This document shows, one piece after another, positions 1 through 64,000 of a stretch of DNA of 64,000 nt. The notes beneath the pieces were generated by a model, which saw nothing but the letters and a program-made list of their open reading frames with translations, was not told the origin of the DNA and searched no databases. The stretch's first letter is position 1. Each line of letters starts with the position of its first letter. The stretch is from Desulfuromonas sp. AOP6 (lineage in GTDB: Bacteria; Desulfobacterota; Desulfuromonadia; Desulfuromonadales; SZUA-540), in NCBI RefSeq assembly GCF_009731355.2, contig NZ_AP022810.1, positions 2,260,001 to 2,324,000 on the forward strand, in the 5' to 3' direction. The position numbers and the translations under genes were made by a program.

Positions 1-1
1 C

Positions 2-1381
2 CGGGACCAGAACGAAAAGGTCAACCTGGTCTTTGCCAAATCACCTCCGGCCCTCTTTGAGCATAAAGTCGAAATTCGCGTCGAAGACCTTGAATCTTTC
101 TTTGCCGACAATCGAGAAGAATTCCGCATTCCTGAATCAGTAGCCCTGCAGTACCTGCAGTTCGATCCCAGCCGGTACGCAGACCAGGTCATCTTTTCTG
201 ACGAAGACCTGGAAAAATACTACCGACGGCATCTGGATCTTTTTGAAATCAATGAACAGGCGAAAATTTCACACATTCTGATCAAAGCAGCGGCGGGCAC
301 CTCGACTGAATCGCTCGAGAAGAAGCGCCTGCTGGCACAGAAAATAGTGGAAGAGATTCGCGCCGGCAAAGATTTTGCTACCCTGGCCCGCAAGCACTCC
401 GATGATGCCCGCACCGCAGCCAACGGCGGTGCGATGGGCTACGTCACCCGTGATCAGCTCAACAGGGAGGTGGCTGAGGCAGCTTTCGCTCTCAAGCCCG
501 GTGATCTCAGCGAGGTCGTACAAACCTCTGAGGGTTTTCATATCATCCGCAGTGAAGGCTACATCGAGGCGGGCATAAAACCTTTTGCAGATGTGTTGGA
601 CGAAATCAAAACCGGTCTGAGAGTTGAAAAGTCACAGCAGATGGCCATGGAAGCGGCCATGGATGCCTACAACATCAACCGCAAGAGCGGCGATCTATCT
701 GCCGCCGCCGCTGCCAACAACCTTGTCCTGCAGGAAACCGGTTTCTTTTCTCGGCAGGAGGCTATCGAAGGACTCGGTACGGTCCCTGAGATTTCGGCCG
801 TAGCCTTTGCCCTGGAAGAAAAGGAACTCGGCCGCCCTGTTGTTCTCCCTGGCAAGGTCATCCTCTATGGTGTCAAGGAGAGGCGCCCCTCCCGCCTGCC
901 TGAATTGAGCGAAGTACAACGTCAGGTTGAGATGGCCTTCCGCCAAGAGAAAAGCCGCGAATTGGCACTGGAGGCCGCCAGAAAAGTGCTGAAAGGCATT
1001 GAGTCCGGTAAATCGTTATCATCCCAGGCGGCCCAGCAAGGGCTTCCCGTAGAAGAAACCGGCTTTTTCACCCGATCCTATGGGTCATTCGTTCCCCGTA
1101 TTGGCGACCTAGCTGAACTGTCTCAGGCCGCCTTCTCTCTCTCCAAAGAGAATCCGGCGGCTCCCGAGGTCTACACGTTCAACGGTCAGTACCTGGTCGC
1201 TGCCCTAAAAAACCGCCAAGAGGCTGACATGGAAGCCTTGACCCCCGCCATACGGGACACGCTTTCTGGAACGCTGCTGGCGCGAAAACAAGAGCAGAAA
1301 CTGGCAGAAACACTTAAAAACCTGCGGGAGCAATCGAAAATCACCATCGCTCCCACGATCCTTAGCGCCCTTAAAGATTAA
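2..1381 (+). CDS. PpiD/SurA-like peptidylprolyl isomerase, 5' truncated by window edge
   Basis: The open frame runs into the window with no start, so at least 459 C-terminal residues are present and the N-terminus lies upstream. The centre holds a parvulin-type rotamase domain: a KISHILIK motif, then a [12 protein letters not shown] stretch, GGAMGYV, and a [16 protein letters not shown] end. This is the usual order in PpiD, SurA and PrsA. The remaining C-terminal part repeats a pattern ending in ETGFF, suggesting a second degenerate foldase-like segment. Members of this family assist folding of exported proteins in the periplasm, either membrane-anchored (PpiD) or soluble (SurA). The anchor cannot be seen here, so the choice is open. 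purC starts 13 bases downstream and may be co-transcribed. Confidence 0.85.
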
Positions 1382-1394
1382 GAGGAGTAAGGCC

Positions 1395-2285
1395 ATGACG
1401 CCGGTCTTAATGCAAGCCAATTGCCCCGATCTCAAACTGGTAAATCGAGGCAAGGTCCGTGATATCTTCGACCTTGGTGAACATCTGCTGATTGTCACCA
1501 GCGACCGTATCTCCGCCTTCGATGTCATCATGAACGAAGGCATCCCCAACAAGGGATTTGTACTGACCCAGATTTCCAAGTTCTGGTTCGACCAGATGCA
1601 GGACATCATTCCCAATCATGTCATTGCCACCGACATGGATGATTTCCCAACGGAAACCCACAAATATCGCGACCAGCTCGAAGGGCGCAGCATGCTGGTC
1701 AAAAAGGCCAAGCCCCTGCCCGTCGAATGCATTGTGCGCGGCTACATTTCGGGTTCCGGCTGGAAGGAATACCAGAAGCAGGGGAGTATCTGCGGCATCC
1801 CCCTGCCGGCAGGAATGGTAGAAAGCCAGAAACTGCCTACTCCCATCTTCACGCCCTCCACCAAGGCTGAACTCGGCGAACACGATGAAAACATTGCCTT
1901 TGACAAGGTCGTAGAGCTTTGCGGTCTTGAGATGGCAGAGGCAGCCCGCCAAGCTACCCTGGCAATCTACGAAAGAGCACGCGACATTGCGGACGGTAAA
2001 GGCATTATCATTGCTGATACAAAATTCGAATTCGGTCTTTATGAGGGAGAATTGATCTGGATTGACGAAGCCCTCTCGCCCGACTCCTCCCGTTTCTGGC
2101 CTAAGGACCTGTACCAGCCTGGTGGTGCGCAACCGAGCTTCGACAAGCAATTCCTGAGGGACTACCTGGAAACTCTCGACTGGGGCAAAAAAGCCCCCGC
2201 CCCCAGCCTTCCCGAAGAGATCGTCCACAAAACAGGCGAGAAATACATGGAAGCTCTCACCCGGCTGACGGGGATCTCCCTGTAA
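1395..2285 (+). CDS. purC: SAICAR synthetase (phosphoribosylaminoimidazole-succinocarboxamide synthase)
   Basis: This 296-residue protein joins aspartate to CAIR with ATP to give SAICAR, a step in purine synthesis in the cytoplasm. Recognisable family stretches are [26 protein letters not shown] near the N-terminus (split: GKVRDIF, then SDRISAFD), [16 protein letters not shown] in the middle, and IADTKFEFG with [13 protein letters not shown] toward the end. Length matches the longer fungal/plant-like single-domain type common in Proteobacteria. An AGAGGAGTAAGG ribosome site precedes the ATG. It lies just after the foldase gene and ends at a strong terminator. A purine permease follows, so both neighbours serve purine supply. 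Confidence 0.97.
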
Positions 2286-2306
2286 AGCGACAAGCACACA
2301 ATCCTC

Positions 2307-2336
2307 AAAAGCCGGAGTTCTTCTCCGGCTTTTTCG
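2307..2336 (+). terminator. Rho-independent terminator after purC
   Basis: A perfect 7-bp stem GCCGGAG/CTCCGGC (2311-2317 with 2323-2329) with a TTCTT loop is flanked by AAAA and a T-run. It separates purC from the permease gene. Confidence 0.85.
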
Positions 2337-2402
2337 TTCCACCCTTTAATGGCGGTTTTGTCCAGGCGATACCGGCCCTATCACTCTTTTCGGAGGCACT
2401 CC

Positions 2403-3689
2403 ATGCTCGAGAAGCTGTTTCACCTGCATCAGCACGGCACCAATGTGCGCACGGAAATCACTGCCGGCGCCACCACCTTTCTCACGGGGGCCTACATCAT
2501 CTTCGTTCACCCCTCCATGCTGGCGCAGGCTGGCATGGATAAAGGGGCGCTGACCACCGTAACCTGCCTGGCAGCAGCGCTGGCCACTCTGCTAGTGGCT
2601 CTGTGGGCCAATGCCCCTCTCATGATGGCCCCAGGAATGGGACTCAACGCTTTCTTCACCTACGCCCTGGTCCTTGGACAAGGCGTTCCCTGGCAAACAG
2701 CCCTCGGTGTGGTCTTCCTATCCGGCGTCTTCTTTCTCATTCTCACCTGGTTGGGTGTGCGGGAGCGCATCGTACATGCCATTCCCCTGTCTCTACGCTT
2801 GGCCACATCGGTTGGCATCGGACTGTTTATTGCCTTCATCGGCATGCAGAATCTCGGGCTGATTGTTAAAAGCGAGGCGGTCCTCGTTCAACTGGGCACC
2901 TTCACTCCCATGGCTATCCTTGGACTCATCGGTCTTTTGCTGGCTATCATCCTGGAAGTCCGCCGCGTTCGCGGCTCCATCCTGCTGGCGATTCTTATTA
3001 CGACGGCAATCGGCATGATTCTGAAAATATCCCCGCTGCCCAGCGCCTTGATCGCCATCCCCCCCTCTCCGGCTCCCCTCGCCTTTCAGCTGGACATACT
3101 GGCTGCTCTTAAAATTTCCATGTGGGCCAGTATTTTTTCTTTCATGTTTGTCGACCTTTTTGACAGCCTGGGAACCATGCTGGCAGTCTGCCGCGAGGCT
3201 GGCATGGCTGACAAGGACGGGAACATTCCTGGACTGCCAAAAATGCTTACAGCAGACGCCATGGCGACCATAGGCGGTGCTCTGCTGGGAACAAGCACAA
3301 CCACGACCTATGTTGAATCGGCCAGCGGAGTTTCCGACGGCGGTCGCACCGGCCTTACCAGCGTCGTCACCGCACTCCTTTTTCTCCTGGCCCTTTTTTT
3401 TACGCCGGTCATCGCCTCCGTACCTGCTTACGCCACGGCGCCTGCCTTGATCCTGGTGGGAATATTCATGATGCGCGGCATCGGTCAGGTTGATTTTTAT
3501 CAATTTGAAGAAGGAGCTCCGGCCTTTCTGACATTCATTCTGATGCCACTAACCTACTCCATCGCCACCGGGCTTGCCTTCGGTCTCATGTCTTATGTTC
3601 TCATCAAGCTTTGCCTTGGCAAGATTCGCCAGTGTGACCCCTTCCTGATAGGAGCCGCTGTCTTTTCCCTGGTCAGCCTGACCCTATAA
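2403..3689 (+). CDS. NCS2-family purine permease (adenine/guanine/hypoxanthine type)
   Basis: The 428-residue product has about a dozen hydrophobic segments and matches the AzgA/GhxP/AdeP branch of NCS2 nucleobase-proton symporters. Family signatures visible are ITAGATTFLTGAYIIFVHPS at the N-terminus, MMAPGMGLNAFFTY, and the GTSTTTTYVESASGVSDGGR block, which forms part of the substrate site in this branch. I start at ATG 2403 because CGGAGG lies seven bases before it; the frame is open upstream to 2349 but without a ribosome site. It probably imports adenine, guanine or hypoxanthine across the inner membrane. The precise substrate cannot be read from sequence. Confidence 0.9.
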   Translation: MLEKLFHLHQHGTNVRTEITAGATTFLTGAYIIFVHPSMLAQAGMDKGALTTVTCLAAALATLLVALWANAPLMMAPGMGLNAFFTYALVLGQGVPWQTALGVVFLSGVFFLILTWLGVRERIVHAIPLSLRLATSVGIGLFIAFIGMQNLGLIVKSEAVLVQLGTFTPMAILGLIGLLLAIILEVRRVRGSILLAILITTAIGMILKISPLPSALIAIPPSPAPLAFQLDILAALKISMWASIFSFMFVDLFDSLGTMLAVCREAGMADKDGNIPGLPKMLTADAMATIGGALLGTSTTTTYVESASGVSDGGRTGLTSVVTALLFLLALFFTPVIASVPAYATAPALILVGIFMMRGIGQVDFYQFEEGAPAFLTFILMPLTYSIATGLAFGLMSYVLIKLCLGKIRQCDPFLIGAAVFSLVSLTL

Positions 3690-3745
3690 GCGCCAGCTGA
3701 ATCTCAAAGCAAAGAGGACCCACAGAAAATATATTAAAAAACCTG

Positions 3746-3775
3746 TTGACAGTCATCGATCCGTTTTGATATAAA
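3746..3775 (+). promoter_or_regulatory. Sigma-70-type promoter of tRNA-Ala
   Basis: TTGACA (3746-3751) and TATAAA (3770-3775) are separated by 18 bases. The tRNA begins 15 bases downstream of the -10. Confidence 0.75.
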
Positions 3776-3790
3776 GTGCTCCGTCAACAA

Positions 3791-3866
<76 letters not shown>

Positions 3867-3873
3867 AATAGAA

Positions 3874-3906
3874 AAGGCCTGCGATTCACTTCGCAGGCCT
3901 TTTTTG
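3874..3906 (+). terminator. Terminator of tRNA-Ala
   Basis: Stem AAGGCCTGCGA with TCGCAGGCCTT around a six-base loop, followed by six or more T. Confidence 0.9.
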
Positions 3907-3936
3907 TATCTAAGAGCCGGATAGGCTAGAAAAGCA

Positions 3937-4037
3937 TTGACTAATAATTTTCTAATCTTTTATTATACACCTCGAAAGACACAGAATGGTTGTACCTGTT
4001 ATGCCCCCGGTGTTCACTCACCGGGGGACTTTTTTTA
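3937..4037 (+). ncRNA. Candidate short transcript (promoter plus terminator, no ORF)
   Basis: TTGACT (3937-3942) and TATTAT (3961-3966), 18 bases apart, form a promoter-like pair. About 65 bases later a strong hairpin, CCCCCGGTG with CACCGGGGG, is followed by a T-run ending at 4037. The span between has no convincing reading frame. This is the arrangement of a small RNA of roughly 65 nt starting near 3973. It could equally be a remnant of a lost gene or an unrelated terminator. Both the promoter and the RNA are inferred. Confidence 0.4.
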
Positions 4038-4071
4038 GATTATTCGGGATTCTTCAGTACAGGTGAAAAAG

Positions 4072-4100
4072 AAGGGCCCCACACCATGCGGGGCCCTTTT
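4072..4100 (+). terminator. GC-rich hairpin with T-run in the tRNA-Ala to tRNA-Leu spacer
   Basis: GGGCCCC (4074-4080) pairs with GGGGCCC (4090-4096), followed by TTTT. No gene is recognised just upstream, so what it terminates is unclear. The rest of 4101-4254 shows nothing I can identify. Confidence 0.5.
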
Positions 4101-4254
4101 GCTCGCGGGGCTTTGTTCGCAAGCAATGCATGGGCAACCTTACCAAAAAAATCAAAAGATGGATATCAGGAATTTCCTGATGTCACCAGTAGCACTTCCC
4201 CTTTGCTGACGGCCAGCGACCTTCCTGTTTTTTTCGCCTAAACGCTCAATTCCC

Positions 4255-4283
4255 TTGACCGTCGCCGCATATATTCCTATAAT
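4255..4283 (+). promoter_or_regulatory. Sigma-70-type promoter of tRNA-Leu
   Basis: TTGACC (4255-4260), a 17-base spacer and a consensus TATAAT (4278-4283), placed 12 bases before the tRNA. Confidence 0.85.
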
Positions 4284-4295
4284 TCACTCCGCTTT

Positions 4296-4381
4296 GCCGA
4301 AGTGGTGGAATTGGTAGACACGTCGGTCTCAAAAACCGATGGCTTCTGGCCGTGCCGGTTCGATTCCGGCCTTCGGCACCA
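4296..4381 (+). tRNA. tRNA-Leu (anticodon CAA), integration target of the element
   Basis: An 86-nt class II tRNA with acceptor stem GCCGAAG/CTTCGGC, anticodon loop CTCAAAA (anticodon CAA, reading UUG), a variable arm and encoded CCA. Its 3' half from 4325 is duplicated at 22637, so the gene stayed intact on integration. The element sits immediately downstream. Confidence 0.96.
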
Positions 4382-4388
4382 CAGCAAA
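4325..4388 (+). repeat. attL: 64-bp direct repeat, left end of the element
   Basis: Identical base for base to 22637-22700. It runs from the 5' strand of the tRNA-Leu anticodon stem through CCA into seven bases past the tRNA. The sequences differ on both sides of the matched block. Confidence 0.93.
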
Positions 4389-4390
4389 AA

Positions 4391-4428
4391 CAAGGGGTTA
4401 CGCTTCAATGCGTAGCCCCTTTCTTTTT
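4391..4428 (+). terminator. Element-borne terminator behind tRNA-Leu
   Basis: GGGGTTACGC (4394-4403) pairs with GCGTAGCCCC (4410-4419) around TTCAAT, followed by TTTCTTTTT. It lies inside the element and stands in for the host terminator, which integration moved to 22705. Confidence 0.85.
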
Positions 4429-4442
4429 GGTCCTTGTGTTTT

Positions 4443-4460
4443 TGGGACATTTTTGGGACA
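4443..4460 (+). promoter_or_regulatory. Left pair of TGGGACA boxes, candidate integrase arm sites
   Basis: TGGGACA at 4443-4449 and 4454-4460, each preceded by TTT and 11 bp apart. The same pair, same orientation and same 11-bp phase, recurs at 22537-22554 near the other end. Arm-type binding by Int or Xis is inferred from placement only. Confidence 0.5.
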
Positions 4461-4497
4461 ATGGCCCTAGTTTGGGGTCAACAAAATGGAGGCTCAA

Positions 4498-5469
4498 ATG
4501 GCTTCAATCCGCAAAAGAGGTCCCTATCAATGGCAAGTTAAAATCCGCCGTCGGGGATATCCTCTCCAGTCAAAAACATTCGAGACCGAAGATGACGCCA
4601 AAAAATGGGCGCGGCTTATTGAAAGCGAAATGGACCGGGGAATATTCGTTTCTCAAGCCGAAGCAGAGCGCACTACCCTTGCCGACGCCCTGGACCGATA
4701 CCGCAGAGAGATCACCCCGGGCAAAAAAGGCGGAAAGCAGGAGAACAGCAGAATAAACATTCTTTCAAAAACCTCTCTCGCGCCCCGCTTTCTTGCCACC
4801 ATTAAAGGTTCTGATATTGCCAAATATCGGGACGAAAGACTTCTAGAGCGAAGTCCTATCACGGTTAATAATGAGCTGATTCTTTTATCTCACCTGTTCA
4901 CTGTTGCCAGAAAAGAATGGGGCTTAGAAGGGCTGAGAAACCCTGTAAGCGATATCCGCAAGCCGAAACAGCCGGCAGGCAGGGAAAGAAGACTGCTGCC
5001 TGGCGAGGAAGAACAGTTGCTCAAATCTGCCCCCGTTAAACTTCGCCCGATTATTGTCCTGGCTCTTGAGACCGCTATGCGTCTAGGTGAACTTACTGAA
5101 TTAAACTGGAACAACGTGGATCTCACCCGGAAGATTGCTCACCTCACGGAGACAAAAAACGGATCCGCACGAACGGTTCCTCTTTCTTCAAGGGCAATTC
5201 TTGAATTAAAGGCTATCCCCCGCCGCCTGGACGGGAAAGTTTTCGGCTATTCTTCGAACACATCCAGCAAGGCTTTTGCTGCACTGGTCAAAAACCTAAA
5301 GCTGGAAGATCTCCGGTTTCATGATCTGCGCCACGAGGCCACCAGCCGCCTTTTTGAAAAAGGGTTGAATCCGATGGAAGTGGCAAGCATTACTGGGCAT
5401 AAAACATTGCAGATGCTGCAAAGGTATACCCACCTCCGCGCAGAGGATTTGGCCGTCAAGCTGGGGTAA
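4498..5469 (+). CDS. Tyrosine recombinase/integrase of the element
   Basis: This 323-residue site-specific recombinase should insert and excise the element at tRNA-Leu. The N-terminal part (about 1-50) looks like an arm-binding domain, 60-155 like a SAM-like core-binding domain, and 165-323 like the catalytic domain. All catalytic residues are visible: Arg195 in AMRLGEL, Lys220, His275 and Arg278 in HDLRH, His301 in TGHK, and nucleophile Tyr310 in RYTHL. An in-frame ATG exists at 4486, but GGAGG at 4488-4492 lies five bases before ATG 4498, so the shorter start is chosen. The gene directly adjoins attL, as is usual for tRNA-targeting integrases. Confidence 0.95.
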   Translation: MASIRKRGPYQWQVKIRRRGYPLQSKTFETEDDAKKWARLIESEMDRGIFVSQAEAERTTLADALDRYRREITPGKKGGKQENSRINILSKTSLAPRFLATIKGSDIAKYRDERLLERSPITVNNELILLSHLFTVARKEWGLEGLRNPVSDIRKPKQPAGRERRLLPGEEEQLLKSAPVKLRPIIVLALETAMRLGELTELNWNNVDLTRKIAHLTETKNGSARTVPLSSRAILELKAIPRRLDGKVFGYSSNTSSKAFAALVKNLKLEDLRFHDLRHEATSRLFEKGLNPMEVASITGHKTLQMLQRYTHLRAEDLAVKLG

Positions 5470-5549
5470 AAAACAGCCCTTTCTTTCCTTGACCCAGATC
5501 CTCCCGGCAAGGTAAAAGAAGCTTGAAGCTTTATTTTTTTATGCAGTGT

Positions 5550-5561
5550 ACTGTATACAGT
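5550..5561. promoter_or_regulatory. Palindromic operator candidate before the methyltransferase gene
   Basis: ACTGTATACAGT is a perfect 12-bp palindrome 24 bases before the chosen ATG. The flank reads TACAGTGCAA, close to the TATAGTGCAA boxes at 7866-7975. An 11-bp core (CTGTATACAGT) also occurs upstream of gltA at 29929. A regulator-binding role is inferred. Confidence 0.45.
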
Positions 5562-5584
5562 GCAAAACACAGGGGCGTTATTTT

Positions 5585-6538
5585 ATGCAGTTTACATCTT
5601 TAGAAATCTGTGCGGGTGCTGGTGGCCAAGCTCTCGGCTTGGAATTGGCAGGCTTCGGACATGCGGCACTAGTGGAAATAGAACCCCCCGCCTGCGCTAC
5701 TCTTCGTTTAAACAGACCATCCTGGAATGTCATTGAAGGCGACTTGAGGGCTTTTGACGGTACCCCTTACAAAGGTATTGACCTGTTAGCGGGAGGGGTT
5801 CCGTGTCCTCCCTTCTCAAAAGCAGGCAAGCAGCTTGGGGCAGAAGATGAACGCGACCTGTTCCCGGAAGCGATCCGTCTTGTAGACGAGTGCAGGCCCA
5901 AAGCTGTGATGCTCGAAAATGTCAGAGGGCTTCTGGATGCAGTATTTGATGACTACCGGAATAAGGTTGAAAAACAGCTTAAAAAACTAGGATATGTTCC
6001 AGGCTGGAAACTTCTGAATGCTTCTGATTTTGGAGTTTCTCAGTTGCGGCCTCGCGTTGTATTTGTAGGAATCCGAAAAGATTTCTCGGAAAAATTCACC
6101 TGGCCCAAAGGACCTGACGCCCCCCCCTTGACAGTCGGGGAGCTTCTTCATGACCTCATGAAAGAAAACGGATGGAAAGGCGCTGATCGCTGGCGGGAGC
6201 AGGCTAGCAGTATTGCCCCCACGCTTGTCGGTGGTTCCAAAAAGCATGGAGGCCCAGATCTTGGCCCAACGCGTGCTAAGCGTGCCTGGGCAAGTCTTGG
6301 CGTTGATGGCATGGGGCTTTGGGATGAGGCTCCACCTAAAGACTTCGTCGGAATGCCTCGACTGACTCCCCGGATGACGGCAAGAATCCAAGGCTTCCCA
6401 GACACCTGGCTTTTTTATGGCAGAAAAACAGCCACATACCGCCAGATTGGCAACGCATTCCCTCCCCCGGTTGCTAAAGCGGTTGCGGGGCAGATTTTTG
6501 CAGCCCTTTCAACCAATCGCATTTTCAAGGTAGCCTAA
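5585..6538 (+). CDS. DNA (cytosine-5) methyltransferase, modification subunit of NgoMIV-like system
   Basis: The 317-residue protein carries the ordered C5-methyltransferase motifs: LEICAGAGGQALGLELAG (motif I, AdoMet site), GGVPCPPFSKAGKQ with catalytic Cys74 (motif IV, here PCPPFS, not PCQxFS), ENVRG (motif VI), QLRPRVVFVG (motif VIII), then a variable target-recognition region. The end has QIGNAFPPPVA (motif X). It should methylate a cytosine in the site cut by the neighbouring enzyme and so protect the host. I use ATG 5585; the longer frame starts at a GTG at 5546 overlapping the palindromic operator. Its stop overlaps the next ATG by one base, indicating coupled translation. Confidence 0.93.
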   Translation: MQFTSLEICAGAGGQALGLELAGFGHAALVEIEPPACATLRLNRPSWNVIEGDLRAFDGTPYKGIDLLAGGVPCPPFSKAGKQLGAEDERDLFPEAIRLVDECRPKAVMLENVRGLLDAVFDDYRNKVEKQLKKLGYVPGWKLLNASDFGVSQLRPRVVFVGIRKDFSEKFTWPKGPDAPPLTVGELLHDLMKENGWKGADRWREQASSIAPTLVGGSKKHGGPDLGPTRAKRAWASLGVDGMGLWDEAPPKDFVGMPRLTPRMTARIQGFPDTWLFYGRKTATYRQIGNAFPPPVAKAVAGQIFAALSTNRIFKVA

Positions 6539-7401
6539 TGACTTCACTATCCCAATTTGCGGCGGCCAGAAAAGCTTTCCACGCTTCACTTTTGACTAAT
6601 TTGCTTACAATCAACGCAAAGGGCGTCCCCAGCAATGCAGACGGAAGTAACACAGCAAGTATTAGAATTGCCAGGGGTATTGCCGATCTCCTAAAAGCAG
6701 AAACAACAGGAGATCGAATGCCGGGGCAGACTTCGGGAAACCATTTTGAAAGCCTTTGTGCCGATTTTGTACAAAGAACCTTTTTAAAGCTTGGCCATCT
6801 CCGGCCCGGCGCATGGGACGTTCATCAAGTAACCGGACGAAACCGGCTTGAAATTGCCAAGTACGAGCAGTATTCACATCTCGTCGCCCTTGATCGCGCA
6901 GCAAAAAACGATTCAGAACTTGCAGCGGCACTGGGAAGTGATTACACAATTACGCCAGACATCGTTGTCGTCCGTGGTACAGAGGAGGATGAACGCATAA
7001 ACGTCCCCAGTCTTCTTGTAGACAACGACGTTACAACTCTTGCAAGTCTTCGGAAAATAAACGGCGGCCTTCCGCTCCTCCATGCAAGCATCTCTTGCAA
7101 ATGGACCATTAGGAGTGACCGTGCACAAAACGCCAGATCAGAAGCCCTCAACCTGGTCAGGAACAGAAAAGGCAGACTTCCTCATATAGTAGTCGTAACA
7201 GCGGAACCAACACCTAGTCGTCTTGCTTCCATTGCCTTGGGCACTGGAGATATAGACTGCGTTTATCATTTCGCGCTTTATGAATTACAGGAAACGGTTA
7301 AATCTCTCGGCATGGAGGACGCCGCCGACATGCTGGCAGTCATGGTGAGCGGGGACCGGTTAAAAGATATTTCCGATCTTCCTCTTGACCTTGCTGTTTG
7401 A
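6538..7401 (+). CDS. NgoMIV-like type II restriction endonuclease
   Basis: At 287 residues this is almost the exact length of R.NgoMIV (286), a tetrameric enzyme cutting GCCGGC. Active-site residues known for NgoMIV appear shifted by only one: Glu71, Asp141 (TPDIVVV), Ser186/Cys187/Lys188 in SISCKWTIR, and Glu202. The following IRSDRAQN block (192-195) corresponds to the Arg/Asp region that reads the CCGG core in this enzyme group. The same-site partnership with the upstream C5 methyltransferase fits. GCCGGC specificity is inferred from similarity recalled from memory and is not proven. On a mobile element such a pair also works as an addiction module. Confidence 0.88.
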   Translation: MTSLSQFAAARKAFHASLLTNLLTINAKGVPSNADGSNTASIRIARGIADLLKAETTGDRMPGQTSGNHFESLCADFVQRTFLKLGHLRPGAWDVHQVTGRNRLEIAKYEQYSHLVALDRAAKNDSELAAALGSDYTITPDIVVVRGTEEDERINVPSLLVDNDVTTLASLRKINGGLPLLHASISCKWTIRSDRAQNARSEALNLVRNRKGRLPHIVVVTAEPTPSRLASIALGTGDIDCVYHFALYELQETVKSLGMEDAADMLAVMVSGDRLKDISDLPLDLAV

Positions 7402-7442
7402 GACTTTACTGTGGGGAGCATCACCCGAACCAGAACAGAAAA

Positions 7443-7488
7443 GAAAAGAAAAGGGGCTTGCAGAAATGCAGGCCCCTTTTCTTTTCTG
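7443..7488. terminator. Bidirectional terminator after the restriction gene
   Basis: A long stem built from GAAAAGAAAAGGGGCTTGCA and TGCAGGCCCCTTTTC around a GAAA loop, with T-rich sequence on the right. It separates the rightward R-M operon from the leftward genes. Confidence 0.85.
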
Positions 7489-7491
7489 TCT

Positions 7492-7619
7492 GACCAGTCC
7501 AGCACAGCAGGGGTTGACTAGTCGGGCAAGGTTTTGTCTGTCTAGTCCAGTTGCTTTGTGGTTGACTAGTCGGGGTGGTTTTGGGTGGACTAGTCTAGTT
7601 GCTCCTACTGTGACTAGTC
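7492..7619. repeat. Six 8-bp palindromic boxes at an exact 24-bp period
   Basis: GACTAGTC or one-base variants start at 7492 (GACCAGTC), 7516, 7540 (GTCTAGTC), 7564, 7588 and 7612. Spacers also alternate: even units carry GGG then GGTTTTG, odd units carry CAG or TAG then often TTGCT, giving a 48-bp super-repeat. It lies between convergent transcripts, and the last box overlaps the stop codon of the small gene at 7614. An iteron, centromere-like or oriT-linked role is possible. Confidence 0.8.
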
Positions 7620-7817
7620 CACGTCTTTCAAGATTGACTCTATCCCATCGAGTAGCGCCCGCGAGTTCTCGTAAACCCAGTCCCGGGCGTCGCTGTGTCC
7701 GGCGGCCTCTATGGCCCTTTTTAGGCCGTCCTGGTGCTCTCTGGCCGCTTTCGGGTTTTTCAGGGCAAGGTTTCTGCCGATCTCAAAGCCTCTCCGGTAG
7801 TTCTCCTTCTGCTCCAT
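7614..7817 (-). CDS. Small hypothetical protein, paralogue of the product of 8107-8322
   Basis: A 67-residue charged, probably helical protein with a clear GGAGG ribosome site nine bases or so before ATG. I do not recognise a family. It shares with the neighbouring 71-residue protein the pattern MEQ-E, a GR/IGxxLA-x-NPxxAR segment, QD-x-L-x-RA, and an ending with L-x-GI-x-S-x-L. Their leaders are also alike (ATTGA-x-x-AATGGA-x-CAG). This suggests a local duplication. It is the last gene of the leftward array, preceded by three operator-like boxes and followed by the 24-bp array. The low-complexity rightward frame over the same region is a shadow. Confidence 0.7.
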   Translation of the reverse strand: MEQKENYRRGFEIGRNLALKNPKAAREHQDGLKRAIEAAGHSDARDWVYENSRALLDGIESILKDVD

Positions 7818-7857
7818 TCTTCAATTGACCTCCTTTTTCGGTGGTGGTGGTGGAATT

Positions 7858-7975
7858 GCCCTTTTTATAGTGCAAAGTCTAGTGTATTGCTAGTAAATTA
7901 TTTGGCACCATTTATAGTGCAATTTGGTTCTACAGTGGTTTACTAATAAATCCTTTGGCACTATATATAGTGCAA
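7858..7975. promoter_or_regulatory. Three repeated operator-like boxes before the 67-residue gene
   Basis: TATAGTGCAA occurs at 7866-7875, 7913-7922 and 7966-7975, about 50 bp apart. Each is the right half of an inverted repeat. The third, 7958-7973, is a perfect 16-bp palindrome (GCACTATATATAGTGC); the others are degenerate. Read on the minus strand the units extend with GTGCCAAA and ATTTA-rich sequence, so the repeat is longer than the box. They lie in the presumed promoter region of the leftward gene. Confidence 0.65.
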
Positions 7976-8020
7976 TCTTGCCCGGTTCGATTTCAGGGTA
8001 TTTTTTCATAACAGTTTGTA

Positions 8021-8026
8021 ATTATA
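8021..8026 (-). promoter_or_regulatory. Possible -10 element (TATAAT) for the 67-residue gene
   Basis: On the minus strand TATAAT lies at 8026-8021, downstream of the terminator at 8050-8082 and upstream of the three boxes. No convincing -35 is seen, so activation or a weak promoter is possible. Confidence 0.35.
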
Positions 8027-8049
8027 GGGAATTGACTCAATTTTGCCAT

Positions 8050-8082
8050 AAAAAAAGAGGGACCGCATTTCTACGGCCCCCC
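8050..8082 (-). terminator. Terminator of the 71-residue gene
   Basis: On the minus strand GGGGGGCCG pairs with CGGTCCCTC (two G-U pairs), followed by seven T. Confidence 0.8.
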
Positions 8083-8106
8083 TTTTCCGCCCTCCACCTG
8101 CCCTTG

Positions 8107-8322
8107 CTAGCCGGTGGCATTCAGAACTGAGTCGATGCCTGCCAAACACCCTTCCCTTTCCCAGTAGTCGTAGTCCTGCGGGCCGCCGTCTTCCTCCCGC
8201 GCGGCCTTGGCCCTTAGTAGCGTGTCCTGCCACTGCCGGGCCTTTTCGGGGTTGCCGGTCGCCAGCATTTCCCCGATTCGTCTTCCACAAGTGATTGCCG
8301 TTTCTTTTTCCGTCTGTTCCAT
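8107..8322 (-). CDS. Small hypothetical protein, paralogue of the product of 7614-7817
   Basis: A 71-residue charged protein, family not recognised. It aligns by eye with the 67-residue neighbour over its full length (MEQ-E start, RRIGEMLATGNPEKARQWQD, ending LAGIDSVL). The ribosome site is AAGGA before ATG 8322. It follows the DotA-like gene with an 11-bp tandem-repeat array in between and ends at its own terminator. Small acidic or charged proteins at the end of transfer operons are sometimes regulators or anti-defence factors, but nothing in the sequence shows which. Confidence 0.7.
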   Translation of the reverse strand: MEQTEKETAITCGRRIGEMLATGNPEKARQWQDTLLRAKAAREEDGGPQDYDYWEREGCLAGIDSVLNATG

Positions 8323-8376
8323 TGCTCAATTTCCTTTCATTTCAATATGTTGCTGGTTGATTGGCGGGCCTTTTTG

Positions 8377-8552
8377 CTGCCAAACTGCTGCCAAACTGCT
8401 GCCAAACTGCTGCCAAACTGCTGCCAAACTGCTGCCAAACTGCTGCCAAACTGCTGCCAATTTGCTGCCAAACTGCTGCCAAACTGCTGCCAAACTGCTG
8501 CCAAACTGCTGCCAAACTGCTGCCAAACTGCTATCAAACTGCTATCAACTGG
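8377..8552. repeat. Tandem array of 15-16 units of an 11-bp repeat
   Basis: The unit CTGCCAAACTG starts at 8377 and repeats every 11 bases. Thirteen units are perfect; unit 8 (8454) reads CTGCCAATTTG and unit 15 (8531) CTATCAAACTG, and a sixteenth (8542) is degenerate and runs into the end of the DotA-like gene. The 11-bp period is one helical turn and not a codon multiple, which argues against a protein repeat. It lies in the short gap between the DotA-like stop and the next leftward gene. Confidence 0.95.
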
Positions 8553-10713
8553 CTGTCGAAAGTTCGCGGTCTGTCTTGCTGACCTTTGAATCTTCCTCGC
8601 CTGCCCGGCCTCGGGCTTTTCGGTCCGCTCCGGCGCCGGGTTCCCCGCCTTCGCTGCCGCCCGACATGGCTCTTTTGGCTGCTGCACCCGCCCCGCCGCT
8701 CATCGGTTTTGTTGCCGCAACGGCAATACCGCGAAGCCGTCCTTCGTCCTGCACCTCACCTAGATTTTGTTCAAGTTGACCGATCCAGCGGATCACTTTT
8801 TCCGGAAGATATGTGACCAACCCGAAGATTTTATGGGCAAAAACAACGAAAATTGCACAGAGAATGACGCTTTGCGCGATCCAGGTCAGAACCCCCGTCA
8901 CCCGGCCCGCCTGGACGGAGTTGTAATAAACAAGGAATGACTCGCCGATAAAATTCCCGACAACCGCAAAGATCACCATCGCAGAGAACAGGCCGGCAAC
9001 CATTAGGGGCGGCCTTGCCAATACCCCGAACAGCAGCAAATAGCCCTGTCTGCCGTGCTGACCGGCCATGCCATCCCCCTCGGGCAGCATGTGTGCGACG
9101 GCCCAAAGAGGGGCGGCAAAGAGGGTTTCAACCACAAGGATCAGCCAGCTAATAACGCTGCCGATCCAGAGCACAAAGGGCAGCAAGGGTAGGTAGAAAG
9201 CACAGAACAGCCCGACGCCCAGGAGAGTGACAGCCACGGCGCCGACAAGTTGAACAGCGCGGTCAACAACGACTTGCAAGCCGGAGGTTGCAGCCGACGC
9301 CCCACCGAGAGTTATAAGATCCACGACAGGGTTTGACGCGGCGGCATCGCCGGCGGCTGTGAGAGCTTGCAGGCCAATCGCTGCAACCCAAGCGGTCTGC
9401 ATCCCGCCGATGAGCATATGGCCCCAATCCGCCAGCGCGGTAATCGGGTCATTTTCAGACAGTTTCCGCGCCACATAGTAGACAGGTCCCTGGCCGTCCA
9501 GGCCGATTGCATCTGTAATAAACCGGGTTGCCCTAACTATCACGGAATCCTCATCAACGCCCTGTTGTGCGGCATTGTACCGGGCCTGCCGGGCTTCCCT
9601 GGCTTTCGCTTCTGCAGACCACCAGAGCGCATCAAATGCGGGGTCATTGCTGGAGAAGGACGCCAGCCGGGCTTGATTTGCGGGCCTCATTAGCGGCATC
9701 CCGCTTGAAAGGTCGTGGCTGTAGCCTGAAAACCGGCTGAGAGTCCAGTAATAGGACCCCAGCATCAACCAGCCGTCTTTCTGGGCCTGCTCGATAAAGC
9801 TGTCTAGGCCCTCTTGAAACCGGGGGTTGTTTTGGTTGATGATTTCGCCCAAGACTGGGGTAATCCGCGATGTGTATTTGTCCACCGCGCTTAGAATAGT
9901 GTCCGGGTCCAGGGTGCCGGGGGCCGGGACACCATTGTCCTCAAGTTCCTTTTCACTCATGACCGACGCCGCCAAGGTATGCGCGGCAGGCTGCAAGGCG
10001 CTCAACATGTCAAACATTCCCTGCGCCCGGGCTTGGCAAACGCGGTCCTGGTGGGACGTGCAGGGGATAATGATTGCGCCCATTTCTGCGAGTTTTACCG
10101 AAGAATCCGCCGGAGGTTCGAAGAAAAGAACGTACTCCGGCCGCTCTGGGGTCGGGTTCGATACCCGGACGATCTGGCTGAATTCCTGCTGCAGCTTGTA
10201 ATTCATGTAGCGCTGGGCGGCCATGATCTGGAGCGCCTGACCGGCTATTTCCTCGGCGTTCTGCCGCAGGGACGGCGGCGCGGACACCGTGACCTGCCCG
10301 CCGTTGTCCTGGAGGTATGAATAACCATTATTTGCCAGGTAGTTAGCGAAGCTGACGGAATGCCCCACACAAGCTAAGACTACAACCATCAGCATCGACA
10401 AGCCCTTGGCGGAGGGGATCAGCAGGGCGACGCCTACTGCCCCGCGCACGGGGGTCCAGAGGGTTGAGAGCTTGCCCATCGGCTTGCCCTCATGCGCCGT
10501 GCCGATGATTCCAATCGAGATGGAATAGCAAAGGACAAGCGTTCCGATTGCCAGGGCAACGACGGACATTGCTGAGAGCAGGGAAAGAATCAATGTGGCC
10601 GCTTCGCCGGCTGCGCCGCCGCTCGTGATCTGCGTTAGACTCTCCCAGTTTTCGCCAAAGAGAGCTTTTAGCATTGAGCCGCTTACGTCCCCGGCTGGGA
10701 TATCCTCAAACAT
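8545..10713 (-). CDS. TraY/DotA-like inner-membrane transfer protein
   Basis: A 722-residue protein with clusters of hydrophobic helices near 40-70, 85-120, 440-500 and 490-640, and a large polar loop between about 130 and 430. The membrane block ending APLWAVAHMLPEGDG, PPLMVAGLFSA and HKIFGLVTYLPEKVIRWIG is what I recognise as the DotA/TraY family of type IVB secretion and IncI-type conjugation. The C-terminal 80 residues are a low-complexity Gly/Ala/Lys tail. The gene follows a TraX/IcmV-like gene by two bases, the same order as traX-traY in IncI plasmids. No other type IVB components are seen on the element. In IncI plasmids TraY is the target of entry exclusion, which may explain why it is carried alone. 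Confidence 0.82.
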   Translation of the reverse strand: MFEDIPAGDVSGSMLKALFGENWESLTQITSGGAAGEAATLILSLLSAMSVVALAIGTLVLCYSISIGIIGTAHEGKPMGKLSTLWTPVRGAVGVALLIPSAKGLSMLMVVVLACVGHSVSFANYLANNGYSYLQDNGGQVTVSAPPSLRQNAEEIAGQALQIMAAQRYMNYKLQQEFSQIVRVSNPTPERPEYVLFFEPPADSSVKLAEMGAIIIPCTSHQDRVCQARAQGMFDMLSALQPAAHTLAASVMSEKELEDNGVPAPGTLDPDTILSAVDKYTSRITPVLGEIINQNNPRFQEGLDSFIEQAQKDGWLMLGSYYWTLSRFSGYSHDLSSGMPLMRPANQARLASFSSNDPAFDALWWSAEAKAREARQARYNAAQQGVDEDSVIVRATRFITDAIGLDGQGPVYYVARKLSENDPITALADWGHMLIGGMQTAWVAAIGLQALTAAGDAAASNPVVDLITLGGASAATSGLQVVVDRAVQLVGAVAVTLLGVGLFCAFYLPLLPFVLWIGSVISWLILVVETLFAAPLWAVAHMLPEGDGMAGQHGRQGYLLLFGVLARPPLMVAGLFSAMVIFAVVGNFIGESFLVYYNSVQAGRVTGVLTWIAQSVILCAIFVVFAHKIFGLVTYLPEKVIRWIGQLEQNLGEVQDEGRLRGIAVAATKPMSGGAGAAAKRAMSGGSEGGEPGAGADRKARGRAGEEDSKVSKTDRELSTAS

Positions 10714-10715
10714 TT

Positions 10716-11198
10716 TTAGGCCCTCCCCAGAATCCAGTCTTTGAAGAAGAAAAACCGTTCACATTCAAGAACCTGCACACGCCAGTAACGACAGACAACC
10801 ACGACGATTGACATGAAAAGAATCAGCGCCGCGCTGATGATCGGGAAAAGCGCGTTTGTTTTGTAACCGAAATACAAACCATAGAAGGAACCCAGCCCGA
10901 AAATGAAATAGATAAAGATCTGAACTTTCATAACCTGGATGACCTTCGGCAACTGCTCCCGCGTGATCCCCCAGTGCTCCAGGACTTCATCAAAATTGTT
11001 CAGGTCTGGCGCTCCGGGGGCGTTCGGATCGCGGTTTGCGTGGAGGTCTTTCAGATGTTGCTTGATTCGACTTGTCGAATTCCTGATGATTTCATGAGCA
11101 AACCGCCTTTCATAAGGGTTTACGCCTGCTTTCACGGCTTCGACGTGGCCCCGGGCGAACCATCGCAGGGGTTTTGTTGCTCTTCTGAAAAATCCCAT
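10716..11198 (-). CDS. Small membrane protein, TraX/IcmV-like
   Basis: 160 residues: a basic N-terminus, a soluble part to about 90, then two transmembrane segments (about 92-112 and 116-138), and a short C-terminal tail rich in aromatic residues (CERFFFFKDWI). Size, topology and position directly before a TraY/DotA-like gene match TraX of IncI plasmids and IcmV of the Dot/Icm system. That is a recollection-based comparison, not an alignment. It would sit in the inner membrane with the DotA-like product. The start ATG 11198 is two bases after the stop of a 37-residue gene, so translation is probably coupled. Confidence 0.6.
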   Translation of the reverse strand: MGFFRRATKPLRWFARGHVEAVKAGVNPYERRFAHEIIRNSTSRIKQHLKDLHANRDPNAPGAPDLNNFDEVLEHWGITREQLPKVIQVMKVQIFIYFIFGLGSFYGLYFGYKTNALFPIISAALILFMSIVVVVCRYWRVQVLECERFFFFKDWILGRA

Positions 11199-11200
11199 GG

Positions 11201-11314
11201 TTAGCGCCCTCCGATGTTCTGCAGCAGGTTGAGGAAGCCGGCCCCGAAAAAGAACCCCCAGATCCAGCCGCTTGCTTTTATTTTGAATTCGTCGGAAAAA
11301 AGTTTTCTTTTCAT
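11201..11314 (-). CDS. 37-residue single-pass membrane peptide
   Basis: A short frame with ATG at 11314 and TAA at 11203-11201, preceded by AAAGGAGACC at good spacing. That ribosome site overlaps the end of the upstream gene. The product has a charged start (MKRKLFSDEFKIKASG), one hydrophobic stretch WIWGFFFGAGFLNLL, and a short tail. It lies between genes packed with gaps of one to two bases on the same strand, which is the best evidence that it is real. Function is unknown; a small helper of the TraX/TraY-like membrane complex is plausible. Confidence 0.6.
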   Translation of the reverse strand: MKRKLFSDEFKIKASGWIWGFFFGAGFLNLLQNIGGR

Positions 11315-11315
11315 G

Positions 11316-11657
11316 TTATTGGTCTCCTTTCAGGGCTGCACAGCATTGACCAAACTGGTTGCAGTCGCTGTGTTTTTCATTGATTCGAATAACAGCATCT
11401 GTGCTTCCAAGTTTTGCATGATAGTTTTCAAGGTCTATCAGCCTTTTATATTTGCGTTCGATCCTGCCAAGCTGCTTTCTGAGTGCTTTTTCTTTTGCTG
11501 AATCGGCTTCAAATCCTGCATCTACGATTGCGCCCTGGGTTTCGCATAGAGCAAGCCCGGTGTTGATCAGTTTGAACTGCAGCCGCCGAAACTTATTGTT
11601 TGATACAATTACTTGAATGTCCTGTTGGGGCATTGTTTGAAAGCAAGTTCTAAGCAT
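11316..11657 (-). CDS. Hypothetical protein of the transfer operon
   Basis: 113 residues with no family I recognise. The middle (about 50-85) is charged and helical (a KEKALRKQLGRIERKYKRLID stretch), possibly a short coiled coil. The protein has four cysteines, two of them adjacent near the C-terminus (QCCAAL). GGAGAATAG overlaps the preceding stop and serves ATG 11657. The gene sits within a tight leftward operon running from about 13031 to 8545. Confidence 0.65.
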   Translation of the reverse strand: MLRTCFQTMPQQDIQVIVSNNKFRRLQFKLINTGLALCETQGAIVDAGFEADSAKEKALRKQLGRIERKYKRLIDLENYHAKLGSTDAVIRINEKHSDCNQFGQCCAALKGDQ

Positions 11658-11660
11658 GAT

Positions 11661-11963
11661 CTATTCTCCTTTTTTGTTGTATCTATCGATTTGTTTTTGA
11701 AGTATTTGACGGGCGGCTTCGCTTTTGCTGATCCCGGCCTCCTGGGACAGGCTTTCGAGTTTTTTAAACTGCTTTTCTGTCAGCTTTATGTCCATTTTCT
11801 TGATGATTTCCCCGCGCTCTTTCTTTTTCGAGATCTGCGGTCGGCCCCGGCCCAGCCCTTCGCGCAAAAAATCTGCGATGTGCCGGCTCTCCCTGACCGA
11901 TAATTCGGTCAGGGAGAGGGAAAGAGCTGCATCCAGGGGGAGACAGAGGACTTTTTTATTCAT
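11661..11963 (-). CDS. Ribbon-helix-helix-like DNA-binding protein
   Basis: The 100-residue product ends in a segment resembling a ribbon-helix-helix fold (MDIKLTEKQFKKLESLSQEA, then GISKSEAARQILQKQIDRY): a short strand, a helix, a GISKSE turn and a second helix. The N-terminal half is basic and may be a second DNA-contacting part. I start at ATG 11963 with AAGGA upstream; the longer frame from 11999 overlaps the previous gene too far. The start overlaps the preceding stop by eight bases. It is a candidate for the protein that binds one of the repeat arrays on this element, or an operon autoregulator. Confidence 0.6.
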   Translation of the reverse strand: MNKKVLCLPLDAALSLSLTELSVRESRHIADFLREGLGRGRPQISKKKERGEIIKKMDIKLTEKQFKKLESLSQEAGISKSEAARQILQKQIDRYNKKGE

Positions 11964-12558
11964 CTTTGACAGTCCTTTGATAGAAAGGGACTTGATCAAA
12001 AATCTTTTTCATGTTGTTCAGTTCTTCCGCCCAGCAATCAAGTGTCATTTTCCCTTCTTTTGTTCGCCGAGTGGCCCGGTTGAAAATATTTTTAAACGAC
12101 TTTATATGCCCCTTGAAATCCTCCAGCTCTTTTTCAAGCTCATTAACTCGATTCGCCACCGCGTTGAAAGCTTGCTGCTGTTCATCTTCGGTCGGCGGAA
12201 GCTGGTCGTCCTTGCCTGGGATGTCGCCTTTATCAACCTCCAGTACGGTCATTTCATGGTCGTCCATTTTAATGACCTTGTAGAAGGCGACTTCCTTGTC
12301 GTTTCCTCTCTTGGAATAAGCGACGATCTTGGTCCCCATTTCCAAATAATCCCCAGCTTTGACAGCATCCTTGACCACCAGAATGCCGCCGCCGTCTCTT
12401 TTTGCAAGAAAGGATCTGTCTAAACCGCCCTGGATACTCTTATCTTTCCAGACCAATGCGCCCCAGCGTTTGCGGGACTGCACGCTGTATCTCGTGTCCA
12501 GGAGGTCCAAGGGGTTGTCGATAGTGCCGTCCTCGATTTTCCAGACCATGTATTCCAT
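11956..12558 (-). CDS. Hypothetical 200-residue protein, coiled-coil C-terminus
   Basis: I do not recognise a family. The N-terminal 110 residues look like a compact beta-rich domain (MEYMVWKIEDGTI, then KAGDYLEMGTKIVAYSKRG). Residues about 125-165 form a strongly charged heptad-like stretch (NAVANRVNELEKELEDFKGH) typical of a coiled coil. Its leader, AAAGGAGAACTGAAAA before the ATG, is almost identical to that of the upstream gene at 13031, suggesting duplicated translation signals. There is no membrane segment, so it should be cytoplasmic. Confidence 0.65.
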   Translation of the reverse strand: MEYMVWKIEDGTIDNPLDLLDTRYSVQSRKRWGALVWKDKSIQGGLDRSFLAKRDGGGILVVKDAVKAGDYLEMGTKIVAYSKRGNDKEVAFYKVIKMDDHEMTVLEVDKGDIPGKDDQLPPTEDEQQQAFNAVANRVNELEKELEDFKGHIKSFKNIFNRATRRTKEGKMTLDCWAEELNNMKKIFDQVPFYQRTVKDE

Positions 12559-12582
12559 TTTTCAGTTCTCCTTTTTTGTTCT

Positions 12583-12608
12583 GGAGGGGCGAACTCTGCC
12601 GCCCCTCC
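12583..12608. other. GC-rich hairpin between two operon genes
   Basis: GGAGGGGCG (12583-12591) pairs perfectly with CGCCCCTCC (12600-12608) around an eight-base loop. On the minus strand no T-run follows, so it is more likely an mRNA processing or stabilising structure than a terminator. Confidence 0.5.
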
Positions 12609-12617
12609 GGTGCTTTT

Positions 12618-13031
12618 TTAAGCGGCTTTTTTTATGCCGCTGATCTGTTGATAGGGCTTATCCCATTGCCCGACGCTGATATTGAAATAAAAAGCAGTGT
12701 GGAAGTAGTCGGTCATGCTGTCCGACTTGTCGAACCATTCTTGACCCCCTACCGCCTTGCCTGGGGCCGTCCTGATGATTTCGACAATCTGATCAAAAAG
12801 CTCGGCGTGCTCGCCCAAGTTTTCCGTCCAGTGGTGGTTAATCTGTACGTGCTGATGTTCCTTGTCGTAGTCCGACTTAAACAAATCACTAAAATCGACA
12901 GGGGAGGCCATGATTGAGACATTCACAGAACTATGGTGGTGACGCTGAACAGAAAACTTAAAGTCCTTTCCGAACTTTTCTTTAAGTGCTTTTCTGATTT
13001 CTTTGACTTCCTCTGTGCTGATGTATGCCAT
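12618..13031 (-). CDS. LPD29-like small protein, first gene of the transfer operon
   Basis: 137 residues. The start, an ISTEEVKEIRKALKEKFG stretch followed by KFSVQRHHHSSVNVSIM and PVDFSDLF, resembles the LPD29 (large polyvalent protein associated) domain often encoded on conjugative plasmids and phages. The middle has several His residues (HQHVQINHHW). The role of that domain is not established; association with proteins injected at transfer has been proposed. A promoter lies just upstream (13071-13099) and GGAGAACTG precedes ATG 13031. The family call is from memory. Confidence 0.5.
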   Translation of the reverse strand: MAYISTEEVKEIRKALKEKFGKDFKFSVQRHHHSSVNVSIMASPVDFSDLFKSDYDKEHQHVQINHHWTENLGEHAELFDQIVEIIRTAPGKAVGGQEWFDKSDSMTDYFHTAFYFNISVGQWDKPYQQISGIKKAA

Positions 13032-13070
13032 TTTTCAGTTCTCCTTTTCCGTTCTGTTTAAGTTGTCTAT

Positions 13071-13099
13071 ATATTACCTCTGCCAAAGGTATTTTTCAA
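13071..13099 (-). promoter_or_regulatory. Promoter of the leftward 13031-8545 operon
   Basis: On the minus strand TTGAAA (13099-13094) and TAATAT (13076-13071) are 17 bases apart, about 40 bases before ATG 13031. Confidence 0.75.
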
Positions 13100-13383
13100 G
13101 CAAAAAAAATCGTTTTTCTTCTTTTTTTTCAGGTAGTTGCGTGTTTGGTTTTAGGGGGTAAAAACCCAACAGAAATAGCAAGGGTTGCACTAGGAAATGC
13201 ACTGCCGACAGCCAGCCACCAACCCCTTCCCCACCCGGTTTTGACTTTGACCTTGTTTTTGACTTTGAAATTGCAACAGCAAACGGCCCCGAATCTTTGC
13301 GACAGGCGCGTGAGCGCAGGCCCACCGGCCTGTGTGCAACGCAAAGCGTTGTGCATAGGCCGCGGGACTTCTAGCAGAAACCT
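13100..13383. other. Non-coding spacer between relaxase gene and transfer operon
   Basis: No supported gene. It holds AT-rich tracts upstream of the promoter, a weak minus-strand hairpin (AACCC/GGGTT with five T, about 13158-13188) that may end relaxase transcripts, one TTGCACTA (13185-13192) matching the 7858-7975 boxes in reverse, and a TGTGCAACGC/GCGTTGTGCA inverted repeat near 13330-13354. Confidence 0.5.
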
Positions 13384-15903
13384 TCAATCAAAATCCGGTT
13401 CCCAGTCGCTCGAAAGTTCCAATTCAAGTTCAAGCTCTTTTTCGTTCTCCTTGATCTGGATTTCTTCAACCTCTGGTTCCTGGGTTTCCAGTTCCGGCAG
13501 CTCCGGTGCGGCTTCATAGTCAAGGCTCGTTTCCTTTTGCTGTGAGCGCGCCATTGCCTTCTCCAGTTTTTCCAGGTTTTCAGCCTCAGCGACGATTGAC
13601 CGATCAACATATAAATGGGCGCTGTCTCTGTGCCTCGACATTTGAACGTAGCTCATTTCACGGTTCGTCATTGAGCCGCCGCCCAAGACAAAGGTTTGAT
13701 CGACGGTCACGCCCTGGGCTTTATGCGTCGTGACCGCATACCCATGGCTTAAATGGCTATATTTGTCAGAATCGAATTGCACGCGCTCCCCCGAATCCAG
13801 CTTAACCGTCATTCTCCACCCCTCATCCTTACCCGGGATCATCCTTTCCAAGGTTCCCAGAGTTCCGTTTTTGACACCAACCTGTTTGCTGTTCCTCTCA
13901 AAAAGGATTCGGTCTCCTTCCTGAAATTCCAGTTTTCCCCTGCTTTCCGTCTGGATCTCGGCCCCAGGCCCCAGGCGTTTTTCGTTTTTTAAAGTTTCCC
14001 GGGCAAGGCTATTGAGCTGGGCAACCTCGACCCTTGTTGAAGCAAGCATTAAAGCCTCGGCAGGTCTTGCTTTGTCCCACGCCTGCCGCCAGTCCGAAAC
14101 CATGATTTTCATGGTTTCGGCGCGGTTTTCTCCTATATGCAGGCATCCCCGCTGGGAATACTCACGCAGGGCCTCGGCGGCTCGGCCTGCGGCGAAGTTA
14201 TGGGTTGCTTCGATGGCCCAGGATTCGCGTTGCCTTCGGATCTCAGTCAGTTCAGCAAAGCCGGTTTTGCTAGAAATCGCTTTAAACGCGCCGCCGGCGT
14301 CCACCGGCTGCAATTGCTTGTCATCGCCCACCAGGACCAGCTTTGCGCCGGATTGCTGGCAAAGTTCGACAAGCTTTGAGGTCTGGCGGCTGCCAACCAT
14401 GCCAGCCTCATCAACGACAAAAACCGACTTGCTGTGAAGCCGGGTCTCCCCGGCTTCGATTTCTGCAAGGAGGCTGTGAATCGTCTGGCTCTTGATGCTG
14501 CTTCCCTCTTCCAGTCCAGCTGCGGCTTTACCCGCCAGGGCTGCGCCTCGGACTTCAAAACCTGACTTTTCCCAGGCTTCCCGCGCTGCGCCCAGGAGAT
14601 AGCTTTTTCCCGCTCCGGCCATGCCGACCAAAGCGCTGATTTGGTTCGGCTTGGTGATAGATTCCAGGGCCGCCGTCTGCTGATCTGACAAGGTTCGGGA
14701 AGACTTGGCGGCCTCCAGGGCTGCCGGGGTGACAATATGTGTTGCCCGGGCGGCCATGCCTTCTGCGTTCTGCACCATCGTTTTTTCGATCCGGAGCATT
14801 TCTGCAGTTGTAAAACGCTCTTGTCCGTCTTTGCCGATCAGCCGTATTAGATCGGGCGATTTCTGGAGATCTTCGACGAAGGATTTTATTTCCCGGGAGT
14901 TCATGACGCCTTGCGCTTCGACGGCAAGAGCCCGCATTAAATCAGATTTTTTGAAAGTGCTTTGCTTCTCGGTCAGCTTCAAAAGGATCTCTTCTTTTGT
15001 TGGTCTGACCGCCGGTTCTGCCGGCTGCGCCGCCTTGACCTCCTCCATGTCAAAATCGAATTCCCGGCCCGTGGCTCTCCATTCCTCGAAAAGCTCCGCG
15101 CGGGGCCTTCCTTCTTTTGCTTGCCGGGAGTCTAGGGCGGCTACTTCTGCCGCTTTCGCGCCTTTAAACCCGCTGTTTTCAAGGGCTTGCTCGATGGCCT
15201 CCCGCCTTTTTGAGAACTCTTTTTCCAGGTCTTTGGGACTGCCGGCCATCCGGAAGGAATCGCCGTCGCGTTCGACAGCGAAGCCCATTTTCTGCAGTTC
15301 GGCGGCAAGTTCGGCCCGATAGATCGCGCCTGCCGCCATTTTGTTTTCAAACATTCCTCGGGTTTCCAATGTCCCATAAGTTCCGTCTTGCCGGGGGCAA
15401 AGATTGGCGATGAGAAGATGCGTGTGCAACTGGGGGTCCTGAGCGCGGCTTGTGCTGTGCTCATAGCTCGCGCAAATCAGCCCTGCCGGGCGCTCCGCTT
15501 CGGCTCCACCCTTTCCCCTGCGGGTGACGGCCACGGTTTCCAGGTGGTCAAGGGCAGCTTTCACGGCCCGGTCTTGGGCCGTCTGGATCTTCTGCCGGGT
15601 TTCCTGTTCTGCCTGGGACCAAACCGTCGATACTGATTTTGGCGCAGAAAAACAAAAGTCCCAGCCCGGGCGGTGATTTTCGCGCCCGGCACTTTGGACC
15701 AACGGGGAGGTTTCGCCCTGGCGGGGGTCATAACCAGAGAACAACCGGCGGTAATGGTCTGTGTTGACTTGCCCGGCCAGACTCAGTGATTTGCAGCCTT
15801 CGCCAAGCCATTGCCCCGGCGGTTCGCCGCCGGTCTGGTAGTAATCTTCCTGGGCAAGCTCGGCGTAATATTCAAGATTGGATATGTTTGAGATACTCAG
15901 CAT
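13384..15903 (-). CDS. MOBF conjugative relaxase-helicase (TrwC/TraI type)
   Basis: This 839-residue bifunctional enzyme nicks oriT and unwinds the transferred strand. Relaxase domain, about 1-290: double tyrosines Tyr12/Tyr13 and Tyr21/Tyr22, Asp82 in [10 protein letters not shown], and the metal-binding His149, His160 and His162 ([11 protein letters not shown]). All align in spacing with TrwC Y18/Y26, D85 and H150/H161/H163. Helicase part: Walker A GMAGAGKS at about 427-434, Walker [11 protein letters not shown], and a RecD-like ending with [16 protein letters not shown] near 720-750. It is shorter than TrwC (966) and F TraI (1756). A Glu-rich tail closes it. Its ATG is two bases after the coupling-protein stop. 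Confidence 0.95.
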
Positions 15904-15905
15904 GG

Positions 15906-18071
15906 CTAGAACTCCTCTTCTTCCTGATCGTCATCAATAGTCGGCACGGTGTCTGCTGCCGGCGATTTTGGCCCTGATGGGCCGCTCAAAACCCCGGCAC
16001 CCAGCGCCGCAAGCTTGGAAAGCGTGTCGGTCTCTTCCAGTCCCGGCATCATAATTTCCATGACTTCCCCGGCGGCCTCTTCCTGCGCGTCGGCTTCTTC
16101 ATCATCTTGCTCGACCGTGCTTTCCTTGGCTTCCTCCGTCGCCACGGGTGGTAGCAATTCGGGGTCAACCTGGGCGGTCTGCTGGGGTTCTGGTTTTGGT
16201 TTTGGTTCGGGCTTCGGTTTGGGTGCCGGGGCTGGTTTTGCTTCTGGTTCGGCCTGGCTTTGCTCCTGGGCCTGATTTTGTGCAGGACTTCCACCTTCCC
16301 CGCCTTCGCTCCGTTTCTTTTCCTCCTGCTGCATCTCATGATGAAAATCAAGAACCTGCTTGGTTTTCCTGCGCTTTGTCCAGGCTGCTGGCTCATCCTC
16401 AGAACGAACTATTTCTGCATCGACCCAGGGCCAGAGCAATTTATAGACGGTTTGGCCACCCGTCAGCAAAAGCCCTTCGACCGCCTTTTGTTTTTCCCGA
16501 TTTCCAAGGGTGGAAAACTCGTCGGGCCTGACAATGTACTCGTCCTGCTCCTGCCAGCTGTCTTGTCGGCTGTCGCCTGTTGATCCGCCAACCCCGCCGC
16601 CGGAGTAGCTTGCAACATATTTCCGGGTCTTCTGCTTTCCGCACAGCTTCGCCATGAATTCGGCAGTTTCGACTGCCAGCGCACGGCCCAAGAAGTAGGT
16701 TCCAATATTTGAGGTCCAGTTCTCGGCGGTGTGCTCTCCGTAAACTTCTCTTATTTGCGAAATATTTTGACTGCCAATTATCATTCTGACGCCTTTTGAC
16801 CGCCCGACTTCCAGCATTTTTGTTAATGTGGGGACTTTCCCGACTTGTATAATTTCATCGAAGACAAACCAGATTCTTCTGGTTCGTGATTCGGTCATTG
16901 TCGGACTTGATACAGTCGCTCCAATAACAGCCATGATGGCTTGAATATAGCTTTGTTCAAGTTGTTTATATCTTTCATTGCCCTGCAGAATTATGATTCT
17001 ATGCTTTGGGTTTTTGTGTTTTTTGTCGGTCAACAGCCACTTTCTGATTGAAATAGCAGGTTTTCCATTCCAGGCAGCGGCTAAATCAGACACGGTTGAC
17101 ATGTAGGAACTGAGAACCACCAAAAATGATTGTGATGTCTTTGTGATTTCTTCGCTTTCGACCAGTCCTGACGCCTCCGGGGTATATTTCTGAATAATGG
17201 CTCTCAGGTGCTTATAGCCCCTGGCGATTTCCTTCAAAACGTCTTGTAGGTCCCACTCTTCTCTTTCTTTTATTAGGAACACCAGGACGGCCGTGAGGAT
17301 GGCCCGGGCCGCGTTGCTCCACATCGGGTCCGAGCTGTCTTTGATGAGCGCCTGGGCGAAATTCCGTGCATCTGCGATGTTTTCAAGGTCTTCCGAGATC
17401 TTCCACGCCGCGCAACGCTTGTCCCAGGGGGCCAGGATTACGCCGCCGAATCTTTGAGTCCATTCGCCTTTATTGTCATAGATTAGGAGACGGTCTCCCC
17501 GAGCAGCAGCAGCTTTCGTTATTGGAAAAATAAAGGTGGTTTTGCCCGCCCCGCTCCCGCCGATGGCAAATACATGCTTCGTCTCTCGATCCAGACTGAT
17601 CGGCACCCCGGGGAAGATCTCAATGCCGTCTCCCCCTTTTCCAACCTCTTTTTTCATTTCTTTTTTGAGCTTTTCGACGGCTGGTTCTTCTTCCTCCAGC
17701 TGCCGCCCTGCAAGATGTTCGACGGCGGGCTGCGGGGTTGCGAGCCACCAGCCCAGCCAACCCGCTAGGGTAGCCCCCAGGGCGCCGACCGATGCGGCGG
17801 CCTGGGGGGCAAAGCAGTAAGGCATGGGGAACCGGGTATAAATGATTTTGAAGTTTCTGGCAGACCCAAAAACATCGACCCCGGCCAGCCCCAGGGATGA
17901 CTTGAAAATAGAGAGCGGCCGCCATCCGTTTTCCTGGAAAATCGGCAGATAGCTGATGGCCCAGGCTGCCGCCCAAGCCCCAAGGGCCAGCCCCAGACCC
18001 GCAAAGGTCAGGGTGCAAAGGGCCGTTCCTTGCAGGTCTCGGGGCTGCCTCATTACCTTTTTCTTGTCCAT
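15906..18071 (-). CDS. Type IV coupling protein (TrwB/TraD-like ATPase)
   Basis: The 721-residue protein should link the relaxosome to a secretion channel at the inner membrane. Transmembrane segments lie at about 16-42 and 86-110. The motor domain follows with Walker A GGSGAGKT at 171-178 and Walker B WFVFDEI near 395-402. After about 590 comes a low-complexity tail of Lys-Pro and Glu-Pro repeats and an acidic end, longer than in TrwB. I start at ATG 18071, four bases after AGGAGG; the frame to 18146 overlaps the upstream gene without a ribosome site. Order RHH-coupling protein-relaxase equals trwA-trwB-trwC of R388. Confidence 0.93.
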
Positions 18072-18087
18072 GGGGCCTCCTACTCGC

Positions 18088-18444
18088 TTAACGGTTTGCC
18101 GGCCGCTGCTGGGCCTGCTGTCCTGGTTGCTTGCCGGCCCGTTCAAGGACGAGGGCGTTATTTTGCCGCACGATTTTTTCCTGACCTTCCGCGAGGATTT
18201 TCATCGCTTCGAATACAATTCCTAGTTTTTCCATCAACAAAGTTTCGATGTTAGAAATTCGGTCAGCGGTTCGGGTTTCGAGTCCGGCAAGGCGGGGTTC
18301 GATCCCCCCTTTTAGTTTGTCTTGGCAGGCTTGCCGGACAAAATCGGCAGGCTGCATTTTCTGCTTTTCGGCGGTTTTTGTGATCTCGTCCCACAGGGAA
18401 TAGGGGAACCTTATCCCTCTGCTTGTGCTTTTTTCAGTCTCCAT
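18088..18444 (-). CDS. Relaxosome accessory protein, TrwA-like RHH
   Basis: 118 residues. The N-terminus reads as a ribbon-helix-helix: SRGIRFPYSLWDEITKTAEK then MQPADFVRQACQDKL. The centre to C-terminus is a long helical stretch (RTADRISNIETLLMEKLG, then MKILAEGQEKIVRQ) suited to tetramerisation, ending in a Gln-rich tail. TrwA of R388 has the same two-part layout; it binds oriT, boosts TrwC nicking and represses its own operon. ATG 18444 follows AAAGGA; the longer frame runs into the TGTGCACA repeats. It sits at the head of the coupling protein and relaxase operon beside the presumed oriT. Confidence 0.8.
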   Translation of the reverse strand: METEKSTSRGIRFPYSLWDEITKTAEKQKMQPADFVRQACQDKLKGGIEPRLAGLETRTADRISNIETLLMEKLGIVFEAMKILAEGQEKIVRQNNALVLERAGKQPGQQAQQRPANR

Positions 18445-18804
18445 CGGGCAATCCTTTCTTTTTGTGGGTGTGCACGTGTGCACATACTGTTGTTAGGGGG
18501 TCCGGGCCTCATTTCTCTTCTTTTTGTGCACATCGTTAAAATTGCTTTAGAAAACCCTTTTACAGTGTGCACAAACGACTACAAAACAGGGGTTTTGGTG
18601 TGCACACCGGCCTTTTTTTGGCGTTGCCCATGTGCACATCCTGTAAAATCTGGCTTTTCCTGATTTTTGGGGCGCCTTGTGTGCACACCCCATGTTGCCC
18701 ATGTGCACACCGCTTTTTTGCTGGTCAATTGGCGCGTCGCGGTGCCTTTTGTGCACACCCAAGGGTGAGTCGGGTGTGTAAGAAAAACCATGTCGCCTTT
18801 GGGG
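18445..18804. other. Presumed oriT and promoter region of the mobilization operon
   Basis: A 360-bp stretch without supported genes between the TrwA-like gene and the secreted-protein gene. Nine palindromic TGTGCACA-type boxes are scattered through it. In R388 oriT lies directly upstream of trwA, which is the equivalent place. A weak minus-strand promoter (TTGTGC, 17 bases, TCTAAA, about 18573-18545) overlaps one box, which would suit autorepression. The nick site itself cannot be pinned down. Confidence 0.6.
18469..18757. repeat. Nine TGTGCACA palindromic boxes
   Basis: Starts at 18469 (TGTGCACG), 18477, 18525, 18566, 18599, 18631, 18680, 18702 and 18750. Eight are the perfect palindrome. 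Spacing is irregular (8, 48, 41, 33, 32, 49, 22, 48), unlike the 24-bp and 11-bp arrays. Binding by the adjacent RHH protein is inferred. Confidence 0.88.
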
Positions 18805-19515
18805 TCAGGTAAATCCCAGGATTGTTACCTTCATGGGGACTGTCCAGGAAGTGCCTCCGCCATCCCCGACCTTATAGTTCCACAAAGTAATATAGGAGGA
18901 GTTAACGCCGATCACTTCCACGTCCGTCTCGATAATGCTGATCCCGGCGTAAGCCTTCCCCCTGCCCAACGAGTAAGACAAGAGCCAGTTTACTGTCCGG
19001 GGGAAATAGGCATTGATTGACGAGTTTGCTGGGACGCTCACGGTCAGCCACATGATTGTGAACCCATCAGGGAAGCGGTAATACCCGTTCCCGCTATCCC
19101 CTGAAAACACCCCACCTGTCGGCCAAGAGGTCTTAGTTTCTCCTCCCAGGGTGATAGAGGCGGCCGTCATGCTGTTGGCCTGGACTGAATTCAGGCGCGA
19201 GGTGCTGGCCGGGTCTGCAACGTAATACGTGTTGTGCTTGTCATACATCCGCCCAGCTACTATATTTCCCTCTACGTAGAGGCCGCTCAAGGAGGATGCC
19301 CCGCTGGGGTTGACGTAGTAACCCGTATTGTCGCTGTCATAGAGGATCGGGGTCCTCATGTCTCCGGTGGCACGCACGGTACTGGCGTTCGTGATCGCCG
19401 TACCGTGCCGATCCATCGTGGTGTTCTGCACAACCCCTGGAGGGGCATAGCTGGTCGAATCGGCAGCGAAAGCAGGCGAAGAAAACAGCAAAAGCAGCAG
19501 AAAAAATTTCTTCAT
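18805..19515 (-). CDS. Secreted tail-fibre-like/adhesin-like protein
   Basis: 236 residues with a clear signal peptide (KKFFLLLLLFSSPAFA, cleavage after about residue 17). Two tandem copies of a Y-D-x-x-N-T-x-Y-Y motif follow (ILYDSDNTGYYVNPSGASSL and RMYDKHNTYYVADPASTSRL), a repeat typical of phage tail fibres. The C-terminal 90 residues resemble fibre tip domains (FPDGFTIMWLTVSV, INAYFPRTVNW). Export by Sec makes a virion role unlikely. A pilus-tip or surface adhesin acting in mate recognition is a reasonable guess. Its start overlaps the preceding stop by one base. I know of no assigned function. Confidence 0.65.
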   Translation of the reverse strand: MKKFFLLLLLFSSPAFAADSTSYAPPGVVQNTTMDRHGTAITNASTVRATGDMRTPILYDSDNTGYYVNPSGASSLSGLYVEGNIVAGRMYDKHNTYYVADPASTSRLNSVQANSMTAASITLGGETKTSWPTGGVFSGDSGNGYYRFPDGFTIMWLTVSVPANSSINAYFPRTVNWLLSYSLGRGKAYAGISIIETDVEVIGVNSSYITLWNYKVGDGGGTSWTVPMKVTILGFT

Positions 19516-19715
19516 TATTTGATCTCCTGGGCCATGAAAAGGCCATCGGCCAAACCCGTAAAGTAATGAAATTCATGGGTTTTACGGGCTTCGAGCGGCG
19601 CTGACCAGAGGATGGTTCGGAGTTTTTGGTAGTCCAGATTAAGGCCCATAGTGTTGATGGATTCGAGCCAGTCAAGGACTGGCTCTGTGAGGTTTTGTTG
19701 ATTAGTTTTGGTCAT
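19515..19715 (-). CDS. Small hypothetical protein
   Basis: 66 residues, probably alpha-helical, no family recognised (MTKTNQQNLTEPVLDWLES start, ending GLADGLFMAQEIK). GGGGAGG lies seven bases before ATG 19715, and stop and start of neighbours overlap or abut (TAAATG upstream, shared T downstream). Tight coupling supports a real gene in the leftward 21353-18805 operon. Confidence 0.6.
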   Translation of the reverse strand: MTKTNQQNLTEPVLDWLESINTMGLNLDYQKLRTILWSAPLEARKTHEFHYFTGLADGLFMAQEIK

Positions 19716-20204
19716 TTATGCCTCCCCTACATGATGAGATATGGACACGGAGGGCGGAGAGCTCAGGGGTAGGCCCCGGCGTTGGTAGTAGTCGGCCAGG
19801 CTGGCACCGCAGCTCGCCCAGCCAGCGGCAGGCCTCATTTGGTCAACTTCCTTTATTTTCTCAAGGATTTGCGCCCGGCTTGCTTTGCCCGAAAAAAACA
19901 ATCGGGACATGGCCTGGAATACCTTGTAGCTGTCCGGGTCGGTGGGGGCAAATCGCTCCTGGACCCGCTGGGCTTGCTGCCGATCGGCGCGGGCCGCCCC
20001 GGCCTCCCTCACCATCCGCAGAAAAACGATCGGCGCGGGTTGGGTCGTGAAGGTCCTCTCGAGCGCCTTGAGGGCGTCGCGCACGTTTTCGGCGGCCTCT
20101 CTCTCCAGGTCCTGAGCCAGCCGCTCCCTGGCAGCGCGGGGGTAGTCCCTAGCAAACATCATTTCGATCGTCTTGACCGCTTCTAATGCGTGTTCTTTCT
20201 TCAT
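19716..20204 (-). CDS. Hypothetical protein, possible replication-partner role
   Basis: 162 residues, Ala/Arg/Glu-rich and mostly helical, with a single WASCGASLADYYQRRGLP segment near the C-terminus. No family is recognised. It starts within the ATGA overlap with the stop of the HTH protein gene, so the two are translated together. In phages and some plasmids an HTH initiator is followed by a helicase-loader-like partner of this size; that placement is the only hint of function. Confidence 0.6.
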   Translation of the reverse strand: MKKEHALEAVKTIEMMFARDYPRAARERLAQDLEREAAENVRDALKALERTFTTQPAPIVFLRMVREAGAARADRQQAQRVQERFAPTDPDSYKVFQAMSRLFFSGKASRAQILEKIKEVDQMRPAAGWASCGASLADYYQRRGLPLSSPPSVSISHHVGEA

Positions 20205-21037
20205 CTGATCTCTCCTTTCTCGTACAACTCCATGAAGGTTTCGAACGGCTGGGGGCCTTCTCCGCCCTGCTCCTCTTTTCTTTTCCAGCCAGCCATCTGC
20301 CCTCTGTCTTCCTCAGACAGCCCGCCTTGGTCGATTATTCTGTTTTTCGCCTTCCGTGCCCAACCTGTCGGGCTGAACGGAGGGCCACCAGCAGACCCGA
20401 ACAGCAAGCCCAGGCGGAGGTATTCTTTGATTTCCTCCTCCCTGCCCTGGATGGGGGTGGGGAAAGATCGATCAAAAAAATCACCACCACCACCCGACTG
20501 CTCATCACCCTCCCCTGCCTCCTTTTCATTTCCCTCCTTGGTGGTGGTGGTGGTCTGTGGTGTTTCTGGTCTGTGGTGTTTCTGGTCTGTGCTGTATATA
20601 TGGGGGGGTGAACCGTCACCCGGTGAACCGTCACCCGGTGAACCGGCGCCGGTTGACCCGCCATCTCCGGGTAACCCGCTCATGGGCTTTTCTTCCTTTT
20701 TCTTCTCCTTGACACGCCGCCTTTCTGCATAAAAATCAACATCTTGCGACTCGCCGTAAATCTCAGACACCCAGTCGTACCCCCCACCCGGTAGGCGGAT
20801 TTGCCGCCTTTTAATGTAGCCCGCCCGCTCCAGACTCTCGACTGCCCGTTTCAGTCTGTCTTTCCCCCACCCCGTTTCTTTTTTTATTTGATTGGGTCTA
20901 AATTCCCACCCAGGGGGGCGGCTGATAAGCCGCACGAGAAGGCCCAGCTCATCGAGCTGGAGCCGGGGGTCGCGAAGAGTTTTGACGGGCAGCAGCTCGA
21001 ACTGGCCAGTCGGTTTTACTATTTTGTAGATCGACAC
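20201..21037 (-). CDS. Winged-helix replication-type protein
   Basis: About 278 residues from the GTG at 21037, chosen because AAGG-rich sequence precedes it and because recognisable protein begins there (FELLPVKTLRDPRLQLDELG). Residues about 10-90 form a helix-turn-helix like the N-terminal domain of phage O-type initiators: PPGWEFRPNQIKKETGWG, then RLKRAVESLERAGYIKRR. The middle is low complexity, including in-frame GSPGD repeats encoded by a 15-bp tandem repeat near 20609-20655, and a poly-Thr run. Replication initiation of the excised circle is possible; a regulator is the alternative. The long frame to 21598 is not convincing protein before this point. Confidence 0.65.
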   Translation of the reverse strand: MSIYKIVKPTGQFELLPVKTLRDPRLQLDELGLLVRLISRPPGWEFRPNQIKKETGWGKDRLKRAVESLERAGYIKRRQIRLPGGGYDWVSEIYGESQDVDFYAERRRVKEKKKEEKPMSGLPGDGGSTGAGSPGDGSPGDGSPPHIYSTDQKHHRPETPQTTTTTKEGNEKEAGEGDEQSGGGGDFFDRSFPTPIQGREEEIKEYLRLGLLFGSAGGPPFSPTGWARKAKNRIIDQGGLSEEDRGQMAGWKRKEEQGGEGPQPFETFMELYEKGEIR

Positions 21038-21041
21038 CGCC

Positions 21042-21353
21042 TTACCCCCTTCTTTCCCTGACTTCCTGGGCCTTGCTCTTTCTTCCCATTTTCCCTTTCC
21101 TTGCCGGGCTGCCTTCTGCCTCACCCCCTTCTTCCCCCTCTGGCTGATTTCTCTGGTCCAGCCACAGCAGCAGGGAGCGGGTAGGGTAGAGAATGGCTCT
21201 GCCGTTTTTGACACAAGCTGGCCCTTCGCCCTGGCAATCCAAGTTCGCCATCCTCTTTTGAGACAACCACGGAAAATAGGTTTGGATTTGGGCGCGGGGA
21301 ATGATAGGCGGAAATCGATCTTCCAGGTCCAAAAAACTAAACTCTTTCTCCAT
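21042..21353 (-). CDS. Putative excisionase/AlpA-like DNA-binding protein
   Basis: 103 residues from ATG 21353, which follows AAAGGAGG at ideal spacing. The core (PRAQIQTYFPWLSQKRMANL, then VKNGRAILYPTRSLLLWLDQ) reads like a winged-helix or MerR-like domain in which a helix-turn precedes a Gly-containing wing, as in excisionases and AlpA regulators. The tail is basic. It is the first gene of the leftward array, next to the divergent operator at 21447. It overlaps the frame of the next gene's upstream extension but not its chosen start. Xis function is inferred from fold and place. Confidence 0.55.
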   Translation of the reverse strand: MEKEFSFLDLEDRFPPIIPRAQIQTYFPWLSQKRMANLDCQGEGPACVKNGRAILYPTRSLLLWLDQRNQPEGEEGGEAEGSPARKGKMGRKSKAQEVRERRG

Positions 21354-21446
21354 CTGTAAACCTCCTTTTTTCTGCCTTGTTGAACCCAGGATATCCCCCC
21401 GCATCCAGAAAAAAAAGAGAGCAAATTTGAGGGTATTTGAATTAAT

Positions 21447-21475
21447 TTGACATATGTCAATTTAATTGGTAAAAA
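21447..21475. promoter_or_regulatory. Divergent promoter/operator: palindrome TTGACATATGTCAA
   Basis: The perfect 14-bp palindrome (21447-21460) presents a consensus -35 (TTGACA) on each strand. Rightward, TAAAAA (21470-21475) lies 17 bases away. Leftward, the -10 is poor. TGACATAT recurs at 21483. A regulator bound here would control both divergent units. Confidence 0.6.
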
Positions 21476-21511
21476 GAAGCCCTGACATATACAAAAGGGG
21501 GGGGTTGGGGC

Positions 21512-22573
21512 ATGAGAACAAGGGAAGACAAGACGGGGAATCAAAATCAAGCTCTGCCCGCCAAGGCGGGCCGACCGAAGGGCAGCACGAGAGAACAAAC
21601 AGCGTCCAAAAAACTAGATTTTTTGAAAACAAGAACCTGGGTTTGGACATCCGCCGCCTGGCTCTCTGAAGGAGGCGACCAGCCGACAAGCTACAGATTG
21701 AGCCGGGCGGCGAACCAGCGCAGGAAAGACGGCTACGGACCGACCCCCGAAGCCTGGGATCGTTGGAAGAATAAAGAGAGGGGGGTGACAAAGGCCACCG
21801 TCGAATCCCTCTGGTCAGAGACCAGCGATGCCTTTTCCGTCGGCCCCTGGGTTGGCCCATGGTCCATGCTGGCTGAAGGGACGCCCTGCCTTGGCAGCAC
21901 ATTTAAAGAAGACGTCGCGGCCGGCGCGGGGGGATATGTACCCCTGTGGGAGCAGATCAGAGGAAGTGCTAACCCCAAAGAAGCTTGGAAGAAAATCCCC
22001 AAATCGGCATGGGAAGCCTGGGCGCCGCAGCGACCCCTTGGCTTCGGAAAAATCAGCTTCGGAAAAATCAGCCTAGCTTTAAAAAATAGCGAACTCATCC
22101 CCGGGAAAGACGAATTCAGATCCAGTGTGACCCTACATAATTTTTTGCAGAAAATCGCCAGAGAGATCACCGCGCCGCCCTTGCTGGCCCTTGCGGCCAG
22201 CCTATGTTTGGCGCGACTCGAAGGAAGGAAAAAAATATTGTTTTTCGACCCCAAGTTCCAGTTCAACACCACGGAACAGACCTTTAAATATTCACTATCC
22301 CTTAAGCAGCGCCAGCGAGTTCTCAACGCCCTCAAGGAAATAGACATCTCCCTCGACGAAATTGCTTTGATCTCAGGGAAATTTGAGTTAGAAATACTTG
22401 ATTGCGGCAGCCTGACCCTTGACCAATACAAAAAGCACCTGGGCCTTGAAGAGCTGATTGTCGACGCCCCCAGAAAAGAAGAAGATTGGCGGGCCATTTT
22501 CGAGCCACAAATCCCAGGGGTCACAAGGGGAAAAAATGGGACAATTTTGGGACAACGGGAGGAAGATTTTTAA
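21512..22573 (+). CDS. Hypothetical 353-residue protein at the right end of the element
   Basis: No family recognised. The N-terminus is basic and polar (GRPKGSTREQTASKKLDF), followed by Trp-rich segments (WVWTSAAWL, VGPWVGPWSML, PKSAWEAWAP). A duplicated GFGKISFGKISL lies near 188-199. The C-terminal half looks like a folded alpha/beta region. No signal peptide or membrane helix is visible. A run of eight G (21497-21504) lies in its ribosome-binding region. The end of the coding region carries the right TGGGACA pair, so the gene reaches into the presumed att region. It is the only rightward gene of this half and shares the divergent operator. Confidence 0.7.
   Translation: MRTREDKTGNQNQALPAKAGRPKGSTREQTASKKLDFLKTRTWVWTSAAWLSEGGDQPTSYRLSRAANQRRKDGYGPTPEAWDRWKNKERGVTKATVESLWSETSDAFSVGPWVGPWSMLAEGTPCLGSTFKEDVAAGAGGYVPLWEQIRGSANPKEAWKKIPKSAWEAWAPQRPLGFGKISFGKISLALKNSELIPGKDEFRSSVTLHNFLQKIAREITAPPLLALAASLCLARLEGRKKILFFDPKFQFNTTEQTFKYSLSLKQRQRVLNALKEIDISLDEIALISGKFELEILDCGSLTLDQYKKHLGLEELIVDAPRKEEDWRAIFEPQIPGVTRGKNGTILGQREEDF
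22537..22554 (+). promoter_or_regulatory. Right pair of TGGGACA boxes, candidate integrase arm sites
   Basis: TGGGACA at 22537-22543 and 22548-22554, again 11 bp apart and in the same orientation as the left pair, 83 bases before attR. They lie inside the last codons of the 353-residue gene. Confidence 0.5.
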
Positions 22574-22636
22574 AAAACCCAGAAACATAACTATTTGTTT
22601 TTATTGAATTTAACGTACTAATAACCCCGGCTCTCT

Positions 22637-22700
22637 GGTCTCAAAAACCGATGGCTTCTGGCCGTGCCGGTTCGATTCCGGCCTTCGGCACCACAGCAAA
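22637..22700 (+). repeat. attR: 64-bp direct repeat, right end of the element
   Basis: Copy of 4325-4388: the 3' half of tRNA-Leu(CAA) with CCA and seven following bases. The 5' half is absent, so it is not a functional tRNA gene. Confidence 0.93.
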
Positions 22701-22704
22701 CCAG

Positions 22705-22735
22705 GGCCGGGAGTATTCCTCCTGGCCTTTTGCAT
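22705..22735 (+). terminator. Original host terminator of tRNA-Leu, displaced by the element
   Basis: GGCCGGGAG (22705-22713) pairs with CTCCTGGCC (22719-22727), one G-U pair, loop TATTC, followed by TTTT. It directly follows attR, as the tRNA terminator would have before integration. Confidence 0.75.
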
Positions 22736-22772
22736 TTTTAATATCGACACAACAATAGAGGAGACACATTTT

Positions 22773-23285
22773 ATGAGCGAAAAAAATCCTGCTGTTCGGC
22801 TGGAAACCTCCATGGGAGAAATCACCTTGGAACTCGACGCCCAAAACGCCCCCACTTCGACAGCCAATTTTCTTGAATACGTCAACAGCGGGTATTATGA
22901 CGGTACCATATTTCACCGCGTTATTGATGGTTTCATGATCCAGGGGGGTGGCATGACTGCGGATATGAAAGAAAAAAAGACCCGCGCCCCCATCCGCAAT
23001 GAAGCAAACAACGGGCTGAAAAACCTGCGGGGCACGATTGCCATGGCGCGCACACAAGTGGTTGACAGCGCCACCGGCCAGTTCTTTATCAACGTCAAGG
23101 ACAATGCCTTCCTGGACCACAAGAATGAGACACCCTCTGGATACGGATATGCGGTCTTCGGAAGAGTCATTGATGGCATGGATACCGTCGATGCCATTCG
23201 ACAGGTAGCCACAGGCAACAAAGGGATGCACCAGGATGTCCCCAAGGAAGCCGTGGTCATCAACAAGGCCAGCATTGTCGAATAA
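22773..23285 (+). CDS. Cyclophilin-type peptidylprolyl isomerase
   Basis: A 170-residue single-domain cyclophilin of the short bacterial PpiB type, with no signal peptide, so cytoplasmic. Conserved pieces are [13 protein letters not shown] (active-site Arg and Phe), [25 protein letters not shown] and [13 protein letters not shown]. It catalyses cis-trans isomerisation of X-Pro bonds. GAGGAG precedes the ATG. It is the first host gene beyond attR and ends at a strong terminator. Confidence 0.95.
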
Positions 23286-23303
23286 AGAGATAGTACCACC
23301 GCC

Positions 23304-23332
23304 AAGGCCGGGGCATCCGCCCCGGCCTTTAT
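23304..23332 (+). terminator. Terminator of the cyclophilin gene
   Basis: AAGGCCGGGGC pairs with GCCCCGGCCTT around a short loop, followed by TTT. Confidence 0.85.
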
Positions 23333-23383
23333 TATGTCCCGGACCACAATTGCCCTGACTTCTTCGAGATTTTCCTTCGCGGC

Positions 23384-23392
23384 TGCTATACT
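23384..23392 (+). promoter_or_regulatory. Possible extended -10 promoter of the phosphodiesterase gene
   Basis: TGCTATACT matches the TGnTATAAT extended -10. No good -35 is visible. A start here gives a short leader before GTG 23422. Confidence 0.4.
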
Positions 23393-23421
23393 TGATGTTC
23401 AGACATCAAGGAGATGATGCC

Positions 23422-25161
23422 GTGTACTGGACGCCATTGCTGGACAGGGTTTTTCGTATCTACTATTTTTTCAAGTTTTATCCCTTTCGAAAAGAGCGCT
23501 TGCAGAAGCGGCGCTCTGGACTCTCGACAGGTTTTGTCGGCATCCAGATGGACGGCCTCTCCACCAGCCATTTCAAACAGGCCCTTGAGAAGGGGTACCT
23601 TCCCAATATAGAACGACATCTCACGAGGGGTTACAGGCTTAAGCAGTATCAGGCCGGCCTGCCCAGCACCACGCCCGCTGCCCAGGCCACCATATTTTAT
23701 GGCGTTGAAGAAGGTATTCCGGCTTTCCGATGGTTCGATAAAAAATCCGGGCAGCTCTTCAGCTGCAATGACCTCGATCATGTGCAGAAATTTAGAGAGG
23801 AGCTCTTTGCCGGTCGTCCCGGCGTGCTCGAAGGCGGCTCATCCTACTCCAACATCTTGGATGGCGGTGCCGCCCGTAGTGTCTTTACCGTCTCCTCCCC
23901 CCACCCACAAACTCTTTTCGGTCGGTTTGGCGGCTCTCGCATCCTTCTCTTGCTGGCACTTCATCCTCTGCGGGTCTGTCGCATGATGTTTGCCTCGGTC
24001 CTGGAGTATTTCATGGAAATCTACGACCGCTGGCATTTCTCCAAAACCAGGCCCTGGAAGGTGAGTGAAGGACTCTTTCCCTTTATCCGTATTATCTGTA
24101 ACGTGATTCTTCGCGAGCTGCAGACATTCGGAGTGATCGCCGACATCTATGCCGGAGTCCCCTATATCTACACAACCTACAGCGGTTATGACGAACTGGC
24201 GCACCACTTCGGTCCCGCCTCTCACCAGGCGCTGAAAAACCTGAAGTACACGGACAAGCGCATTGGTGAAATCATGCGGATGTTGCGCCATGCGCCCGGT
24301 GGCCGTTATGAACTCATTATCCTTTCCGATCATGGCCAGACCCCGGGCTACCCTTTCCAGGATCGTTTCGGGGCGACCCTGGGAGAGGCAGTAAGCGCCT
24401 TCTTGCGCGAAAACCAGGAGGCCACCGTCTCCAGCGGGCCACTGGAATTCACGCACCTGCAGCTGGGATATATTGAAGAAGAACTGGATAGCCCGAAAGG
24501 TTGGCGTCATCAAGTCTACCGAGCCAGTAAAAAGTTTTTTCAGCGCCGCATCAATGCCCTGGTTCCGGAAACCCTGAAAGTTGACCCGGAGGGCGGCGTC
24601 GTCATCACCTACTCCAGCTCACTGGCCCACCTCTATCTGACCGGATCGACGCAACGGCTGCATTGGCACGAACTGGAGGCCCAGCAGCCCCTGCTGTTGC
24701 AGTTTCTGTCACGGCACAAGGGAATCGGGTTTTCCATAGCCAGAGGCCAAGACGGGCAGGTCTGCTTCTTTCACCGCCAGGGACGTCTCTGCGCGCGGCC
24801 CGATACGGTACCCGACCCATCACAGCTCTCATTTCTGGTGCCCTACGGCGCCCCCGAAAAGATATTCCCGGAATTGTGCCGTTTTGCCCACCAGGAGAAC
24901 TGCGGAGACCTGATCCTGTTCGGGGCCTACGATGGCGACAGAATCGCCTGTTTTGATGATCAGGTCGGCGGACATGGTTCGGTGGGCGGGGAGCAGATGG
25001 AGCCCTTTCTCATTCTGCCCAAGGGACATCCCGTGCTGGCCAAGGAGAACCTGGAAGGCTACCAGTTTCTTTATCGGGATGTATTTCTGCCGTACCGTGC
25101 GCAAGGCTCCGCGCCTGACACCAACCCGCAGGCGCGCATAACCCCCACTGGTGTTGGCTAA
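23422..25161 (+). CDS. Alkaline phosphatase superfamily phosphodiesterase/pyrophosphatase
   Basis: 579 residues from GTG 23422, which follows AAGGAG; in-frame TTG and ATG codons at 23392-23395 lack a ribosome site. The fold is the type I phosphodiesterase/nucleotide pyrophosphatase branch: metal ligands in GIQMDGLS (Asp), PSTTPAAQATIFYG (nucleophile Thr), TTYSGYDELAHHFGP, ILSDHGQT (Asp-His) and GGHGSVGGEQ (His). No obvious signal peptide or membrane anchor, which is unusual for relatives acting on the surface. A substrate such as a lipid-linked or nucleotide phosphodiester cannot be named. It converges on the next gene with six bases between stops. Confidence 0.8.
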   Translation: MYWTPLLDRVFRIYYFFKFYPFRKERLQKRRSGLSTGFVGIQMDGLSTSHFKQALEKGYLPNIERHLTRGYRLKQYQAGLPSTTPAAQATIFYGVEEGIPAFRWFDKKSGQLFSCNDLDHVQKFREELFAGRPGVLEGGSSYSNILDGGAARSVFTVSSPHPQTLFGRFGGSRILLLLALHPLRVCRMMFASVLEYFMEIYDRWHFSKTRPWKVSEGLFPFIRIICNVILRELQTFGVIADIYAGVPYIYTTYSGYDELAHHFGPASHQALKNLKYTDKRIGEIMRMLRHAPGGRYELIILSDHGQTPGYPFQDRFGATLGEAVSAFLRENQEATVSSGPLEFTHLQLGYIEEELDSPKGWRHQVYRASKKFFQRRINALVPETLKVDPEGGVVITYSSSLAHLYLTGSTQRLHWHELEAQQPLLLQFLSRHKGIGFSIARGQDGQVCFFHRQGRLCARPDTVPDPSQLSFLVPYGAPEKIFPELCRFAHQENCGDLILFGAYDGDRIACFDDQVGGHGSVGGEQMEPFLILPKGHPVLAKENLEGYQFLYRDVFLPYRAQGSAPDTNPQARITPTGVG

Positions 25162-25167
25162 AACGCA

Positions 25168-26379
25168 CTATGCTTTATTCTTTACGCTCATGACGTATTT
25201 GAGATAGCGCCCTTCCGGAAAGGTGACCGGATAGGGGAAGTCTGTAGACTGCCCAGCCAACCGGATCACCCTGAGCTCGCAATCGCCCTGCAAGGCGCCG
25301 CGCCTTAGTTCCTTGAGATAGTCAGCCATATCCATCTTCTGCAGATTGGATGAGGTGATAAGCAGACCACCATCCACCAGAAGACTCGAAGCCAGGGCGA
25401 CCAGCTCCGAAGTACCCTTGCGGGTGGTGAATCGGCTTTTGCTGGTGGTGGAAAAGCTGGGAGGGTCCATGATGATGATATCGTAATGGGAATCCTGGCG
25501 GCGGAGATCCTCCAGAACGACATAACAGTCGCCCGAGATAAAATCGTGCCGCTTGGCATTGAGTCGATTGATACCGAAATTCTCCTTGGCCCAATCAAGG
25601 TAAGTCTCCGACACATCGACACTGGTCACTTTTGCGGCGCCGGCCGCCGCCGCAGCCACGGAAAAAGCGCCCGTATAGGCGAAAAGGTTCAGAACCCGTG
25701 CCCCCTTGACCCGTCGCATAAGATCAGCCCGATTCTCGCGCTGATCGAGAAAAAGTCCGGTGTTGAGCCCTTCCGCCAAATCGACCAGAAAATTCACGCC
25801 ATTCTCCAGAACAGCCAATTTACCCTGGACCGGCTCCCCCCAAAGGAGCCGACTCATTTTTTTATTCTCCAGATTGGCGGCAAGATTGCGGGTGTCTTGG
25901 GGCCGAGGTTTCTCATAAATTCCGTGGGGATGACAAATCTTTTGCAGGACTTCAGACAGCAGACCCAGATAAGGCTTCCAGCCTCCGCAATATAACTGAA
26001 TCATGAGGTGGTCCTTATACCGGTCCACGGTGAGTCCAGGCAAAAAATCACCTTCGCCATTGATGAGGCGGTAGGCATTGGTCCCCTCCATGTCGACGTG
26101 GCTCTCACGCAGCCGCACAGCCTGAAAGACTCTCCGTTCGAGCCAGTCCCGATCGAGTTTCATGGGATGCCTGGAAAGGACGCGAGCGACAATGCGATCC
26201 CCGGGATCACGCATAGCCGTCGCCACAAAACCCCCTTTTTCATCGACCAGGGCGATAATGTCACCAGCACGCCCTGAAGGCCACTTCTTAGTATAGCGGT
26301 CTGCAATGATCCAGGGGTGACCTAACTCGACCATTCTCACCGTTTCGGGGCCAACAATGAACCCTGCTTCCTTTGCCAC
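25168..26379 (-). CDS. RlmI-like 23S rRNA (cytosine-5) methyltransferase
   Basis: 403 residues: an N-terminal PUA domain (GHPWIIADRYTKKW, GDIIALVD), a central EEHEE-like part, and a C-terminal AdoMet-dependent domain with LNLFAYTGAFSVAAAAAGA (motif I), SVDVSETYLDWAKEN and the MDPPSFSTT catalytic motif. This is the COG1092 family containing E. coli RlmI, which modifies C1962 of 23S rRNA. The start is GTG 26379 with GGAGG four bases ahead. The gene is divergent from a hypothetical gene at 26552. Symbol withheld because paralogues in this family vary in target. Confidence 0.85.
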   Translation of the reverse strand: MAKEAGFIVGPETVRMVELGHPWIIADRYTKKWPSGRAGDIIALVDEKGGFVATAMRDPGDRIVARVLSRHPMKLDRDWLERRVFQAVRLRESHVDMEGTNAYRLINGEGDFLPGLTVDRYKDHLMIQLYCGGWKPYLGLLSEVLQKICHPHGIYEKPRPQDTRNLAANLENKKMSRLLWGEPVQGKLAVLENGVNFLVDLAEGLNTGLFLDQRENRADLMRRVKGARVLNLFAYTGAFSVAAAAAGAAKVTSVDVSETYLDWAKENFGINRLNAKRHDFISGDCYVVLEDLRRQDSHYDIIIMDPPSFSTTSKSRFTTRKGTSELVALASSLLVDGGLLITSSNLQKMDMADYLKELRRGALQGDCELRVIRLAGQSTDFPYPVTFPEGRYLKYVMSVKNKA

Positions 26380-26551
26380 ATCGCCTCCTGCCAGATATCG
26401 TCAATGAACCTGTCCTCTATATTTGCGCGACATTGTACTGATATCAAAAGAAGGAGCCAAGCCAATTCATCCCAGGCAAATCTTCTTCACCAACCCCCCT
26501 CCTTATGCTAAACTTCTGCGCTCGACGACATGAACCAAAAGAGGAGAGGAC

Positions 26552-27205
26552 ATGAACGAAGCTCCCAAGACATCCGCTGAAATCCATATCGAACGTCTCA
26601 TGCAGGAGCTTGATCCCGGTTCAGAGCGCTATCGCGTTTTAGATGTGGCGAAGCGGTTCAAATCGTCCTGGGTTGAATTAGGCGAGCAGCTGCTGCTGGT
26701 CAGTCGCGACAAACTCTTCAACCAGTGGGGTTACTCCTCTTTCGAAGAGTACTGTTCTCGTGAGGTCCGGATCAAAAAGCCGACGGCAGAGAAACTCACA
26801 CAGGCTTACCGCTATCTGGAAAAAGAGGAACCAGCTCTTTTGGCCCGCCAAGGCGAGCTCAAGCCTTTGCCGGATTTTCGCTCCATAGACCTTCTGCGCC
26901 AGGCCAGAGAAGAACAAAACTTTCCCCCGGAGGAATACGATGCTCTGCGGGCTGCGGTTATTGAACAGGATCGCAGTCTTCCGACCGTTCGCAAGCAGTT
27001 TCGCGATTTTTCCAGCGCCAGAAAAGAGCCTGCTCAAACTCTTGCAGAAAACTGCAGAATGGCCCTCAGCGCGACACGGCGCCTAGCCACCATCCTGCGC
27101 GAGGTCCCAGACTTACCCAGCACTCATGATGATAACTTGACACACTTGGCGACAGACCTTGAAAATCGCCTGGCCGTACTTTTACCAACGACAGAATCCT
27201 CCTAG
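26552..27205 (+). CDS. Conserved-looking hypothetical protein
   Basis: 217 residues, soluble, mostly helical, no family named with confidence. The N-terminal half (RYRVLDVAKRFKSSWVELGE, QWGYSSFEEYCSREVRIKKP, TAEKLTQAYRYLEKEEPALL) resembles small DNA-associated proteins with an embedded helix-turn-helix that occur in deltaproteobacteria. GAGGAGAGG precedes ATG. It is followed by 260 bases without a recognised gene (27206-27465). Confidence 0.7.
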   Translation: MNEAPKTSAEIHIERLMQELDPGSERYRVLDVAKRFKSSWVELGEQLLLVSRDKLFNQWGYSSFEEYCSREVRIKKPTAEKLTQAYRYLEKEEPALLARQGELKPLPDFRSIDLLRQAREEQNFPPEEYDALRAAVIEQDRSLPTVRKQFRDFSSARKEPAQTLAENCRMALSATRRLATILREVPDLPSTHDDNLTHLATDLENRLAVLLPTTESS

Positions 27206-27465
27206 CCGGTGATCAACAGGCACCTCGGGCATTTTCTTTTTCACACACGGGGATTTCATTGGATCCAAAGCCCTCAAGTCCCTCAAACAGGCCTTTTCAA
27301 GAGCCTTCGTTCATGCTATTCTCCGCCAAATTTTTGCTTTTCGGACAAAATTCCGTTGATCTCTACAGGCGAACGCATCTTGACCTGTTAAAGTTTTTGC
27401 AGGGAAACAGAGCTTCATGCTTAGGAGATACTGCCTTCAGATCATGCAAGGGGCCTTGAAAAATC

Positions 27466-28254
27466 ATGAAAAATGACTTCAAAAACAAGGTAAGGGAGCA
27501 GTTCGGCAGAACGGCTGAGGGGTATGTCAAAGACCCGGGTTTCGCCCAGGGCAATGACCTTGCTGAAGCGGACCGTCTTCTAAAACCGACGCCTGAGGAC
27601 ATTCTTCTGGATGTCGCCTGCGGTGGGGGCCATACGGCCCTCTACTTTGCTCCCAAGGTTCGCAGCGTGGTTGCTTCCGATCTCACGATGCAGATGCTGA
27701 AAAAGGCTCAGGAGTATATCAGCGAAGAAGGTGGTGTTGAAAATGTCACATTTCGTGAAGCGGATGCGGAGGACCTACCCTTTCCAGCAGGGGCCTTTAC
27801 TCTGCTTACCTGCCGCATCGCACCACACCATTTCCAGGATGTCCCCCGGGCCATAAGGGAATTTTTTCGCGTTTTGCGGCGGGGCGGACGCATGGTCATT
27901 ATTGACACCCTACTGCCTGACGACCCTGAAGTTGCTCTTTTCTACCAGACCATGGAGAAGATGCGGGATCCGACCCACGTGCAGGCGTATACCCGGTCCC
28001 AGTGGGTTCAGATGCTTGAGGAAGCTGGCTTCACCGTCCATGAGACCCTAACCATTCCCAAAACCCATGACTTCCCCGTGTGGGCAAAGCGCGCCGGCTT
28101 AGGGAGAACGGGAGTACAGCAACTGAATAAGTTCTTCATTGACGCACCGGCCTCCGTGCACAACTACTTTCAGATTGAGACTTTTGCCGGCGAAGTCGAG
28201 TGTTATACCGATCAAAAAATACTCCTATACGCAACCCGTCCAGACAAAAAGTAG
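27466..28254 (+). CDS. Class I SAM-dependent methyltransferase (UbiE/MenG-like)
   Basis: 262 residues with a Rossmann methyltransferase domain: ILLDVACGGGHTALYFA (motif I), VVASDLTMQML, FREADAEDLPFPAGAFTLLT and REFFRVLRRGGRMVIID. The sequence begins like UbiE or menaquinone methyltransferases (VREQFGRTAEGYVKDPGF), but the C-terminal quarter (FFIDAPASVHNYFQIETF) is different, so it probably modifies another small molecule. It stands alone between a terminator-rich gap and convergent gltA. Ribosome site is weak. Confidence 0.75.
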   Translation: MKNDFKNKVREQFGRTAEGYVKDPGFAQGNDLAEADRLLKPTPEDILLDVACGGGHTALYFAPKVRSVVASDLTMQMLKKAQEYISEEGGVENVTFREADAEDLPFPAGAFTLLTCRIAPHHFQDVPRAIREFFRVLRRGGRMVIIDTLLPDDPEVALFYQTMEKMRDPTHVQAYTRSQWVQMLEEAGFTVHETLTIPKTHDFPVWAKRAGLGRTGVQQLNKFFIDAPASVHNYFQIETFAGEVECYTDQKILLYATRPDKK

Positions 28255-28288
28255 TCTATAACCAACACGAGTATCAGATTGCCCCCAT

Positions 28289-28316
28289 GGACCGCCCCTG
28301 CGGTCCTTTTTCTTTC
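28289..28316 (+). terminator. Terminator of the methyltransferase gene
   Basis: GGACCGC pairs with GCGGTCC around CCCT, followed by TTTTTCTTT. Confidence 0.85.
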
Positions 28317-28327
28317 TCCCCCCCCCC

Positions 28328-28359
28328 AAAAAAAACAGGGGTGTCGCGAGACACCCCCA
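28328..28359 (-). terminator. Terminator of gltA
   Basis: On the minus strand GGGGTGTC pairs with GACACCCC around TCGC, followed by TG and eight T. A run of ten C separates it from the convergent terminator. Confidence 0.9.
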
Positions 28360-28398
28360 TAAAATAACAGACAACTCAGAAACACTTGTTCCTGATGA

Positions 28399-29712
28399 TT
28401 ACTTGATGCCTGCAGCATCCTCAAGCATAGCCGTGGTAACAGACTTGGGACGCTCGATAGCATAACCGAGAGCGCGGTCCCAAGTGATGTTAGCCAGACA
28501 GCCCAGCGCACGACCAACACCGAACAGAACGGTGTAGAAATCATACTCGGTAACGCCATAGTACCACTGGATAACACCGGACTGTGCGTCAACGTTCGGC
28601 CAGGGATTCTTGGCCTTGCCATGCTTCAGCAGAACGTCAGGGGCCACTTCAAAGATCATGGAAACCAATTGGAAGAGGGGGTATTCTTTGAGGCCCGGAG
28701 TCTTCAGACAGAATTCACGCTGTGAAGTGTAACGGGGATCGGTCTTGCGCAGAACGGCATGGCCGTAACCGGGGATAACCTGTCCACTGTTGAGGGTGTC
28801 CCACAGAGCCTTTTCGAGCTCTTCCTTGGTGGGAACTTTGCCGCCCAACTTGTCCATGAAATTCTGAGTCCAGGACAGCACTTCCTGGTTAGCCAGGCCA
28901 TGCAGAGGGCCAGCCAGGCCATTGATGCCGGCCGCGTAGGAGTAATATGCGTCGGACAGGGCCGAGGCAACCAGGTGAGTCGTATGGGCAGATACGTTGC
29001 CGGACTCGTGATCGGAGTGCAGAATGAAGTACATGCGGGCAACGTCATCATAAGGCTTGTCTACGCCCATCATGTGAGCGAAGTTGCCGCCCATATCGAG
29101 GCTGGGGTCAGCAGGAATATGGGTGTCGCCTTTGTACTTCATGCGGTAGATGTATGCGGCGATGGGACCGAGTTTCGCCATCAGCTCGCTGGCGTCCTCG
29201 TACATGTCTTCCCAGCAGGTCATCTTGTTGAACTTGCCAGCGGCATAGTTTTTCGCGAACACAGAGTCACGCTGCATGGCAACGATGGCAGCGGAGAACA
29301 TGGCCATCGGGTGAGAGTCGCGGGGAAGAGCACGTAGCACATCGATAACATAGGCGGGGATCTGGGAGCGCTTCTTCCAGTCAGCGACAACTTCCTTGGT
29401 CTGCTCCATGGTGGGAACGTCACCAGTCAGCAGCATCCACCAGAAACCTTCGACATAAGGATAGTCAGAACCGGGAACCTTCGGCAGAGCAGCGAAAGTC
29501 TCAGGGATGGTCTTGCCACGGAAGCGGATGCCCTCCATGGGATCGAGGTAAGAAATGTCGGTTACAAGACACTTGATGCCGCGAGCGCCACCGATAGCCT
29601 GTGAGATGGTAACATCACCCAACTTGACGTCGCCGAATTCCTTGACAAGCCGGGTGGTGCGGGGACGGTGCTCTTCAATCTTCTTGCGCAGAGTCTCCTT
29701 CAGTGTGGACAT
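28399..29712 (-). CDS. gltA: Citrate synthase, eukaryote-like type
   Basis: 437 residues catalysing oxaloacetate plus acetyl-CoA to citrate, the entry step of the TCA cycle. It matches the mitochondrial-like citrate synthase known from Geobacter, not the NADH-regulated hexameric enzyme. Visible catalytic regions are LHSDHESGNVSAHTTHLV, GLAGPLHGLANQEVL with its His, GQVIPGYGHAVLRKTDPRY, and an EYDFYTVLFGVGRALG ending with the catalytic Asp (TEYDF). AAGGAGAGAG precedes the ATG. It is transcribed alone and has its own promoter and terminator. In Geobacter this gene ties acetate oxidation to respiration. Confidence 0.95.
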   Translation of the reverse strand: MSTLKETLRKKIEEHRPRTTRLVKEFGDVKLGDVTISQAIGGARGIKCLVTDISYLDPMEGIRFRGKTIPETFAALPKVPGSDYPYVEGFWWMLLTGDVPTMEQTKEVVADWKKRSQIPAYVIDVLRALPRDSHPMAMFSAAIVAMQRDSVFAKNYAAGKFNKMTCWEDMYEDASELMAKLGPIAAYIYRMKYKGDTHIPADPSLDMGGNFAHMMGVDKPYDDVARMYFILHSDHESGNVSAHTTHLVASALSDAYYSYAAGINGLAGPLHGLANQEVLSWTQNFMDKLGGKVPTKEELEKALWDTLNSGQVIPGYGHAVLRKTDPRYTSQREFCLKTPGLKEYPLFQLVSMIFEVAPDVLLKHGKAKNPWPNVDAQSGVIQWYYGVTEYDFYTVLFGVGRALGCLANITWDRALGYAIERPKSVTTAMLEDAAGIK

Positions 29713-29892
29713 GTTCTCTCTCCTTTAGTGAAATGAAATGCGATGAACCGGACGGTTCACCAACCCAAAAGGCCCCAGACTATTTCAACCGAACCGCCCG
29801 AACAGGCGGAAGCAATAAATGGAAGTGACGTTGGCAAAGGTAAGAAGTTGGGATCGGTTTTACCCCTCTTTTTCCTTCATTTTCAAAAAATG

Positions 29893-29921
29893 TTCTAACA
29901 AACTCAAGCAGAGGCTGTCAA
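29893..29921 (-). promoter_or_regulatory. Promoter of gltA
   Basis: On the minus strand TTGACA (29921-29916) and TTAGAA (29898-29893) are 17 bases apart. The leader to ATG is about 180 nt. Confidence 0.55.
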
Positions 29922-29928
29922 GCCAATT

Positions 29929-29939
29929 CTGTATACAGT
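29929..29939. promoter_or_regulatory. CTGTATACAGT operator candidate upstream of gltA
   Basis: A 10-bp perfect palindrome (CTGTATACAG) plus T, placed just upstream of the gltA -35. The same 11 bases occur before the element's methyltransferase gene (5551-5561). This type of site fits a GntR-like regulator. Confidence 0.45.
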
Positions 29940-30042
29940 ATGCCGACCAAGCTAAACACTAGCTTATCTCACTTTGAAGTCAAGAACGGTGCGCGGTTTT
30001 TTCTTGCTTTCATCAGTGACCATGATAGTATGCCTAAAATTT

Positions 30043-31029
30043 ATGCAAAAAAACATTTCTTTCTCAAACTTAAAACTGAAAAATAACCTGATTCTGGCCC
30101 CCATGGCCGGCATCACTGACCTGGCCTACCGTCTCATCATGAAGGAGTTCGGGGCGGCTCTTGTTTTTACCGAAATGGTGAGCGCCAACGGCCTTATCCG
30201 TGACGGGGTTCGCACACGCGAGCTTCTGCGCTCAACTTCCGCAGAGCGGCCACTCGGAATCCAACTCTTCGCCGATTCACCGGATGTGCTGGCTCGCGCT
30301 GCCGCCCTGGTCAGCGATGATGGCGAACTTATCGACATCAACATGGGCTGCCCCGTTAAAAAGGTGGTACGTTCTGGGGCTGGCAGTGCCTTGCTGCAAA
30401 ATCCCATTCTGGTGGGGAAAATTGTGGCTGCTGTTCGCAAGGTGACTCCTTTGCCCCTCACGGTAAAAATCCGTTCCGGCTGGGATCAGCAGTCGATCAA
30501 CTATCTTGAGGTTGGCCGTATTGCCGAGAACGAAGGCGCTGACGGCCTGGTTCTGCATCCGCGAACCCGCAGCCAAGGGTTTAGTGGGCATTCAGAATGG
30601 CAACATATCCGCAAGCTAAAAGAACAATCCAGCATCCCTGTCATCGGCAGCGGCGACATTTTTTCTGCCTCCGACGCCCTCAGCATGCTGGAGATAACGG
30701 GCTGCGACGGGCTCATGATTGGGCGGGGGGGCTACGGCAATCCCTGGCTTTTCAGAGAAATTACCGCCGCCCTTGAAGGGAACCCCCTTCCGGCGCCGAC
30801 GGCGGAAGAGCGTTTGCGGGTCGCCAGCAAGCACCTCGATCTCTTTATCGATCTCTTCGGAAGCTACAGGGCCCTCATGGATATGCGCAAGCATCTGTGC
30901 TGGTATGCCCGAGGCCTCAGTGGTGCGGCACATTTTCGCCAGGCCATAAACAAGACGGAAAGCCTTGACGACATGAAAGCTCTTCTGGAGTCGTTTTTAG
31001 ATACGAACGCTGAAGGAGCCTCCGACTGA
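30043..31029 (+). CDS. dusB: tRNA-dihydrouridine synthase B (NifR3-like)
   Basis: 328 residues from ATG 30043, picked because the family starts just there (SNLKLKNNLILAPMAGITDL); the frame continues to 29974. The FMN-dependent TIM barrel reduces uridine in the tRNA D-loop. Visible are the LAPMAGITD FMN segment, DINMGCPVKKVVRSGAGSAL with the catalytic Cys, VKIRSGW, LVLHPRTRSQGFSGHSEW and LMIGRGGYGNPWLF. No clear ribosome site precedes 30043. It leads a dusB-ntrB-ntrC operon; the next ATG is one base after its stop. The same order (nifR3-ntrB-ntrC) is known in alphaproteobacteria. Confidence 0.93.
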   Translation: MQKNISFSNLKLKNNLILAPMAGITDLAYRLIMKEFGAALVFTEMVSANGLIRDGVRTRELLRSTSAERPLGIQLFADSPDVLARAAALVSDDGELIDINMGCPVKKVVRSGAGSALLQNPILVGKIVAAVRKVTPLPLTVKIRSGWDQQSINYLEVGRIAENEGADGLVLHPRTRSQGFSGHSEWQHIRKLKEQSSIPVIGSGDIFSASDALSMLEITGCDGLMIGRGGYGNPWLFREITAALEGNPLPAPTAEERLRVASKHLDLFIDLFGSYRALMDMRKHLCWYARGLSGAAHFRQAINKTESLDDMKALLESFLDTNAEGASD

Positions 31030-31030
31030 T

Positions 31031-32173
31031 ATGGGCAGAGACCTGAGACCACCGGAAGATCTTCAGCTTTACCTTCGCATTCTCGAGAGTATCGACCGGG
31101 GTGTTATTGCCATAAACCGCCGCGAGCGAATCTCTTTCATCAATCCTGCTGCCCAGGCTTTTGTCGGGCTGTCAGAGCGCCAGGGGCTTGGGCGCCACTA
31201 CGAACAGATTTTTACTGGCCAGCGCGGCGTTATTCGCCTTATTCAAACGGCCATGCGCGAAGGGCGGTCGATTTCCGATCACGAAAACATTTTCCTCAGC
31301 CGACCCGGCATGCCTTCTCTCCCCGTGAGCCTGTCCTGCGCCCCCATCTTTACCCCGCAGGGTGAACAAGATGGCGCCGTACTTATTCTTCGGGATCTCA
31401 GTCGGGTCAGGGAACTTGAAGACGCTGTGCGACAGACCGATCGGCTCGGCATGCTTTCGACCCTTGCCGCCGGCCTGGCCCACGAGATTAAAAATCCGCT
31501 GGGGGGTATCAAAGGCGCCTCGCAACTTCTAATCATGGAACTGCCCGGGGATAGCCCTCTGCAGGAATATGCCCGGATCATGAACCGCGAGGCGGAAAGA
31601 ATCAACCGCATTATTGAAGAGCTCATGGACTTGACCTGTCCCCGCTTGCCCGTTCTCGAAGAAGTGAATCTTGCCCAGGTAATCGGAGATATCGTTATTT
31701 TTCAGCAGGAGGCCCAAAGGGAAAAGAGCCTTGACATTGTCTTGCGACTCGATCCAAGCATCCCCCCTATCATGGGCGACCATGACCTTCTGACGCAGCT
31801 TTTTCTAAATCTGATCAAGAATGCCGCCGAAGCGATTGACGAAAAAGGGCGGATTGAAATCACCACCAGAGTAGCGTCGGACTTCCATCTGACCCAGTCC
31901 GGGAAAAAACCGGTTCCCCTGATCGTGGTGGAAGTCACTGATAATGGCAAAGGGATAGCCCCCGATCTGATCGACAAGGTTTTTACCCCTTTTTTCACAA
32001 CCAAAACCAAAGGTACCGGGCTTGGTCTGGCCACCTGTCAAAAAATCGTAAGACAACACCAGGGATTTCTCAAAGTGGTCAGCACGGCAGGCCAGGGAAC
32101 AACGTTCATTGTCTCCTTGCCATTTATTCGTCAATCAAAAGAACGCGACGAGGCTGCAAAAGATTTAAACTGA
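31031..32173 (+). CDS. NtrB-like PAS sensor histidine kinase
   Basis: 380 residues, no transmembrane segments, so cytoplasmic. A PAS domain (about 10-125) precedes the phosphorylated His151 in GLAHEIKNPLGGIKGA, then a HATPase domain with N box FLNLIKNAAEAI, DNGKGI (G1) and GTGLGLATC (G2). This is the NtrB/GlnL group, which senses nitrogen status through PII in enteric bacteria. Whether PII controls it here is unknown. It should phosphorylate the NtrC-like protein encoded 58 bases downstream. Confidence 0.9.
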   Translation: MGRDLRPPEDLQLYLRILESIDRGVIAINRRERISFINPAAQAFVGLSERQGLGRHYEQIFTGQRGVIRLIQTAMREGRSISDHENIFLSRPGMPSLPVSLSCAPIFTPQGEQDGAVLILRDLSRVRELEDAVRQTDRLGMLSTLAAGLAHEIKNPLGGIKGASQLLIMELPGDSPLQEYARIMNREAERINRIIEELMDLTCPRLPVLEEVNLAQVIGDIVIFQQEAQREKSLDIVLRLDPSIPPIMGDHDLLTQLFLNLIKNAAEAIDEKGRIEITTRVASDFHLTQSGKKPVPLIVVEVTDNGKGIAPDLIDKVFTPFFTTKTKGTGLGLATCQKIVRQHQGFLKVVSTAGQGTTFIVSLPFIRQSKERDEAAKDLN

Positions 32174-32231
32174 CCGGATTGATTAACCTGAAACCGTTGA
32201 CATCATACAGTAAAAATTCTGGAGAGGAACC

Positions 32232-33665
32232 ATGTCCATTCGCCGTATTCTTGTAGCCGATGATGAAGAAAGTATCCGCTGGGTTCTTTCTAAGGCCCTT
32301 TCCAAAAAAGGCCTGACAGTAGACCTCGCCGCCGATGGGCAGGAGGCTCTGACCCTCTTCCGGCAGCATCGTTACGACCTGGCCATCCTTGACATCAAGA
32401 TGCCTGAAATAGGCGGCCTGGAGCTGCTGACCAGATTCCACGCAGAAAACCCCTCCACCCTGGTCATCATTATGACGGCGGAAAACTCCATGAAAAATGC
32501 CGTAGACGCCATGAAGGGAGGTGCCTACGATTACATCACCAAGCCTTTTGACCTGGACGCTCTGGACGCAACAATCATGAAGGCGGAAAAAGCCTCCACC
32601 GTGACCGATGAGGTACACCGGCTGCGCGATGAACTCAAAGACCACTATAAAGTCGATCGAACCATCATTGGAAAAAGCCGGGCGATGCAGGAGACCTACA
32701 AAGTCCTCGGGAAGATTGCCCCTTCCGATGTGACAGTTCTCATCACTGGAGAGAGCGGCACCGGCAAGGAACTGATGGCCAGGGCCATTCATTTCAACAG
32801 CTCCCGACTCGGCAAACCCTTTGTCGCGATCAACTGTGCGGCTATCCCGCGGGATCTCCTGGAAAGCGAGCTTTTCGGTTTCGAGAAAGGAGCCTTTACC
32901 GGCGCCGTCGAACGTAAAACCGGGAAGTTCGAACAGGCCAATGGCGGCACTATTTTCCTGGATGAGATCGGCGACATGCCCTTGGACCTGCAGGCAAAGC
33001 TGCTCCGCGTCCTCCAGGAAAAAGAAATCACCCGCACGGGGGGAACCTCGCCAATCTCCGTCGATGTGCGTATCGTCGCGGCCACGAACCAGGATCTCAA
33101 CACCAGGGTTCAGGCCAGGGAATTTCGCGAAGATCTCTTCTACCGACTTAACGTCGTGCCGCTCCACCTGTCACCCTTGCGGGAAAGAAAAGACGACATC
33201 CCTCTTCTCGCCGAATTTTTCATCGGGCGCAGCCGCGAAGAGTTCGGGGTGGGCACCCAAGGCTGTACAGCCGAGGCCCTTACCCTTCTGCAAGGCTATA
33301 ACTGGCCGGGCAATGTGCGAGAGCTTGAAAACGCCATAAAGCGTGCTGTACTGCTATCACCCGACCCTCTGCTTACCCCTGATGACTTCTCCTTTCTCGT
33401 CCCCGCCGGCCGGACTGAAGACAATGGCAACTCCCTGGAGACTCTGATCGCCAATAAATTGCGATCCGCCCTGTTTCAGGTCGAAGTCCATGAACTGAAT
33501 AATCTCTACGAAATGGTCCTACATCAGATGGAAAGACCCCTGATCCGCATCGTGCTGGAAAAATGCCGCGGCAACCAGGTGAAGGCCGCTGATATTCTTG
33601 GAATCAACCGCAACACACTAAGGAAAAAGATCCAGACCTTGGAGATTGACATCAAAAAGGAATGA
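32232..33665 (+). CDS. NtrC-family sigma-54 response regulator
   Basis: 477 residues in three parts: receiver domain with Asp54 in AILDIKMPE, a sigma-54 activator AAA+ domain with Walker A GESGTGKE near 172, the sigma-54 contact loop GAFTGA near 219 and a Walker B GGTIFLDEIG, and a Fis-type helix-turn-helix (VKAADILGINRNTLRKKI) at the end. It should activate sigma-54 promoters of nitrogen-assimilation or related genes. GAGAGGAACC precedes ATG. The cognate kinase lies directly upstream. Confidence 0.93.
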   Translation: MSIRRILVADDEESIRWVLSKALSKKGLTVDLAADGQEALTLFRQHRYDLAILDIKMPEIGGLELLTRFHAENPSTLVIIMTAENSMKNAVDAMKGGAYDYITKPFDLDALDATIMKAEKASTVTDEVHRLRDELKDHYKVDRTIIGKSRAMQETYKVLGKIAPSDVTVLITGESGTGKELMARAIHFNSSRLGKPFVAINCAAIPRDLLESELFGFEKGAFTGAVERKTGKFEQANGGTIFLDEIGDMPLDLQAKLLRVLQEKEITRTGGTSPISVDVRIVAATNQDLNTRVQAREFREDLFYRLNVVPLHLSPLRERKDDIPLLAEFFIGRSREEFGVGTQGCTAEALTLLQGYNWPGNVRELENAIKRAVLLSPDPLLTPDDFSFLVPAGRTEDNGNSLETLIANKLRSALFQVEVHELNNLYEMVLHQMERPLIRIVLEKCRGNQVKAADILGINRNTLRKKIQTLEIDIKKE

Positions 33666-33690
33666 ACTTCTGGCTTTACTCTTGTCGTAA

Positions 33691-33734
33691 CAAAGAAAGC
33701 CCCCGGAGAACCTGTCTTCCGGGGGCTTTCTTTG
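33691..33734. terminator. Bidirectional terminator between ntrC-like gene and dnaB
   Basis: CAAAGAAAGCCCCCGGA pairs with TCCGGGGGCTTTCTTTG, with A/T tracts suited to either direction. Confidence 0.9.
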
Positions 33735-33757
33735 CTAGGACAAGGGGAAAATAAGAC

Positions 33758-35128
33758 CTAGGCGCCATCTCCCCTCCTGCTCTGGTTTTCAAAACGGGTG
33801 TATTCACCTCGAAAGGTCAGATGCACGGTTCCGATGGGGCCGTTACGCTGCTTTCCAATAACGATTTCAGCATCTTTTTCGTGCCCTTTCTCACAGGAAC
33901 TGTCCCGCTTTTTACACGCTTCGCAGTAAACCGCCTCCCGGTAAATGAACATGATCACGTCGGCATCCTGCTCTATCGCGCCCGATTCACGCAGATCGGC
34001 CATAATAGGACGCTTGTCGGTACGATTTTCAAGTGAGCGGTTGAGCTGGGAGAGCGCGATGACCGGAACATTGAGCTCCTTGGCCAACGCTTTGAGCGAG
34101 CGGGATATCTCCGATATTTCCTGTTGGCGATTTTCAGCGTTATGACCACGCATGAGCTGAAGATAGTCGACCACGATAAGGCCAAGACCTTTGTCCGATT
34201 TCAACCGGCGGCATTTGGCCCGCAGCTCGAGAATAGAAATAGCGGGAGTATCATCAATGTAGATAGGAGCTTCACTTAGAAAGCCGGCCCCGTTAGTGAG
34301 CTTGGGCCAGTCAGATTCCCCCAGGTGTCCTGTACGCAGTCGGCTGGCGTCAACCTTGGCTATGGAGCAAAGCATCCTCTGCACCAACTGCTCCTTACTC
34401 ATCTCCAGAGAAAAGACGATCGAAGGTGTTACCGTCTTGGCATGAACCGCGGCATTCTCAACCAGGTTGAGGACAAAAGCGGTCTTCCCCATGGAAGGAC
34501 GCGCCGCAATGATAACAAGATCCCCCCCCTGCAGCCCGGCAGTCATCTGGTCTAGGTCCAGAAAGCCTGTAGGAACGCCCGTGACCAGTTCCTTGCGATC
34601 GTACAGTTTTTCTATCGCCTTGAAGGTGTCCTTGAGAATTTCTTTGGTCGAGAAATAGGACGGCCGGGTCTTCATCCCGGTAATGTCGAAAATGGATTTC
34701 TCCGCCCAGTCGAGGGTAGACTCCATGTCTCCGCCCTCATAGCCACGAGTGGCTATTTCGGTAGCCACTTCGATGAGATGACGGGCCATGGCTTTTTCTT
34801 TGACCAGGCGGCAGTAATAGATAATGTTGGCCGCAGTGGGGACGTAATCCACCAGGGTTGCGAGATAAGTGGCCCCGCCAACGGCATCAAGCTCGCCATT
34901 TTGCTGGAGAGCGGCGCTGAGAGTAACCAGATCGGCTGGCTCACCGCGCTCAGAGAGCTCGATCAGGGTTTTGAATATCTTGCGATGGCTTTCCCGATAA
35001 AAATCCTCGGGGACAAGAATCTCCAACGCTTTGTTAAGCGCCTGGTTTTCGAGGAGTATGCCACCGAGAACGGACATTTCCCCTTCGAGATATTGAGGGG
35101 GAAGCCGATGAGACGGTAATTTATCCAT
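33758..35128 (-). CDS. dnaB: Replicative DNA helicase
   Basis: 456 residues. The N-terminal scaffold domain (about 1-110, PPQYLEGEMSVLGGILLENQ) contacts DnaG, and a RecA-like motor follows with Walker A ARPSMGKTAF, the IVFSLEMSKEQLVQRML stretch (H1a), and VVDYLQLMRG plus VIALSQLNR. This hexameric 5'-3' helicase drives the replication fork. No intein is seen. It follows rplI in the rpsF-rpsR-yybS-rplI-dnaB order of this lineage, after a strong terminator. Confidence 0.97.
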   Translation of the reverse strand: MDKLPSHRLPPQYLEGEMSVLGGILLENQALNKALEILVPEDFYRESHRKIFKTLIELSERGEPADLVTLSAALQQNGELDAVGGATYLATLVDYVPTAANIIYYCRLVKEKAMARHLIEVATEIATRGYEGGDMESTLDWAEKSIFDITGMKTRPSYFSTKEILKDTFKAIEKLYDRKELVTGVPTGFLDLDQMTAGLQGGDLVIIAARPSMGKTAFVLNLVENAAVHAKTVTPSIVFSLEMSKEQLVQRMLCSIAKVDASRLRTGHLGESDWPKLTNGAGFLSEAPIYIDDTPAISILELRAKCRRLKSDKGLGLIVVDYLQLMRGHNAENRQQEISEISRSLKALAKELNVPVIALSQLNRSLENRTDKRPIMADLRESGAIEQDADVIMFIYREAVYCEACKKRDSSCEKGHEKDAEIVIGKQRNGPIGTVHLTFRGEYTRFENQSRRGDGA

Positions 35129-35158
35129 TCATCAACACCGGGTCGCAGGTGATAAGGA

Positions 35159-35202
35159 AAAAAGAAAGGGGAAGGAACCGCCGTTCCCTCCCCTTTTAGA
35201 GG
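35159..35202 (-). terminator. Terminator after rplI
   Basis: On the minus strand AAAAGGGGAGGGAAC pairs with GTTCCTTCCCCTTT, followed by a C and six T. Confidence 0.85.
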
Positions 35203-35207
35203 ACGTT

Positions 35208-35654
35208 CTACTCGGCAGCGACAACGTTGACCTTGATATTGGCTACAACGCCGGCCTGCAATTTCACAGGCACCTCATGGGTTCCGAGAGTTTTGATCGG
35301 CTCGTCGAGCTGGATCTTCTTGCGATCAATCTCAATCCCGGCATCTTTGAGTTTACCTTCAATTTCCATCGTGGTGACGGCGCCGTAAAGCTTGCCTTCC
35401 TCGCCGGCCCGGTGGCTGATTACACAAGTTACCGCCTCAATTTTCCCCTTAAGGAGATTGGCAGCATCGGTGATTTTTTCCATCTTGCGTGCCATCTGAC
35501 GTTTCTGATGCTCGAGTTCCTTGATGTTACGGGTGTTGGCTTCCATGGCCAGCCCCCGGGGCACCAGATAGTTGCGAGCATAACCGGGCTTTACCTTGAC
35601 CAGGTCACCAATATTGCCCAGGTTCTCTACATTCTCTGTAAGGATGATTTCCAT
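35208..35654 (-). CDS. rplI: 50S ribosomal protein L9
   Basis: 148 residues with the usual two domains: the N-terminal rRNA-binding part (MEIILTENVENLGNIGDLV, KPGYARNYLVPRGLA), a long connecting helix, and the C-terminal domain. It binds 23S rRNA near the L1 stalk base. AGGAGGAGAT precedes ATG. It follows a YybS-like membrane protein in the ribosomal operon. Confidence 0.97.
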   Translation of the reverse strand: MEIILTENVENLGNIGDLVKVKPGYARNYLVPRGLAMEANTRNIKELEHQKRQMARKMEKITDAANLLKGKIEAVTCVISHRAGEEGKLYGAVTTMEIEGKLKDAGIEIDRKKIQLDEPIKTLGTHEVPVKLQAGVVANIKVNVVAAE

Positions 35655-35675
35655 CGATCTCCTCCTGAAAAGGAT

Positions 35676-36602
35676 CTACGTTTCTTTAATTTTGGGTTTT
35701 CTGAAATCCGCCCATAAATCGAAAATTCCAAAGCCGGTGACAACCATAGGCAATGGGTTGAGAAAAAAAATAAGAAGATACCCCACAACCCTGAAACCGG
35801 CTGAAATATTCTTCCGGATGAAAAAGTAGCTGACTATGGCCAATCCCTGTAAAAAATAGATTGGCAGTACAACCGCAAGCACGTTGAGAGAGACAACATC
35901 AGCAAGCCCATCGAAAAGCAGCATGCCAAAACCCCCTCCGATCAAAAACCAGACCAGAAACGGGGGAGCCTTCCATTGATGAAAAGGCAAACCAGCAATG
36001 GTGTATCGTCCGCCCGCAAATCGCGAGAGAAGAAAAACCACCAACAGCAAAATTCCCCAAGTTACGGTGATGGCAAGAGCCGGGTAAGCCTGCAGAAGAA
36101 AGTCTGCCAGGCTCTGGAGCATCTGTTCGAGCTCTGCTGCCTGTTGGGCTGAAACGTCCGACTGCTGGTATATGTGCAGAGCCTGGTCGACCTCTTTTTG
36201 TACATAGTCGGCAGCCATCTGCTTAACTGAAATACCTTTACTGCCCGCATAGAGCCCCAGGGCCATGGCTGCAAGAACAACAAGACCCAGGGTCGTTACC
36301 GCCACAGCCCGGTCCCACGCCCAGAATCGGCGCAAGAGAAAGGGTAACACAAACGAGGCCAGGCCAAACTGCAAGAGATATCCCAACGAGCCGGCGGGGT
36401 CCCCGGTAACTGCCAGCAGGATTGTTGAGGCAGCGACAATACCTCCCCCCAGCAGAGCCCCGAACCGCATGTGGACATAGGCCGCGGGAAATGGTACCAG
36501 CAGGGTCAACAGTACACCACCTGCACCCAGGGCCGAGGAGACCATCTGCAAAAGGATGGTAAGAACGATGCTCCCGAAAAAAAAGAGACCGCGCTGTCCC
36601 AT
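35676..36602 (-). CDS. YybS-family (DUF2232) membrane protein
   Basis: 308 residues with about eight hydrophobic segments; the loop near 125-160 is polar (KQMAADYVQKEVDQALHIYQ). Size, topology and position between rpsR and rplI match YybS/DUF2232 proteins, whose function is not known. Signature-like FGLMLFDGLAD-like segment and a C-terminal FGIFDLWADFRK are visible. It lies in the inner membrane. Confidence 0.8.
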   Translation of the reverse strand: MGQRGLFFFGSIVLTILLQMVSSALGAGGVLLTLLVPFPAAYVHMRFGALLGGGIVAASTILLAVTGDPAGSLGYLLQFGLASFVLPFLLRRFWAWDRAVAVTTLGLVVLAAMALGLYAGSKGISVKQMAADYVQKEVDQALHIYQQSDVSAQQAAELEQMLQSLADFLLQAYPALAITVTWGILLLVVFLLSRFAGGRYTIAGLPFHQWKAPPFLVWFLIGGGFGMLLFDGLADVVSLNVLAVVLPIYFLQGLAIVSYFFIRKNISAGFRVVGYLLIFFLNPLPMVVTGFGIFDLWADFRKPKIKET

Positions 36603-36637
36603 GTCAACGCTCTCGTCCAGTTTCCCTGCTCTGCACC

Positions 36638-36919
36638 TTAATCAATGGCGTGTCCGGCCGTGAAGGGCAGCAGAGCGATATTACGAGCCCGTTTGATGGC
36701 TTCACATACCTTGCGCTGATGCTCGGCGCAGTTGCCCGAAATCCTCCGGGGCACAATTTTACCGCGTTCAGAAATAAAATAACGCAGGGTGCGAATTTCC
36801 TTGTAATTAATTTTCATGGTCTTGTCGGCACAAAAACGACAGCCCTTACGACGAACAAAGCGTCTTCTCGGTGCCCCTGCACCAGCAGGTTTTCTCCCAG
36901 CGGGTTTTTCAAAAGCCAT
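36638..36919 (-). CDS. rpsR: 30S ribosomal protein S18
   Basis: 93 residues; binds with S6 on the 30S platform. The cysteines in KGCRFCADK and [12 protein letters not shown] suggest the zinc-binding (C+) version. GGAGGATAT precedes ATG. It follows rpsF by 47 bases. Confidence 0.97.
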
Positions 36920-36966
36920 TTATTTATATCCTCCGTATTGATAGTCAAGTTGTCTGTTCGAGAGAA

Positions 36967-37326
36967 TTATTCTGATTCTTCTTCCTGGTCGGCTGCTGCG
37001 TCGACATCTTGCGCGTCGGCAGGAACAGAGGCTTCAAAACCTTTTTCCAGATACACCGTCTGAAACTTCATGATGTTCTCATCAATCCGCATGCGGCGCT
37101 CGAACTCCTTGATGACTTCGGGCCGGGCCTCGAATACAGTCAGAACATAACTCCCACGGGTTTGTTTCTTGATGGGATAGGCCATTTTACGGACACCCCA
37201 CTCATCAACTTTTATGATGTTGGCGCCCTGTTCGGTCAGGACCCCCTTAAACTTGTCAACGATCGCGGTATAAGCATCACCGGTCGTTTCGGGGTTGACG
37301 ATGTAGATCGCTTCATAGGTACGCAT
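36967..37326 (-). CDS. rpsF: 30S ribosomal protein S6
   Basis: 119 residues with an acidic tail of Glu, Asp and Gln, as is usual for S6. Family stretches are RTYEAIYIVNPE, GVRKMAYPIKKQTRGSYVL and FERRMRIDENIMKFQTV. AGAGGAGG precedes the ATG. The leader (37340-37380) can form small GC-rich hairpins with CCG triplets, a possible S6:S18 autoregulatory site, which I hold only weakly. Confidence 0.97.
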   Translation of the reverse strand: MRTYEAIYIVNPETTGDAYTAIVDKFKGVLTEQGANIIKVDEWGVRKMAYPIKKQTRGSYVLTVFEARPEVIKEFERRMRIDENIMKFQTVYLEKGFEASVPADAQDVDAAADQEEESE

Positions 37327-37459
37327 TTATGTTACCTCCTCTTGGGTTATATAGCCCCGGAACCGATCCGGAGCAAGGAGCGGACACCACAATGGCATCC
37401 GATCTTGGACAAACAGAATTCATATCACAGATCGAAATGCTTTTCAATCTTTAAGCACG

Positions 37460-38554
37460 TCAGACATTAAATCGAAAGTGCATAATATCGCCATCCCTGA
37501 CGACGTATTCCTTGCCTTCCAGCCGCATCAACCCCTTCTCTTTAGCACCAGCCTCGCCACCGGAGGCAATAAAGTCATTAAAAGCAGTGACCTCAGCCCG
37601 GATAAACCCCTTCTCAAAGTCGGTGTGAATAACACCCGCAGCACCAGGGGCCTTGGTTCCGGCAGGAATAGTCCAGGCACGAACCTCTTTGACGCCAGCT
37701 GTGAAATAGGTAATCAGGCCGAGCAACTGATAGCCAGCGGAAATCATGCGATCAAGCCCAGGCTCAGAAAGACCCATTTCGCTAAGAAAGTCGGTCTTCT
37801 CATCGGCATCGAGTTCGGCGATTTCCGCCTCGATCTTGCCACATATCATAACCATCTCTGCCTGTTGTGCCGTTGCAAAGTGGCGCAGCTTTTCGACAAA
37901 AGGATGCTGCCCCTGCAGATCGTCTTCCCCCACATTGGCCACATAGAGGACAGGTTTCGCGGTGATCAGGTGCAGATCCCTGAGAATGCGTCTTTCCTCG
38001 GGGGAAAGGTCGGTCGCCCTGGCCGGCTGGCCGCCATTGAGCGTCTCCTGAACCTTCCTCAACACGGCCAACTCTTCCTGCATTTTCTTGTCGCCGCTTT
38101 TGGCCTGCTTTTCGGTGCGGGAAATTCGTTTCTCCACTGAATCGAGATCGGCCAGATTCAACTCGGTCTGTATGACCTCGACATCCCTCAGAGGATCAAC
38201 GGAGCCATCCACATGAACGACGTTGTCGTCTTCAAAACAACGCACGATATGCGCGATAGCATCGACCTGGCGGATATGCCCAAGGAACTGATTCCCCAGC
38301 CCCTCACCTCGGCTGGCGCCCTTGACAAGGCCGGCAATGTCGACGAACTCCATCGTAGTCGGCACAACGCGCTCAGGATGAACGATGCTAGCCAATTTAT
38401 CCAGGCGGGCGTCAGGGACACTCACGACGCCCACGTTGGGCTCAATGGTGCAGAAAGGATAATTGGCCGATTCTGCCCCTGCCGAAGTGATGGCGTTGAA
38501 AATGGTGGATTTGCCTACATTGGGCAACCCGACAATACCGCACTTAAAACCCAT
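37460..38554 (-). CDS. ychF: YchF/OLA1-type ATPase
   Basis: 364 residues. The P-loop is [35 protein letters not shown] is switch II-like, and the NKxD guanine motif is replaced by NVGE ([12 protein letters not shown]), as in YchF proteins that prefer ATP. A coiled-coil insertion and a C-terminal TGS domain ([20 protein letters not shown], then a [11 protein letters not shown] end) are present. It acts near the ribosome, possibly in translation control and stress. The gene lies between hppA and the rpsF operon. Confidence 0.95.
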
Positions 38555-38638
38555 GTTTTACCTTCTCACTATAAAAGAAGATAGCCGGGCGTTAAGTCCC
38601 GGCTATCCGTGTTTAACCGATGGGCGTATGGCCCGAGT

Positions 38639-40663
38639 TTATACGAGCAAAGGTGCGATAACCAGAGCAACAACGCTCATGAGCTTGATGAGGATGTTCA
38701 TAGCCGGGCCCGAAGTATCTTTGAATGGGTCGCCAACGGTGTCACCGACGACGGCTGCCTTATGAGCCTCGCCACCTTTTTTCTCGCCGGCAAGTTCGCC
38801 TTTTTCGATGTATTTCTTGGCATTATCCCAAGCACCACCGCCATTGGACATCATCAGGGCCAGCAGAACACCGGCCACCGTGGCACCAGCCAGCATGCCT
38901 CCGAGAGCCTCAGCCCCGAGGACAAAGCCAATAACCACAGGAGCGACAACGGCGACAACGCCGGGCAGGATCATCTCTTTCAGGGCCGCACGAGCAGAAA
39001 TATCGACGCATTTTTCGGGCTCGGGCTTGACGCCGGGCTTGCCTTCAAGCAGACCGGGAATCTCCCGGAACTGGCGACGGATTTCATCGACCATCTTGCC
39101 GGCAGCACGACCGACACTTGTCATAGTGAGGGCGCCAATGAAGAAAGGCAGCGCGCCCCCGATAAGCATACCGATAACCGTCAAAGGATTGATCAGGTTG
39201 ATTGAGGTAAGCCCAACCGTGGTGGCATAAGCAGAGAAGAGGGCCAGGGCCGTCAAGGCCGCCGAGCCAATAGCGAAACCCTTGCCGATGGCGGCCGTGG
39301 TGTTGCCGATAGCATCGAGACCATCGGTTATCTTGCGAACGTCAGGGCCAAGAGCGGCCATCTCGGAAATACCACCAGCGTTATCGGCGATGGGGCCATA
39401 GGCATCGACGGTCATGGTCACACCAACCGTGGCCAGCATGCCGACAGCGGCGATCCCAATGCCGTAGAGACCAGCAAAATAATTGGCCACAAAAATGCTG
39501 ACCGCAATGATAATGATGGGAGCCGCGGTGCTCTCCAGACCGACCGCCAAGCCATGAATGATGTTGGTGGCCGGACCGGTCTTGCTGGCCTCGGCAATGC
39601 GGGCGACCGGAGTGGAAGCAGTATAGTATTCGGTGATCTGGCCGATGGCAATACCCGCCAAGGTGCCGGCGAGGATAGCCCAAAAGACACCATTGGAGAT
39701 ATGCAGCCCCCTGACGATAAAGAAGGCGGCCACGAGGAAACCACCGGCAGCGACGAAAGTCGTGTAGTGCAGAGCCTTGGCGGGATCCATGGACTTGAGC
39801 ACCTTCATCGAGCCGATACCGATGATAGAGAAGATCAGGCCGACCATAGCCAGAGCCAAGGGCAGCAACATGGCATTGGCCTGAATGACGCTGAGTTCGA
39901 CACCGGGGACCGAAAGGTGCGTCAGCAGTTCGGTGCTGGCCGCTGCAGCGATAGCGATGGTGGCGATGATGGAGCCGACGTAAGATTCAAAAATATCGGC
40001 GCCCATGCCAGCGGTGTCACCAACGCAGTCACCGACATTGTCAGCAATGACGCCAGGGTTACGGGGGTCATCTTCGGGGATACCGGCTTCGACTTTGCCG
40101 ACCAGGTCGGCGCCGACGTCAGCTGCCTTGGTATAAATGCCGCCGCCCACGCGGGCGAACAGGGCGATAGAAGAGGCACCCATGGCGAAACCGTTAATGT
40201 ATCGGGCGTGCTCAGGATCGCCAAAAAGAATGAAGGCAATGCCGACGCCGACAAGGCCGAGAGAGGCAACGGACATACCCATAACAGCGCCACCGTTAAA
40301 GGAAACCTCCAGAGCCTTGGCCTGGCCCGACTGACGAGCCGCCTCGGTCGTACGAACGTTGGCGCGGGTGGCGGCCTTCATTCCGATAAAACCGCAGATC
40401 ATGGAGCAGACGGCGCCGCCAAGGAAGGCAAAAGCGGTCTGCGGCCCCATGCCGGCAAAAATAAGGAAAAAAACCACCACGATAAAAATAGCGAGAACCT
40501 TGTACTCCCTGCGCAGGAAGGCCATGGCGCCAGCATGAATCGCTTCAGAAATTTCCTTCATCTTTTCGTTGCCTACCGGCTCCTTTTTAACCAGGACATA
40601 CAGCACGATAGCAATGACGAAACCGATCACCCCAAGAATGGGTGCATACATTTGCAGTTCCAT
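38639..40663 (-). CDS. hppA: Membrane-bound proton or sodium pumping pyrophosphatase
   Basis: 674 residues, about 16 transmembrane helices. Pyrophosphate hydrolysis drives ion pumping across the inner membrane. The substrate loop [40 protein letters not shown] and later Asp-rich segments are intact. In the potassium-discriminating motif the sequence is [10 protein letters not shown]; an Ala at that place marks the potassium-dependent group, while Lys marks independence. Which ion is pumped I cannot tell. The gene follows pth and precedes ychF. Confidence 0.93.
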
Positions 40664-40693
40664 GTTGTCTCGTTCCCTCTCTTTCCTCTGATT

Positions 40694-41269
40694 TTAATTT
40701 CGAGTATCTCGACTATTGAATTCGTTCATGGCCCGCTCTGTTCCTTTTTCGAGAACAGCTTCCACGGCCATGGCCGCATTTTCAAGGACTTCGTCCAAAC
40801 CCTGGCGCTCGGTCGGTGAGAAAGGACTGAGCACGTAACCGGCGACATCACCACCAGGGACCGGCCTGCCGACCCCAACCTTGACCCGGACGAAATCACC
40901 CGTGCCAAGAACCTGTCTAATGTGACGAATGCCGTTGTGGCCGCCGTGCCCTCCCCCTTGCTTAATCTTGAGGGCGCCAAAAGGCAGATCAATGTCGTCG
41001 TGTACCACAATCAAATCCCCCGGTTCGGCACCGAGGGATCTGCAGGCGGAACCCACGCTGGCTCCACTGAGGTTCATATAGGTCTGGGGGAGAAGCAGGG
41101 TAACTTCCTCCCCAGCGACGCGGCCCGTAGCGTAAATCGCTTGGTGGCCACTCTTTTTAAGTGACATACTGGCTCGTTCGGCGACCTTCTGAACGACGAG
41201 AAATCCAATATTGTGTCTTGTTCCGGCATATTTACTGCCGGGATTTCCCAACCCAGCCACCAACTTCAA
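40694..41269 (-). CDS. pth: Peptidyl-tRNA hydrolase
   Basis: 191 residues; recycles peptidyl-tRNA that drops off ribosomes. Visible are KLVAGLGNPGSKYAGTRHNIG with the catalytic His, LLLPQTYMNLSG, VVHDDIDLPFG and GGGHGGHNGI. The start is TTG 41269, two bases after the rplY stop, with the ribosome site inside rplY, suggesting coupled expression. Confidence 0.95.
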   Translation of the reverse strand: MKLVAGLGNPGSKYAGTRHNIGFLVVQKVAERASMSLKKSGHQAIYATGRVAGEEVTLLLPQTYMNLSGASVGSACRSLGAEPGDLIVVHDDIDLPFGALKIKQGGGHGGHNGIRHIRQVLGTGDFVRVKVGVGRPVPGGDVAGYVLSPFSPTERQGLDEVLENAAMAVEAVLEKGTERAMNEFNSRDTRN

Positions 41270-41271
41270 GA

Positions 41272-41877
41272 TCAGGCCTCTTCTCCTGCCTCTTCAGCGG
41301 TGCCCTCTTCTTCTTCAGCCTTGCGGCCTGTCACCGTGATCACTGTGAAATTAACGTCATGGGGAACCTGAATCCCCTCGGGGAGCACCAGGTCTTCGAC
41401 GTGAAAAACATCACCGATTTTCATATCGGTTACATCGACCTCAATCGCCGTGGGGATAGCGGAGGGAAGACAGTACACTTCCAGTTCATGGCGAATGATC
41501 TGCAGGTTGCCGCCCTCTTTTTCACCCTTGGACTTCCCGACAGGATGAACAGGAACCATAACATGGGTCTTCTTGCCCATCTCAATCGTCTGGAAGTCGG
41601 CATGCATCATATCCCGACGGATAGGATCGACCTGAAGATCCTTCAGGATAACGACCTTGCCTTCGACTGCAGGTATCCCCTTGAGAGAAATAAGGGTATT
41701 CCAGCCGGATTCGGTCGCCATGGCCTCCCGTAGAGCCTTGGGCTCAACCGTCACAGCACAGGGCTCCATATCTTTTCCATAGACGACAGCGGGAATAAGC
41801 TCCTGCCGGCGAAGACTACGTGCTCCACCCTTTCCGATTCTTTCACGTGCAGAGACCACCAGTTCCGTATTTGCCAT
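41272..41877 (-). CDS. rplY: 50S ribosomal protein L25 (CTC/TL5 long form)
   Basis: 201 residues from ATG 41877, which follows GGAGGAACAA; the frame to 41919 lacks one. It is the long two-domain L25/CTC form that binds 5S rRNA: an N-terminal RKGRIGKG-like ARERIGKGGARSLRR and VPAVVYG-like LIPAVVYGKD, a second beta domain, and an acidic Glu/Ala tail. It lies in the prs-rplY-pth cluster. Confidence 0.95.
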   Translation of the reverse strand: MANTELVVSARERIGKGGARSLRRQELIPAVVYGKDMEPCAVTVEPKALREAMATESGWNTLISLKGIPAVEGKVVILKDLQVDPIRRDMMHADFQTIEMGKKTHVMVPVHPVGKSKGEKEGGNLQIIRHELEVYCLPSAIPTAIEVDVTDMKIGDVFHVEDLVLPEGIQVPHDVNFTVITVTGRKAEEEEGTAEEAGEEA

Positions 41878-41945
41878 TGATTGTTCCTCCATAAATTCGG
41901 GCTGCTCGCGGGCAGCCAAACTAACTATCTAAATTGTTGACCGAT

Positions 41946-42887
41946 CTAAACAAACAACGAACTGACCGACTCATCGCCATGAATGCGGCGAATGGATTCG
42001 GCCAGGATTTCCGCCACGGAGAGAACGCGGAGCTTCGAGCAGGCCGACAGCTTGTCCTGAACGGGAATGGTGTTGGTTACCACCACCTCCTCGAGGCAGC
42101 TGTCGTTGATTCGCTCAAGGGCAGGCCCGGACAGAACAGCATGAGTGGCGCAGGCATAGACGGCTGCAGCGCCTTTCTCTTTCAAGGCCTGGGCCGCCTG
42201 GCAAAGGGTTCCAGCCGTATCGATCATATCGTCAACAATAATGCAGGCCTCCCCTTTGACATCGCCAATGATGTGCATAACTTCGGAGACATTGGGTCCA
42301 CTGCGGCGCTTGTCGATGATGGCCAGCCCGGCATCGAGCCTTTTGGCGTACGCCCTGGCTCTTTCGGTCCCCCCCGCATCAGGAGATACAACCACAACAC
42401 GACCGGGAAAACGGGAGCAGACATCCGCAAGGATAACCGGAGCGGCGTAGAGATGATCAACGGGAATATTGAAAAAACCCTGAATCTGGCCAGCGTGCAG
42501 GTCCATCGTCAGCACACGATCGGCGCCAGCCGTACTGATCAGATCCGCGACCAGTTTGCTGGTGATTGGTGTTCGCGGAGCGACCTTGCGATCCTGACGG
42601 GCATAGCCAAAATAGGGCACCACCGCCGTAATCCTGGCTGCCGATGCCCTTTTGAGGGCATCCATCATGATCAGAAGCTCCATGATATTGTGGTTGGATG
42701 GTGCACAGGTTGACTGAACGACATAGACGTCTCTGCCGCGTACATTCTCGCCGACCTCAACCATGATCTCCCCGTCAGAAAAAGTCCTGACTTTGGCATT
42801 ACCAAGAGGTACGGCCAATTGGCCGCAGATCTCACGGGCCAAAGGGATATTGGCATTGCCGGAAAATATCTTCAGTTTGTCCACCAT
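41946..42887 (-). CDS. prs: Ribose-phosphate pyrophosphokinase (PRPP synthetase)
   Basis: 313 residues; makes PRPP from ribose 5-phosphate and ATP for purine, pyrimidine, His and Trp synthesis. Markers are [48 protein letters not shown] and the PRPP-binding [14 protein letters not shown]. It lies between tRNA-Gln and rplY, the order common in proteobacteria. Confidence 0.97.
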
Positions 42888-43013
42888 GGACCCCCACTGC
42901 TAGCTTGGAAAAAGTTGAAGGCCATGGAGAACCATGACCTAACCGAAAAAAGAAGTGATATCGGATATCTGAAGCTCTCAAACCAGACAAGCGCCTGAGG
43001 GCTGATAGGTTAG

Positions 43014-43088
43014 TGGCTGGGGCGCCAGGATTCGAACCTGGGAATGCCGGAATCAAAATCCGGTGCCTTACCGCTTGGCGACGCCCCA
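43014..43088 (-). tRNA. tRNA-Gln (anticodon TTG)
   Basis: A 75-nt minus-strand cloverleaf: acceptor TGGGGCG with CGCCCCA, anticodon stem CCGGA/TCCGG with loop TTTTGAT (anticodon TTG), T arm GGTTCGAATCC and encoded CCA. It lies between ispE and prs. Confidence 0.95.
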
Positions 43089-43122
43089 TCAAAAAACGTG
43101 CTAAATTCCCCTACTGAATCAC

Positions 43123-43968
43123 CTACACAGGCCGTACAACCTCGGCCCGCCAGGTCTCGCGCTCACGGCCGATCTTCCCGCAAGCTGCCTCAGCCTCTTC
43201 CTGACTCTGGAAGACCCCGAAGACCGTCGGACCGCTACCCGACATCAACACAGCGCAAGCTCCCAGCTCGGAGAGCCGTGCTTTGGCCTGCCCGACCTCC
43301 GGGTACCTCGACATGGTCACCCGTTCAAGATCATTGAGGATAAAAGACTTGAAATCCTGGGCCGTTTTGGGAAACCCGGGTAATCTATACTCATCCACAT
43401 AGCTTGTCAACCCCAAATTTTGGTAAACCCAGGCCGTAGAAACAGCCACTCCGGGATTGACCAAAACATACCAGACAGGTGGCAGCGACACCGGAAGAGG
43501 TTGCAGAACATCTCCGACTCCCCGGGCGATCGCCGGTTGTCCATACAGAAAAAACGGTACATCGGCCCCCAGGGAAGCCCCTATCGCCATGAGCTCATCG
43601 CGGGTCAAACCGGCAGCCAACATATCGTTCAGCCCAAGCAGGACCGTTGCCGCATCAGAAGACCCTCCACCGAGGCCCGCCGCCACCGGAATATTCTTCT
43701 CGACAAGCAGATCAACCCCCACCCTTTTTTTGAGGCGCCCAAGCAGAGCCTCGGCAGCCCTGGCCGCAATATTTTCGGTACCCGGCAAAAGGTCGACCCC
43801 CGGACAGGCCACTCTTACGCCACACCTCTCCGACAGGGATATTTCGATGCGATCGTACAGAGAGACACACTGCATGACCATGCAAAGATCGTGGTAGCCA
43901 TCCTCGCGCTTGCCGAGAACCTGCAGACGCAAATTGATTTTTGCCGGAGCTTGAAAAACTCGCCTCAC
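43123..43968 (-). CDS. ispE: 4-diphosphocytidyl-2-C-methyl-D-erythritol kinase
   Basis: 281 residues from GTG 43968 after GAGGGGGG; the frame to 44001 adds a tail without family similarity. It is the GHMP kinase of the MEP isoprenoid pathway. Markers are APAKINLRLQVLGKREDGYHDL with the substrate-site Lys, VAAGLGGGSSDAATVLLGLN (ATP loop) and VLMSGSGPTVFGVF (motif III). A tRNA-Gln gene follows. Confidence 0.95.
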   Translation of the reverse strand: MRRVFQAPAKINLRLQVLGKREDGYHDLCMVMQCVSLYDRIEISLSERCGVRVACPGVDLLPGTENIAARAAEALLGRLKKRVGVDLLVEKNIPVAAGLGGGSSDAATVLLGLNDMLAAGLTRDELMAIGASLGADVPFFLYGQPAIARGVGDVLQPLPVSLPPVWYVLVNPGVAVSTAWVYQNLGLTSYVDEYRLPGFPKTAQDFKSFILNDLERVTMSRYPEVGQAKARLSELGACAVLMSGSGPTVFGVFQSQEEAEAACGKIGRERETWRAEVVRPV

Positions 43969-44066
43969 AATCCCCCCTCGGAAGCCGTTTTTGCCAAACA
44001 ACGCATCATTTGCGATGATTCAACAAAAGTCAAGCCGCCATTTTCCCAGGAAACGCCATTCTGGCG

Positions 44067-44100
44067 GGCCAAAAACGACCACATGTGGCCGTTTTTGGCC
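44067..44100. promoter_or_regulatory. 34-bp near-perfect inverted repeat
   Basis: GGCCAAAAACG and CGTTTTTGGCC flank CCACATGTGG, with one mismatched pair. It could be an operator or, in either direction, a terminator stem with internal T tract. Confidence 0.65.
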
Positions 44101-44301
44101 AAAACACTACCAGGGGGACCTCAGAAAACTTTGTTGCAAACTCTCGCTTCTCCCTGCGACAGAACCGCTCGACCCAAAATACAAACACTTTTTTAAAATG
44201 GCACAATACTAGCAGTCGCCTTTCAGCCCTATCGGACTGGCCACCTGCCCTTGCACGAAGTCCCCAAAGGGAAATCCTGCATTCTTGCCAGCACTAAATG
44301 A

Positions 44302-44329
44302 TTGCAAAACATCAGTTCCCGTGTATATT
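44302..44329 (+). promoter_or_regulatory. Promoter of the TAXI-TRAP cluster
   Basis: TTGCAA (44302-44307) and TATATT (44324-44329), 16 bases apart, about 100 bases before ATG 44433. Confidence 0.5.
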
Positions 44330-44432
44330 TAATCCACCTTGAGACTTGGTTTTTCCTTGAAAACAGCCCCCAGTTTCCAGGATCAGAATATTGTTTTCAT
44401 TTAACCCCCAACATCGTACAGGAGGAAAGAAC

Positions 44433-45431
44433 ATGATCAAGACAGCAAGGTTAATGTCCCTTACGCTTTCAGCTCTGCTTGTAGCGGCCATGACACTGGT
44501 TCCCAATATCGGTCACGCCCAGAAAACACGTCTGGCTTTCTCCGGTGGTCCCGACGGCGGTACATTCCAGTACTTTTCCAACGGCATCGCCACCCGTCTC
44601 TCCAAAACTATTCCGAACGTTGAAGTCTCCAACATGGCTTCGGCCGGCTCCGTGGAAAACGTCCGCCGCGTCAACTCCGGCGAGGCCGATTTCGGCATCG
44701 CTTACTCAGGAGACACCTACCTGGCCCGTACCGGCCAGCTGCCCAAAGATACCCGCAAGTACGAAAACGTCCATGCCCTGGCCTATCTTTACGGCGCCCC
44801 TGCGCACCTTATCGTACTTGACGGCAGCGGCATCAACGCGGTCAGCGACCTCGCCGGCAAGCGTGTTGCCGTAGGTGGGGCAGGTTCCGGTGCCGCGGCT
44901 TCGGCCCAGCGCTACTTCGAGACGCTTGGACTGTGGGACAAGATGAATGTCGAGTTCATCGGCTACAGCAAGGCCGCTTCGGCACTCGGTGACAAGCTCA
45001 TCGACGCCATGTGGGTTTTCGCCGGCTTCCCAAACTCTTCGGTCATCCAGGCCGCTGCCAGCAACAAAATCAAAGTTCTCAGTCTTTATGAGGCGGGCGA
45101 AAAAGGCGGCGTCTTCAAGAAGTATCCCTTCTACGCCCCAGTCACCATTCCCGCCGGCACCTACAGCGGCATCGATTATGACGTCAAAACATTCCAGGAT
45201 TCCGCCCTCTGGGTGGCCGGCAAACATGTCGACAGCAATGTCATTTATCAAGTGACCAAAGACATCTTCACCCCCGAAGGGCTTTCCTACCTGGTCAAAG
45301 TGAAGAGCACCGCCAAAGCCATGAGCGTTGAAGGAGCCCTTACCGGCATCGTAACGCCTGTGCATGAAGGCGCTGAAAAGCTCTGGAAAGAAAAGGGCCT
45401 GGCCCTGACCCCCGAGCAGACTGCCCGCTAA
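44433..45431 (+). CDS. TAXI-type TRAP transporter solute-binding protein
   Basis: 332 residues, starting at ATG 44433 after AGGAGG. A signal peptide (about 1-29, ending NIGHA) sends it to the periplasm. It is of the TAXI subgroup: LAFSGGPDGGTFQYFSNGIA near the N-terminus, SAGSVENVRRVNSGEADFGI, GKRVAVGGAGSGAAAS, and IPAGTYSGIDYD at the end. It delivers a solute, often a dicarboxylate or glutamate-like acid, to the fused permease 110 bases downstream. The substrate is not evident. A hairpin after the stop would raise its transcript level relative to the permease. Confidence 0.9.
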   Translation: MIKTARLMSLTLSALLVAAMTLVPNIGHAQKTRLAFSGGPDGGTFQYFSNGIATRLSKTIPNVEVSNMASAGSVENVRRVNSGEADFGIAYSGDTYLARTGQLPKDTRKYENVHALAYLYGAPAHLIVLDGSGINAVSDLAGKRVAVGGAGSGAAASAQRYFETLGLWDKMNVEFIGYSKAASALGDKLIDAMWVFAGFPNSSVIQAAASNKIKVLSLYEAGEKGGVFKKYPFYAPVTIPAGTYSGIDYDVKTFQDSALWVAGKHVDSNVIYQVTKDIFTPEGLSYLVKVKSTAKAMSVEGALTGIVTPVHEGAEKLWKEKGLALTPEQTAR

Positions 45432-45472
45432 AACCCAGGAAGTCTGAAAGCCTGCATAAGACACGACCATCT

Positions 45473-45505
45473 GGAAGCGGGGCTGACCATTCGGCCCCGC
45501 TTTCC
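45473..45505 (+). other. Intercistronic hairpin between binding protein and permease
   Basis: GGAAGCGGGGC (45473-45483) pairs with GCCCCGCTTTCC (45494-45505) with one bulge. There is only a weak T-run, so it is more likely a message-stabilising or partial-termination structure. Confidence 0.55.
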
Positions 45506-45541
45506 ATCTGCCCGCACCCTAGCCTTTTCTAGAGAGCCTGT

Positions 45542-47983
45542 ATGTCGGAAGAAAAAAACAAAGAACTGGAAGAACTGGAAAATCTGAGCCCAGAGGAACA
45601 GGAAAAGCTGAAAAAGCTCATGGAGAAGGACGCCAAGTCCTACCGCTCTCCCACAGGCTTTTTCAAAGGGCTGGTAGCCCTGCTGGGCGCGGGCATGGTC
45701 ATTTTCTATTTCTACACCGCCGGCCTGGCGGCGGTAGCGACCCAGTACCATCGAGGGGTCTACGTCTTTGCCACCTACGTGCTGGTGTTCCTGCTTTACC
45801 CGGCGGGCAAGGTAAAAATCCGCGCTCTCCTTACGGCGGTTCTGTCCATCATCCTTTCCATGCTAGGGACCGCACTCCTTTTCTTTTCCGACATGGCGGC
45901 TTTTCACGAACGCCTGCTGGAGATAGGGGACCGCTACGGCTCCGGGGGGCTTGGCGGAGCCATCGCATCGGCAGCCGGGTTGTGGCAGGTCGCCCTCGGT
46001 GCCGTGCTGATATTCGCCCTGGTCATGATCGGCGATCGTCTTATCATGCGCCGCTCCGGCAACAACCCGACGATTTCTGACATCCTCTTCGCCCTGCTCT
46101 CGGCGGCCGTGGTCTATTACTGGATGCACGAGTTCGAAAACCTCAATTACCGGGCTGGTGCGGAGAATGAGTTGGACGCCATGGTCAGTATTGTCGGCGT
46201 CTTTCTCTCCCTGGAAGTCTGCCGCCGCGTTCTCGGCTGGTCCATGACCCTCATCGGCTTAGGCATGATCGTCTACGGCTACTTCGGCCCTTACTTCCCC
46301 GACATGCTTTCCCATCGCGGCTTCGGTATCGAGCGTCTGGCCACGGCCCTCTACCTGACCACCAACGGGGTATTCGGCGTCATGGCCAATGTTCTGGCCA
46401 CCTACGTTATTCTTTTTATCTTTTTCGGTGCTTTCCTGCACAAAAGCGGGGCGGGCAAATTCTTCATCGACCTGCCGCTGGCTATTGCCGGCAACAGCAC
46501 CGGCGGGCCGGCCAAGGTAGCAGTCATCGCCTCGGCCCTGTTCGGCTCCGTTTCGGGCAGCGCCATCGCCAACACAGTCTCCACCGGCGCCTTCACCATT
46601 CCCCTCATGAAACGGGCGGGCTTCAAGCCCCATGTGGCCGGCGCCATTGAACCGGCCGCTTCCATCGGCGGCATGTTCCTGCCGCCGATCATGGGGGCCG
46701 GCGGCTTCCTGATGGCTGAACTGACCAACACCTCCTACACCACCATCATGATGATCGCCATCTTCCCTGCCCTGCTTTACTTCTTCTCCGTCTTCTGCAT
46801 GATCCATTTCGAAGCGAAGAAGCAGGGCCTCAAGGGCATACAGGGCGAAGAGTTTCCCCACTGGAAGGTGGTGCTCAAGCGTGAATGGTATTTCAGTTTG
46901 CCGCTGGTCATCATCACGGTGCTGATGATCATGGGCCGCTCTCCCGGTTATTCCGCTTTCTGGGCGACGATCTCATGCGTTGTCATCAGCTGGTTCCGCA
47001 AAGAGACCCGCATGGGAATCAAGGAGATCTGGGAGGCCATTCTCACTGGCGCCAACAATACCCTGATTATCGGCGCCACCCTCGGGGTCATCGGTATCAT
47101 CGTCGGCACCATATCCCTTACCGGCATCGGTCTGAAGTTCTCCGATATCATCATTTCCATGGCCCAGGGGAACCTCATGCTGGCCCTGCTGCTGGTCGCC
47201 CTGGCTTCCCTGGTGCTCGGCATGGGGGTTCCAGTGACGGCGGCCTACCTGATCACTGCCGTACTGGCCGTGCCACCCCTGGTGGAGATGGGTGTCCCCG
47301 TGATCGCCGCACACATGATCGTCTACTGGCTCAGCCAGGATTCCAACATCACTCCGCCCGTCTGCGTGGCGGCCTACGCTGGCGCGGCCATCGCTGGTTC
47401 CGACCCCTGGAAGACCGGGTGGACCAGCTTCAAGTTTGCCAAGCTCCTCTACGTCATGCCGATCCTCTTTGCCTTCACGCCGTCGATCCTGTTCCAGGCC
47501 AAGCCGATCAACGTCAAGATGCCGGCAATCCATGCCGAAGTCCCCTTCGCTTCCGTCCTCAAGGTCGATGTCAAGGAAGGGGACGAGTTCGTCAAAGGGG
47601 ACATTCTGGCAACCGTGCTGGTGGACGACAAGCCTGTGGATATCAAGGCTAAAAAAGACGGCCGCGTCACTCAGATCAAGACGTTTACCGGCGGGCTGGC
47701 CAATCCTGGGGACGTGCTGATCGAAGGTGAGATCATCGCCACAAAGACCAAGGTCTTCTCCTCCTTCTTCTCGGCCGTCCTGGGAACCATCGCCTTCTCA
47801 TCGCTGACCATGTTCTTCTGGATACGCCGCACAAGTATCCCCGAATGGCTGATTCTGGCGGCCGCCACAATCCTGCTTTACTGGCCAACGTTGATTACGG
47901 ATGCTGTCGGCATAGGCCTTGTGGCCATCGTCTTTATCATGCAGAAGGCTAAAAACAAACGGGAACAGGCGCTGGCCGCCTGA
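45542..47983 (+). CDS. TRAP transporter fused permease (4TM-12TM) with C-terminal lipoyl-like domain
   Basis: 813 residues combining the small (DctQ) and large (DctM) TRAP permease units. Charged N-terminal 40 residues, four TM helices, then the 12-TM unit with FGAFLHKSGAGKFFIDL, GGPAKVAVIASALFGSVSGSA and GGMFLPPIMGAGGFLMAEL. Near residues 665-731 an insert (VLKVDVKEGDEFVKGDILAT, VDDKPVDIKAKKDGRV) looks like a biotinyl/lipoyl-type beta barrel without a clear carrier Lys, followed by two or three more TM helices. This is the DUF3394-like extension of TAXI permeases. It should import solute with sodium or protons. Confidence 0.88.
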   Translation: MSEEKNKELEELENLSPEEQEKLKKLMEKDAKSYRSPTGFFKGLVALLGAGMVIFYFYTAGLAAVATQYHRGVYVFATYVLVFLLYPAGKVKIRALLTAVLSIILSMLGTALLFFSDMAAFHERLLEIGDRYGSGGLGGAIASAAGLWQVALGAVLIFALVMIGDRLIMRRSGNNPTISDILFALLSAAVVYYWMHEFENLNYRAGAENELDAMVSIVGVFLSLEVCRRVLGWSMTLIGLGMIVYGYFGPYFPDMLSHRGFGIERLATALYLTTNGVFGVMANVLATYVILFIFFGAFLHKSGAGKFFIDLPLAIAGNSTGGPAKVAVIASALFGSVSGSAIANTVSTGAFTIPLMKRAGFKPHVAGAIEPAASIGGMFLPPIMGAGGFLMAELTNTSYTTIMMIAIFPALLYFFSVFCMIHFEAKKQGLKGIQGEEFPHWKVVLKREWYFSLPLVIITVLMIMGRSPGYSAFWATISCVVISWFRKETRMGIKEIWEAILTGANNTLIIGATLGVIGIIVGTISLTGIGLKFSDIIISMAQGNLMLALLLVALASLVLGMGVPVTAAYLITAVLAVPPLVEMGVPVIAAHMIVYWLSQDSNITPPVCVAAYAGAAIAGSDPWKTGWTSFKFAKLLYVMPILFAFTPSILFQAKPINVKMPAIHAEVPFASVLKVDVKEGDEFVKGDILATVLVDDKPVDIKAKKDGRVTQIKTFTGGLANPGDVLIEGEIIATKTKVFSSFFSAVLGTIAFSSLTMFFWIRRTSIPEWLILAAATILLYWPTLITDAVGIGLVAIVFIMQKAKNKREQALAA

Positions 47984-48006
47984 ACCGCTGTCTCGCGAGG
48001 AACACC

Positions 48007-48456
48007 ATGAAAAGCATCAAGAAAATACTTTATGCAACCGATTTTTCTGAAAGTGCCAACGATGCGGCCGACTATGCGCTGACCCTGGCCAAATTGGCGG
48101 GAGCCACCATACATGTTCTGCATGTCATCGGCGAGTTGGTGGACAGCCGCAAAAGCCAGATCCAGCCGGAGGCTTTTGCCATGTTGGAGAAGAATGTGGA
48201 GGTGCAAACCGTCAAGGAGATGGAGGACTTCTGTCAAAGCCGTTTTGGCCAACAGATCCCCTATACCTCGGAAGTGGTCATCGGCACGCCTTTTCAGCAG
48301 ATCATCGAGAAGGCCAGGGCTGTTGGAGCCGATCTGATCGTTATGGGAACGCATGGACGTACCGGCATCGAGCACGTTATTGTGGGCAGCACCGCCGAAA
48401 GGGTGGTCAGGCGTTCGAAAATCCCTGTACTGACAGTGCAGCAGCAGGCGAACTGA
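48007..48456 (+). CDS. Universal stress protein (UspA family)
   Basis: 149 residues with the ATP-binding Usp fold: MKSIKKILYATDFSES at the start and the MGTHGRTGIEHVIVGSTAERV ATP loop. It lies between the TRAP permease and a second TAXI binding protein. A TRAP-linked Usp is known from TeaD in the ectoine transporter TeaABCD, where it regulates transport; the same role is likely here. GAGGAA precedes ATG. Confidence 0.9.
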   Translation: MKSIKKILYATDFSESANDAADYALTLAKLAGATIHVLHVIGELVDSRKSQIQPEAFAMLEKNVEVQTVKEMEDFCQSRFGQQIPYTSEVVIGTPFQQIIEKARAVGADLIVMGTHGRTGIEHVIVGSTAERVVRRSKIPVLTVQQQAN

Positions 48457-48487
48457 CGTGTCCCCCATCCCCCCGAGGAACTCTGCC

Positions 48488-49465
48488 ATGAGCAAGCGAT
48501 TTTTTCACCTTTGCAGCCTTTTTGTTCTACTTTCTGCCACCCTGTCCGCCACTCTGGTTCTGGCCGCCCCCCCACAGGTTCGCTTTGTGAGTGGTCCAGC
48601 TGGGGGAACCTTTGATGTGGTCGGGGACACGATCACGCGCCTGGTCAACGAGAAAAGCACCGAAATGCACATCAGCCGCAGCATCTCCGCCGGCTCGGTG
48701 GAAAATCTGCGCCGCCTCAGCTCCGGCCAGGCCGATTTCGGCATTATCTACGCCGGCGATCTCTTTCTAGCCCAGCAGGGCCGTTTGCCCTATGATGCCC
48801 GCACCTATGACAATGTCCTGGTGGCGGCCTATCTCTACAGCGCCCCGGCCCAGATGCTGGTACGTCAGGACAGCGACATTCAGACGGTGGAGGATTTGGT
48901 CGGCAAGCGCGTGGCGATCGGCGGGCCTGGCTCCGGTGCTGCCGCAGCCGCCCAGCTCTATCTGACCAGCATCGGCCTGTGGGACCGCATTCGCCCCGAC
49001 TACACCGGCTATCAGGAGGCGGTCTCTGCCTTGGCACACCGCTATGTCGATGCCATCTGGCTCTTTGCCGCCCTGCCCACGCCGGCGGCGACGCATGCAG
49101 GCCAGGCTTTTCCCATTCGGCTGCTCGACCTTCAGGAGGCTGGAGTCAAAGCTGGTTTCTTTACCGACTATCCCTTTTTCGCACCGACCACTATTCCGGC
49201 GGGCACCTACCAGGGCATCGACCGTGATATTTCGACCTTTTCCGATCGGGCCCTGTTAGCTGCCGGAGCCCAGGTGCCAGAGGAAGCAGTGCGGGAAGTT
49301 TTACGGAAAGTCTTTTCTGGCGAGGGTCTGGACAGGCTGGGCGAGAAAGAACCGAGCCTGGTCGGCCTGAACAAGCAGAAGGGAGTGCAGACCAAGGCAA
49401 GACCGCTGCATCCTGGTGCCATGACTTTCTGGAAAGAGCAGGGTTTGCAGATATCGGCGCCTTGA
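48488..49465 (+). CDS. Second TAXI-type TRAP solute-binding protein
   Basis: 325 residues from ATG 48488 after GAGGAA, with a signal peptide ending near residue 27 (LVLAAP). It is clearly a paralogue of the protein of 44433-45431: VSGPAGGTFDVVGDTITRLV, ISAGSVENLRRLSSGQADFGI, GKRVAIGGPGSGAAAAAQ and IPAGTYQGIDRD match at similar places. Two binding proteins flanking one permease and a Usp suggests two related solutes or alternate affinity. It could also serve a permease elsewhere. Confidence 0.88.
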   Translation: MSKRFFHLCSLFVLLSATLSATLVLAAPPQVRFVSGPAGGTFDVVGDTITRLVNEKSTEMHISRSISAGSVENLRRLSSGQADFGIIYAGDLFLAQQGRLPYDARTYDNVLVAAYLYSAPAQMLVRQDSDIQTVEDLVGKRVAIGGPGSGAAAAAQLYLTSIGLWDRIRPDYTGYQEAVSALAHRYVDAIWLFAALPTPAATHAGQAFPIRLLDLQEAGVKAGFFTDYPFFAPTTIPAGTYQGIDRDISTFSDRALLAAGAQVPEEAVREVLRKVFSGEGLDRLGEKEPSLVGLNKQKGVQTKARPLHPGAMTFWKEQGLQISAP

Positions 49466-49486
49466 CTTCTTTTCAGGTTGACGTTA

Positions 49487-49882
49487 TTACTCCCAGCGAC
49501 CGTTCGAACGCTGGCGCAGAGCAATGACTTCGACCCGGCCCTGTTCGTTGATAAAGGAACTCAGCAGCCAACTGATCAGGCTGACAATCAGAGAACCCAG
49601 CAGGGCTGAACCGAAACCACGGACATAAAAACCCGAGATGACCCCGGAAACCATCATCAACAGCATCGCGTTAATCACGAATGTGAACAGGCCGAGGGTC
49701 AGAATATTGATCGGCAGAGTGATCAGCAGCAGAATGGGGCGCAGCAAGGCGTTGAGAATCCCCAGGGTGGCTGCCGCAAAAAAAGCCGCCCAAAACCCGC
49801 TGGCCGCGATCCCCTCGATCAGGTAAGAGGCGGCCAGTATGGCCAGAGTCAGAATCAGCCAGCGTAGCATCAATCCCTTCAT
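49487..49882 (-). CDS. YvlD/phage-holin-family membrane protein
   Basis: 131 residues, four transmembrane helices (LMLRWLILTLAILAASYLI, then an AAATLGILNALLRPILLLIT stretch, two more). It belongs to the family annotated as phage holin 4 superfamily or YvlD, which is common in bacterial chromosomes with no phage link. The function is unknown. A charged C-terminal tail ends in NGRWE. It is convergent with the TRAP cluster. Confidence 0.82.
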   Translation of the reverse strand: MKGLMLRWLILTLAILAASYLIEGIAASGFWAAFFAAATLGILNALLRPILLLITLPINILTLGLFTFVINAMLLMMVSGVISGFYVRGFGSALLGSLIVSLISWLLSSFINEQGRVEVIALRQRSNGRWE

Positions 49883-49902
49883 AATATCCCCTTTTCAGCA
49901 TG

Positions 49903-49934
49903 GGCCGGCTTTGCATAAAGCCGGCCTTGTTTTA
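49903..49934. terminator. Hairpin with T-rich tail between the YvlD-like gene and xpt
   Basis: GGCCGGCTTT pairs perfectly with AAAGCCGGCC around GCAT, followed on the plus strand by TTGTTTTATT. No plus-strand gene lies just before it, so it may isolate xpt from antisense or read-through. Confidence 0.6.
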
Positions 49935-49962
49935 TTATTGGAGTCGATAGGTAGATCCACTC

Positions 49963-50048
49963 TCCGGTCCGTCTAAAAAACCGGATAAAATATCGCGAAC
50001 CCAACATGTAATCAGCACCTTTTCCTGAACCTGCTTCATTTTATCCGG
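49963..50048 (+). promoter_or_regulatory. Candidate leader RNA switch of xpt
   Basis: CCGGATAAAAT (49981-49991) is perfectly complementary to ATTTTATCCGG (50038-50048), which directly adjoins the AGGAG ribosome site of xpt. The first CCGGA could instead pair with TCCGG at 49963-49967. The two foldings exclude each other, so they could hide or free the ribosome site. No known riboswitch core is recognised. Confidence 0.45.
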
Positions 50049-50057
50049 AGGAGAGCC

Positions 50058-50624
50058 ATGCAGCAACTGATCGAACGCCTCCGTCGGGACGCCCGCTCCC
50101 TCGCCGGCAATCTTATCAAGGTGGACAGTTTTCTCAACCATCAGGTGGACACCGCCCTGCTCACCCAGGCAGGGCAGCACCTTGCCCACCAGTTTGCCGC
50201 AGAAGAAATCAGTAAAATCGTCACGGCCGAGGCCAGTGGCATCATTCCCGCCTTTGCCACGGCCCAGGCCATGGGCATTCCATTCATCTACGCCCGCAAG
50301 AGCCGCCCCCTTACCATGGCCGACAACCCGCTGTGTGCCGAGGTCACCAGCCGCACCCGAGGCAGCGACGCCGAGCTCTTTCTGTCACGGGAATATCTGG
50401 GCCCGACGGATCGCATCCTGGTGGTTGACGATTTTCTCGGCAGCGGGCAGACCGCTGCCGCCCTGGGGCAGATGGTGCGGCAGAGTGGCGCCACCCTGTG
50501 CGCTTTCGCTTTTCTGGTCGAAAAAGGGTACGAAAAAGGTCGTGTCACCTTGGCGAATTTTGACCTCCCCGTAAAAACTCTGGCGCGGATTGACCTCACC
50601 AAGGACGGTCTGGCGATATCTTGA
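50058..50624 (+). CDS. xpt: Xanthine phosphoribosyltransferase (Xpt type)
   Basis: 188 residues; converts xanthine (and some guanine) with PRPP into the nucleotide. It is of the Bacillus Xpt kind: an N-terminal QQLIERLRRDARSLAGNLIKVDSFLNHQVD region (split: LIKVDSFLNHQVD is diagnostic), KIVTAEASGIIPAFATAQ, and the PRPP loop ILVVDDFLGSGQTAAAL. GGAGGAGAG precedes the ATG, and a possible leader switch lies upstream. A hydrolase gene follows directly. Confidence 0.93.
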   Translation: MQQLIERLRRDARSLAGNLIKVDSFLNHQVDTALLTQAGQHLAHQFAAEEISKIVTAEASGIIPAFATAQAMGIPFIYARKSRPLTMADNPLCAEVTSRTRGSDAELFLSREYLGPTDRILVVDDFLGSGQTAAALGQMVRQSGATLCAFAFLVEKGYEKGRVTLANFDLPVKTLARIDLTKDGLAIS

Positions 50625-50647
50625 CAGCTTCGGAACGGAATGAAGGC

Positions 50648-51565
50648 ATGGCAGACGATGGCACCCGTATAATCCGGCAGGAAAACGGCCATATCTTCGG
50701 TATCAGCGAGTTTGGCACGCCCACGGGAAAGCCGCTCTTCTATTTCCACGGTTTCCCCGGCTCACGCCTGGAAGCCCGCATTATCCACCAACTGGCATGG
50801 CGCCACCAGATCCGCGTCATCGCTGTGGACAGACCGGGTTACGGCAAATCGTCCTACCAACCTCAACGCCGACTTTCTCATTGGTCGCGGGATATTGGGG
50901 ACATTGCCGACGCCCTCGAGTTGGATAGATTCAGCATACTCGGCGTGTCAGGCGGGGCTCCTTATGCTGCGGCCTGCGCCCGTTTTATGCCAGATCGCCT
51001 CATAAAAACGGGGATCGTCTGCGGCCTTGCCCCCCTTGACGAGGCTGCTTTGCTGAAACGACTCCATGGCCCGGACCGCCGCTTCGTCTGGATGAAAAAG
51101 CTGCCTCGTCCCCTTTATCGCCTGCCGTTGCTGCTGGCCGGGCTGGCGGCCAGGCGACAGCCTCAGCATTTGCTGGCGCTGGTCGCCCGAACGTTGCCCC
51201 CCTGTGACCGCGCGGCGATGACGGACGAAGACATTCGCCCGCTGCTGACAGACTCCATGCGTGAAGCCTTCAGCCAAGGGAGTGCCGGCGCTTTTGCCGA
51301 CCTCTGTGTGTATGGAGAGTCCTGGGGCTTCGCCCTGGAAGACATCCGCACCAAGGTCCTGCTCTGGCACGGCGAAAAAGATACGGTAGTCCCCTGTGCC
51401 ATGGGGCGCTTCATGGCCGAGAGGATCGCAGGCTGCGCAGCGACTTTCCTGCCGGAGGAGGGACACTTCTCCCTGCCTCTCCTGCAGGCGGAAGCTATCC
51501 TGATGGCGCTGATGGATCAGGACGATTTGCCAACTGGCTACGGTAACGGGACGATCAGAGGATAG
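50648..51565 (+). CDS. Alpha/beta hydrolase
   Basis: 305 residues from ATG 50648, with GGAA upstream; the frame from TTG 50621 overlaps the xpt stop. The fold is shown by FYFHGFPGSRLEAR (oxyanion region), VIAVDRPGYGKSSYQP, the nucleophile elbow GVSGGAPYAAA with Ser, an Asp in HGEKDTVVP and the catalytic His in PEEGHFSLP. No signal peptide. Substrate unknown. Its 3' end overlaps the convergent kinase gene by 28 bases. Confidence 0.9.
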   Translation: MADDGTRIIRQENGHIFGISEFGTPTGKPLFYFHGFPGSRLEARIIHQLAWRHQIRVIAVDRPGYGKSSYQPQRRLSHWSRDIGDIADALELDRFSILGVSGGAPYAAACARFMPDRLIKTGIVCGLAPLDEAALLKRLHGPDRRFVWMKKLPRPLYRLPLLLAGLAARRQPQHLLALVARTLPPCDRAAMTDEDIRPLLTDSMREAFSQGSAGAFADLCVYGESWGFALEDIRTKVLLWHGEKDTVVPCAMGRFMAERIAGCAATFLPEEGHFSLPLLQAEAILMALMDQDDLPTGYGNGTIRG

Positions 51566-52692
51566 GACGCGGTGAAGCAAGTGCCTGCTTCGGGGGAACT
51601 GGTGTAATGGACCGTGCCGCTCAGGTAGTTGCTGAGCAGCTCCATGCTGTAGGTGCCCAAGCCCCGGGAGGCGCCTTTGGTGGAAAAGGAGCGCTGGAAA
51701 ATACCGGCCTTGGCCTCCGGTGACAGAACGCCTGGGTTGTGCACCCAGAACTCGATGCAGTCTTTGCCGCCGCGGCACCCCAGCGTAACCCGGCCTCCAG
51801 CAGGACAGGCTTCCAGGGCGTTCTTGAGCATATTGCCCAGCACGCGGCCAAGCAGGGTTTTGTCACTGGTTACGGGAAGTGCCGCCGCCTCGGGATCGAC
51901 CCGCAGTTCCCTGCCGGTAGCCACTTCGTGCCGACGATAAAGATCTGCCAAAGTTTCGACCAAGGCGAGACTGGAGAAGGTTTCCACATCCAGCGCCAAC
52001 TCTCCCGACTCGGCCGCAGCCAGGGCCCGCTGGGCCTCGATTTCGTCAATGGTCTGTTCAGCGGCCAGATGGATCAGTTCAAAGATCCTCTCCTGTTGTC
52101 CCGGATCGCAGACACGCAGATGTTCGGCAAACCCCTTGATACTCCCGACTACATTCAAAATGTCATGGAAAAACATGCGCTCCAGAAAGGCACGGCGCTT
52201 TTCATGACTGACATCGGCCAGGGCAAAGACGGAAAACTTCTCGCCCTGAAAGGTCAGTGGTGTCGCGCGGACCACCAGATCAAGGGCCTCCATGCGTCCG
52301 TCGAACTGGCGGGAGAGGCGGAATTCCCGCTCATCGATCTCCCCTGCCAGGGCGCTCAACACCGCCAGGGCCGCTCCGCAGCTTTGGCACATGGGCCCGT
52401 CGCCGCAGCCCTGGCCGCTTGTCTCAACCCGCACGCACCGTAAGGCCTCACCAGGACGAAGTCCCCGCAAGGCCTCAACATCACAAACGCCGACAAGATC
52501 GAGCAGAGGCTTATTGGCATAGACGATCTGCCGCTGGTCGTTGACGATGGCCACCACCGTGGGCAAGGCTTCCAGCAGGTGTCGGGCCAGGAACCCGTCC
52601 GAGAAATAGCGCGCTTGCCGCGACAGCACATCCTCACCCGACCGGGCGTCGGCACAGGAATTCAGGTGAGATTTTCCAGATAGTGAGGTCAC
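51538..52692 (-). CDS. PAS sensor histidine kinase with Cys-rich motif
   Basis: 384 residues, no membrane helix. A PAS domain (about 35-165) contains Cys86, Cys96, Cys102 and Cys105 in a C-x9-C-x5-C-x2-C spacing, which could hold a metal or sense redox state. His176 in MFFHDILNVVGSIKG is the phospho-acceptor candidate in an HDILN-type H box. The HATPase domain has MLKNALEACP (N box), and ASRGLGTYSMEL as a degenerate G2 box. Start is GTG 52692 after GGAGGCAA. No response regulator lies beside it, so it is an orphan kinase. Confidence 0.85.
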   Translation of the reverse strand: MTSLSGKSHLNSCADARSGEDVLSRQARYFSDGFLARHLLEALPTVVAIVNDQRQIVYANKPLLDLVGVCDVEALRGLRPGEALRCVRVETSGQGCGDGPMCQSCGAALAVLSALAGEIDEREFRLSRQFDGRMEALDLVVRATPLTFQGEKFSVFALADVSHEKRRAFLERMFFHDILNVVGSIKGFAEHLRVCDPGQQERIFELIHLAAEQTIDEIEAQRALAAAESGELALDVETFSSLALVETLADLYRRHEVATGRELRVDPEAAALPVTSDKTLLGRVLGNMLKNALEACPAGGRVTLGCRGGKDCIEFWVHNPGVLSPEAKAGIFQRSFSTKGASRGLGTYSMELLSNYLSGTVHYTSSPEAGTCFTASYPLIVPLP

Positions 52693-52772
52693 GTCTTTGC
52701 CTCCTTCCCCGAGATCACAGGAGGCTATTTGAACACGACAGGCGATTCAAATGCAAGGGAGGATGCGAGCGG

Positions 52773-53471
52773 TTACTGACGCAGGTGAAAACGCAGACGC
52801 CGCGAGGCGACCTCAACAAGATCGCCTTCTTTGAGAGGGATATCCTCTGTCACACTGCGGCCGTTGACTTTCAGGCGGAGGCGACCTTCTCCCGGCGACA
52901 GGGTATATCCGTCCTTGCCCCGCAGGACATAGCCTGCCACTTTGGGGGCAAACCAGCCCCGCAGCTGGATATCGGCGCCTGGATCTTTCCCCATGACCGT
53001 CAGCGAGCGGGTCAGCTCAAATTCCCCCTCGTTCCCGGCGCTGCCAACATCGTTCAAAACTCCCAAGGGATAGCCCGACAGCTCCAAGCGGTCGAGAGCT
53101 TCGCGATGCTGCCGCGTCTCCAGCACCATGGTCTTGTCCATGTCGAGCTCTCGCAGGGCAGCCCCGGAGGAGACGCTGTCACCCTCCTCCATCATGAAGA
53201 CGAGGGTGTGCTTGCCGATCGTGACAGCGTCATCCGGTTTGAGGCCCCAGCGCGTAATTTTTCGCCCGTTCACAAAGGTTCCGTTGGTGCTGTTGAGGTC
53301 TTCGATAAAATAATGCCCCAACTGATTTTCTACCCGGGCATGAAAGCTTGAGACGGCCAGGTTGTCGATCTGCAGATCGTTCTCCAGGTTCCGTCCGATC
53401 GTCAACTGTTCCTTGTCCGTATCGACTACCTTGAGAACCTTGTCGTTGAATTTGAGCAGAATTCTGAGCAT
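52773..53471 (-). CDS. FHA-domain protein
   Basis: 232 residues from ATG 53471, with AGGAGG inside the upstream gene's end; the frame to 53705 is antisense-like sequence. The FHA domain spans about 1-100: IGRNLENDLQI, SSFHARVE and LNSTNGTFVNG, which bind phosphothreonine. The last 90 residues form a second compact domain with an FHA-like pattern (VMGKDPGADIQLRGW). Its phospho-partner is probably made by the kinase encoded upstream. It ends the kinase-phosphatase-FHA cluster. Confidence 0.88.
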   Translation of the reverse strand: MLRILLKFNDKVLKVVDTDKEQLTIGRNLENDLQIDNLAVSSFHARVENQLGHYFIEDLNSTNGTFVNGRKITRWGLKPDDAVTIGKHTLVFMMEEGDSVSSGAALRELDMDKTMVLETRQHREALDRLELSGYPLGVLNDVGSAGNEGEFELTRSLTVMGKDPGADIQLRGWFAPKVAGYVLRGKDGYTLSPGEGRLRLKVNGRSVTEDIPLKEGDLVEVASRRLRFHLRQ

Positions 53472-53478
53472 CCCCTTA

Positions 53479-54264
53479 TTACCTCCTGAATCGCGGCAGC
53501 CGTCCCTTGAAAAAACGGCTGATCCCGTTGGGCTGACAAAAAAACAGTACTGCGGTGATATTGTCCTTTCCTCCGGCGGCATTGGCGGCATCGACCAGAC
53601 GGGCGCAGGCCGTGCGAGGATCGTCTGTCGACAGGACCAGAGAAAGGATGGTTTCATCATCCAGCATGTCGGTAAGACCGTCGGTACACAGCAGGTAACG
53701 GTCATCCTCTTCGATAGTAAACTGAGCGACTGACACTTCCGTGTTGGGGAAAGATCCCAGCGCCCGGGTCAGCACGTGTCGATTAGGTGAAACAGTCGCA
53801 TCGGCCGGGGAGAGCAGACCCTGAAGAACCTGCTCGTGCACCAGCGTATGATCCTCTGTCAGCAGCTCGAGGCTCCCCTGGCGCACGCGGTAGAGTCGGC
53901 TGTCGCCAACGTGGGCGACGGTCATCCGCTCACCCTGAATCCAGGCAGTCACCAGTGTGCACCCCATGCCGCGCCAGCCAGGATTGTCACGGGCTTCCCG
54001 GGAAACCGCCTCGTCGGCGGCCAAAAACGCCTGCCGCAGAGCCTCATCCGCCGACATGTCGGCAAAGGCTTTGCCCTGATCCAAGTCCTGCAAAAACTTC
54101 TGCACTTCCCGCACCGCCAGACTGCTGGCAACCTCACCGGCCGCATAGCCGCCCATGCCATCGGCCACGACAAACAGACCTCGTTCGGGGGAAAGGATGA
54201 AGCTGTCTTCGTTGTTCTCGCGAAGCAGCCCCTGATCAGTCTGTCCCCAGGATAGGAGGCGCAT
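53479..54264 (-). CDS. PP2C-type serine/threonine phosphatase
   Basis: 261 residues of the Stp/PrpC type. The metal-binding Asp residues are in NNEDSF, VADGMGGYAAGEVAS, and DGLTD, DNITAVLFF. It would reverse phosphorylation by the adjacent kinase. Its ATG is three bases past the kinase stop, so the two are translated together; the FHA protein follows by seven bases. Confidence 0.92.
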   Translation of the reverse strand: MRLLSWGQTDQGLLRENNEDSFILSPERGLFVVADGMGGYAAGEVASSLAVREVQKFLQDLDQGKAFADMSADEALRQAFLAADEAVSREARDNPGWRGMGCTLVTAWIQGERMTVAHVGDSRLYRVRQGSLELLTEDHTLVHEQVLQGLLSPADATVSPNRHVLTRALGSFPNTEVSVAQFTIEEDDRYLLCTDGLTDMLDDETILSLVLSTDDPRTACARLVDAANAAGGKDNITAVLFFCQPNGISRFFKGRLPRFRR

Positions 54265-54267
54265 CGA

Positions 54268-56808
54268 TCATCCTATCTCCTGCAGGCAGGCCTGCAGGTG
54301 CTTTAAAACCTGACCGGCGTTGGCATAACGCCGGGTCTGGGCTTTGGTGAGAAGTTTCTCGACCACCGGCAGGCAGCAATCCGGCACGTCGGGAGCGATT
54401 TCCCGCAGAGGAGTATAGGAGCCGTTGGCAATGGTGAACATGAGGGCGCCAAGACTGTCTCCCTCAAAAGGTTTTTCACCGCTGAGCAGTTCATAAAAAA
54501 CAACCCCCAGCGAAAAGAGATCGGAGCGGCCATCGACCTTCTTGCCCGCCACCTGCTCGGGCGACATGTAACTGGGCGTGCCGAGAATGACTCCCGTCTG
54601 CGTCCGCGAGGTCGGCACCAGCCGGGCTATGCCGAAATCGGTGACCTTGACCTGGCCGCTGGACGTGAGCATGATATTGCCGGGCTTGATGTCACGGTGG
54701 ACGACTTCATGCTCATGGGCATATTCAAGAGCGCCAGCGACCTTGGAGACAATACGCAGCACTTCAGCCGGCGGAAGTAGACGGCCTTTCTGACAGTGCC
54801 GGCTTAAATCCCCTCCCTCCAGCAATTCCATGGCCATGTAGGCCATATCATGGTCTTCACCCACATCGTATATGGTGACAATATTGGGATGATTGAGACG
54901 ACCGGCTGCTTCCGCCTCGCGAAAAAAACGTTCCTTGACCTCTGCAAGCTTCTCCGGTTCGATGGCTGCGTAACTGAGGGTCTTGATGGCCACTTCCCGG
55001 TTTATTCTGGGATCACGACCCAGATAGACAGTGCCCATGGCTCCCTGTCCGAGCTCCCTCAAAACTTCGTAGCGACCCAAAGTCGGCGTTATGGCGCCCG
55101 GATCAAGTACCAGCGTTGACTCATGTCTGCCGTTGGTACCGAAAGAGACGGGATTCGCCCCCTTGCGCAGCTTTTCCAGGCGGGCGGAAACGTCCCTGAA
55201 TTTGCCATGGCGCGCGATATGTTCATAAACCGCTACGGCTTTGTGAAACATTCTCTTGCGCTCGAAATCAAGACCAAGGCTATAGAGCAGTTCCCGCACG
55301 GAAGCATCATGGGGGGGACAGGCCATGAATTTTTCCTGTGCCAGATCGAGCATGCCCTGCCCCTGCAAAGTCACTCCCTGCAGCTTGTTGGTAATCGCCT
55401 TCTCGCTGCGCTCCCGGGCAGCAGCAAACCAACGGGAAAAACCCAGGAGCATAAACCCGGCCACGGCAAAACAGGTCGCGGAAAGTGGCGAGACCCAATA
55501 ACCGAGGGACACCATAAGAGCGATACTCAGCCCGTACCAGGTTGCCAGGAAAATCGTCAGAATCATGGCTCCTACGCGCAGACTGACACGGGGCAGCACC
55601 AGAAGCAGAAAGAACCCGAAATAGAGGAGAACCGCCACCTCCAGCACCCAGCCCCAAGGAGGGACAACCACGGTCGCACCGGACAGAATCGTCGCCACCG
55701 CCTGGGCACCAACGAGAACGGCTGGCAATGAACCACTGCCGGGCCCAGGCAGATAAGAAGCTTGATCAGGGGCCGAAAGTCCAATGAGAACCGTCTTCCC
55801 GTGCAAAGCTGCTGCAGGAACCTCTCCGGCCAGGAGACGCGCGGCAGAGAAGACAGGCATCGTCTCACCAGGGGAAGCCGAAGGAAGCAGGAGGCGGAAA
55901 CCGTGATCCGTGGAAACGCGCACTGACTTTAGCTCAAGGCCAAAGAAATCCCGGCGATCATCCACCATTTTCCATGTTGAAGGAGGGACTCCCAGGGATA
56001 CGGCAGCCAGGCTCAATGGCAGCGAGGGGACAAAACGGTCACCGACAGCGACAAAAAGTGGCACTCTTCTGACCGCGCCGTCTTCATCGGGCAGCAGAAG
56101 CAGATGGCCCAGCGCCGTGGCGGCGTTGGACAGGGGCCGGAAAGGTGGAACAATCGCGCTCGCCCGGGGAAGTGGATAGGCCATGGTGGCAAGGGGATGA
56201 CGCAGAGCCCCCAACAGGGACGCAAGATCTGAAGTCGTATCGGGGGCGGGGATGGTCCATGGGGGCTGGCCTGTCAGAGGACCCGGCATCTGGGCTTCTT
56301 CCCCAGAGAACTCAAAGAGCACGGGCAGAACGACTTTACTGGCGGCCAGGGCGCGGGCAAGGGCTGCGTCTCCGTCCAGGTCTGCCTCCATCTGGCCTAG
56401 CAGGGTCGCCATCGCCTCCTTTTCCACTGAAACCGGTGGTCCATCAGGAGAAAAGAGTTGGCTTTTCAATTTTCGAACCCTGTCAAGGGCCGGCGCGGCT
56501 TCTGGGTAGGTCAGCGGGAGATAGATCCCGATAGCGCGAGTCTTTTGCTCCGTCAGACGCTCCACCATGCGGGCCAGAAGACTGCGGGACCAGGGCCAGG
56601 CCCCCATTTCGGCCAGGCTGGCCTGGTCGATAGCCACAACGGCGACCTGCCCGGTGGCCGGGAGGGGACGATAGCGACTGAGAACATCCAGCAGGGGGTA
56701 GTCAAGACGGCGCAGCGGGGAAGCATTGAACAAAACCGCCAGCAGAACCAGCAGCAGGAGCAGCAGACCAGCAAGCCAGGGGGCGAAAATGCGGCGAGAG
56801 AGCATCAT
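54268..56808 (-). CDS. CHASE2-domain serine/threonine protein kinase
   Basis: 846 residues. One N-terminal TM helix, an extracytoplasmic CHASE2 sensor (about 35-390; VAVVAIDQASLAEMGAWPWS, KTVLIGLSAPDQAS), three TM helices to about 455, a linker with a short TPR-like part, and a Hanks-type kinase domain from about 578: GQGAMGTVYLG (glycine loop), VAIKTL (Lys), HRDIKPGNIML (catalytic loop), DFGIARL and GTPSYMSPEQ. It should read an outside signal and phosphorylate Ser/Thr targets, perhaps the FHA protein. A GGATGATTTC ribosome site is weak. Confidence 0.92.
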   Translation of the reverse strand: MMLSRRIFAPWLAGLLLLLLVLLAVLFNASPLRRLDYPLLDVLSRYRPLPATGQVAVVAIDQASLAEMGAWPWSRSLLARMVERLTEQKTRAIGIYLPLTYPEAAPALDRVRKLKSQLFSPDGPPVSVEKEAMATLLGQMEADLDGDAALARALAASKVVLPVLFEFSGEEAQMPGPLTGQPPWTIPAPDTTSDLASLLGALRHPLATMAYPLPRASAIVPPFRPLSNAATALGHLLLLPDEDGAVRRVPLFVAVGDRFVPSLPLSLAAVSLGVPPSTWKMVDDRRDFFGLELKSVRVSTDHGFRLLLPSASPGETMPVFSAARLLAGEVPAAALHGKTVLIGLSAPDQASYLPGPGSGSLPAVLVGAQAVATILSGATVVVPPWGWVLEVAVLLYFGFFLLLVLPRVSLRVGAMILTIFLATWYGLSIALMVSLGYWVSPLSATCFAVAGFMLLGFSRWFAAARERSEKAITNKLQGVTLQGQGMLDLAQEKFMACPPHDASVRELLYSLGLDFERKRMFHKAVAVYEHIARHGKFRDVSARLEKLRKGANPVSFGTNGRHESTLVLDPGAITPTLGRYEVLRELGQGAMGTVYLGRDPRINREVAIKTLSYAAIEPEKLAEVKERFFREAEAAGRLNHPNIVTIYDVGEDHDMAYMAMELLEGGDLSRHCQKGRLLPPAEVLRIVSKVAGALEYAHEHEVVHRDIKPGNIMLTSSGQVKVTDFGIARLVPTSRTQTGVILGTPSYMSPEQVAGKKVDGRSDLFSLGVVFYELLSGEKPFEGDSLGALMFTIANGSYTPLREIAPDVPDCCLPVVEKLLTKAQTRRYANAGQVLKHLQACLQEIG

Positions 56809-57052
56809 GAAATCATCCGGGGGAACGGGTACCTGAAGGCAGAGTCAATGTGTTCAAGCAAATTGCGTTCCACAGTGAGTGTAGATAGCTCTAGAGGCTT
56901 CAACTGCGGCCAGAAGGCGGGAGAACCGGGGCAGACGGGGGGGGGTGACGGGTAGTAAATATCATCGGGTGTGAATTGGCGAAGTCATATCCGACGAGGG
57001 CGAGACAAAAAAAGTCACTCGCCCCCGTACCCGGCGGAATAAAGGCAGGATC
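56809..57052. other. Spacer between the kinase gene and the Lon-like gene
   Basis: No gene seen. An imperfect hairpin GGGCGAGAC/GTCACTCGCCC (56998-57023) with seven A in the loop may end lon-like transcripts (T-run on the minus strand). A stretch of eight or nine G sits near 56938-56946. Confidence 0.4.
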
Positions 57053-59470
57053 TCAGCCTTTGTCGTTTTTATCGCCGTCCTTACTGGTGGAAAACCGGCG
57101 GAGGTTTTCGGCCATATCACGAAGCCGTTTGTCCACCAGGTAGTTGACCGTCCCTTCCAGCCAGCTTCCGTCCTCCTGCAGTTCTCCGGCTGGCACTCCC
57201 GTGAGAATTTCGATCCCTTCATCGATAGTGGACACCGACCAGATGTTGAATTCCCCTTCACTTACGGCGTTGATGACTTCTTCGTGCAGCATGAGGTTTT
57301 TCCGATTCTGCACCGGGATGACCACCCCCTGTTCCCCCGTCAGGCCTTTGGCTTTGCAGACGGCGAAAAAGCCCTCTATCTTCTCGTTGACGCCGCCGAT
57401 GGGCTGTATCTGACCGCGCTGATTGACCGAGCCCGTCACGGCGATGCCCTGGCGGATGGGCAATCGGGAGAGGGAGGAGAGCAGACCGTAGAGCTCAGCG
57501 GAAGAGGCACTGTCCCCCTCCACCCCGGCGTAGGACTGTTCGAAACCGATGGAGGCGGCGAATGAAAGCGGTTTGTCCTGGGCAAAACGGTCCCCGAAAA
57601 AGCCGGTCAGAATCAGCACCCCCTTGTCGTGGATGGGGCCGGAAAGCTTGACTTCCCGTTCGATATTGACCACGCCGCCCTTGCCCAGGTAGGTCCGCAC
57701 AGTCAGGCGCGAAGGCTTGCCGAAGGAGTAATCGCCCAACAGATAGACAGAAAGCCCATTGACCTGACCAACCACTTCCCCTTCGGTGTCGACCAGGATA
57801 GTGCCATCCTCGATGAACTCCTGCAGGCGCTCCTCGGTTTTATTGGAGCGATACACCTTGGCGTCCACCGCCAGCTGAACGTGACTGCCATCGACAGTGG
57901 GGCTTCCCTGCTGACCGGCATAAAAGGAAGCCTCCCTGAGGATGTCGGCCAGATCGATGAAGCGCGAAGACAGGCGGTTCTGATCCTCGATAAGCCGGGC
58001 GGAATACTCTACCAACCTCGCCACTCCGGCCGGCTTGAAGGGAAGCAACTTCTCATCCCGGCAGTGGGTCGCCACAAAGGAAGCGTACTGCTGCACATTT
58101 TCCCAGGTATTTTTCATCATGCGATCGAAGTCGGCTTTCACCTTGAACAGCTTGCGAAAATCGGGATCAAGCTGGTAGAGGAGATAGTAGAGCATCGGTG
58201 TACCGATGAGGATAATCTTGCAGTCGAGAGGAATGGGTTGCGGCTTGAGGGATACGGTGGAGATAAGACGGTACTGCTCCATCAGATCCTCGATCTTGAC
58301 TTCCTTGTTGCGGATGCAGCGTTTGAGGGCTTCGTAAGAGAAGAGATTGATCAGTACTTCGCGGCAATCGAGAATGAGGTAGCCGCCGTTGGCGCGATGA
58401 ATCGCCCCCGCCTTGACCATGGTGAAATTGGTGGAGGCATTACCCATGTGAATGATGTGCTCGATACGGCCGAAAAGGTTGAAATAAGTGGGATTGGCCT
58501 CGTATACAACGGGAGAGCCTTTCTGTTCGCTGTTGTCGACGAACAGATTCACCCGGTAGCGCTCAATGACCGATTCCTGATCGTTGCCCTTCATGCCGGG
58601 CAGCATGATCTGCGGCCCCTGGCTGGGTCGGAATGCCTCGATATGCTCCAGAATATCCTTTTTGCAATGGGCGAAGTGTTCGCGGACCTTTTCATACTTG
58701 CCGTATTTTTCTTCCAGTTCGTCAAAGAGATGGCCAATGGCGGCCATCAGCACATCTTTTTCCATCTGCTCCGTGGCGGCCCGCAGTTTCTTCTCGATCT
58801 CCCGCACACGGCGCATCACCTCATTAAGCTGTTCCTGCAGGACCTCCCCTTTTTTCTCGAGGCCCTCCCGGTCCTTTTCAGAGAGTTCCTCGTATTCCTG
58901 CTGCGAGATCGGATGACCGTCCTGGGTGGGTACCAGCACGAGCCCACTCACAGTGCGCTGCAGGATGAAGCCCTCCTTGTTGACCTTCTCTTCCAAAGTC
59001 TGAAAGAGCTTTTTATGGCGTTCCTGTGACTCGGCGACCAGGCGATTTTTATGTTGCTCATACTCCTTGCTTTCAAAGATTTTAGGAATCTCCTCCGCCA
59101 GCCGGCTGACAAGACTGTCGACATCCTTCTGCAGCTCCTTACCCTCGCCGGCGGGCAGGCGCAGATGGGTTGGCCCGGCCCCGTCGACGAAATCATAAAG
59201 ATAACACCAGTCGTCCGGCACGGACTCATCGGCAGCCCGTGTCTTGAGCATCTTCTTGATGGTGGAAGAGCGGCCGGTGCCCGGTTCGCCGAGGATAAAA
59301 ATATTGAAGCCGCCATCCGAGATCCCCAATCCAAACTCGATGGCCGTCAGGGCCCGATCTTGACCGATGGTTCCCTCCAGACAGGAGATATCGCGGGTCG
59401 TGGTGAATTCGAATTGGGCAGGATCGCAGCGCCAAGTCAGTTCTTCCGGGGCCAGCCGATGAGTATCCAC
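57053..59470 (-). CDS. Lon-like ATP-dependent protease (AAA_32/LonB-type family)
   Basis: 805 residues. An N-terminal ATPase part with P-loop GEPGTGRS (61-68, Arg in place of the usual Lys), a long helical coiled region (about 110-290), a second AAA-like part, and a C-terminal Lon protease domain. The Ser-Lys dyad is visible in EGDSASSAELYG (Ser near 652) and GGVNEKIEGF (Lys near 695). It belongs to the family seen beside stress genes and is distinct from classic Lon. The start is GTG 59470 after GGGAG. Cytoplasmic; likely removes damaged proteins. Confidence 0.88.
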   Translation of the reverse strand: MDTHRLAPEELTWRCDPAQFEFTTTRDISCLEGTIGQDRALTAIEFGLGISDGGFNIFILGEPGTGRSSTIKKMLKTRAADESVPDDWCYLYDFVDGAGPTHLRLPAGEGKELQKDVDSLVSRLAEEIPKIFESKEYEQHKNRLVAESQERHKKLFQTLEEKVNKEGFILQRTVSGLVLVPTQDGHPISQQEYEELSEKDREGLEKKGEVLQEQLNEVMRRVREIEKKLRAATEQMEKDVLMAAIGHLFDELEEKYGKYEKVREHFAHCKKDILEHIEAFRPSQGPQIMLPGMKGNDQESVIERYRVNLFVDNSEQKGSPVVYEANPTYFNLFGRIEHIIHMGNASTNFTMVKAGAIHRANGGYLILDCREVLINLFSYEALKRCIRNKEVKIEDLMEQYRLISTVSLKPQPIPLDCKIILIGTPMLYYLLYQLDPDFRKLFKVKADFDRMMKNTWENVQQYASFVATHCRDEKLLPFKPAGVARLVEYSARLIEDQNRLSSRFIDLADILREASFYAGQQGSPTVDGSHVQLAVDAKVYRSNKTEERLQEFIEDGTILVDTEGEVVGQVNGLSVYLLGDYSFGKPSRLTVRTYLGKGGVVNIEREVKLSGPIHDKGVLILTGFFGDRFAQDKPLSFAASIGFEQSYAGVEGDSASSAELYGLLSSLSRLPIRQGIAVTGSVNQRGQIQPIGGVNEKIEGFFAVCKAKGLTGEQGVVIPVQNRKNLMLHEEVINAVSEGEFNIWSVSTIDEGIEILTGVPAGELQEDGSWLEGTVNYLVDKRLRDMAENLRRFSTSKDGDKNDKG

Positions 59471-59675
59471 TCTTTACTCCCTCTCTCCGCTACTATTAGT
59501 CCAGCATTTACAGTAATCTTGCTCCCTTTCTGAAGTGTAGCAGCCTGCGCACGGATCACAACCTGCTTGGGCGGGTGAGAGGTTTCGCCTCAGGAAAAGA
59601 AAGCCTGGAGCATTGATCCCTGGCGTTCAGCAGGTATCCTTATGGTTGGACATCCGACACCAAGAAGGAGAAACC

Positions 59676-61760
59676 ATGAGCAACAAGTATGTACACTACA
59701 CGGTAGATGACGGCATCGCCCGCGTCACTTTGGATTCGCCCACGGGCAAGGTAAACCTCCTTAATGAAGAATTCCTCCAGGACCTGGAGCAGGTCGCCTT
59801 GGAGCTGGAGCGGGACGAGGACCTCCGCGGGGCCATTATCCAGAGCGCCAAAGAGGCGGGCTTTATTGCCGGCGCCGACATCGGCAGTTTCACCAAGATC
59901 AGCTCCGCCGCAGAAGGGGCGGAGCTCGCCCGGCGAGGTCAGGAGATTCTCGGCCTTTGGGCCGGACTGCCCATCCCCACCGTGGCCGCCATCCACGGCC
60001 ATTGCCTGGGAGGCGGCACGGAATTCGCGCTTGCCTGCACCAGCCGCGTCCTGGCCGAAGGCGCCCATCTGGCCCTGCCTGAAATAAAGCTGGGCATTCT
60101 CCCAGGGTTTGGCGGCACCCAGCGGCTGCCCCGTCTGGTCGGGCTGAGTAGCGCCCTCGACCTTATCCTCAGCGGCCGCACCCTGTCGGCGGCCAAGGCG
60201 CTGGAGATGGGCCTGGCCGACGACTGTGTGGCGCCGACGGAATTGCAGAGCGTCGCCCTGACGCGGGTGGAGAGACTGGCGCAAGAGGGTGAACTACCGC
60301 CGAACCAAAAGGACAGCGTCCGCGCCTGGATGCTGGAGAAGAACCCCGTCGGAAGAATGGCCCTCTTTTACCAGGCCCGCAAAAAGGTTCTTGAAGAGAC
60401 AGGTGGCCATTATCCCGCGCCCCTGAAGGCGCTGGAGGTCATCAAGCACAGCTGGGACCTCCCTCTGAACCAGGGTCTTAAACTGGAAGCCGAAGCCCTC
60501 GGCGAACTGATCATCACCCCCGAGTGCCGCAACCTGGTCCATGTTTTCTTTCTCAGTCAGCGCCCTAAAAAAGCAGGGTCCCCCTCGGGAACCGCCCGGA
60601 GCATCGAGCGGGCAGGTGTTATCGGCGCCGGTGTCATGGGGGCCGAAATCGCCCAACTCATGGTGGACAAAGGCCTGGAGGTCACCCTGACAGATATCCG
60701 GCAGGAATCCGTGGACAAAGGACTGGCCCGAGCCCGCGAACTTTTCGGCCGCAAAAAGGCCACCGAGGCGCAGATCAACAAAAAGATGGCGCGACTGAGC
60801 GGACAGGTGGGCTATGATGGTTTTTCGAAAATGGACCTCGTGGTTGAAGCCGTGGTAGAAAACATGGAGGTTAAACAGTCCGTTCTGCAGGAGCTCGAGT
60901 CCGTCCTCCCCACCGAAGCTCTTTTCGCCACCAACACCTCGGCCCTGTCCGTCACCGAACTGCAGAAGGTCGCCGAATACCCCGGGCGGGTAGCCGGTCT
61001 GCATTTTTTCAACCCGGTGCATCGCATGCCCTTGGTGGAGATCATTAAAGGGCAGGACACCCAGGACGACACCCTGGCCACCTTGTTCAAGACGGCCACA
61101 CGTCTTGGCAAAACGCCCATTCTGGTCGCCGACTCCCCCGGCTTTCTGGTCAATCGTCTACTGGGAGCCTATCTCAATGAGGCCTGCCTCCTCGCCGCTG
61201 CCGGCGTCAAGTGGACCTCTGTTGATAAGCAGGCCAAGGAATTTGGCCTGCCCATGGGGCCATTCCGGCTTATTGACGAGGTGGGAATCGACGTGGCTTT
61301 TGAGGTCGGCAAAACACTGGCCGAGGCTTTCCCTTATCTGCATCGCAGCCCCCTGCTCGATGAGGTTGCGGCGGAGAAACTGCTCGGCAAGAAAGGCGGC
61401 AAGGGGTTCTATCTTTATCAGGCCGGCAAAGATCCCGAGCCCAACAAGGACGTCAGCCCCATGGTCAACCTGGCCGCCGACCGGGAGGCGACCAAGGCCG
61501 ATTGGCGCCGACTGCTGCTTTTGATGGTCAACGAGGCCGGTCGCTGTCTCGATGAAAAGATTGTCGCGGGTCCGGAAGAAATCGACACGGGCATGATCTT
61601 CGGCACAGGATTCCCCCCCTTTACCGGCGGGCTATGCCGCTGGGCCGACCAGGAGGGGCTGCGGCGCCTCGTTCTGGAGTTGACCGACCTGGAAGGGACG
61701 CTGGGAGACCGCTTCGATCCCTGTGATTTCCTAAAAACCCACGAGCGCTTCTATCCCTGA
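59676..61760 (+). CDS. Bifunctional enoyl-CoA hydratase/3-hydroxyacyl-CoA dehydrogenase (FadJ/FadB-like)
   Basis: 694 residues from ATG 59676 after AAGGAG. The N-terminal hydratase part (about 1-190) has the GAGF-like FIAGADIGSF and CLGGGTEFALACTSR oxyanion segments and ALPEIKLGILPGFGGTQRLP. The dehydrogenase part has IGAGVMGAEIAQLM (NAD fold), ATNTSALSVTEL and GLHFFNPVHRMPLVEII with catalytic His, and LVNRLLGAYLNE. It carries out two steps of fatty-acid beta-oxidation, or the reverse. No thiolase gene lies beside it, so it needs one elsewhere. Confidence 0.93.
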   Translation: MSNKYVHYTVDDGIARVTLDSPTGKVNLLNEEFLQDLEQVALELERDEDLRGAIIQSAKEAGFIAGADIGSFTKISSAAEGAELARRGQEILGLWAGLPIPTVAAIHGHCLGGGTEFALACTSRVLAEGAHLALPEIKLGILPGFGGTQRLPRLVGLSSALDLILSGRTLSAAKALEMGLADDCVAPTELQSVALTRVERLAQEGELPPNQKDSVRAWMLEKNPVGRMALFYQARKKVLEETGGHYPAPLKALEVIKHSWDLPLNQGLKLEAEALGELIITPECRNLVHVFFLSQRPKKAGSPSGTARSIERAGVIGAGVMGAEIAQLMVDKGLEVTLTDIRQESVDKGLARARELFGRKKATEAQINKKMARLSGQVGYDGFSKMDLVVEAVVENMEVKQSVLQELESVLPTEALFATNTSALSVTELQKVAEYPGRVAGLHFFNPVHRMPLVEIIKGQDTQDDTLATLFKTATRLGKTPILVADSPGFLVNRLLGAYLNEACLLAAAGVKWTSVDKQAKEFGLPMGPFRLIDEVGIDVAFEVGKTLAEAFPYLHRSPLLDEVAAEKLLGKKGGKGFYLYQAGKDPEPNKDVSPMVNLAADREATKADWRRLLLLMVNEAGRCLDEKIVAGPEEIDTGMIFGTGFPPFTGGLCRWADQEGLRRLVLELTDLEGTLGDRFDPCDFLKTHERFYP

Positions 61761-61812
61761 GTGAAGGCTCTATTTTCACGCTGACAAACGACCCTTACAA
61801 GGAGAATCAACC

Positions 61813-62199
61813 ATGAATTTGCACGACTATTTTGAAAACACCAAGGGTACCGGCATTCTTTCCACCGCAGACGACAAAGGCCGGGTCGACTGCGCCATCT
61901 ATGCACGCCCGCACGTGATGGAAGATGGCACCCTGGCGATGATCATGCTCGAGCGGCTCAGTCACCACAACCTGCAATCGAACCCGCACGCCGCCTACAT
62001 GTTCATTGAAGAGGGTCCGGGCTACCGCGGCAAGAGACTCTTTCTGACCAAAGTACGGGAAGAGACCGACTCTCCCCTGATTGAAACCTTGAGCCGCCGC
62101 TACCCCGGCAAGCAGGACGACTTGCCGAAAACGCGTTTTCTGGTCATTTTCCAGATTGACAAAGAATTGCCCCTGATCGGATCCGGCCAGGACGCCTGA
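61813..62199 (+). CDS. Pyridoxamine 5'-phosphate oxidase-like flavoprotein
   Basis: 128 residues of the FMN-binding split barrel family (TGILSTADDKGRVDCAIYAR start; MIMLERLSHHNLQSNPHAAYMF core). Only the short general form, so true PdxH activity is unlikely; a flavin or heme reductase role is more typical. GGAGAATC precedes ATG. It follows the fadJ-like gene and precedes malQ by 18 bases. Confidence 0.8.
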   Translation: MNLHDYFENTKGTGILSTADDKGRVDCAIYARPHVMEDGTLAMIMLERLSHHNLQSNPHAAYMFIEEGPGYRGKRLFLTKVREETDSPLIETLSRRYPGKQDDLPKTRFLVIFQIDKELPLIGSGQDA

Positions 62200-62217
62200 C
62201 CCACTGGAGACACCGGC

Positions 62218-63720
62218 ATGCTCACTCATCGCGCCAGCGGAATTCTTCTGCACCCCACCTCCCTGCCAGGAAGATTTGGCCTCGGCAGCCTGGGCAAAGA
62301 AGCCCGCCGCTTCATCGATTTTCTAGCTGACAGCCAACAGAGCGTCTGGCAGATTCTTCCCCTCGGGCCAACGGGGTACGGCGATTCCCCCTACAACGCC
62401 CTCTCCGCCTTCGCTGGAAATCCTCTTCTTGTCGACCTGGAAGACCTCGTAGTCAATGGGGATCTCGACGCCGCCGACCTTAAAGGAATCGACTTCGAAG
62501 AAGGGACCGCCCACTTCAGTCAGGCTCATCTCGTCAAGGACAGACTGCTGCGCAAAGGCGCCACCACTTTTTTCCGGCAGGGCGCTACCAATCGCGCCAG
62601 CGCCTTTGCCCGTTTCACTGAAGAACAGGGCTATTGGCTGCACGACTATGCCCTGTTCAAAGCTCTGCGAAATCATTTTTCCGGCCAAAGCTGGAGCCAG
62701 TGGCCGGAAGCGCTGCGCCGCCGCCAGCCGCAGGCTCTGCAGTCCTGGGGTGAGGACCTCGCCGAACCAATCCTGTTCGAAAAATACGCCCAGTTCGTCT
62801 TCTTTGAGCAGTGGTTTTCTCTCAAAGCCCACGCCCATGGCCGCGGTGTGCGGATTATGGGTGATATCCCCATTTTCGTCGCCTTCGATTCCGCCGATGT
62901 ATGGGCGAATCCTCACCTCTTTTATCTTGATGAGAACCAGAATCCAACCCTCGTGGCGGGTGTCCCTCCCGACTATTTCAGTACGACGGGCCAGCGCTGG
63001 GGAAACCCGCTCTATAACTGGGAACGTTTGGAGGAACAGGACTTTTCCTGGTGGCTGGCCCGCTTTCGCTGGAACCTGGCCCTGACCGACCTGGTGCGCA
63101 TCGATCACTTCCGTGGTTTCGAATCGTACTGGGCCATTCCGGCGACTGAGAAGACAGCTGTCGGCGGTCACTGGCGACCCGCAGCCGGCCGCAAGCTATT
63201 CCAGACGCTACAGGCGGCATTGGGTTCGCTCCCGCTTATCGCCGAGGACCTGGGCGTCATCACCCCGGAAGTAGAAGCACTGCGCGACGACTTTGCTTTT
63301 CCTGGCATGAAGATCCTGCAATTCGCCTTCGGTTCAGGTCCACGGAATCCCTACCTTCCCCACAACCTCACCCGGAACTGCGTCATCTACACCGGCACCC
63401 ACGACAACAATACCACCCTCGGCTGGTGGAAAGCCCTGGCTGCCGCCGAAAAGACCGCGGTAAAACACTACCTGGGAAGCAGCTTGCGCGACATGCCCTG
63501 GGATCTGATCCGCTGTGCCCTGTCCAGTGTCGCCGGTCTGTGCATTCTGCCGATGCAGGATATCCTCGGCCTCGACGCCTCGGCCCGCATGAATACCCCC
63601 GGCACCAGCAGCGGCAACTGGGGCTGGCGTTTTTGCGGCGAGCAGATGACTAACGATAAAGGCGCAGGTCTCGCGGAGCTGACCCGGCTCTACGGCAGGG
63701 CACCCTTTTCGGGCGAATGA
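62218..63720 (+). CDS. malQ: 4-alpha-glucanotransferase (amylomaltase)
   Basis: 500 residues, GH77 TIM barrel. Transfers glucan chains between maltodextrins. Visible: RASGILLHPTSLPGRFGLGSLG start, IMGDIPIFVAFDSADVW, nucleophile Asp in LVRIDHFRGFESYW, acid Glu in LIAEDLGVITPEV and THDNNTTLGWW. Length is usual for the bacterial enzyme. GGAGACACC precedes ATG. It likely acts with glycogen metabolism genes elsewhere. Confidence 0.95.
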   Translation: MLTHRASGILLHPTSLPGRFGLGSLGKEARRFIDFLADSQQSVWQILPLGPTGYGDSPYNALSAFAGNPLLVDLEDLVVNGDLDAADLKGIDFEEGTAHFSQAHLVKDRLLRKGATTFFRQGATNRASAFARFTEEQGYWLHDYALFKALRNHFSGQSWSQWPEALRRRQPQALQSWGEDLAEPILFEKYAQFVFFEQWFSLKAHAHGRGVRIMGDIPIFVAFDSADVWANPHLFYLDENQNPTLVAGVPPDYFSTTGQRWGNPLYNWERLEEQDFSWWLARFRWNLALTDLVRIDHFRGFESYWAIPATEKTAVGGHWRPAAGRKLFQTLQAALGSLPLIAEDLGVITPEVEALRDDFAFPGMKILQFAFGSGPRNPYLPHNLTRNCVIYTGTHDNNTTLGWWKALAAAEKTAVKHYLGSSLRDMPWDLIRCALSSVAGLCILPMQDILGLDASARMNTPGTSSGNWGWRFCGEQMTNDKGAGLAELTRLYGRAPFSGE

Positions 63721-63887
63721 GCAGTTCTCGCTGTGCAGATGAACAGGTGCGAGGGGTGCGCATAAACGATTTTATACCTGCTGGCTTGTGTCTGGATAAA
63801 CACTTATGGTAGATTCTCGCGAGGTATTCATTAATAACCTGGAACTCCGGACGGTGGAACCGCCCGACCAACCCTTGGAGGATCTCC

Positions 63888-64000
63888 GTGAAAAAGACTC
63901 GTATTCTGTTGTTGTCCTTTGCTGTGACGGCCCTGCTGGTTGCAGGCTGCAAGAACCAGAACAGCGAAACTCCCGCCGCCAGCCAACAACCCGCCGCGGC
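63888..64000 (+). CDS. Lipoprotein, 3' truncated by window edge
   Basis: Frame from GTG 63888, six bases after GGAGG, open to the window end, at least 37 residues. The start KKTRILLLSFAVTALLVAGC is a signal peptide with an LVAGC lipobox, so a lipid-anchored protein is expected, with an Ala/Gln-rich linker after the Cys. The mature domain lies outside the window. Confidence 0.75.
   Translation, partial: MKKTRILLLSFAVTALLVAGCKNQNSETPAASQQPAA

Follow-up and report, generated by a model that had tools for sequence, protein, structure and literature searches.

The iterons of plasmid origins are short direct repeats set at a constant period, and for O-like initiators the usual place of the origin is a set of repeats inside the initiator gene itself. 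How integrative mobilizable elements keep or control their excised circular form is, to our knowledge, poorly known. Controller-protein C-boxes, which are operators of restriction-modification (R-M) genes, precede the C or M gene and depend on a C gene, which encodes a small helix-turn-helix (HTH) protein. The C.PvuII-type C-box has the consensus GACT-tat-AGTC (PMC4824078). Herein, we describe an array of six near-identical 8-bp palindromes in an integrative mobilizable element. We tentatively favor, with a confidence somewhat short of even, the reading that each of the six palindromes is a site bound by a dimeric DNA-binding protein, and that the resulting complex would help to maintain or mobilize the excised element.

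Box array and its conservation

The array is real and ordered. The six boxes occupy a 128-bp segment (7492-7619) of the window, which is the whole 64-kb stretch of DNA that was analysed, and they follow one another at an exact pitch of 24 bp, with G/T-rich spacers of 16 bases between them (Table 1). Four of the six carry the exact palindrome GACTAGTC, and the other two differ from it by one mismatch each. A period scan of the window, allowing at most one mismatch, gave six near-matches at a period of 24 bp only; the harmonics of 12 and 48 bp gave three each. Six boxes at an exact 24-bp period had been claimed by the original prediction, and both the period and all of the start positions were borne out. 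The pitch corresponds to approximately 2.3 helical turns, which is not a whole number. In the 3,269,909-bp genome, GACTAGTC occurs six times, and four of these occurrences are in the array, while the reversed word, used as a control, occurs 83 times; CTAG is generally scarce, with 47 occurrences in the window vs 245 expected from the base composition.

Table 1. Position of the boxes, the neighboring genes and the related features in the window.
Feature	Position	Strand	Description
Integrative mobilizable element	4325..22700	.	18.4 kb; 64-bp perfect direct repeats; empty site in sister genome
C5-cytosine DNA methyltransferase	5546..6538	+	Same R-M system as R.NgoMIV
R.NgoMIV-family restriction endonuclease	6538..7401	+	Pfam NgoMIV_restric, E 9e-127
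Inverted repeat	7442..7487	.	Near-perfect, with poly-A/poly-T flanks; putative bidirectional terminator of the convergent genes
Box 1	7492..7499	.	GACCAGTC, one mismatch to GACTAGTC
48-bp repeat	7512..7603	.	Clear; TRF, 1.9 copies, 82% match
Box 2	7516..7523	.	GACTAGTC
Box 3	7540..7547	.	GTCTAGTC, one mismatch to GACTAGTC
Box 4	7564..7571	.	GACTAGTC
Box 5	7588..7595	.	GACTAGTC
Box 6	7612..7619	.	GACTAGTC; holds the TAG stop (7614-7616, minus strand) of the 67-aa ORF
67-aa orphan gene	7614..7817	-	Predicted three-helix protein; box 6 forms its 3' end
71-aa paralogue of the 67-aa ORF	8107..8322	-	42% identical; upstream of the 67-aa ORF
Arc-like ribbon-helix-helix (RHH) protein	18088..18483	-	Weak PHROG match; second candidate binder
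Putative replication initiator	20201..21598	-	PHROGs replication initiation/O-like/DnaD-like, E 1e-8; one candidate binder

The conservation of boxes and spacers was then compared. Majority letters accounted for 46 of 48 positions in the box columns vs 56 of 96 in the spacer columns (eight and sixteen columns, respectively, in six related copies from one array), and a contrast of this size was reached in 3 of 10,000 column-shuffling permutations (p = 3e-4). When the columns were set in the 48-bp register, 14 of 16 box columns and 5 of 32 spacer columns were invariant (Fisher p = 2e-6, on the same six related copies of one array). The 48-bp super-repeat that had been proposed for the whole array holds for boxes 2 to 5, but it is weak beyond them. 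Spacer pairs one 48-bp step apart showed likeness at p = 0.0095, 0.047, and 0.095, whereas spacers 1 and 5 showed none (p = 0.65), and adjacent spacers were likewise unlike. When the two clear 48-bp copies are aligned with gaps, a 1-bp deletion and a 1-bp insertion cancel each other, and the 24-bp pitch is kept. Given that the boxes are better conserved than the spacers and that the indels cancel, the suggestion of selection on box sequence and position is supported.

The main rival reading is a neutral one, in which the 3'-terminal GGACTAG of the 67-aa gene, stop codon included, was duplicated in 24-bp and then in 48-bp steps and has since drifted as a functionless minisatellite. We regard this as possible, albeit on the unlikely side. 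Box 6 holds the gene's own stop codon, all of the boxes stand in one frame, and one 48-bp duplication is clear; moreover, a purer 11-bp array follows the dotA stop, indicating that the element gains tandem repeats at gene ends. However, drift should strike boxes and spacers equally, whereas the boxes are far better kept by both the Fisher and the permutation test, and the 24-bp period has outlasted the indels.

Host element and neighboring genes

The element that carries the array is bounded by perfect 64-bp att repeats, one at 4325-4388 in tRNA-Leu(CAA) and the other at 22637-22700, and in a genome of the same genus both flanks meet with a 64-bp overlap, which represents the empty site. Its genes include those for a tyrosine integrase, the C5 methyltransferase, R.NgoMIV, a TrwC relaxase, a TrwB coupling protein, a DotA/TraY relative, and the initiator-like ORF. 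The DotA/TraY relative alone was recognised among type IV secretion system (T4SS) proteins. With an integrase, att repeats, and a relaxase and without a full T4SS, it is an integrative mobilizable element.

As had been predicted, the array is located between convergent transcripts, with R.NgoMIV and its terminator ending ahead of it on one side and the 67-aa ORF ending within box 6 on the other. The array therefore sits 3' of both neighbors, and since both genes end at it, a promoter operator is unlikely. Were the terminator active in both directions, the minus-strand transcript alone would cross the array. The model of the 67-aa protein is a confident three-helix fold with no useful structural match, the best structural Z being low for a helical protein. 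Apart from its own paralogue, it had no match in plasmids, viral contigs, and 98 relatives, and a weak scan of the GTDB genomes with two short peptide patterns gave no match. Translated in the frame of this ORF, the boxes give D-stop-S once per eight codons. A repeat protein made by pyrrolysine/amber read-through was considered and is unlikely, as the frame runs on through the terminator and antisense into R.NgoMIV.

The location between a stop codon and a terminator would also suit an RNA structure in the 3'-UTR of the minus-strand transcript, in which hairpins between boxes, the first enclosing the stop codon, would protect the mRNA or aid termination. The minus strand does fold better than its shuffles (z -3.7), and an 11-bp stem joins boxes 6 and 5. 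Nevertheless, shuffles of the spacers only gave nearly equal energy (fraction as good, 0.17 for the minus and 0.07 for the plus strand), so the palindromes alone explain the fold, and by this control no structure beyond the repeats' own contribution was found. Furthermore, no Rfam family fits, the matches being far below the gathering scores. A functional RNA structure is thus quite improbable.

A second clustered 8-bp palindrome, TGTGCACA, is found in the element as eight exact copies (of 27 in the genome) at irregular spacing in 18477-18757, upstream of the RHH-TrwB-TrwC operon. This cluster is a candidate oriT or operator region, and the RHH protein is more likely tied to it than to the 24-bp boxes. 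Its presence suggests that arrays of palindromic boxes are part of the element's design. The lowest G+C content of the element (33-36%) is reached at about 7825-8065, approximately 250 bp from the array. Three copies of TATAGTGCAA, spaced 47 and 53 bp apart (7855-7976) and one of them inside TTGGCACTATATATAGTGCAA, fall in this most AT-rich part, upstream of the 67-aa ORF.

Other repeats were seen in the element. An 11-bp tandem array, TGCTGCCAAAC (8375-8543; 15.4 copies, 96%), directly follows the dotA stop codons, and after two stops the minus-strand dotA frame is open through it, encoding the 11-aa repeat SSLAAVWQQFG. Tandem repeats of 16 and 15 bp lie within the initiator-like ORF (20551-20645). 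A 36-bp repeat (92%) is present at 12548-12583 and 13021-13056, around the start codons of two minus-strand genes. Elsewhere in the chromosome (1147187-1147714), a C-terminal DotA fragment, 63% identical to the DotA of the element, is the remnant of a related element; the array is absent alongside it.

Palindromic arrays in other genomes

Neither a homologous array nor any close relative of the element turned up in our searches, and those with DotA, R.NgoMIV, and the relaxase returned distant relatives or nothing. No clustered 8-bp palindrome was seen in the stretches read of plasmids with DotA relatives of 28-32%, of another genome of the order with a relative of 30%, and of the NgoMIV plasmid pLM16A1. 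A total of 84,980 genomes and the viral contigs were further scanned for three exact boxes separated by gaps of 4-34 bases. The scan yielded 44 loci in the genomes and five in the viral contigs, many of which are ordinary tandem repeats with identical spacers. Where the spacers are unlike and the steps regular, the step is mostly 22-25 bp (the Hymenobacter group, the Bacteroidaceae locus L070, the viral contig L018, and the window), with the exceptions of L069 (35 bp) and L020 (38-39 bp).

The Hymenobacter arrays adjoin an HTH_17 gene, and in several contigs a Rep_3 initiator gene lies next to HTH_17; these loci are mutually related and count as one or two events. At a Peregrinibacteria locus, another HTH_17 gene is preceded by three GACTAGTC boxes, and in a viral contig two boxes at a distance of 24 bp precede an HTH_3 (XRE) gene that has an integrase nearby. 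These loci, which are not homologous to the array of the window, show that the GACTAGTC palindrome recurs beside genes of DNA-binding proteins. Considering that similar boxes adjoin HTH_17/Rep_3 genes elsewhere, a binding-site array is plausible. The six Hymenobacter loci share with our array the 8-bp core, several boxes, unlike spacers, and a step of about two helical turns. They differ in that their boxes extend to TGACTAGTCA, in that the step is inexact and mostly 22-23 bp, and in their place in the promoter region of the HTH_17 gene, where their function is putative; sequence homology was not seen.

Arrays of AGGACTAGTCC with 22-23-bp steps were observed at four loci in Mediterranea and Bacteroidaceae contigs, three of them on separate contigs of one genome, and are possibly a dispersed REP-like family. 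REP-like palindromes resemble our array in being extragenic and palindromic, and L070 also lies between convergent genes. However, such palindromes are dispersed, whereas here a single array is present in the genome, inside a mobile element, and the two of six genomic GACTAGTC outside the array are both single copies. A host regulon was also considered for these two, of which one lies at a nusA-like stop codon and the other close to where a transporter-like gene begins; they form no pattern.

Proposed role and comparison with known systems

Sites in DNA for a dimeric protein are favored given the contrast between boxes and spacers, the palindromic form, and the fixed pitch. In the mechanism that we infer, each 8-bp palindrome would be the site for one dimer, and with sites every 24 bp several dimers would most likely load side by side into a nucleoprotein complex. 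This complex may serve the excised element in replication control, copy pairing, or segregation. Such docking sites are consistent with the near absence of GACTAGTC from the remaining host genome, with the independent GACTAGTC arrays by DNA-binding genes in Hymenobacter, Peregrinibacteria, and the viral contig, and with the presence of the TGTGCACA cluster and an AT-rich 200 bp (33% G+C) in the same element. On the other side, neither a homologous array nor a close relative of the element is at hand to show conservation across elements, the scanned ORFs of the element yielded no HTH_17, XRE, or controller protein, the helical pitch is non-integral, box 6 is partly coding, and the conservation test draws on six related copies of one array.

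As a set of probable protein-docking sites, the array is of an ordinary kind. There is a slim chance of something more specific, namely that integrative mobilizable elements have an array that acts like a centromere or in handcuffing, with palindromic boxes at a strict 24-bp pitch by a transcript end; bound by an element-encoded protein, it would control maintenance of the excised form, and the orphan 67/71-aa pair is possibly its binder. Should the array be where excised-form control docks, the 128-bp segment and one protein would provide a compact, testable handle on that control; a drifting minisatellite would be ordinary.

Of the described systems, C.PvuII-type C-boxes have the same GACT/AGTC half-sites and also stand next to an R-M system, here the NgoMIV pair that adjoins the array, which could thus be an operator array tied to the R-M genes. 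This is very improbable. C-boxes carry a 3-bp centre, but the half-sites are separated by 0 bp here, and GACTN2-5AGTC is absent from the window. The array comprises six sites vs two and is located downstream of R, not upstream of a C or M gene. The required C gene was not found, with no HTH_3 match among the element ORFs scanned and a gap of 77 bp between the integrase and methyltransferase genes. Given the spacing, the place, and the missing C gene, the C-box reading fails.

A further comparison is with plasmid-origin iterons, which had been suggested for the array from its fixed phase. The likeness lies in six short repeats at a fixed period of 24 bp within a mobile element with an initiator-like gene, and comparable boxes occur in the Hymenobacter contigs with Rep_3 genes. 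In the strict form of this reading, the element's own initiator would bind the array, and the excised circle would use it as its replication origin or incompatibility site. The three TATAGTGCAA in the AT-rich stretch nearby keep this reading alive. However, textbook iterons are not palindromic and have a shorter period, and here the element is integrated and the initiator gene is not adjacent; its distance is 13 kb on the integrated map and would be approximately 4 kb across the joined att in the circle. No DnaA box (at most one mismatch) was found anywhere in the element, and the repeats inside the initiator ORF could themselves be an internal origin, as in lambda O. Since a DnaA box is missing and the distant initiator gene has internal repeats, a true iteron origin, though possible, is not the reading that we favor, and we judge it improbable. 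We still favor docking sites for a dimeric protein, and in its working the array, with its putative sites, probably resembles iterons or operator arrays.

Follow-up and report, generated by a model that had tools for sequence, protein, structure and literature searches.

In the record of the IncW plasmid R388 (NC_028464), the genes for the relaxase, TrwB, and TrwA point in one direction and are followed by a 453-bp gap with the known nick substrate, which is read on the strand opposite trwA with its hairpin on the trwA-proximal side. The same gap holds four copies of the repeat ATGATGCA beyond the nick and beside the divergent stb genes, an array that we take to be the StbA site. The R388 hairpin, CGCACC-GAAA-GGTGCG, has a 6-bp stem and a 4-nt loop, and the nick lies 8 nt 3′ of it (PMC4814116). 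A related arrangement is that of the Ptw plasmid of Burkholderia cenocepacia, in which the gene for an RHH protein without similarity to TrwA precedes TrwB- and TrwC-like genes, and oriT, as shown by mobilization, occupies the upstream gap (PMC4853378). In RA3, the RHH protein MobC acts from a palindrome adjacent to oriT to repress the operon that encodes it, and it also stimulates transfer (PMC4175270); in the relaxosome of F a train of three TraY molecules is bound (PMC12117103). SGI1, a mobilizable island without a full T4SS, carries copies of TraN, TraH, and TraG that remodel the helper's pore; its replacement of the helper's TraG is thought to disable or escape entry exclusion (PMC5389848). 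In IncI plasmids, it is TraY that ExcA recognizes (PMC11493245).

The integrated element and its transfer operon

The locus examined here lies in a 64,000-nt stretch of the Desulfuromonas sp. AOP6 chromosome, referred to below as the window. A tyrosine integrase gene (4486-5469, + strand; PF00589, 3.4e-28) lies beside tRNA-Leu(CAA), and an exact 64-bp direct repeat on the + strand is found at 4325-4388, in the 3′ part of the tRNA-Leu, and again at 22637-22700. In both of the two same-genus genomes the site is empty, with contiguous flanks and an intact tRNA-Leu. The att repeats, the integrase, and the empty sites thus point to a mobile 18.3-kb element that is absent from two near relatives. 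Its cargo includes a cytosine methyltransferase and an NgoMIV-type restriction enzyme (5546-7401; PF09015, 9.4e-127). Downstream of the restriction gene is a second palindrome array (7493-7619), composed of four exact copies of GACTAGTC (7516, 7564, 7588, and 7612) and two variants at a spacing of about 24 bp, with 0.28 exact copies expected in the window. A further repeat, the 11-bp direct repeat TGCTGCCAAAC in 15.4 copies with 96% matches, lies at 8375-8543, immediately downstream of the DotA gene described below.

The minus strand of the element carries an operon in the order RHH protein, TrwB-like protein, MOBF relaxase, small genes, IcmV/TraX-like protein, and DotA/TraY, extending down to 8545. 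The TrwB/TraD-like coupling protein (723 aa; 15906-18077; PF10412, 2.9e-70) aligns with R388 TrwB at 26% over 383 columns. The MOBF relaxase-helicase (839 aa; 13384-15903) matches PF08751 (5.8e-81), NCBIfam MobF (1.6e-71), and TrwC in the PDB (chain 1omh; 9.9e-37), and carries YY..YY and HTH (HUH-type) motifs. The small first protein of the operon (118 aa; 18088-18444, minus strand), a candidate relaxosome accessory protein and autorepressor, is predicted by fold only to be an RHH protein: its single-sequence AlphaFold model has a pLDDT of 83, and the best solved matches of this model in Foldseek were Arc, NikA, and CopG, at a probability of up to 0.99 and an E value of 0.1 or more. Pfam gave no match for this protein, and the PHROG profiles gave an Arc-like repressor (9.7e-5), which agrees with the predicted fold and with the original prediction of an RHH protein. 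The gene order claimed there, RHH-coupling protein-relaxase, is likewise borne out by the profile searches together with the predicted fold, and the match to trwA-trwB-trwC with its oriT gap, in direction as well as in order, can be read directly from the R388 record.

The likeness to R388 thus comprises gene order, direction, the gene-free gap, a MOBF relaxase, a TrwB-like protein, and a small first protein (118 aa here vs. 121 aa in R388). By contrast, neither the nick core nor the RHH protein matches R388 by sequence (BLASTP of the RHH protein against TrwA, E 17), and R388, a conjugative plasmid, encodes an MPF_T system of its own, whereas the operon described here belongs to an integrated element without a recognizable complete system. 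The nearest precedent for reading gene order in this way is Ptw, where an RHH protein dissimilar to TrwA also heads the TrwB- and TrwC-like genes. Ptw differs in being a plasmid with an F-like T4SS, and its gap, compared here by its published description only, is reported to contain inverted repeats and 15-bp direct repeats and no palindrome array (PMC4853378).

Relatives of the relaxase were found in 2 of 136 genomes of the order and 6 of 395 genomes of the phylum, the window being counted in both, and none were found in viral contigs; the relaxase scan of genome contigs returned one locus, on the same contig as in G061. The closest relaxase (52%) is encoded on contig DIVU01000341.1 of Desulfuromonadaceae bacterium UBA6124 (L014), which ends at its coupling-gene start, short of the region equivalent to oriT. 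No palindrome array adjoining a coupling or relaxase gene was seen in this contig or in loci L024, L025, L027, L028, and L029. Comparison of the non-coding gaps of the element with L014, L015, L024-L029, and L031 revealed nothing significant in common. As DNA, the region 18445-18804 gave nothing above chance level in the nine genomes searched and no match in plasmids.

The box array and its candidate hairpin

The array heads the transfer operon in a gap that is free of genes at exactly the predicted coordinates, 18445-18804, since the RHH start codon lies at 18444 and the next gene ends at 18805. That neighboring gene (18805-19515), which has the direction of the transfer operon, encodes a secreted-looking protein with weak PHROG matches to phage structural and tail-fibre proteins (0.0009 and 0.0047), perhaps a pilus-tip adhesin. 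The array itself, predicted as nine palindromes, is real and beyond chance, but its count has to be amended to eight exact copies of TGTGCACA plus one imperfect copy, TGTGCACG, within 18469-18757 (289 bp). Boxes 1 and 2 (18469-18484), the former being TGTGCACG starting at 18469 and the latter TGTGCACA starting at 18477, directly adjoin each other, giving an 8-bp register, and lie 24 nt from the start codon of the RHH gene. The other copies of TGTGCACA are box 3 (18525-18532) and box 4 (18566-18573), which together fall in an 18-nt inverted repeat of 83%, box 5 (18599-18606), box 6 (18631-18638), box 7 (18680-18687), box 8 (18702-18709), and box 9 (18750-18757). Start-to-start spacings are 8, 48, 41, 33, 32, 49, 22, and 48, without a single helical register.

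All eight exact copies of TGTGCACA in the window lie within the array. Dinucleotide shuffles of the region (n = 2000) yielded a mean of 0.05 copies and a maximum of 2, and every other palindromic 8-mer in the window stays at four copies or fewer in any 360 bp. The array is also the sole place in the 3.27-Mb genome where pairs of TGTGCACA occur 8-38 nt apart. Such pairs are present in 2 of 146 other related genomes (G067 and G125), and no transfer genes were seen near box pairs elsewhere among the ORFs of L007 and parts of L006; triples are present in none of the 394 other genomes of the phylum sample. A literature search on the palindrome TGTGCACA, judged by title, returned nothing related. 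Three stretches with TGTGCACA triples do occur in viral contigs (L039, L040, and L041), and they were rejected as transfer regions; all are situated inside small-terminase-like genes. They read as VCTQ/VHTK peptide repeats, two of the three contigs match Terminase_2 (2e-35 and 8e-36), and the triples are possibly packaging-site repeats.

From the sequence, the boxes are predicted to form what is probably a docking array for the element's own RHH protein, and binding of that protein to the boxes appears likely. MetJ, another RHH protein, binds abutting 8-bp palindromes. Boxes 1 and 2 adjoin the ribosome-binding region, which suggests an operator, and the promoter scan detected no sigma-70-like promoter in 18300-18900. 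The MobC protein and OM site of RA3 provide a parallel in that an RHH protein with a palindromic operator next to oriT combines autorepression with an aid to transfer, but RA3 differs in having one imperfect palindrome and a MOBP relaxase (PMC4175270). Searches for the RHH protein in 147 relatives and in 395 genomes of the phylum hit only the genome that encodes it, with one chance-level match among 72,556 plasmid records and none in viral contigs, so that these samples offered no relative in which covariation of boxes and protein could be followed. In the oriT regions of R388 and F, no palindromic 8-mer is present in more than two copies, so the nine boxes are an addition rather than a feature shared with R388.

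The gap also contains, at 18582-18597 on the + strand, the hairpin CAAAAC-AGGG-GTTTTG, a candidate relaxase-binding inverted repeat. Outside the boxes, no second hairpin in the gap has a stem this long (6 bp or more, with loops of 3-7 nt), and this one shares with R388 the 6-bp stem, the 4-nt loop, and the polarity, being on the strand opposite to the first gene, as in R388 to trwA, and 5′ of the nick, which here is a predicted one. The distance from its 3′ end to the RHH start codon is 153 nt; the corresponding distance to trwA in R388 is 148 nt. When the boxes were held fixed and the spacers shuffled (n = 20,000), a hairpin fell within 10 nt of the R388 distance in 0.26% of cases and within 5 nt in 0.17%; the frequency at which such hairpins actually occur (30 in the 64 kb) gives 0.98% and 0.51%, respectively. 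This test (chance about 0.002-0.01) was devised after the hairpin had been seen, and the R388 values that it uses are independent of the window. DNA folding of 18575-18612 returned the hairpin as the best structure at -4.4 kcal/mol, which is weaker than the hairpins of R388 (-7.6) and F (-6.5), and under RNA parameters it gives way to pairing between boxes 4 and 5. The AT-richest 50 bp of 18300-18899 (18525-18574; GC 36%) adjoin the hairpin.

Applied to this hairpin, the 8-nt spacing of R388 predicts a nick on the + strand between 18605 and 18606, inside box 5. We treat this position as a lead only, and as a doubtful one. Alignment to the nick cores of R388 and F did not rise above background in element-wide windows, the best rank of the site among 3664 windows being 149-240 for F and 2469 for R388. 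An early impression that the nick region resembles F (an A-run, a T-run, and GTG) was dropped, as the F core alignment is not above background. The sequence WATCAANNNNTTR, which we take to be the strict IHF consensus, is absent from 18300-18900 on either strand. A stronger hairpin is present at 13326-13362, within the gap of 352 bp that follows the relaxase gene on its 3′ side, where 13310-13365 folds at -17.9 kcal/mol (z -3.3) without a T-run on the transcribed strand; it represents a rival oriT site or a processing signal. Given nick-core alignments no better than background, the lack of a strict IHF site in the interval scanned, this stronger hairpin, and the two further repeat arrays of the element, oriT could lie elsewhere.

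Possible functions of the array

The oriT reading put forward originally is supported in part, by the order and direction of the genes, the RHH fold of the small protein, the gap, and a hairpin with R388 geometry that the original description did not mention; it finds no backing in the nick cores, in similarity to TrwA, or in a palindrome array in R388. Overall, we lean, with some reserve, toward 18445-18804 serving two purposes, as the oriT of an integrative mobilizable element of 18.3 kb and as the operator for the transfer operon. RHH dimers would bind the 8-bp palindromes, and occupancy of boxes 1 and 2 beside the RHH start would repress the operon. On the outer boxes, the RHH protein may bend and coat the region and so help the MOBF relaxase reach the hairpin at 18582-18597, which by analogy with R388 geometry would be followed by cleavage of the + strand at about 18605/18606. 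As in R388 and F, where the transfer genes enter the recipient last, those of the element would be the last to enter. The relaxosome would then dock to the TrwB-like protein and exit via the type-IVB (I-type) channel of a helper, in which the element's own DotA/TraY might be placed.

Several observations would also fit an array that serves as an operator only, with the RHH repressor coating the promoter region and oriT located elsewhere in the element. RHH-fold proteins are commonly repressors, boxes 1 and 2, next to the RHH start, follow each other directly with an 8-bp register, and hairpins occur in other non-coding gaps, the strongest being that at 13326-13362. Yet the boxes continue upstream of the RHH start for over 300 bp, beyond the needs of repression, and it is in this very gap that the R388-like hairpin sits. 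Moreover, the oriTs of R388 and Ptw occupy exactly such a gap (for Ptw, PMC4853378). We therefore consider a purely regulatory array unlikely, with roughly the standing of a minority view.

Two other roles are conceivable for an array of this kind. As a segregation or anchoring site, it would allow the RHH protein to stabilize the excised circle in the manner of StbA of R388; RHH proteins that bind arrays often do so at centromeres, and R388 likewise has a repeat array, ATGATGCA × 4, beside its oriT. The R388 array, however, lies beyond the nick and beside divergent stb genes, whereas here the boxes flank the candidate nick on both sides, the RHH gene is the first of the transfer operon, and no ParA-family gene was found among the proteins scanned, which makes such a role improbable. 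Still less credence can be given to the boxes being iterons of a replication origin. Repeated boxes are typical of theta origins, and the element does encode a replication-initiator-like protein (20201-21358, minus strand; PHROG replication initiation, 9.1e-9) that would be their ligand. But this gene contains tandem arrays of its own (20551-20595, 16 bp × 2.8, and 20607-20645, 15 bp × 2.6), which are themselves a possible replication origin, and for initiators of the lambda-O kind the origin is known to lie inside the initiator gene. The boxes, besides, are 1.4 kb from the initiator-like gene and next to the RHH gene, irregularly spaced, and palindromic rather than directional; an iteron function is very improbable.

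Channel genes and a tentative parallel to SGI1

Beyond the relaxosome genes, the operon preferred here as being under the control of a combined oriT and operator encodes a DotA/TraY-family protein of 722 aa (8545-10713, minus strand; TIGR04346, 1.3e-108) and a membrane protein that is weakly TraX/IcmV-like (10716-11198, minus strand; NF033887, 0.0046, and NF038219, 0.012, both below cut-off). Among plasmids, the closest DotA proteins are those of I-type-like plasmids of Nitratidesulfovibrio (32%) and Desulfosarcina (28%), and in the Nitratidesulfovibrio plasmid Dot/Icm genes surround DotA. No other channel genes and no complete T4SS were recognized among the element proteins scanned, and a candidate TraU-like query returned no matches in a search run without a positive control. 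Elsewhere in the genome, DotA matches were limited to one fragment, within a 209-aa ORF on the same chromosome (L015, 9146-9775), which is probably a relic of another element.

The presence of DotA/TraY together with the element's own relaxase and coupling protein fits a strategy like that of SGI1, as a conjecture from gene content. Like SGI1 (PMC5389848), the element appears to be a mobilizable island that brings along channel-protein genes, and no full T4SS was recognized among its scanned proteins. It differs in that its channel genes are of the type-IVB kind, namely DotA/TraY and the weak IcmV/TraX-like gene, and in encoding both a relaxase of the MOBF family and a coupling protein; it is inserted at tRNA-Leu and associated with another T4SS class, whereas the SGI1 family is recognized by trmE or dusA insertion and SGI1 channel genes. 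IMEs of the IEVchAut1 type also combine a MOBF relaxase with their own coupling protein, but are linked to IncC-type helpers and are described as being without components of the conjugative apparatus (PMC11493245). Our literature search for an IME with DotA/TraY and a relaxase, judged by title, found no report on such an element. We tentatively propose, as a possibility we would not yet favor, that the element corresponds to SGI1 in a type-IVB setting, in which an R388-like relaxosome would assemble on the nine-box array and nick within box 5, and the element's own DotA/TraY and IcmV/TraX-like partner would be inserted in the helper's I-type channel, giving entry into cells that exclude the helper.

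If this SGI1-like reading is true, the array would act as one switch that keeps every gene of the operon silent, those for the channel among them, until transfer. If the combined oriT and operator is right, the nick site would be embedded in an accessory box, protein occupancy could gate nicking directly, and the array of accessory sites would be denser than that of R388 or F. The oriT-RHH-TrwB-TrwC module would then be known from a small element integrated in a Desulfuromonadales-like bacterium, and the element would offer a testable case of type-IVB channel substitution, a counterpart of what SGI1 does to IncC plasmids.
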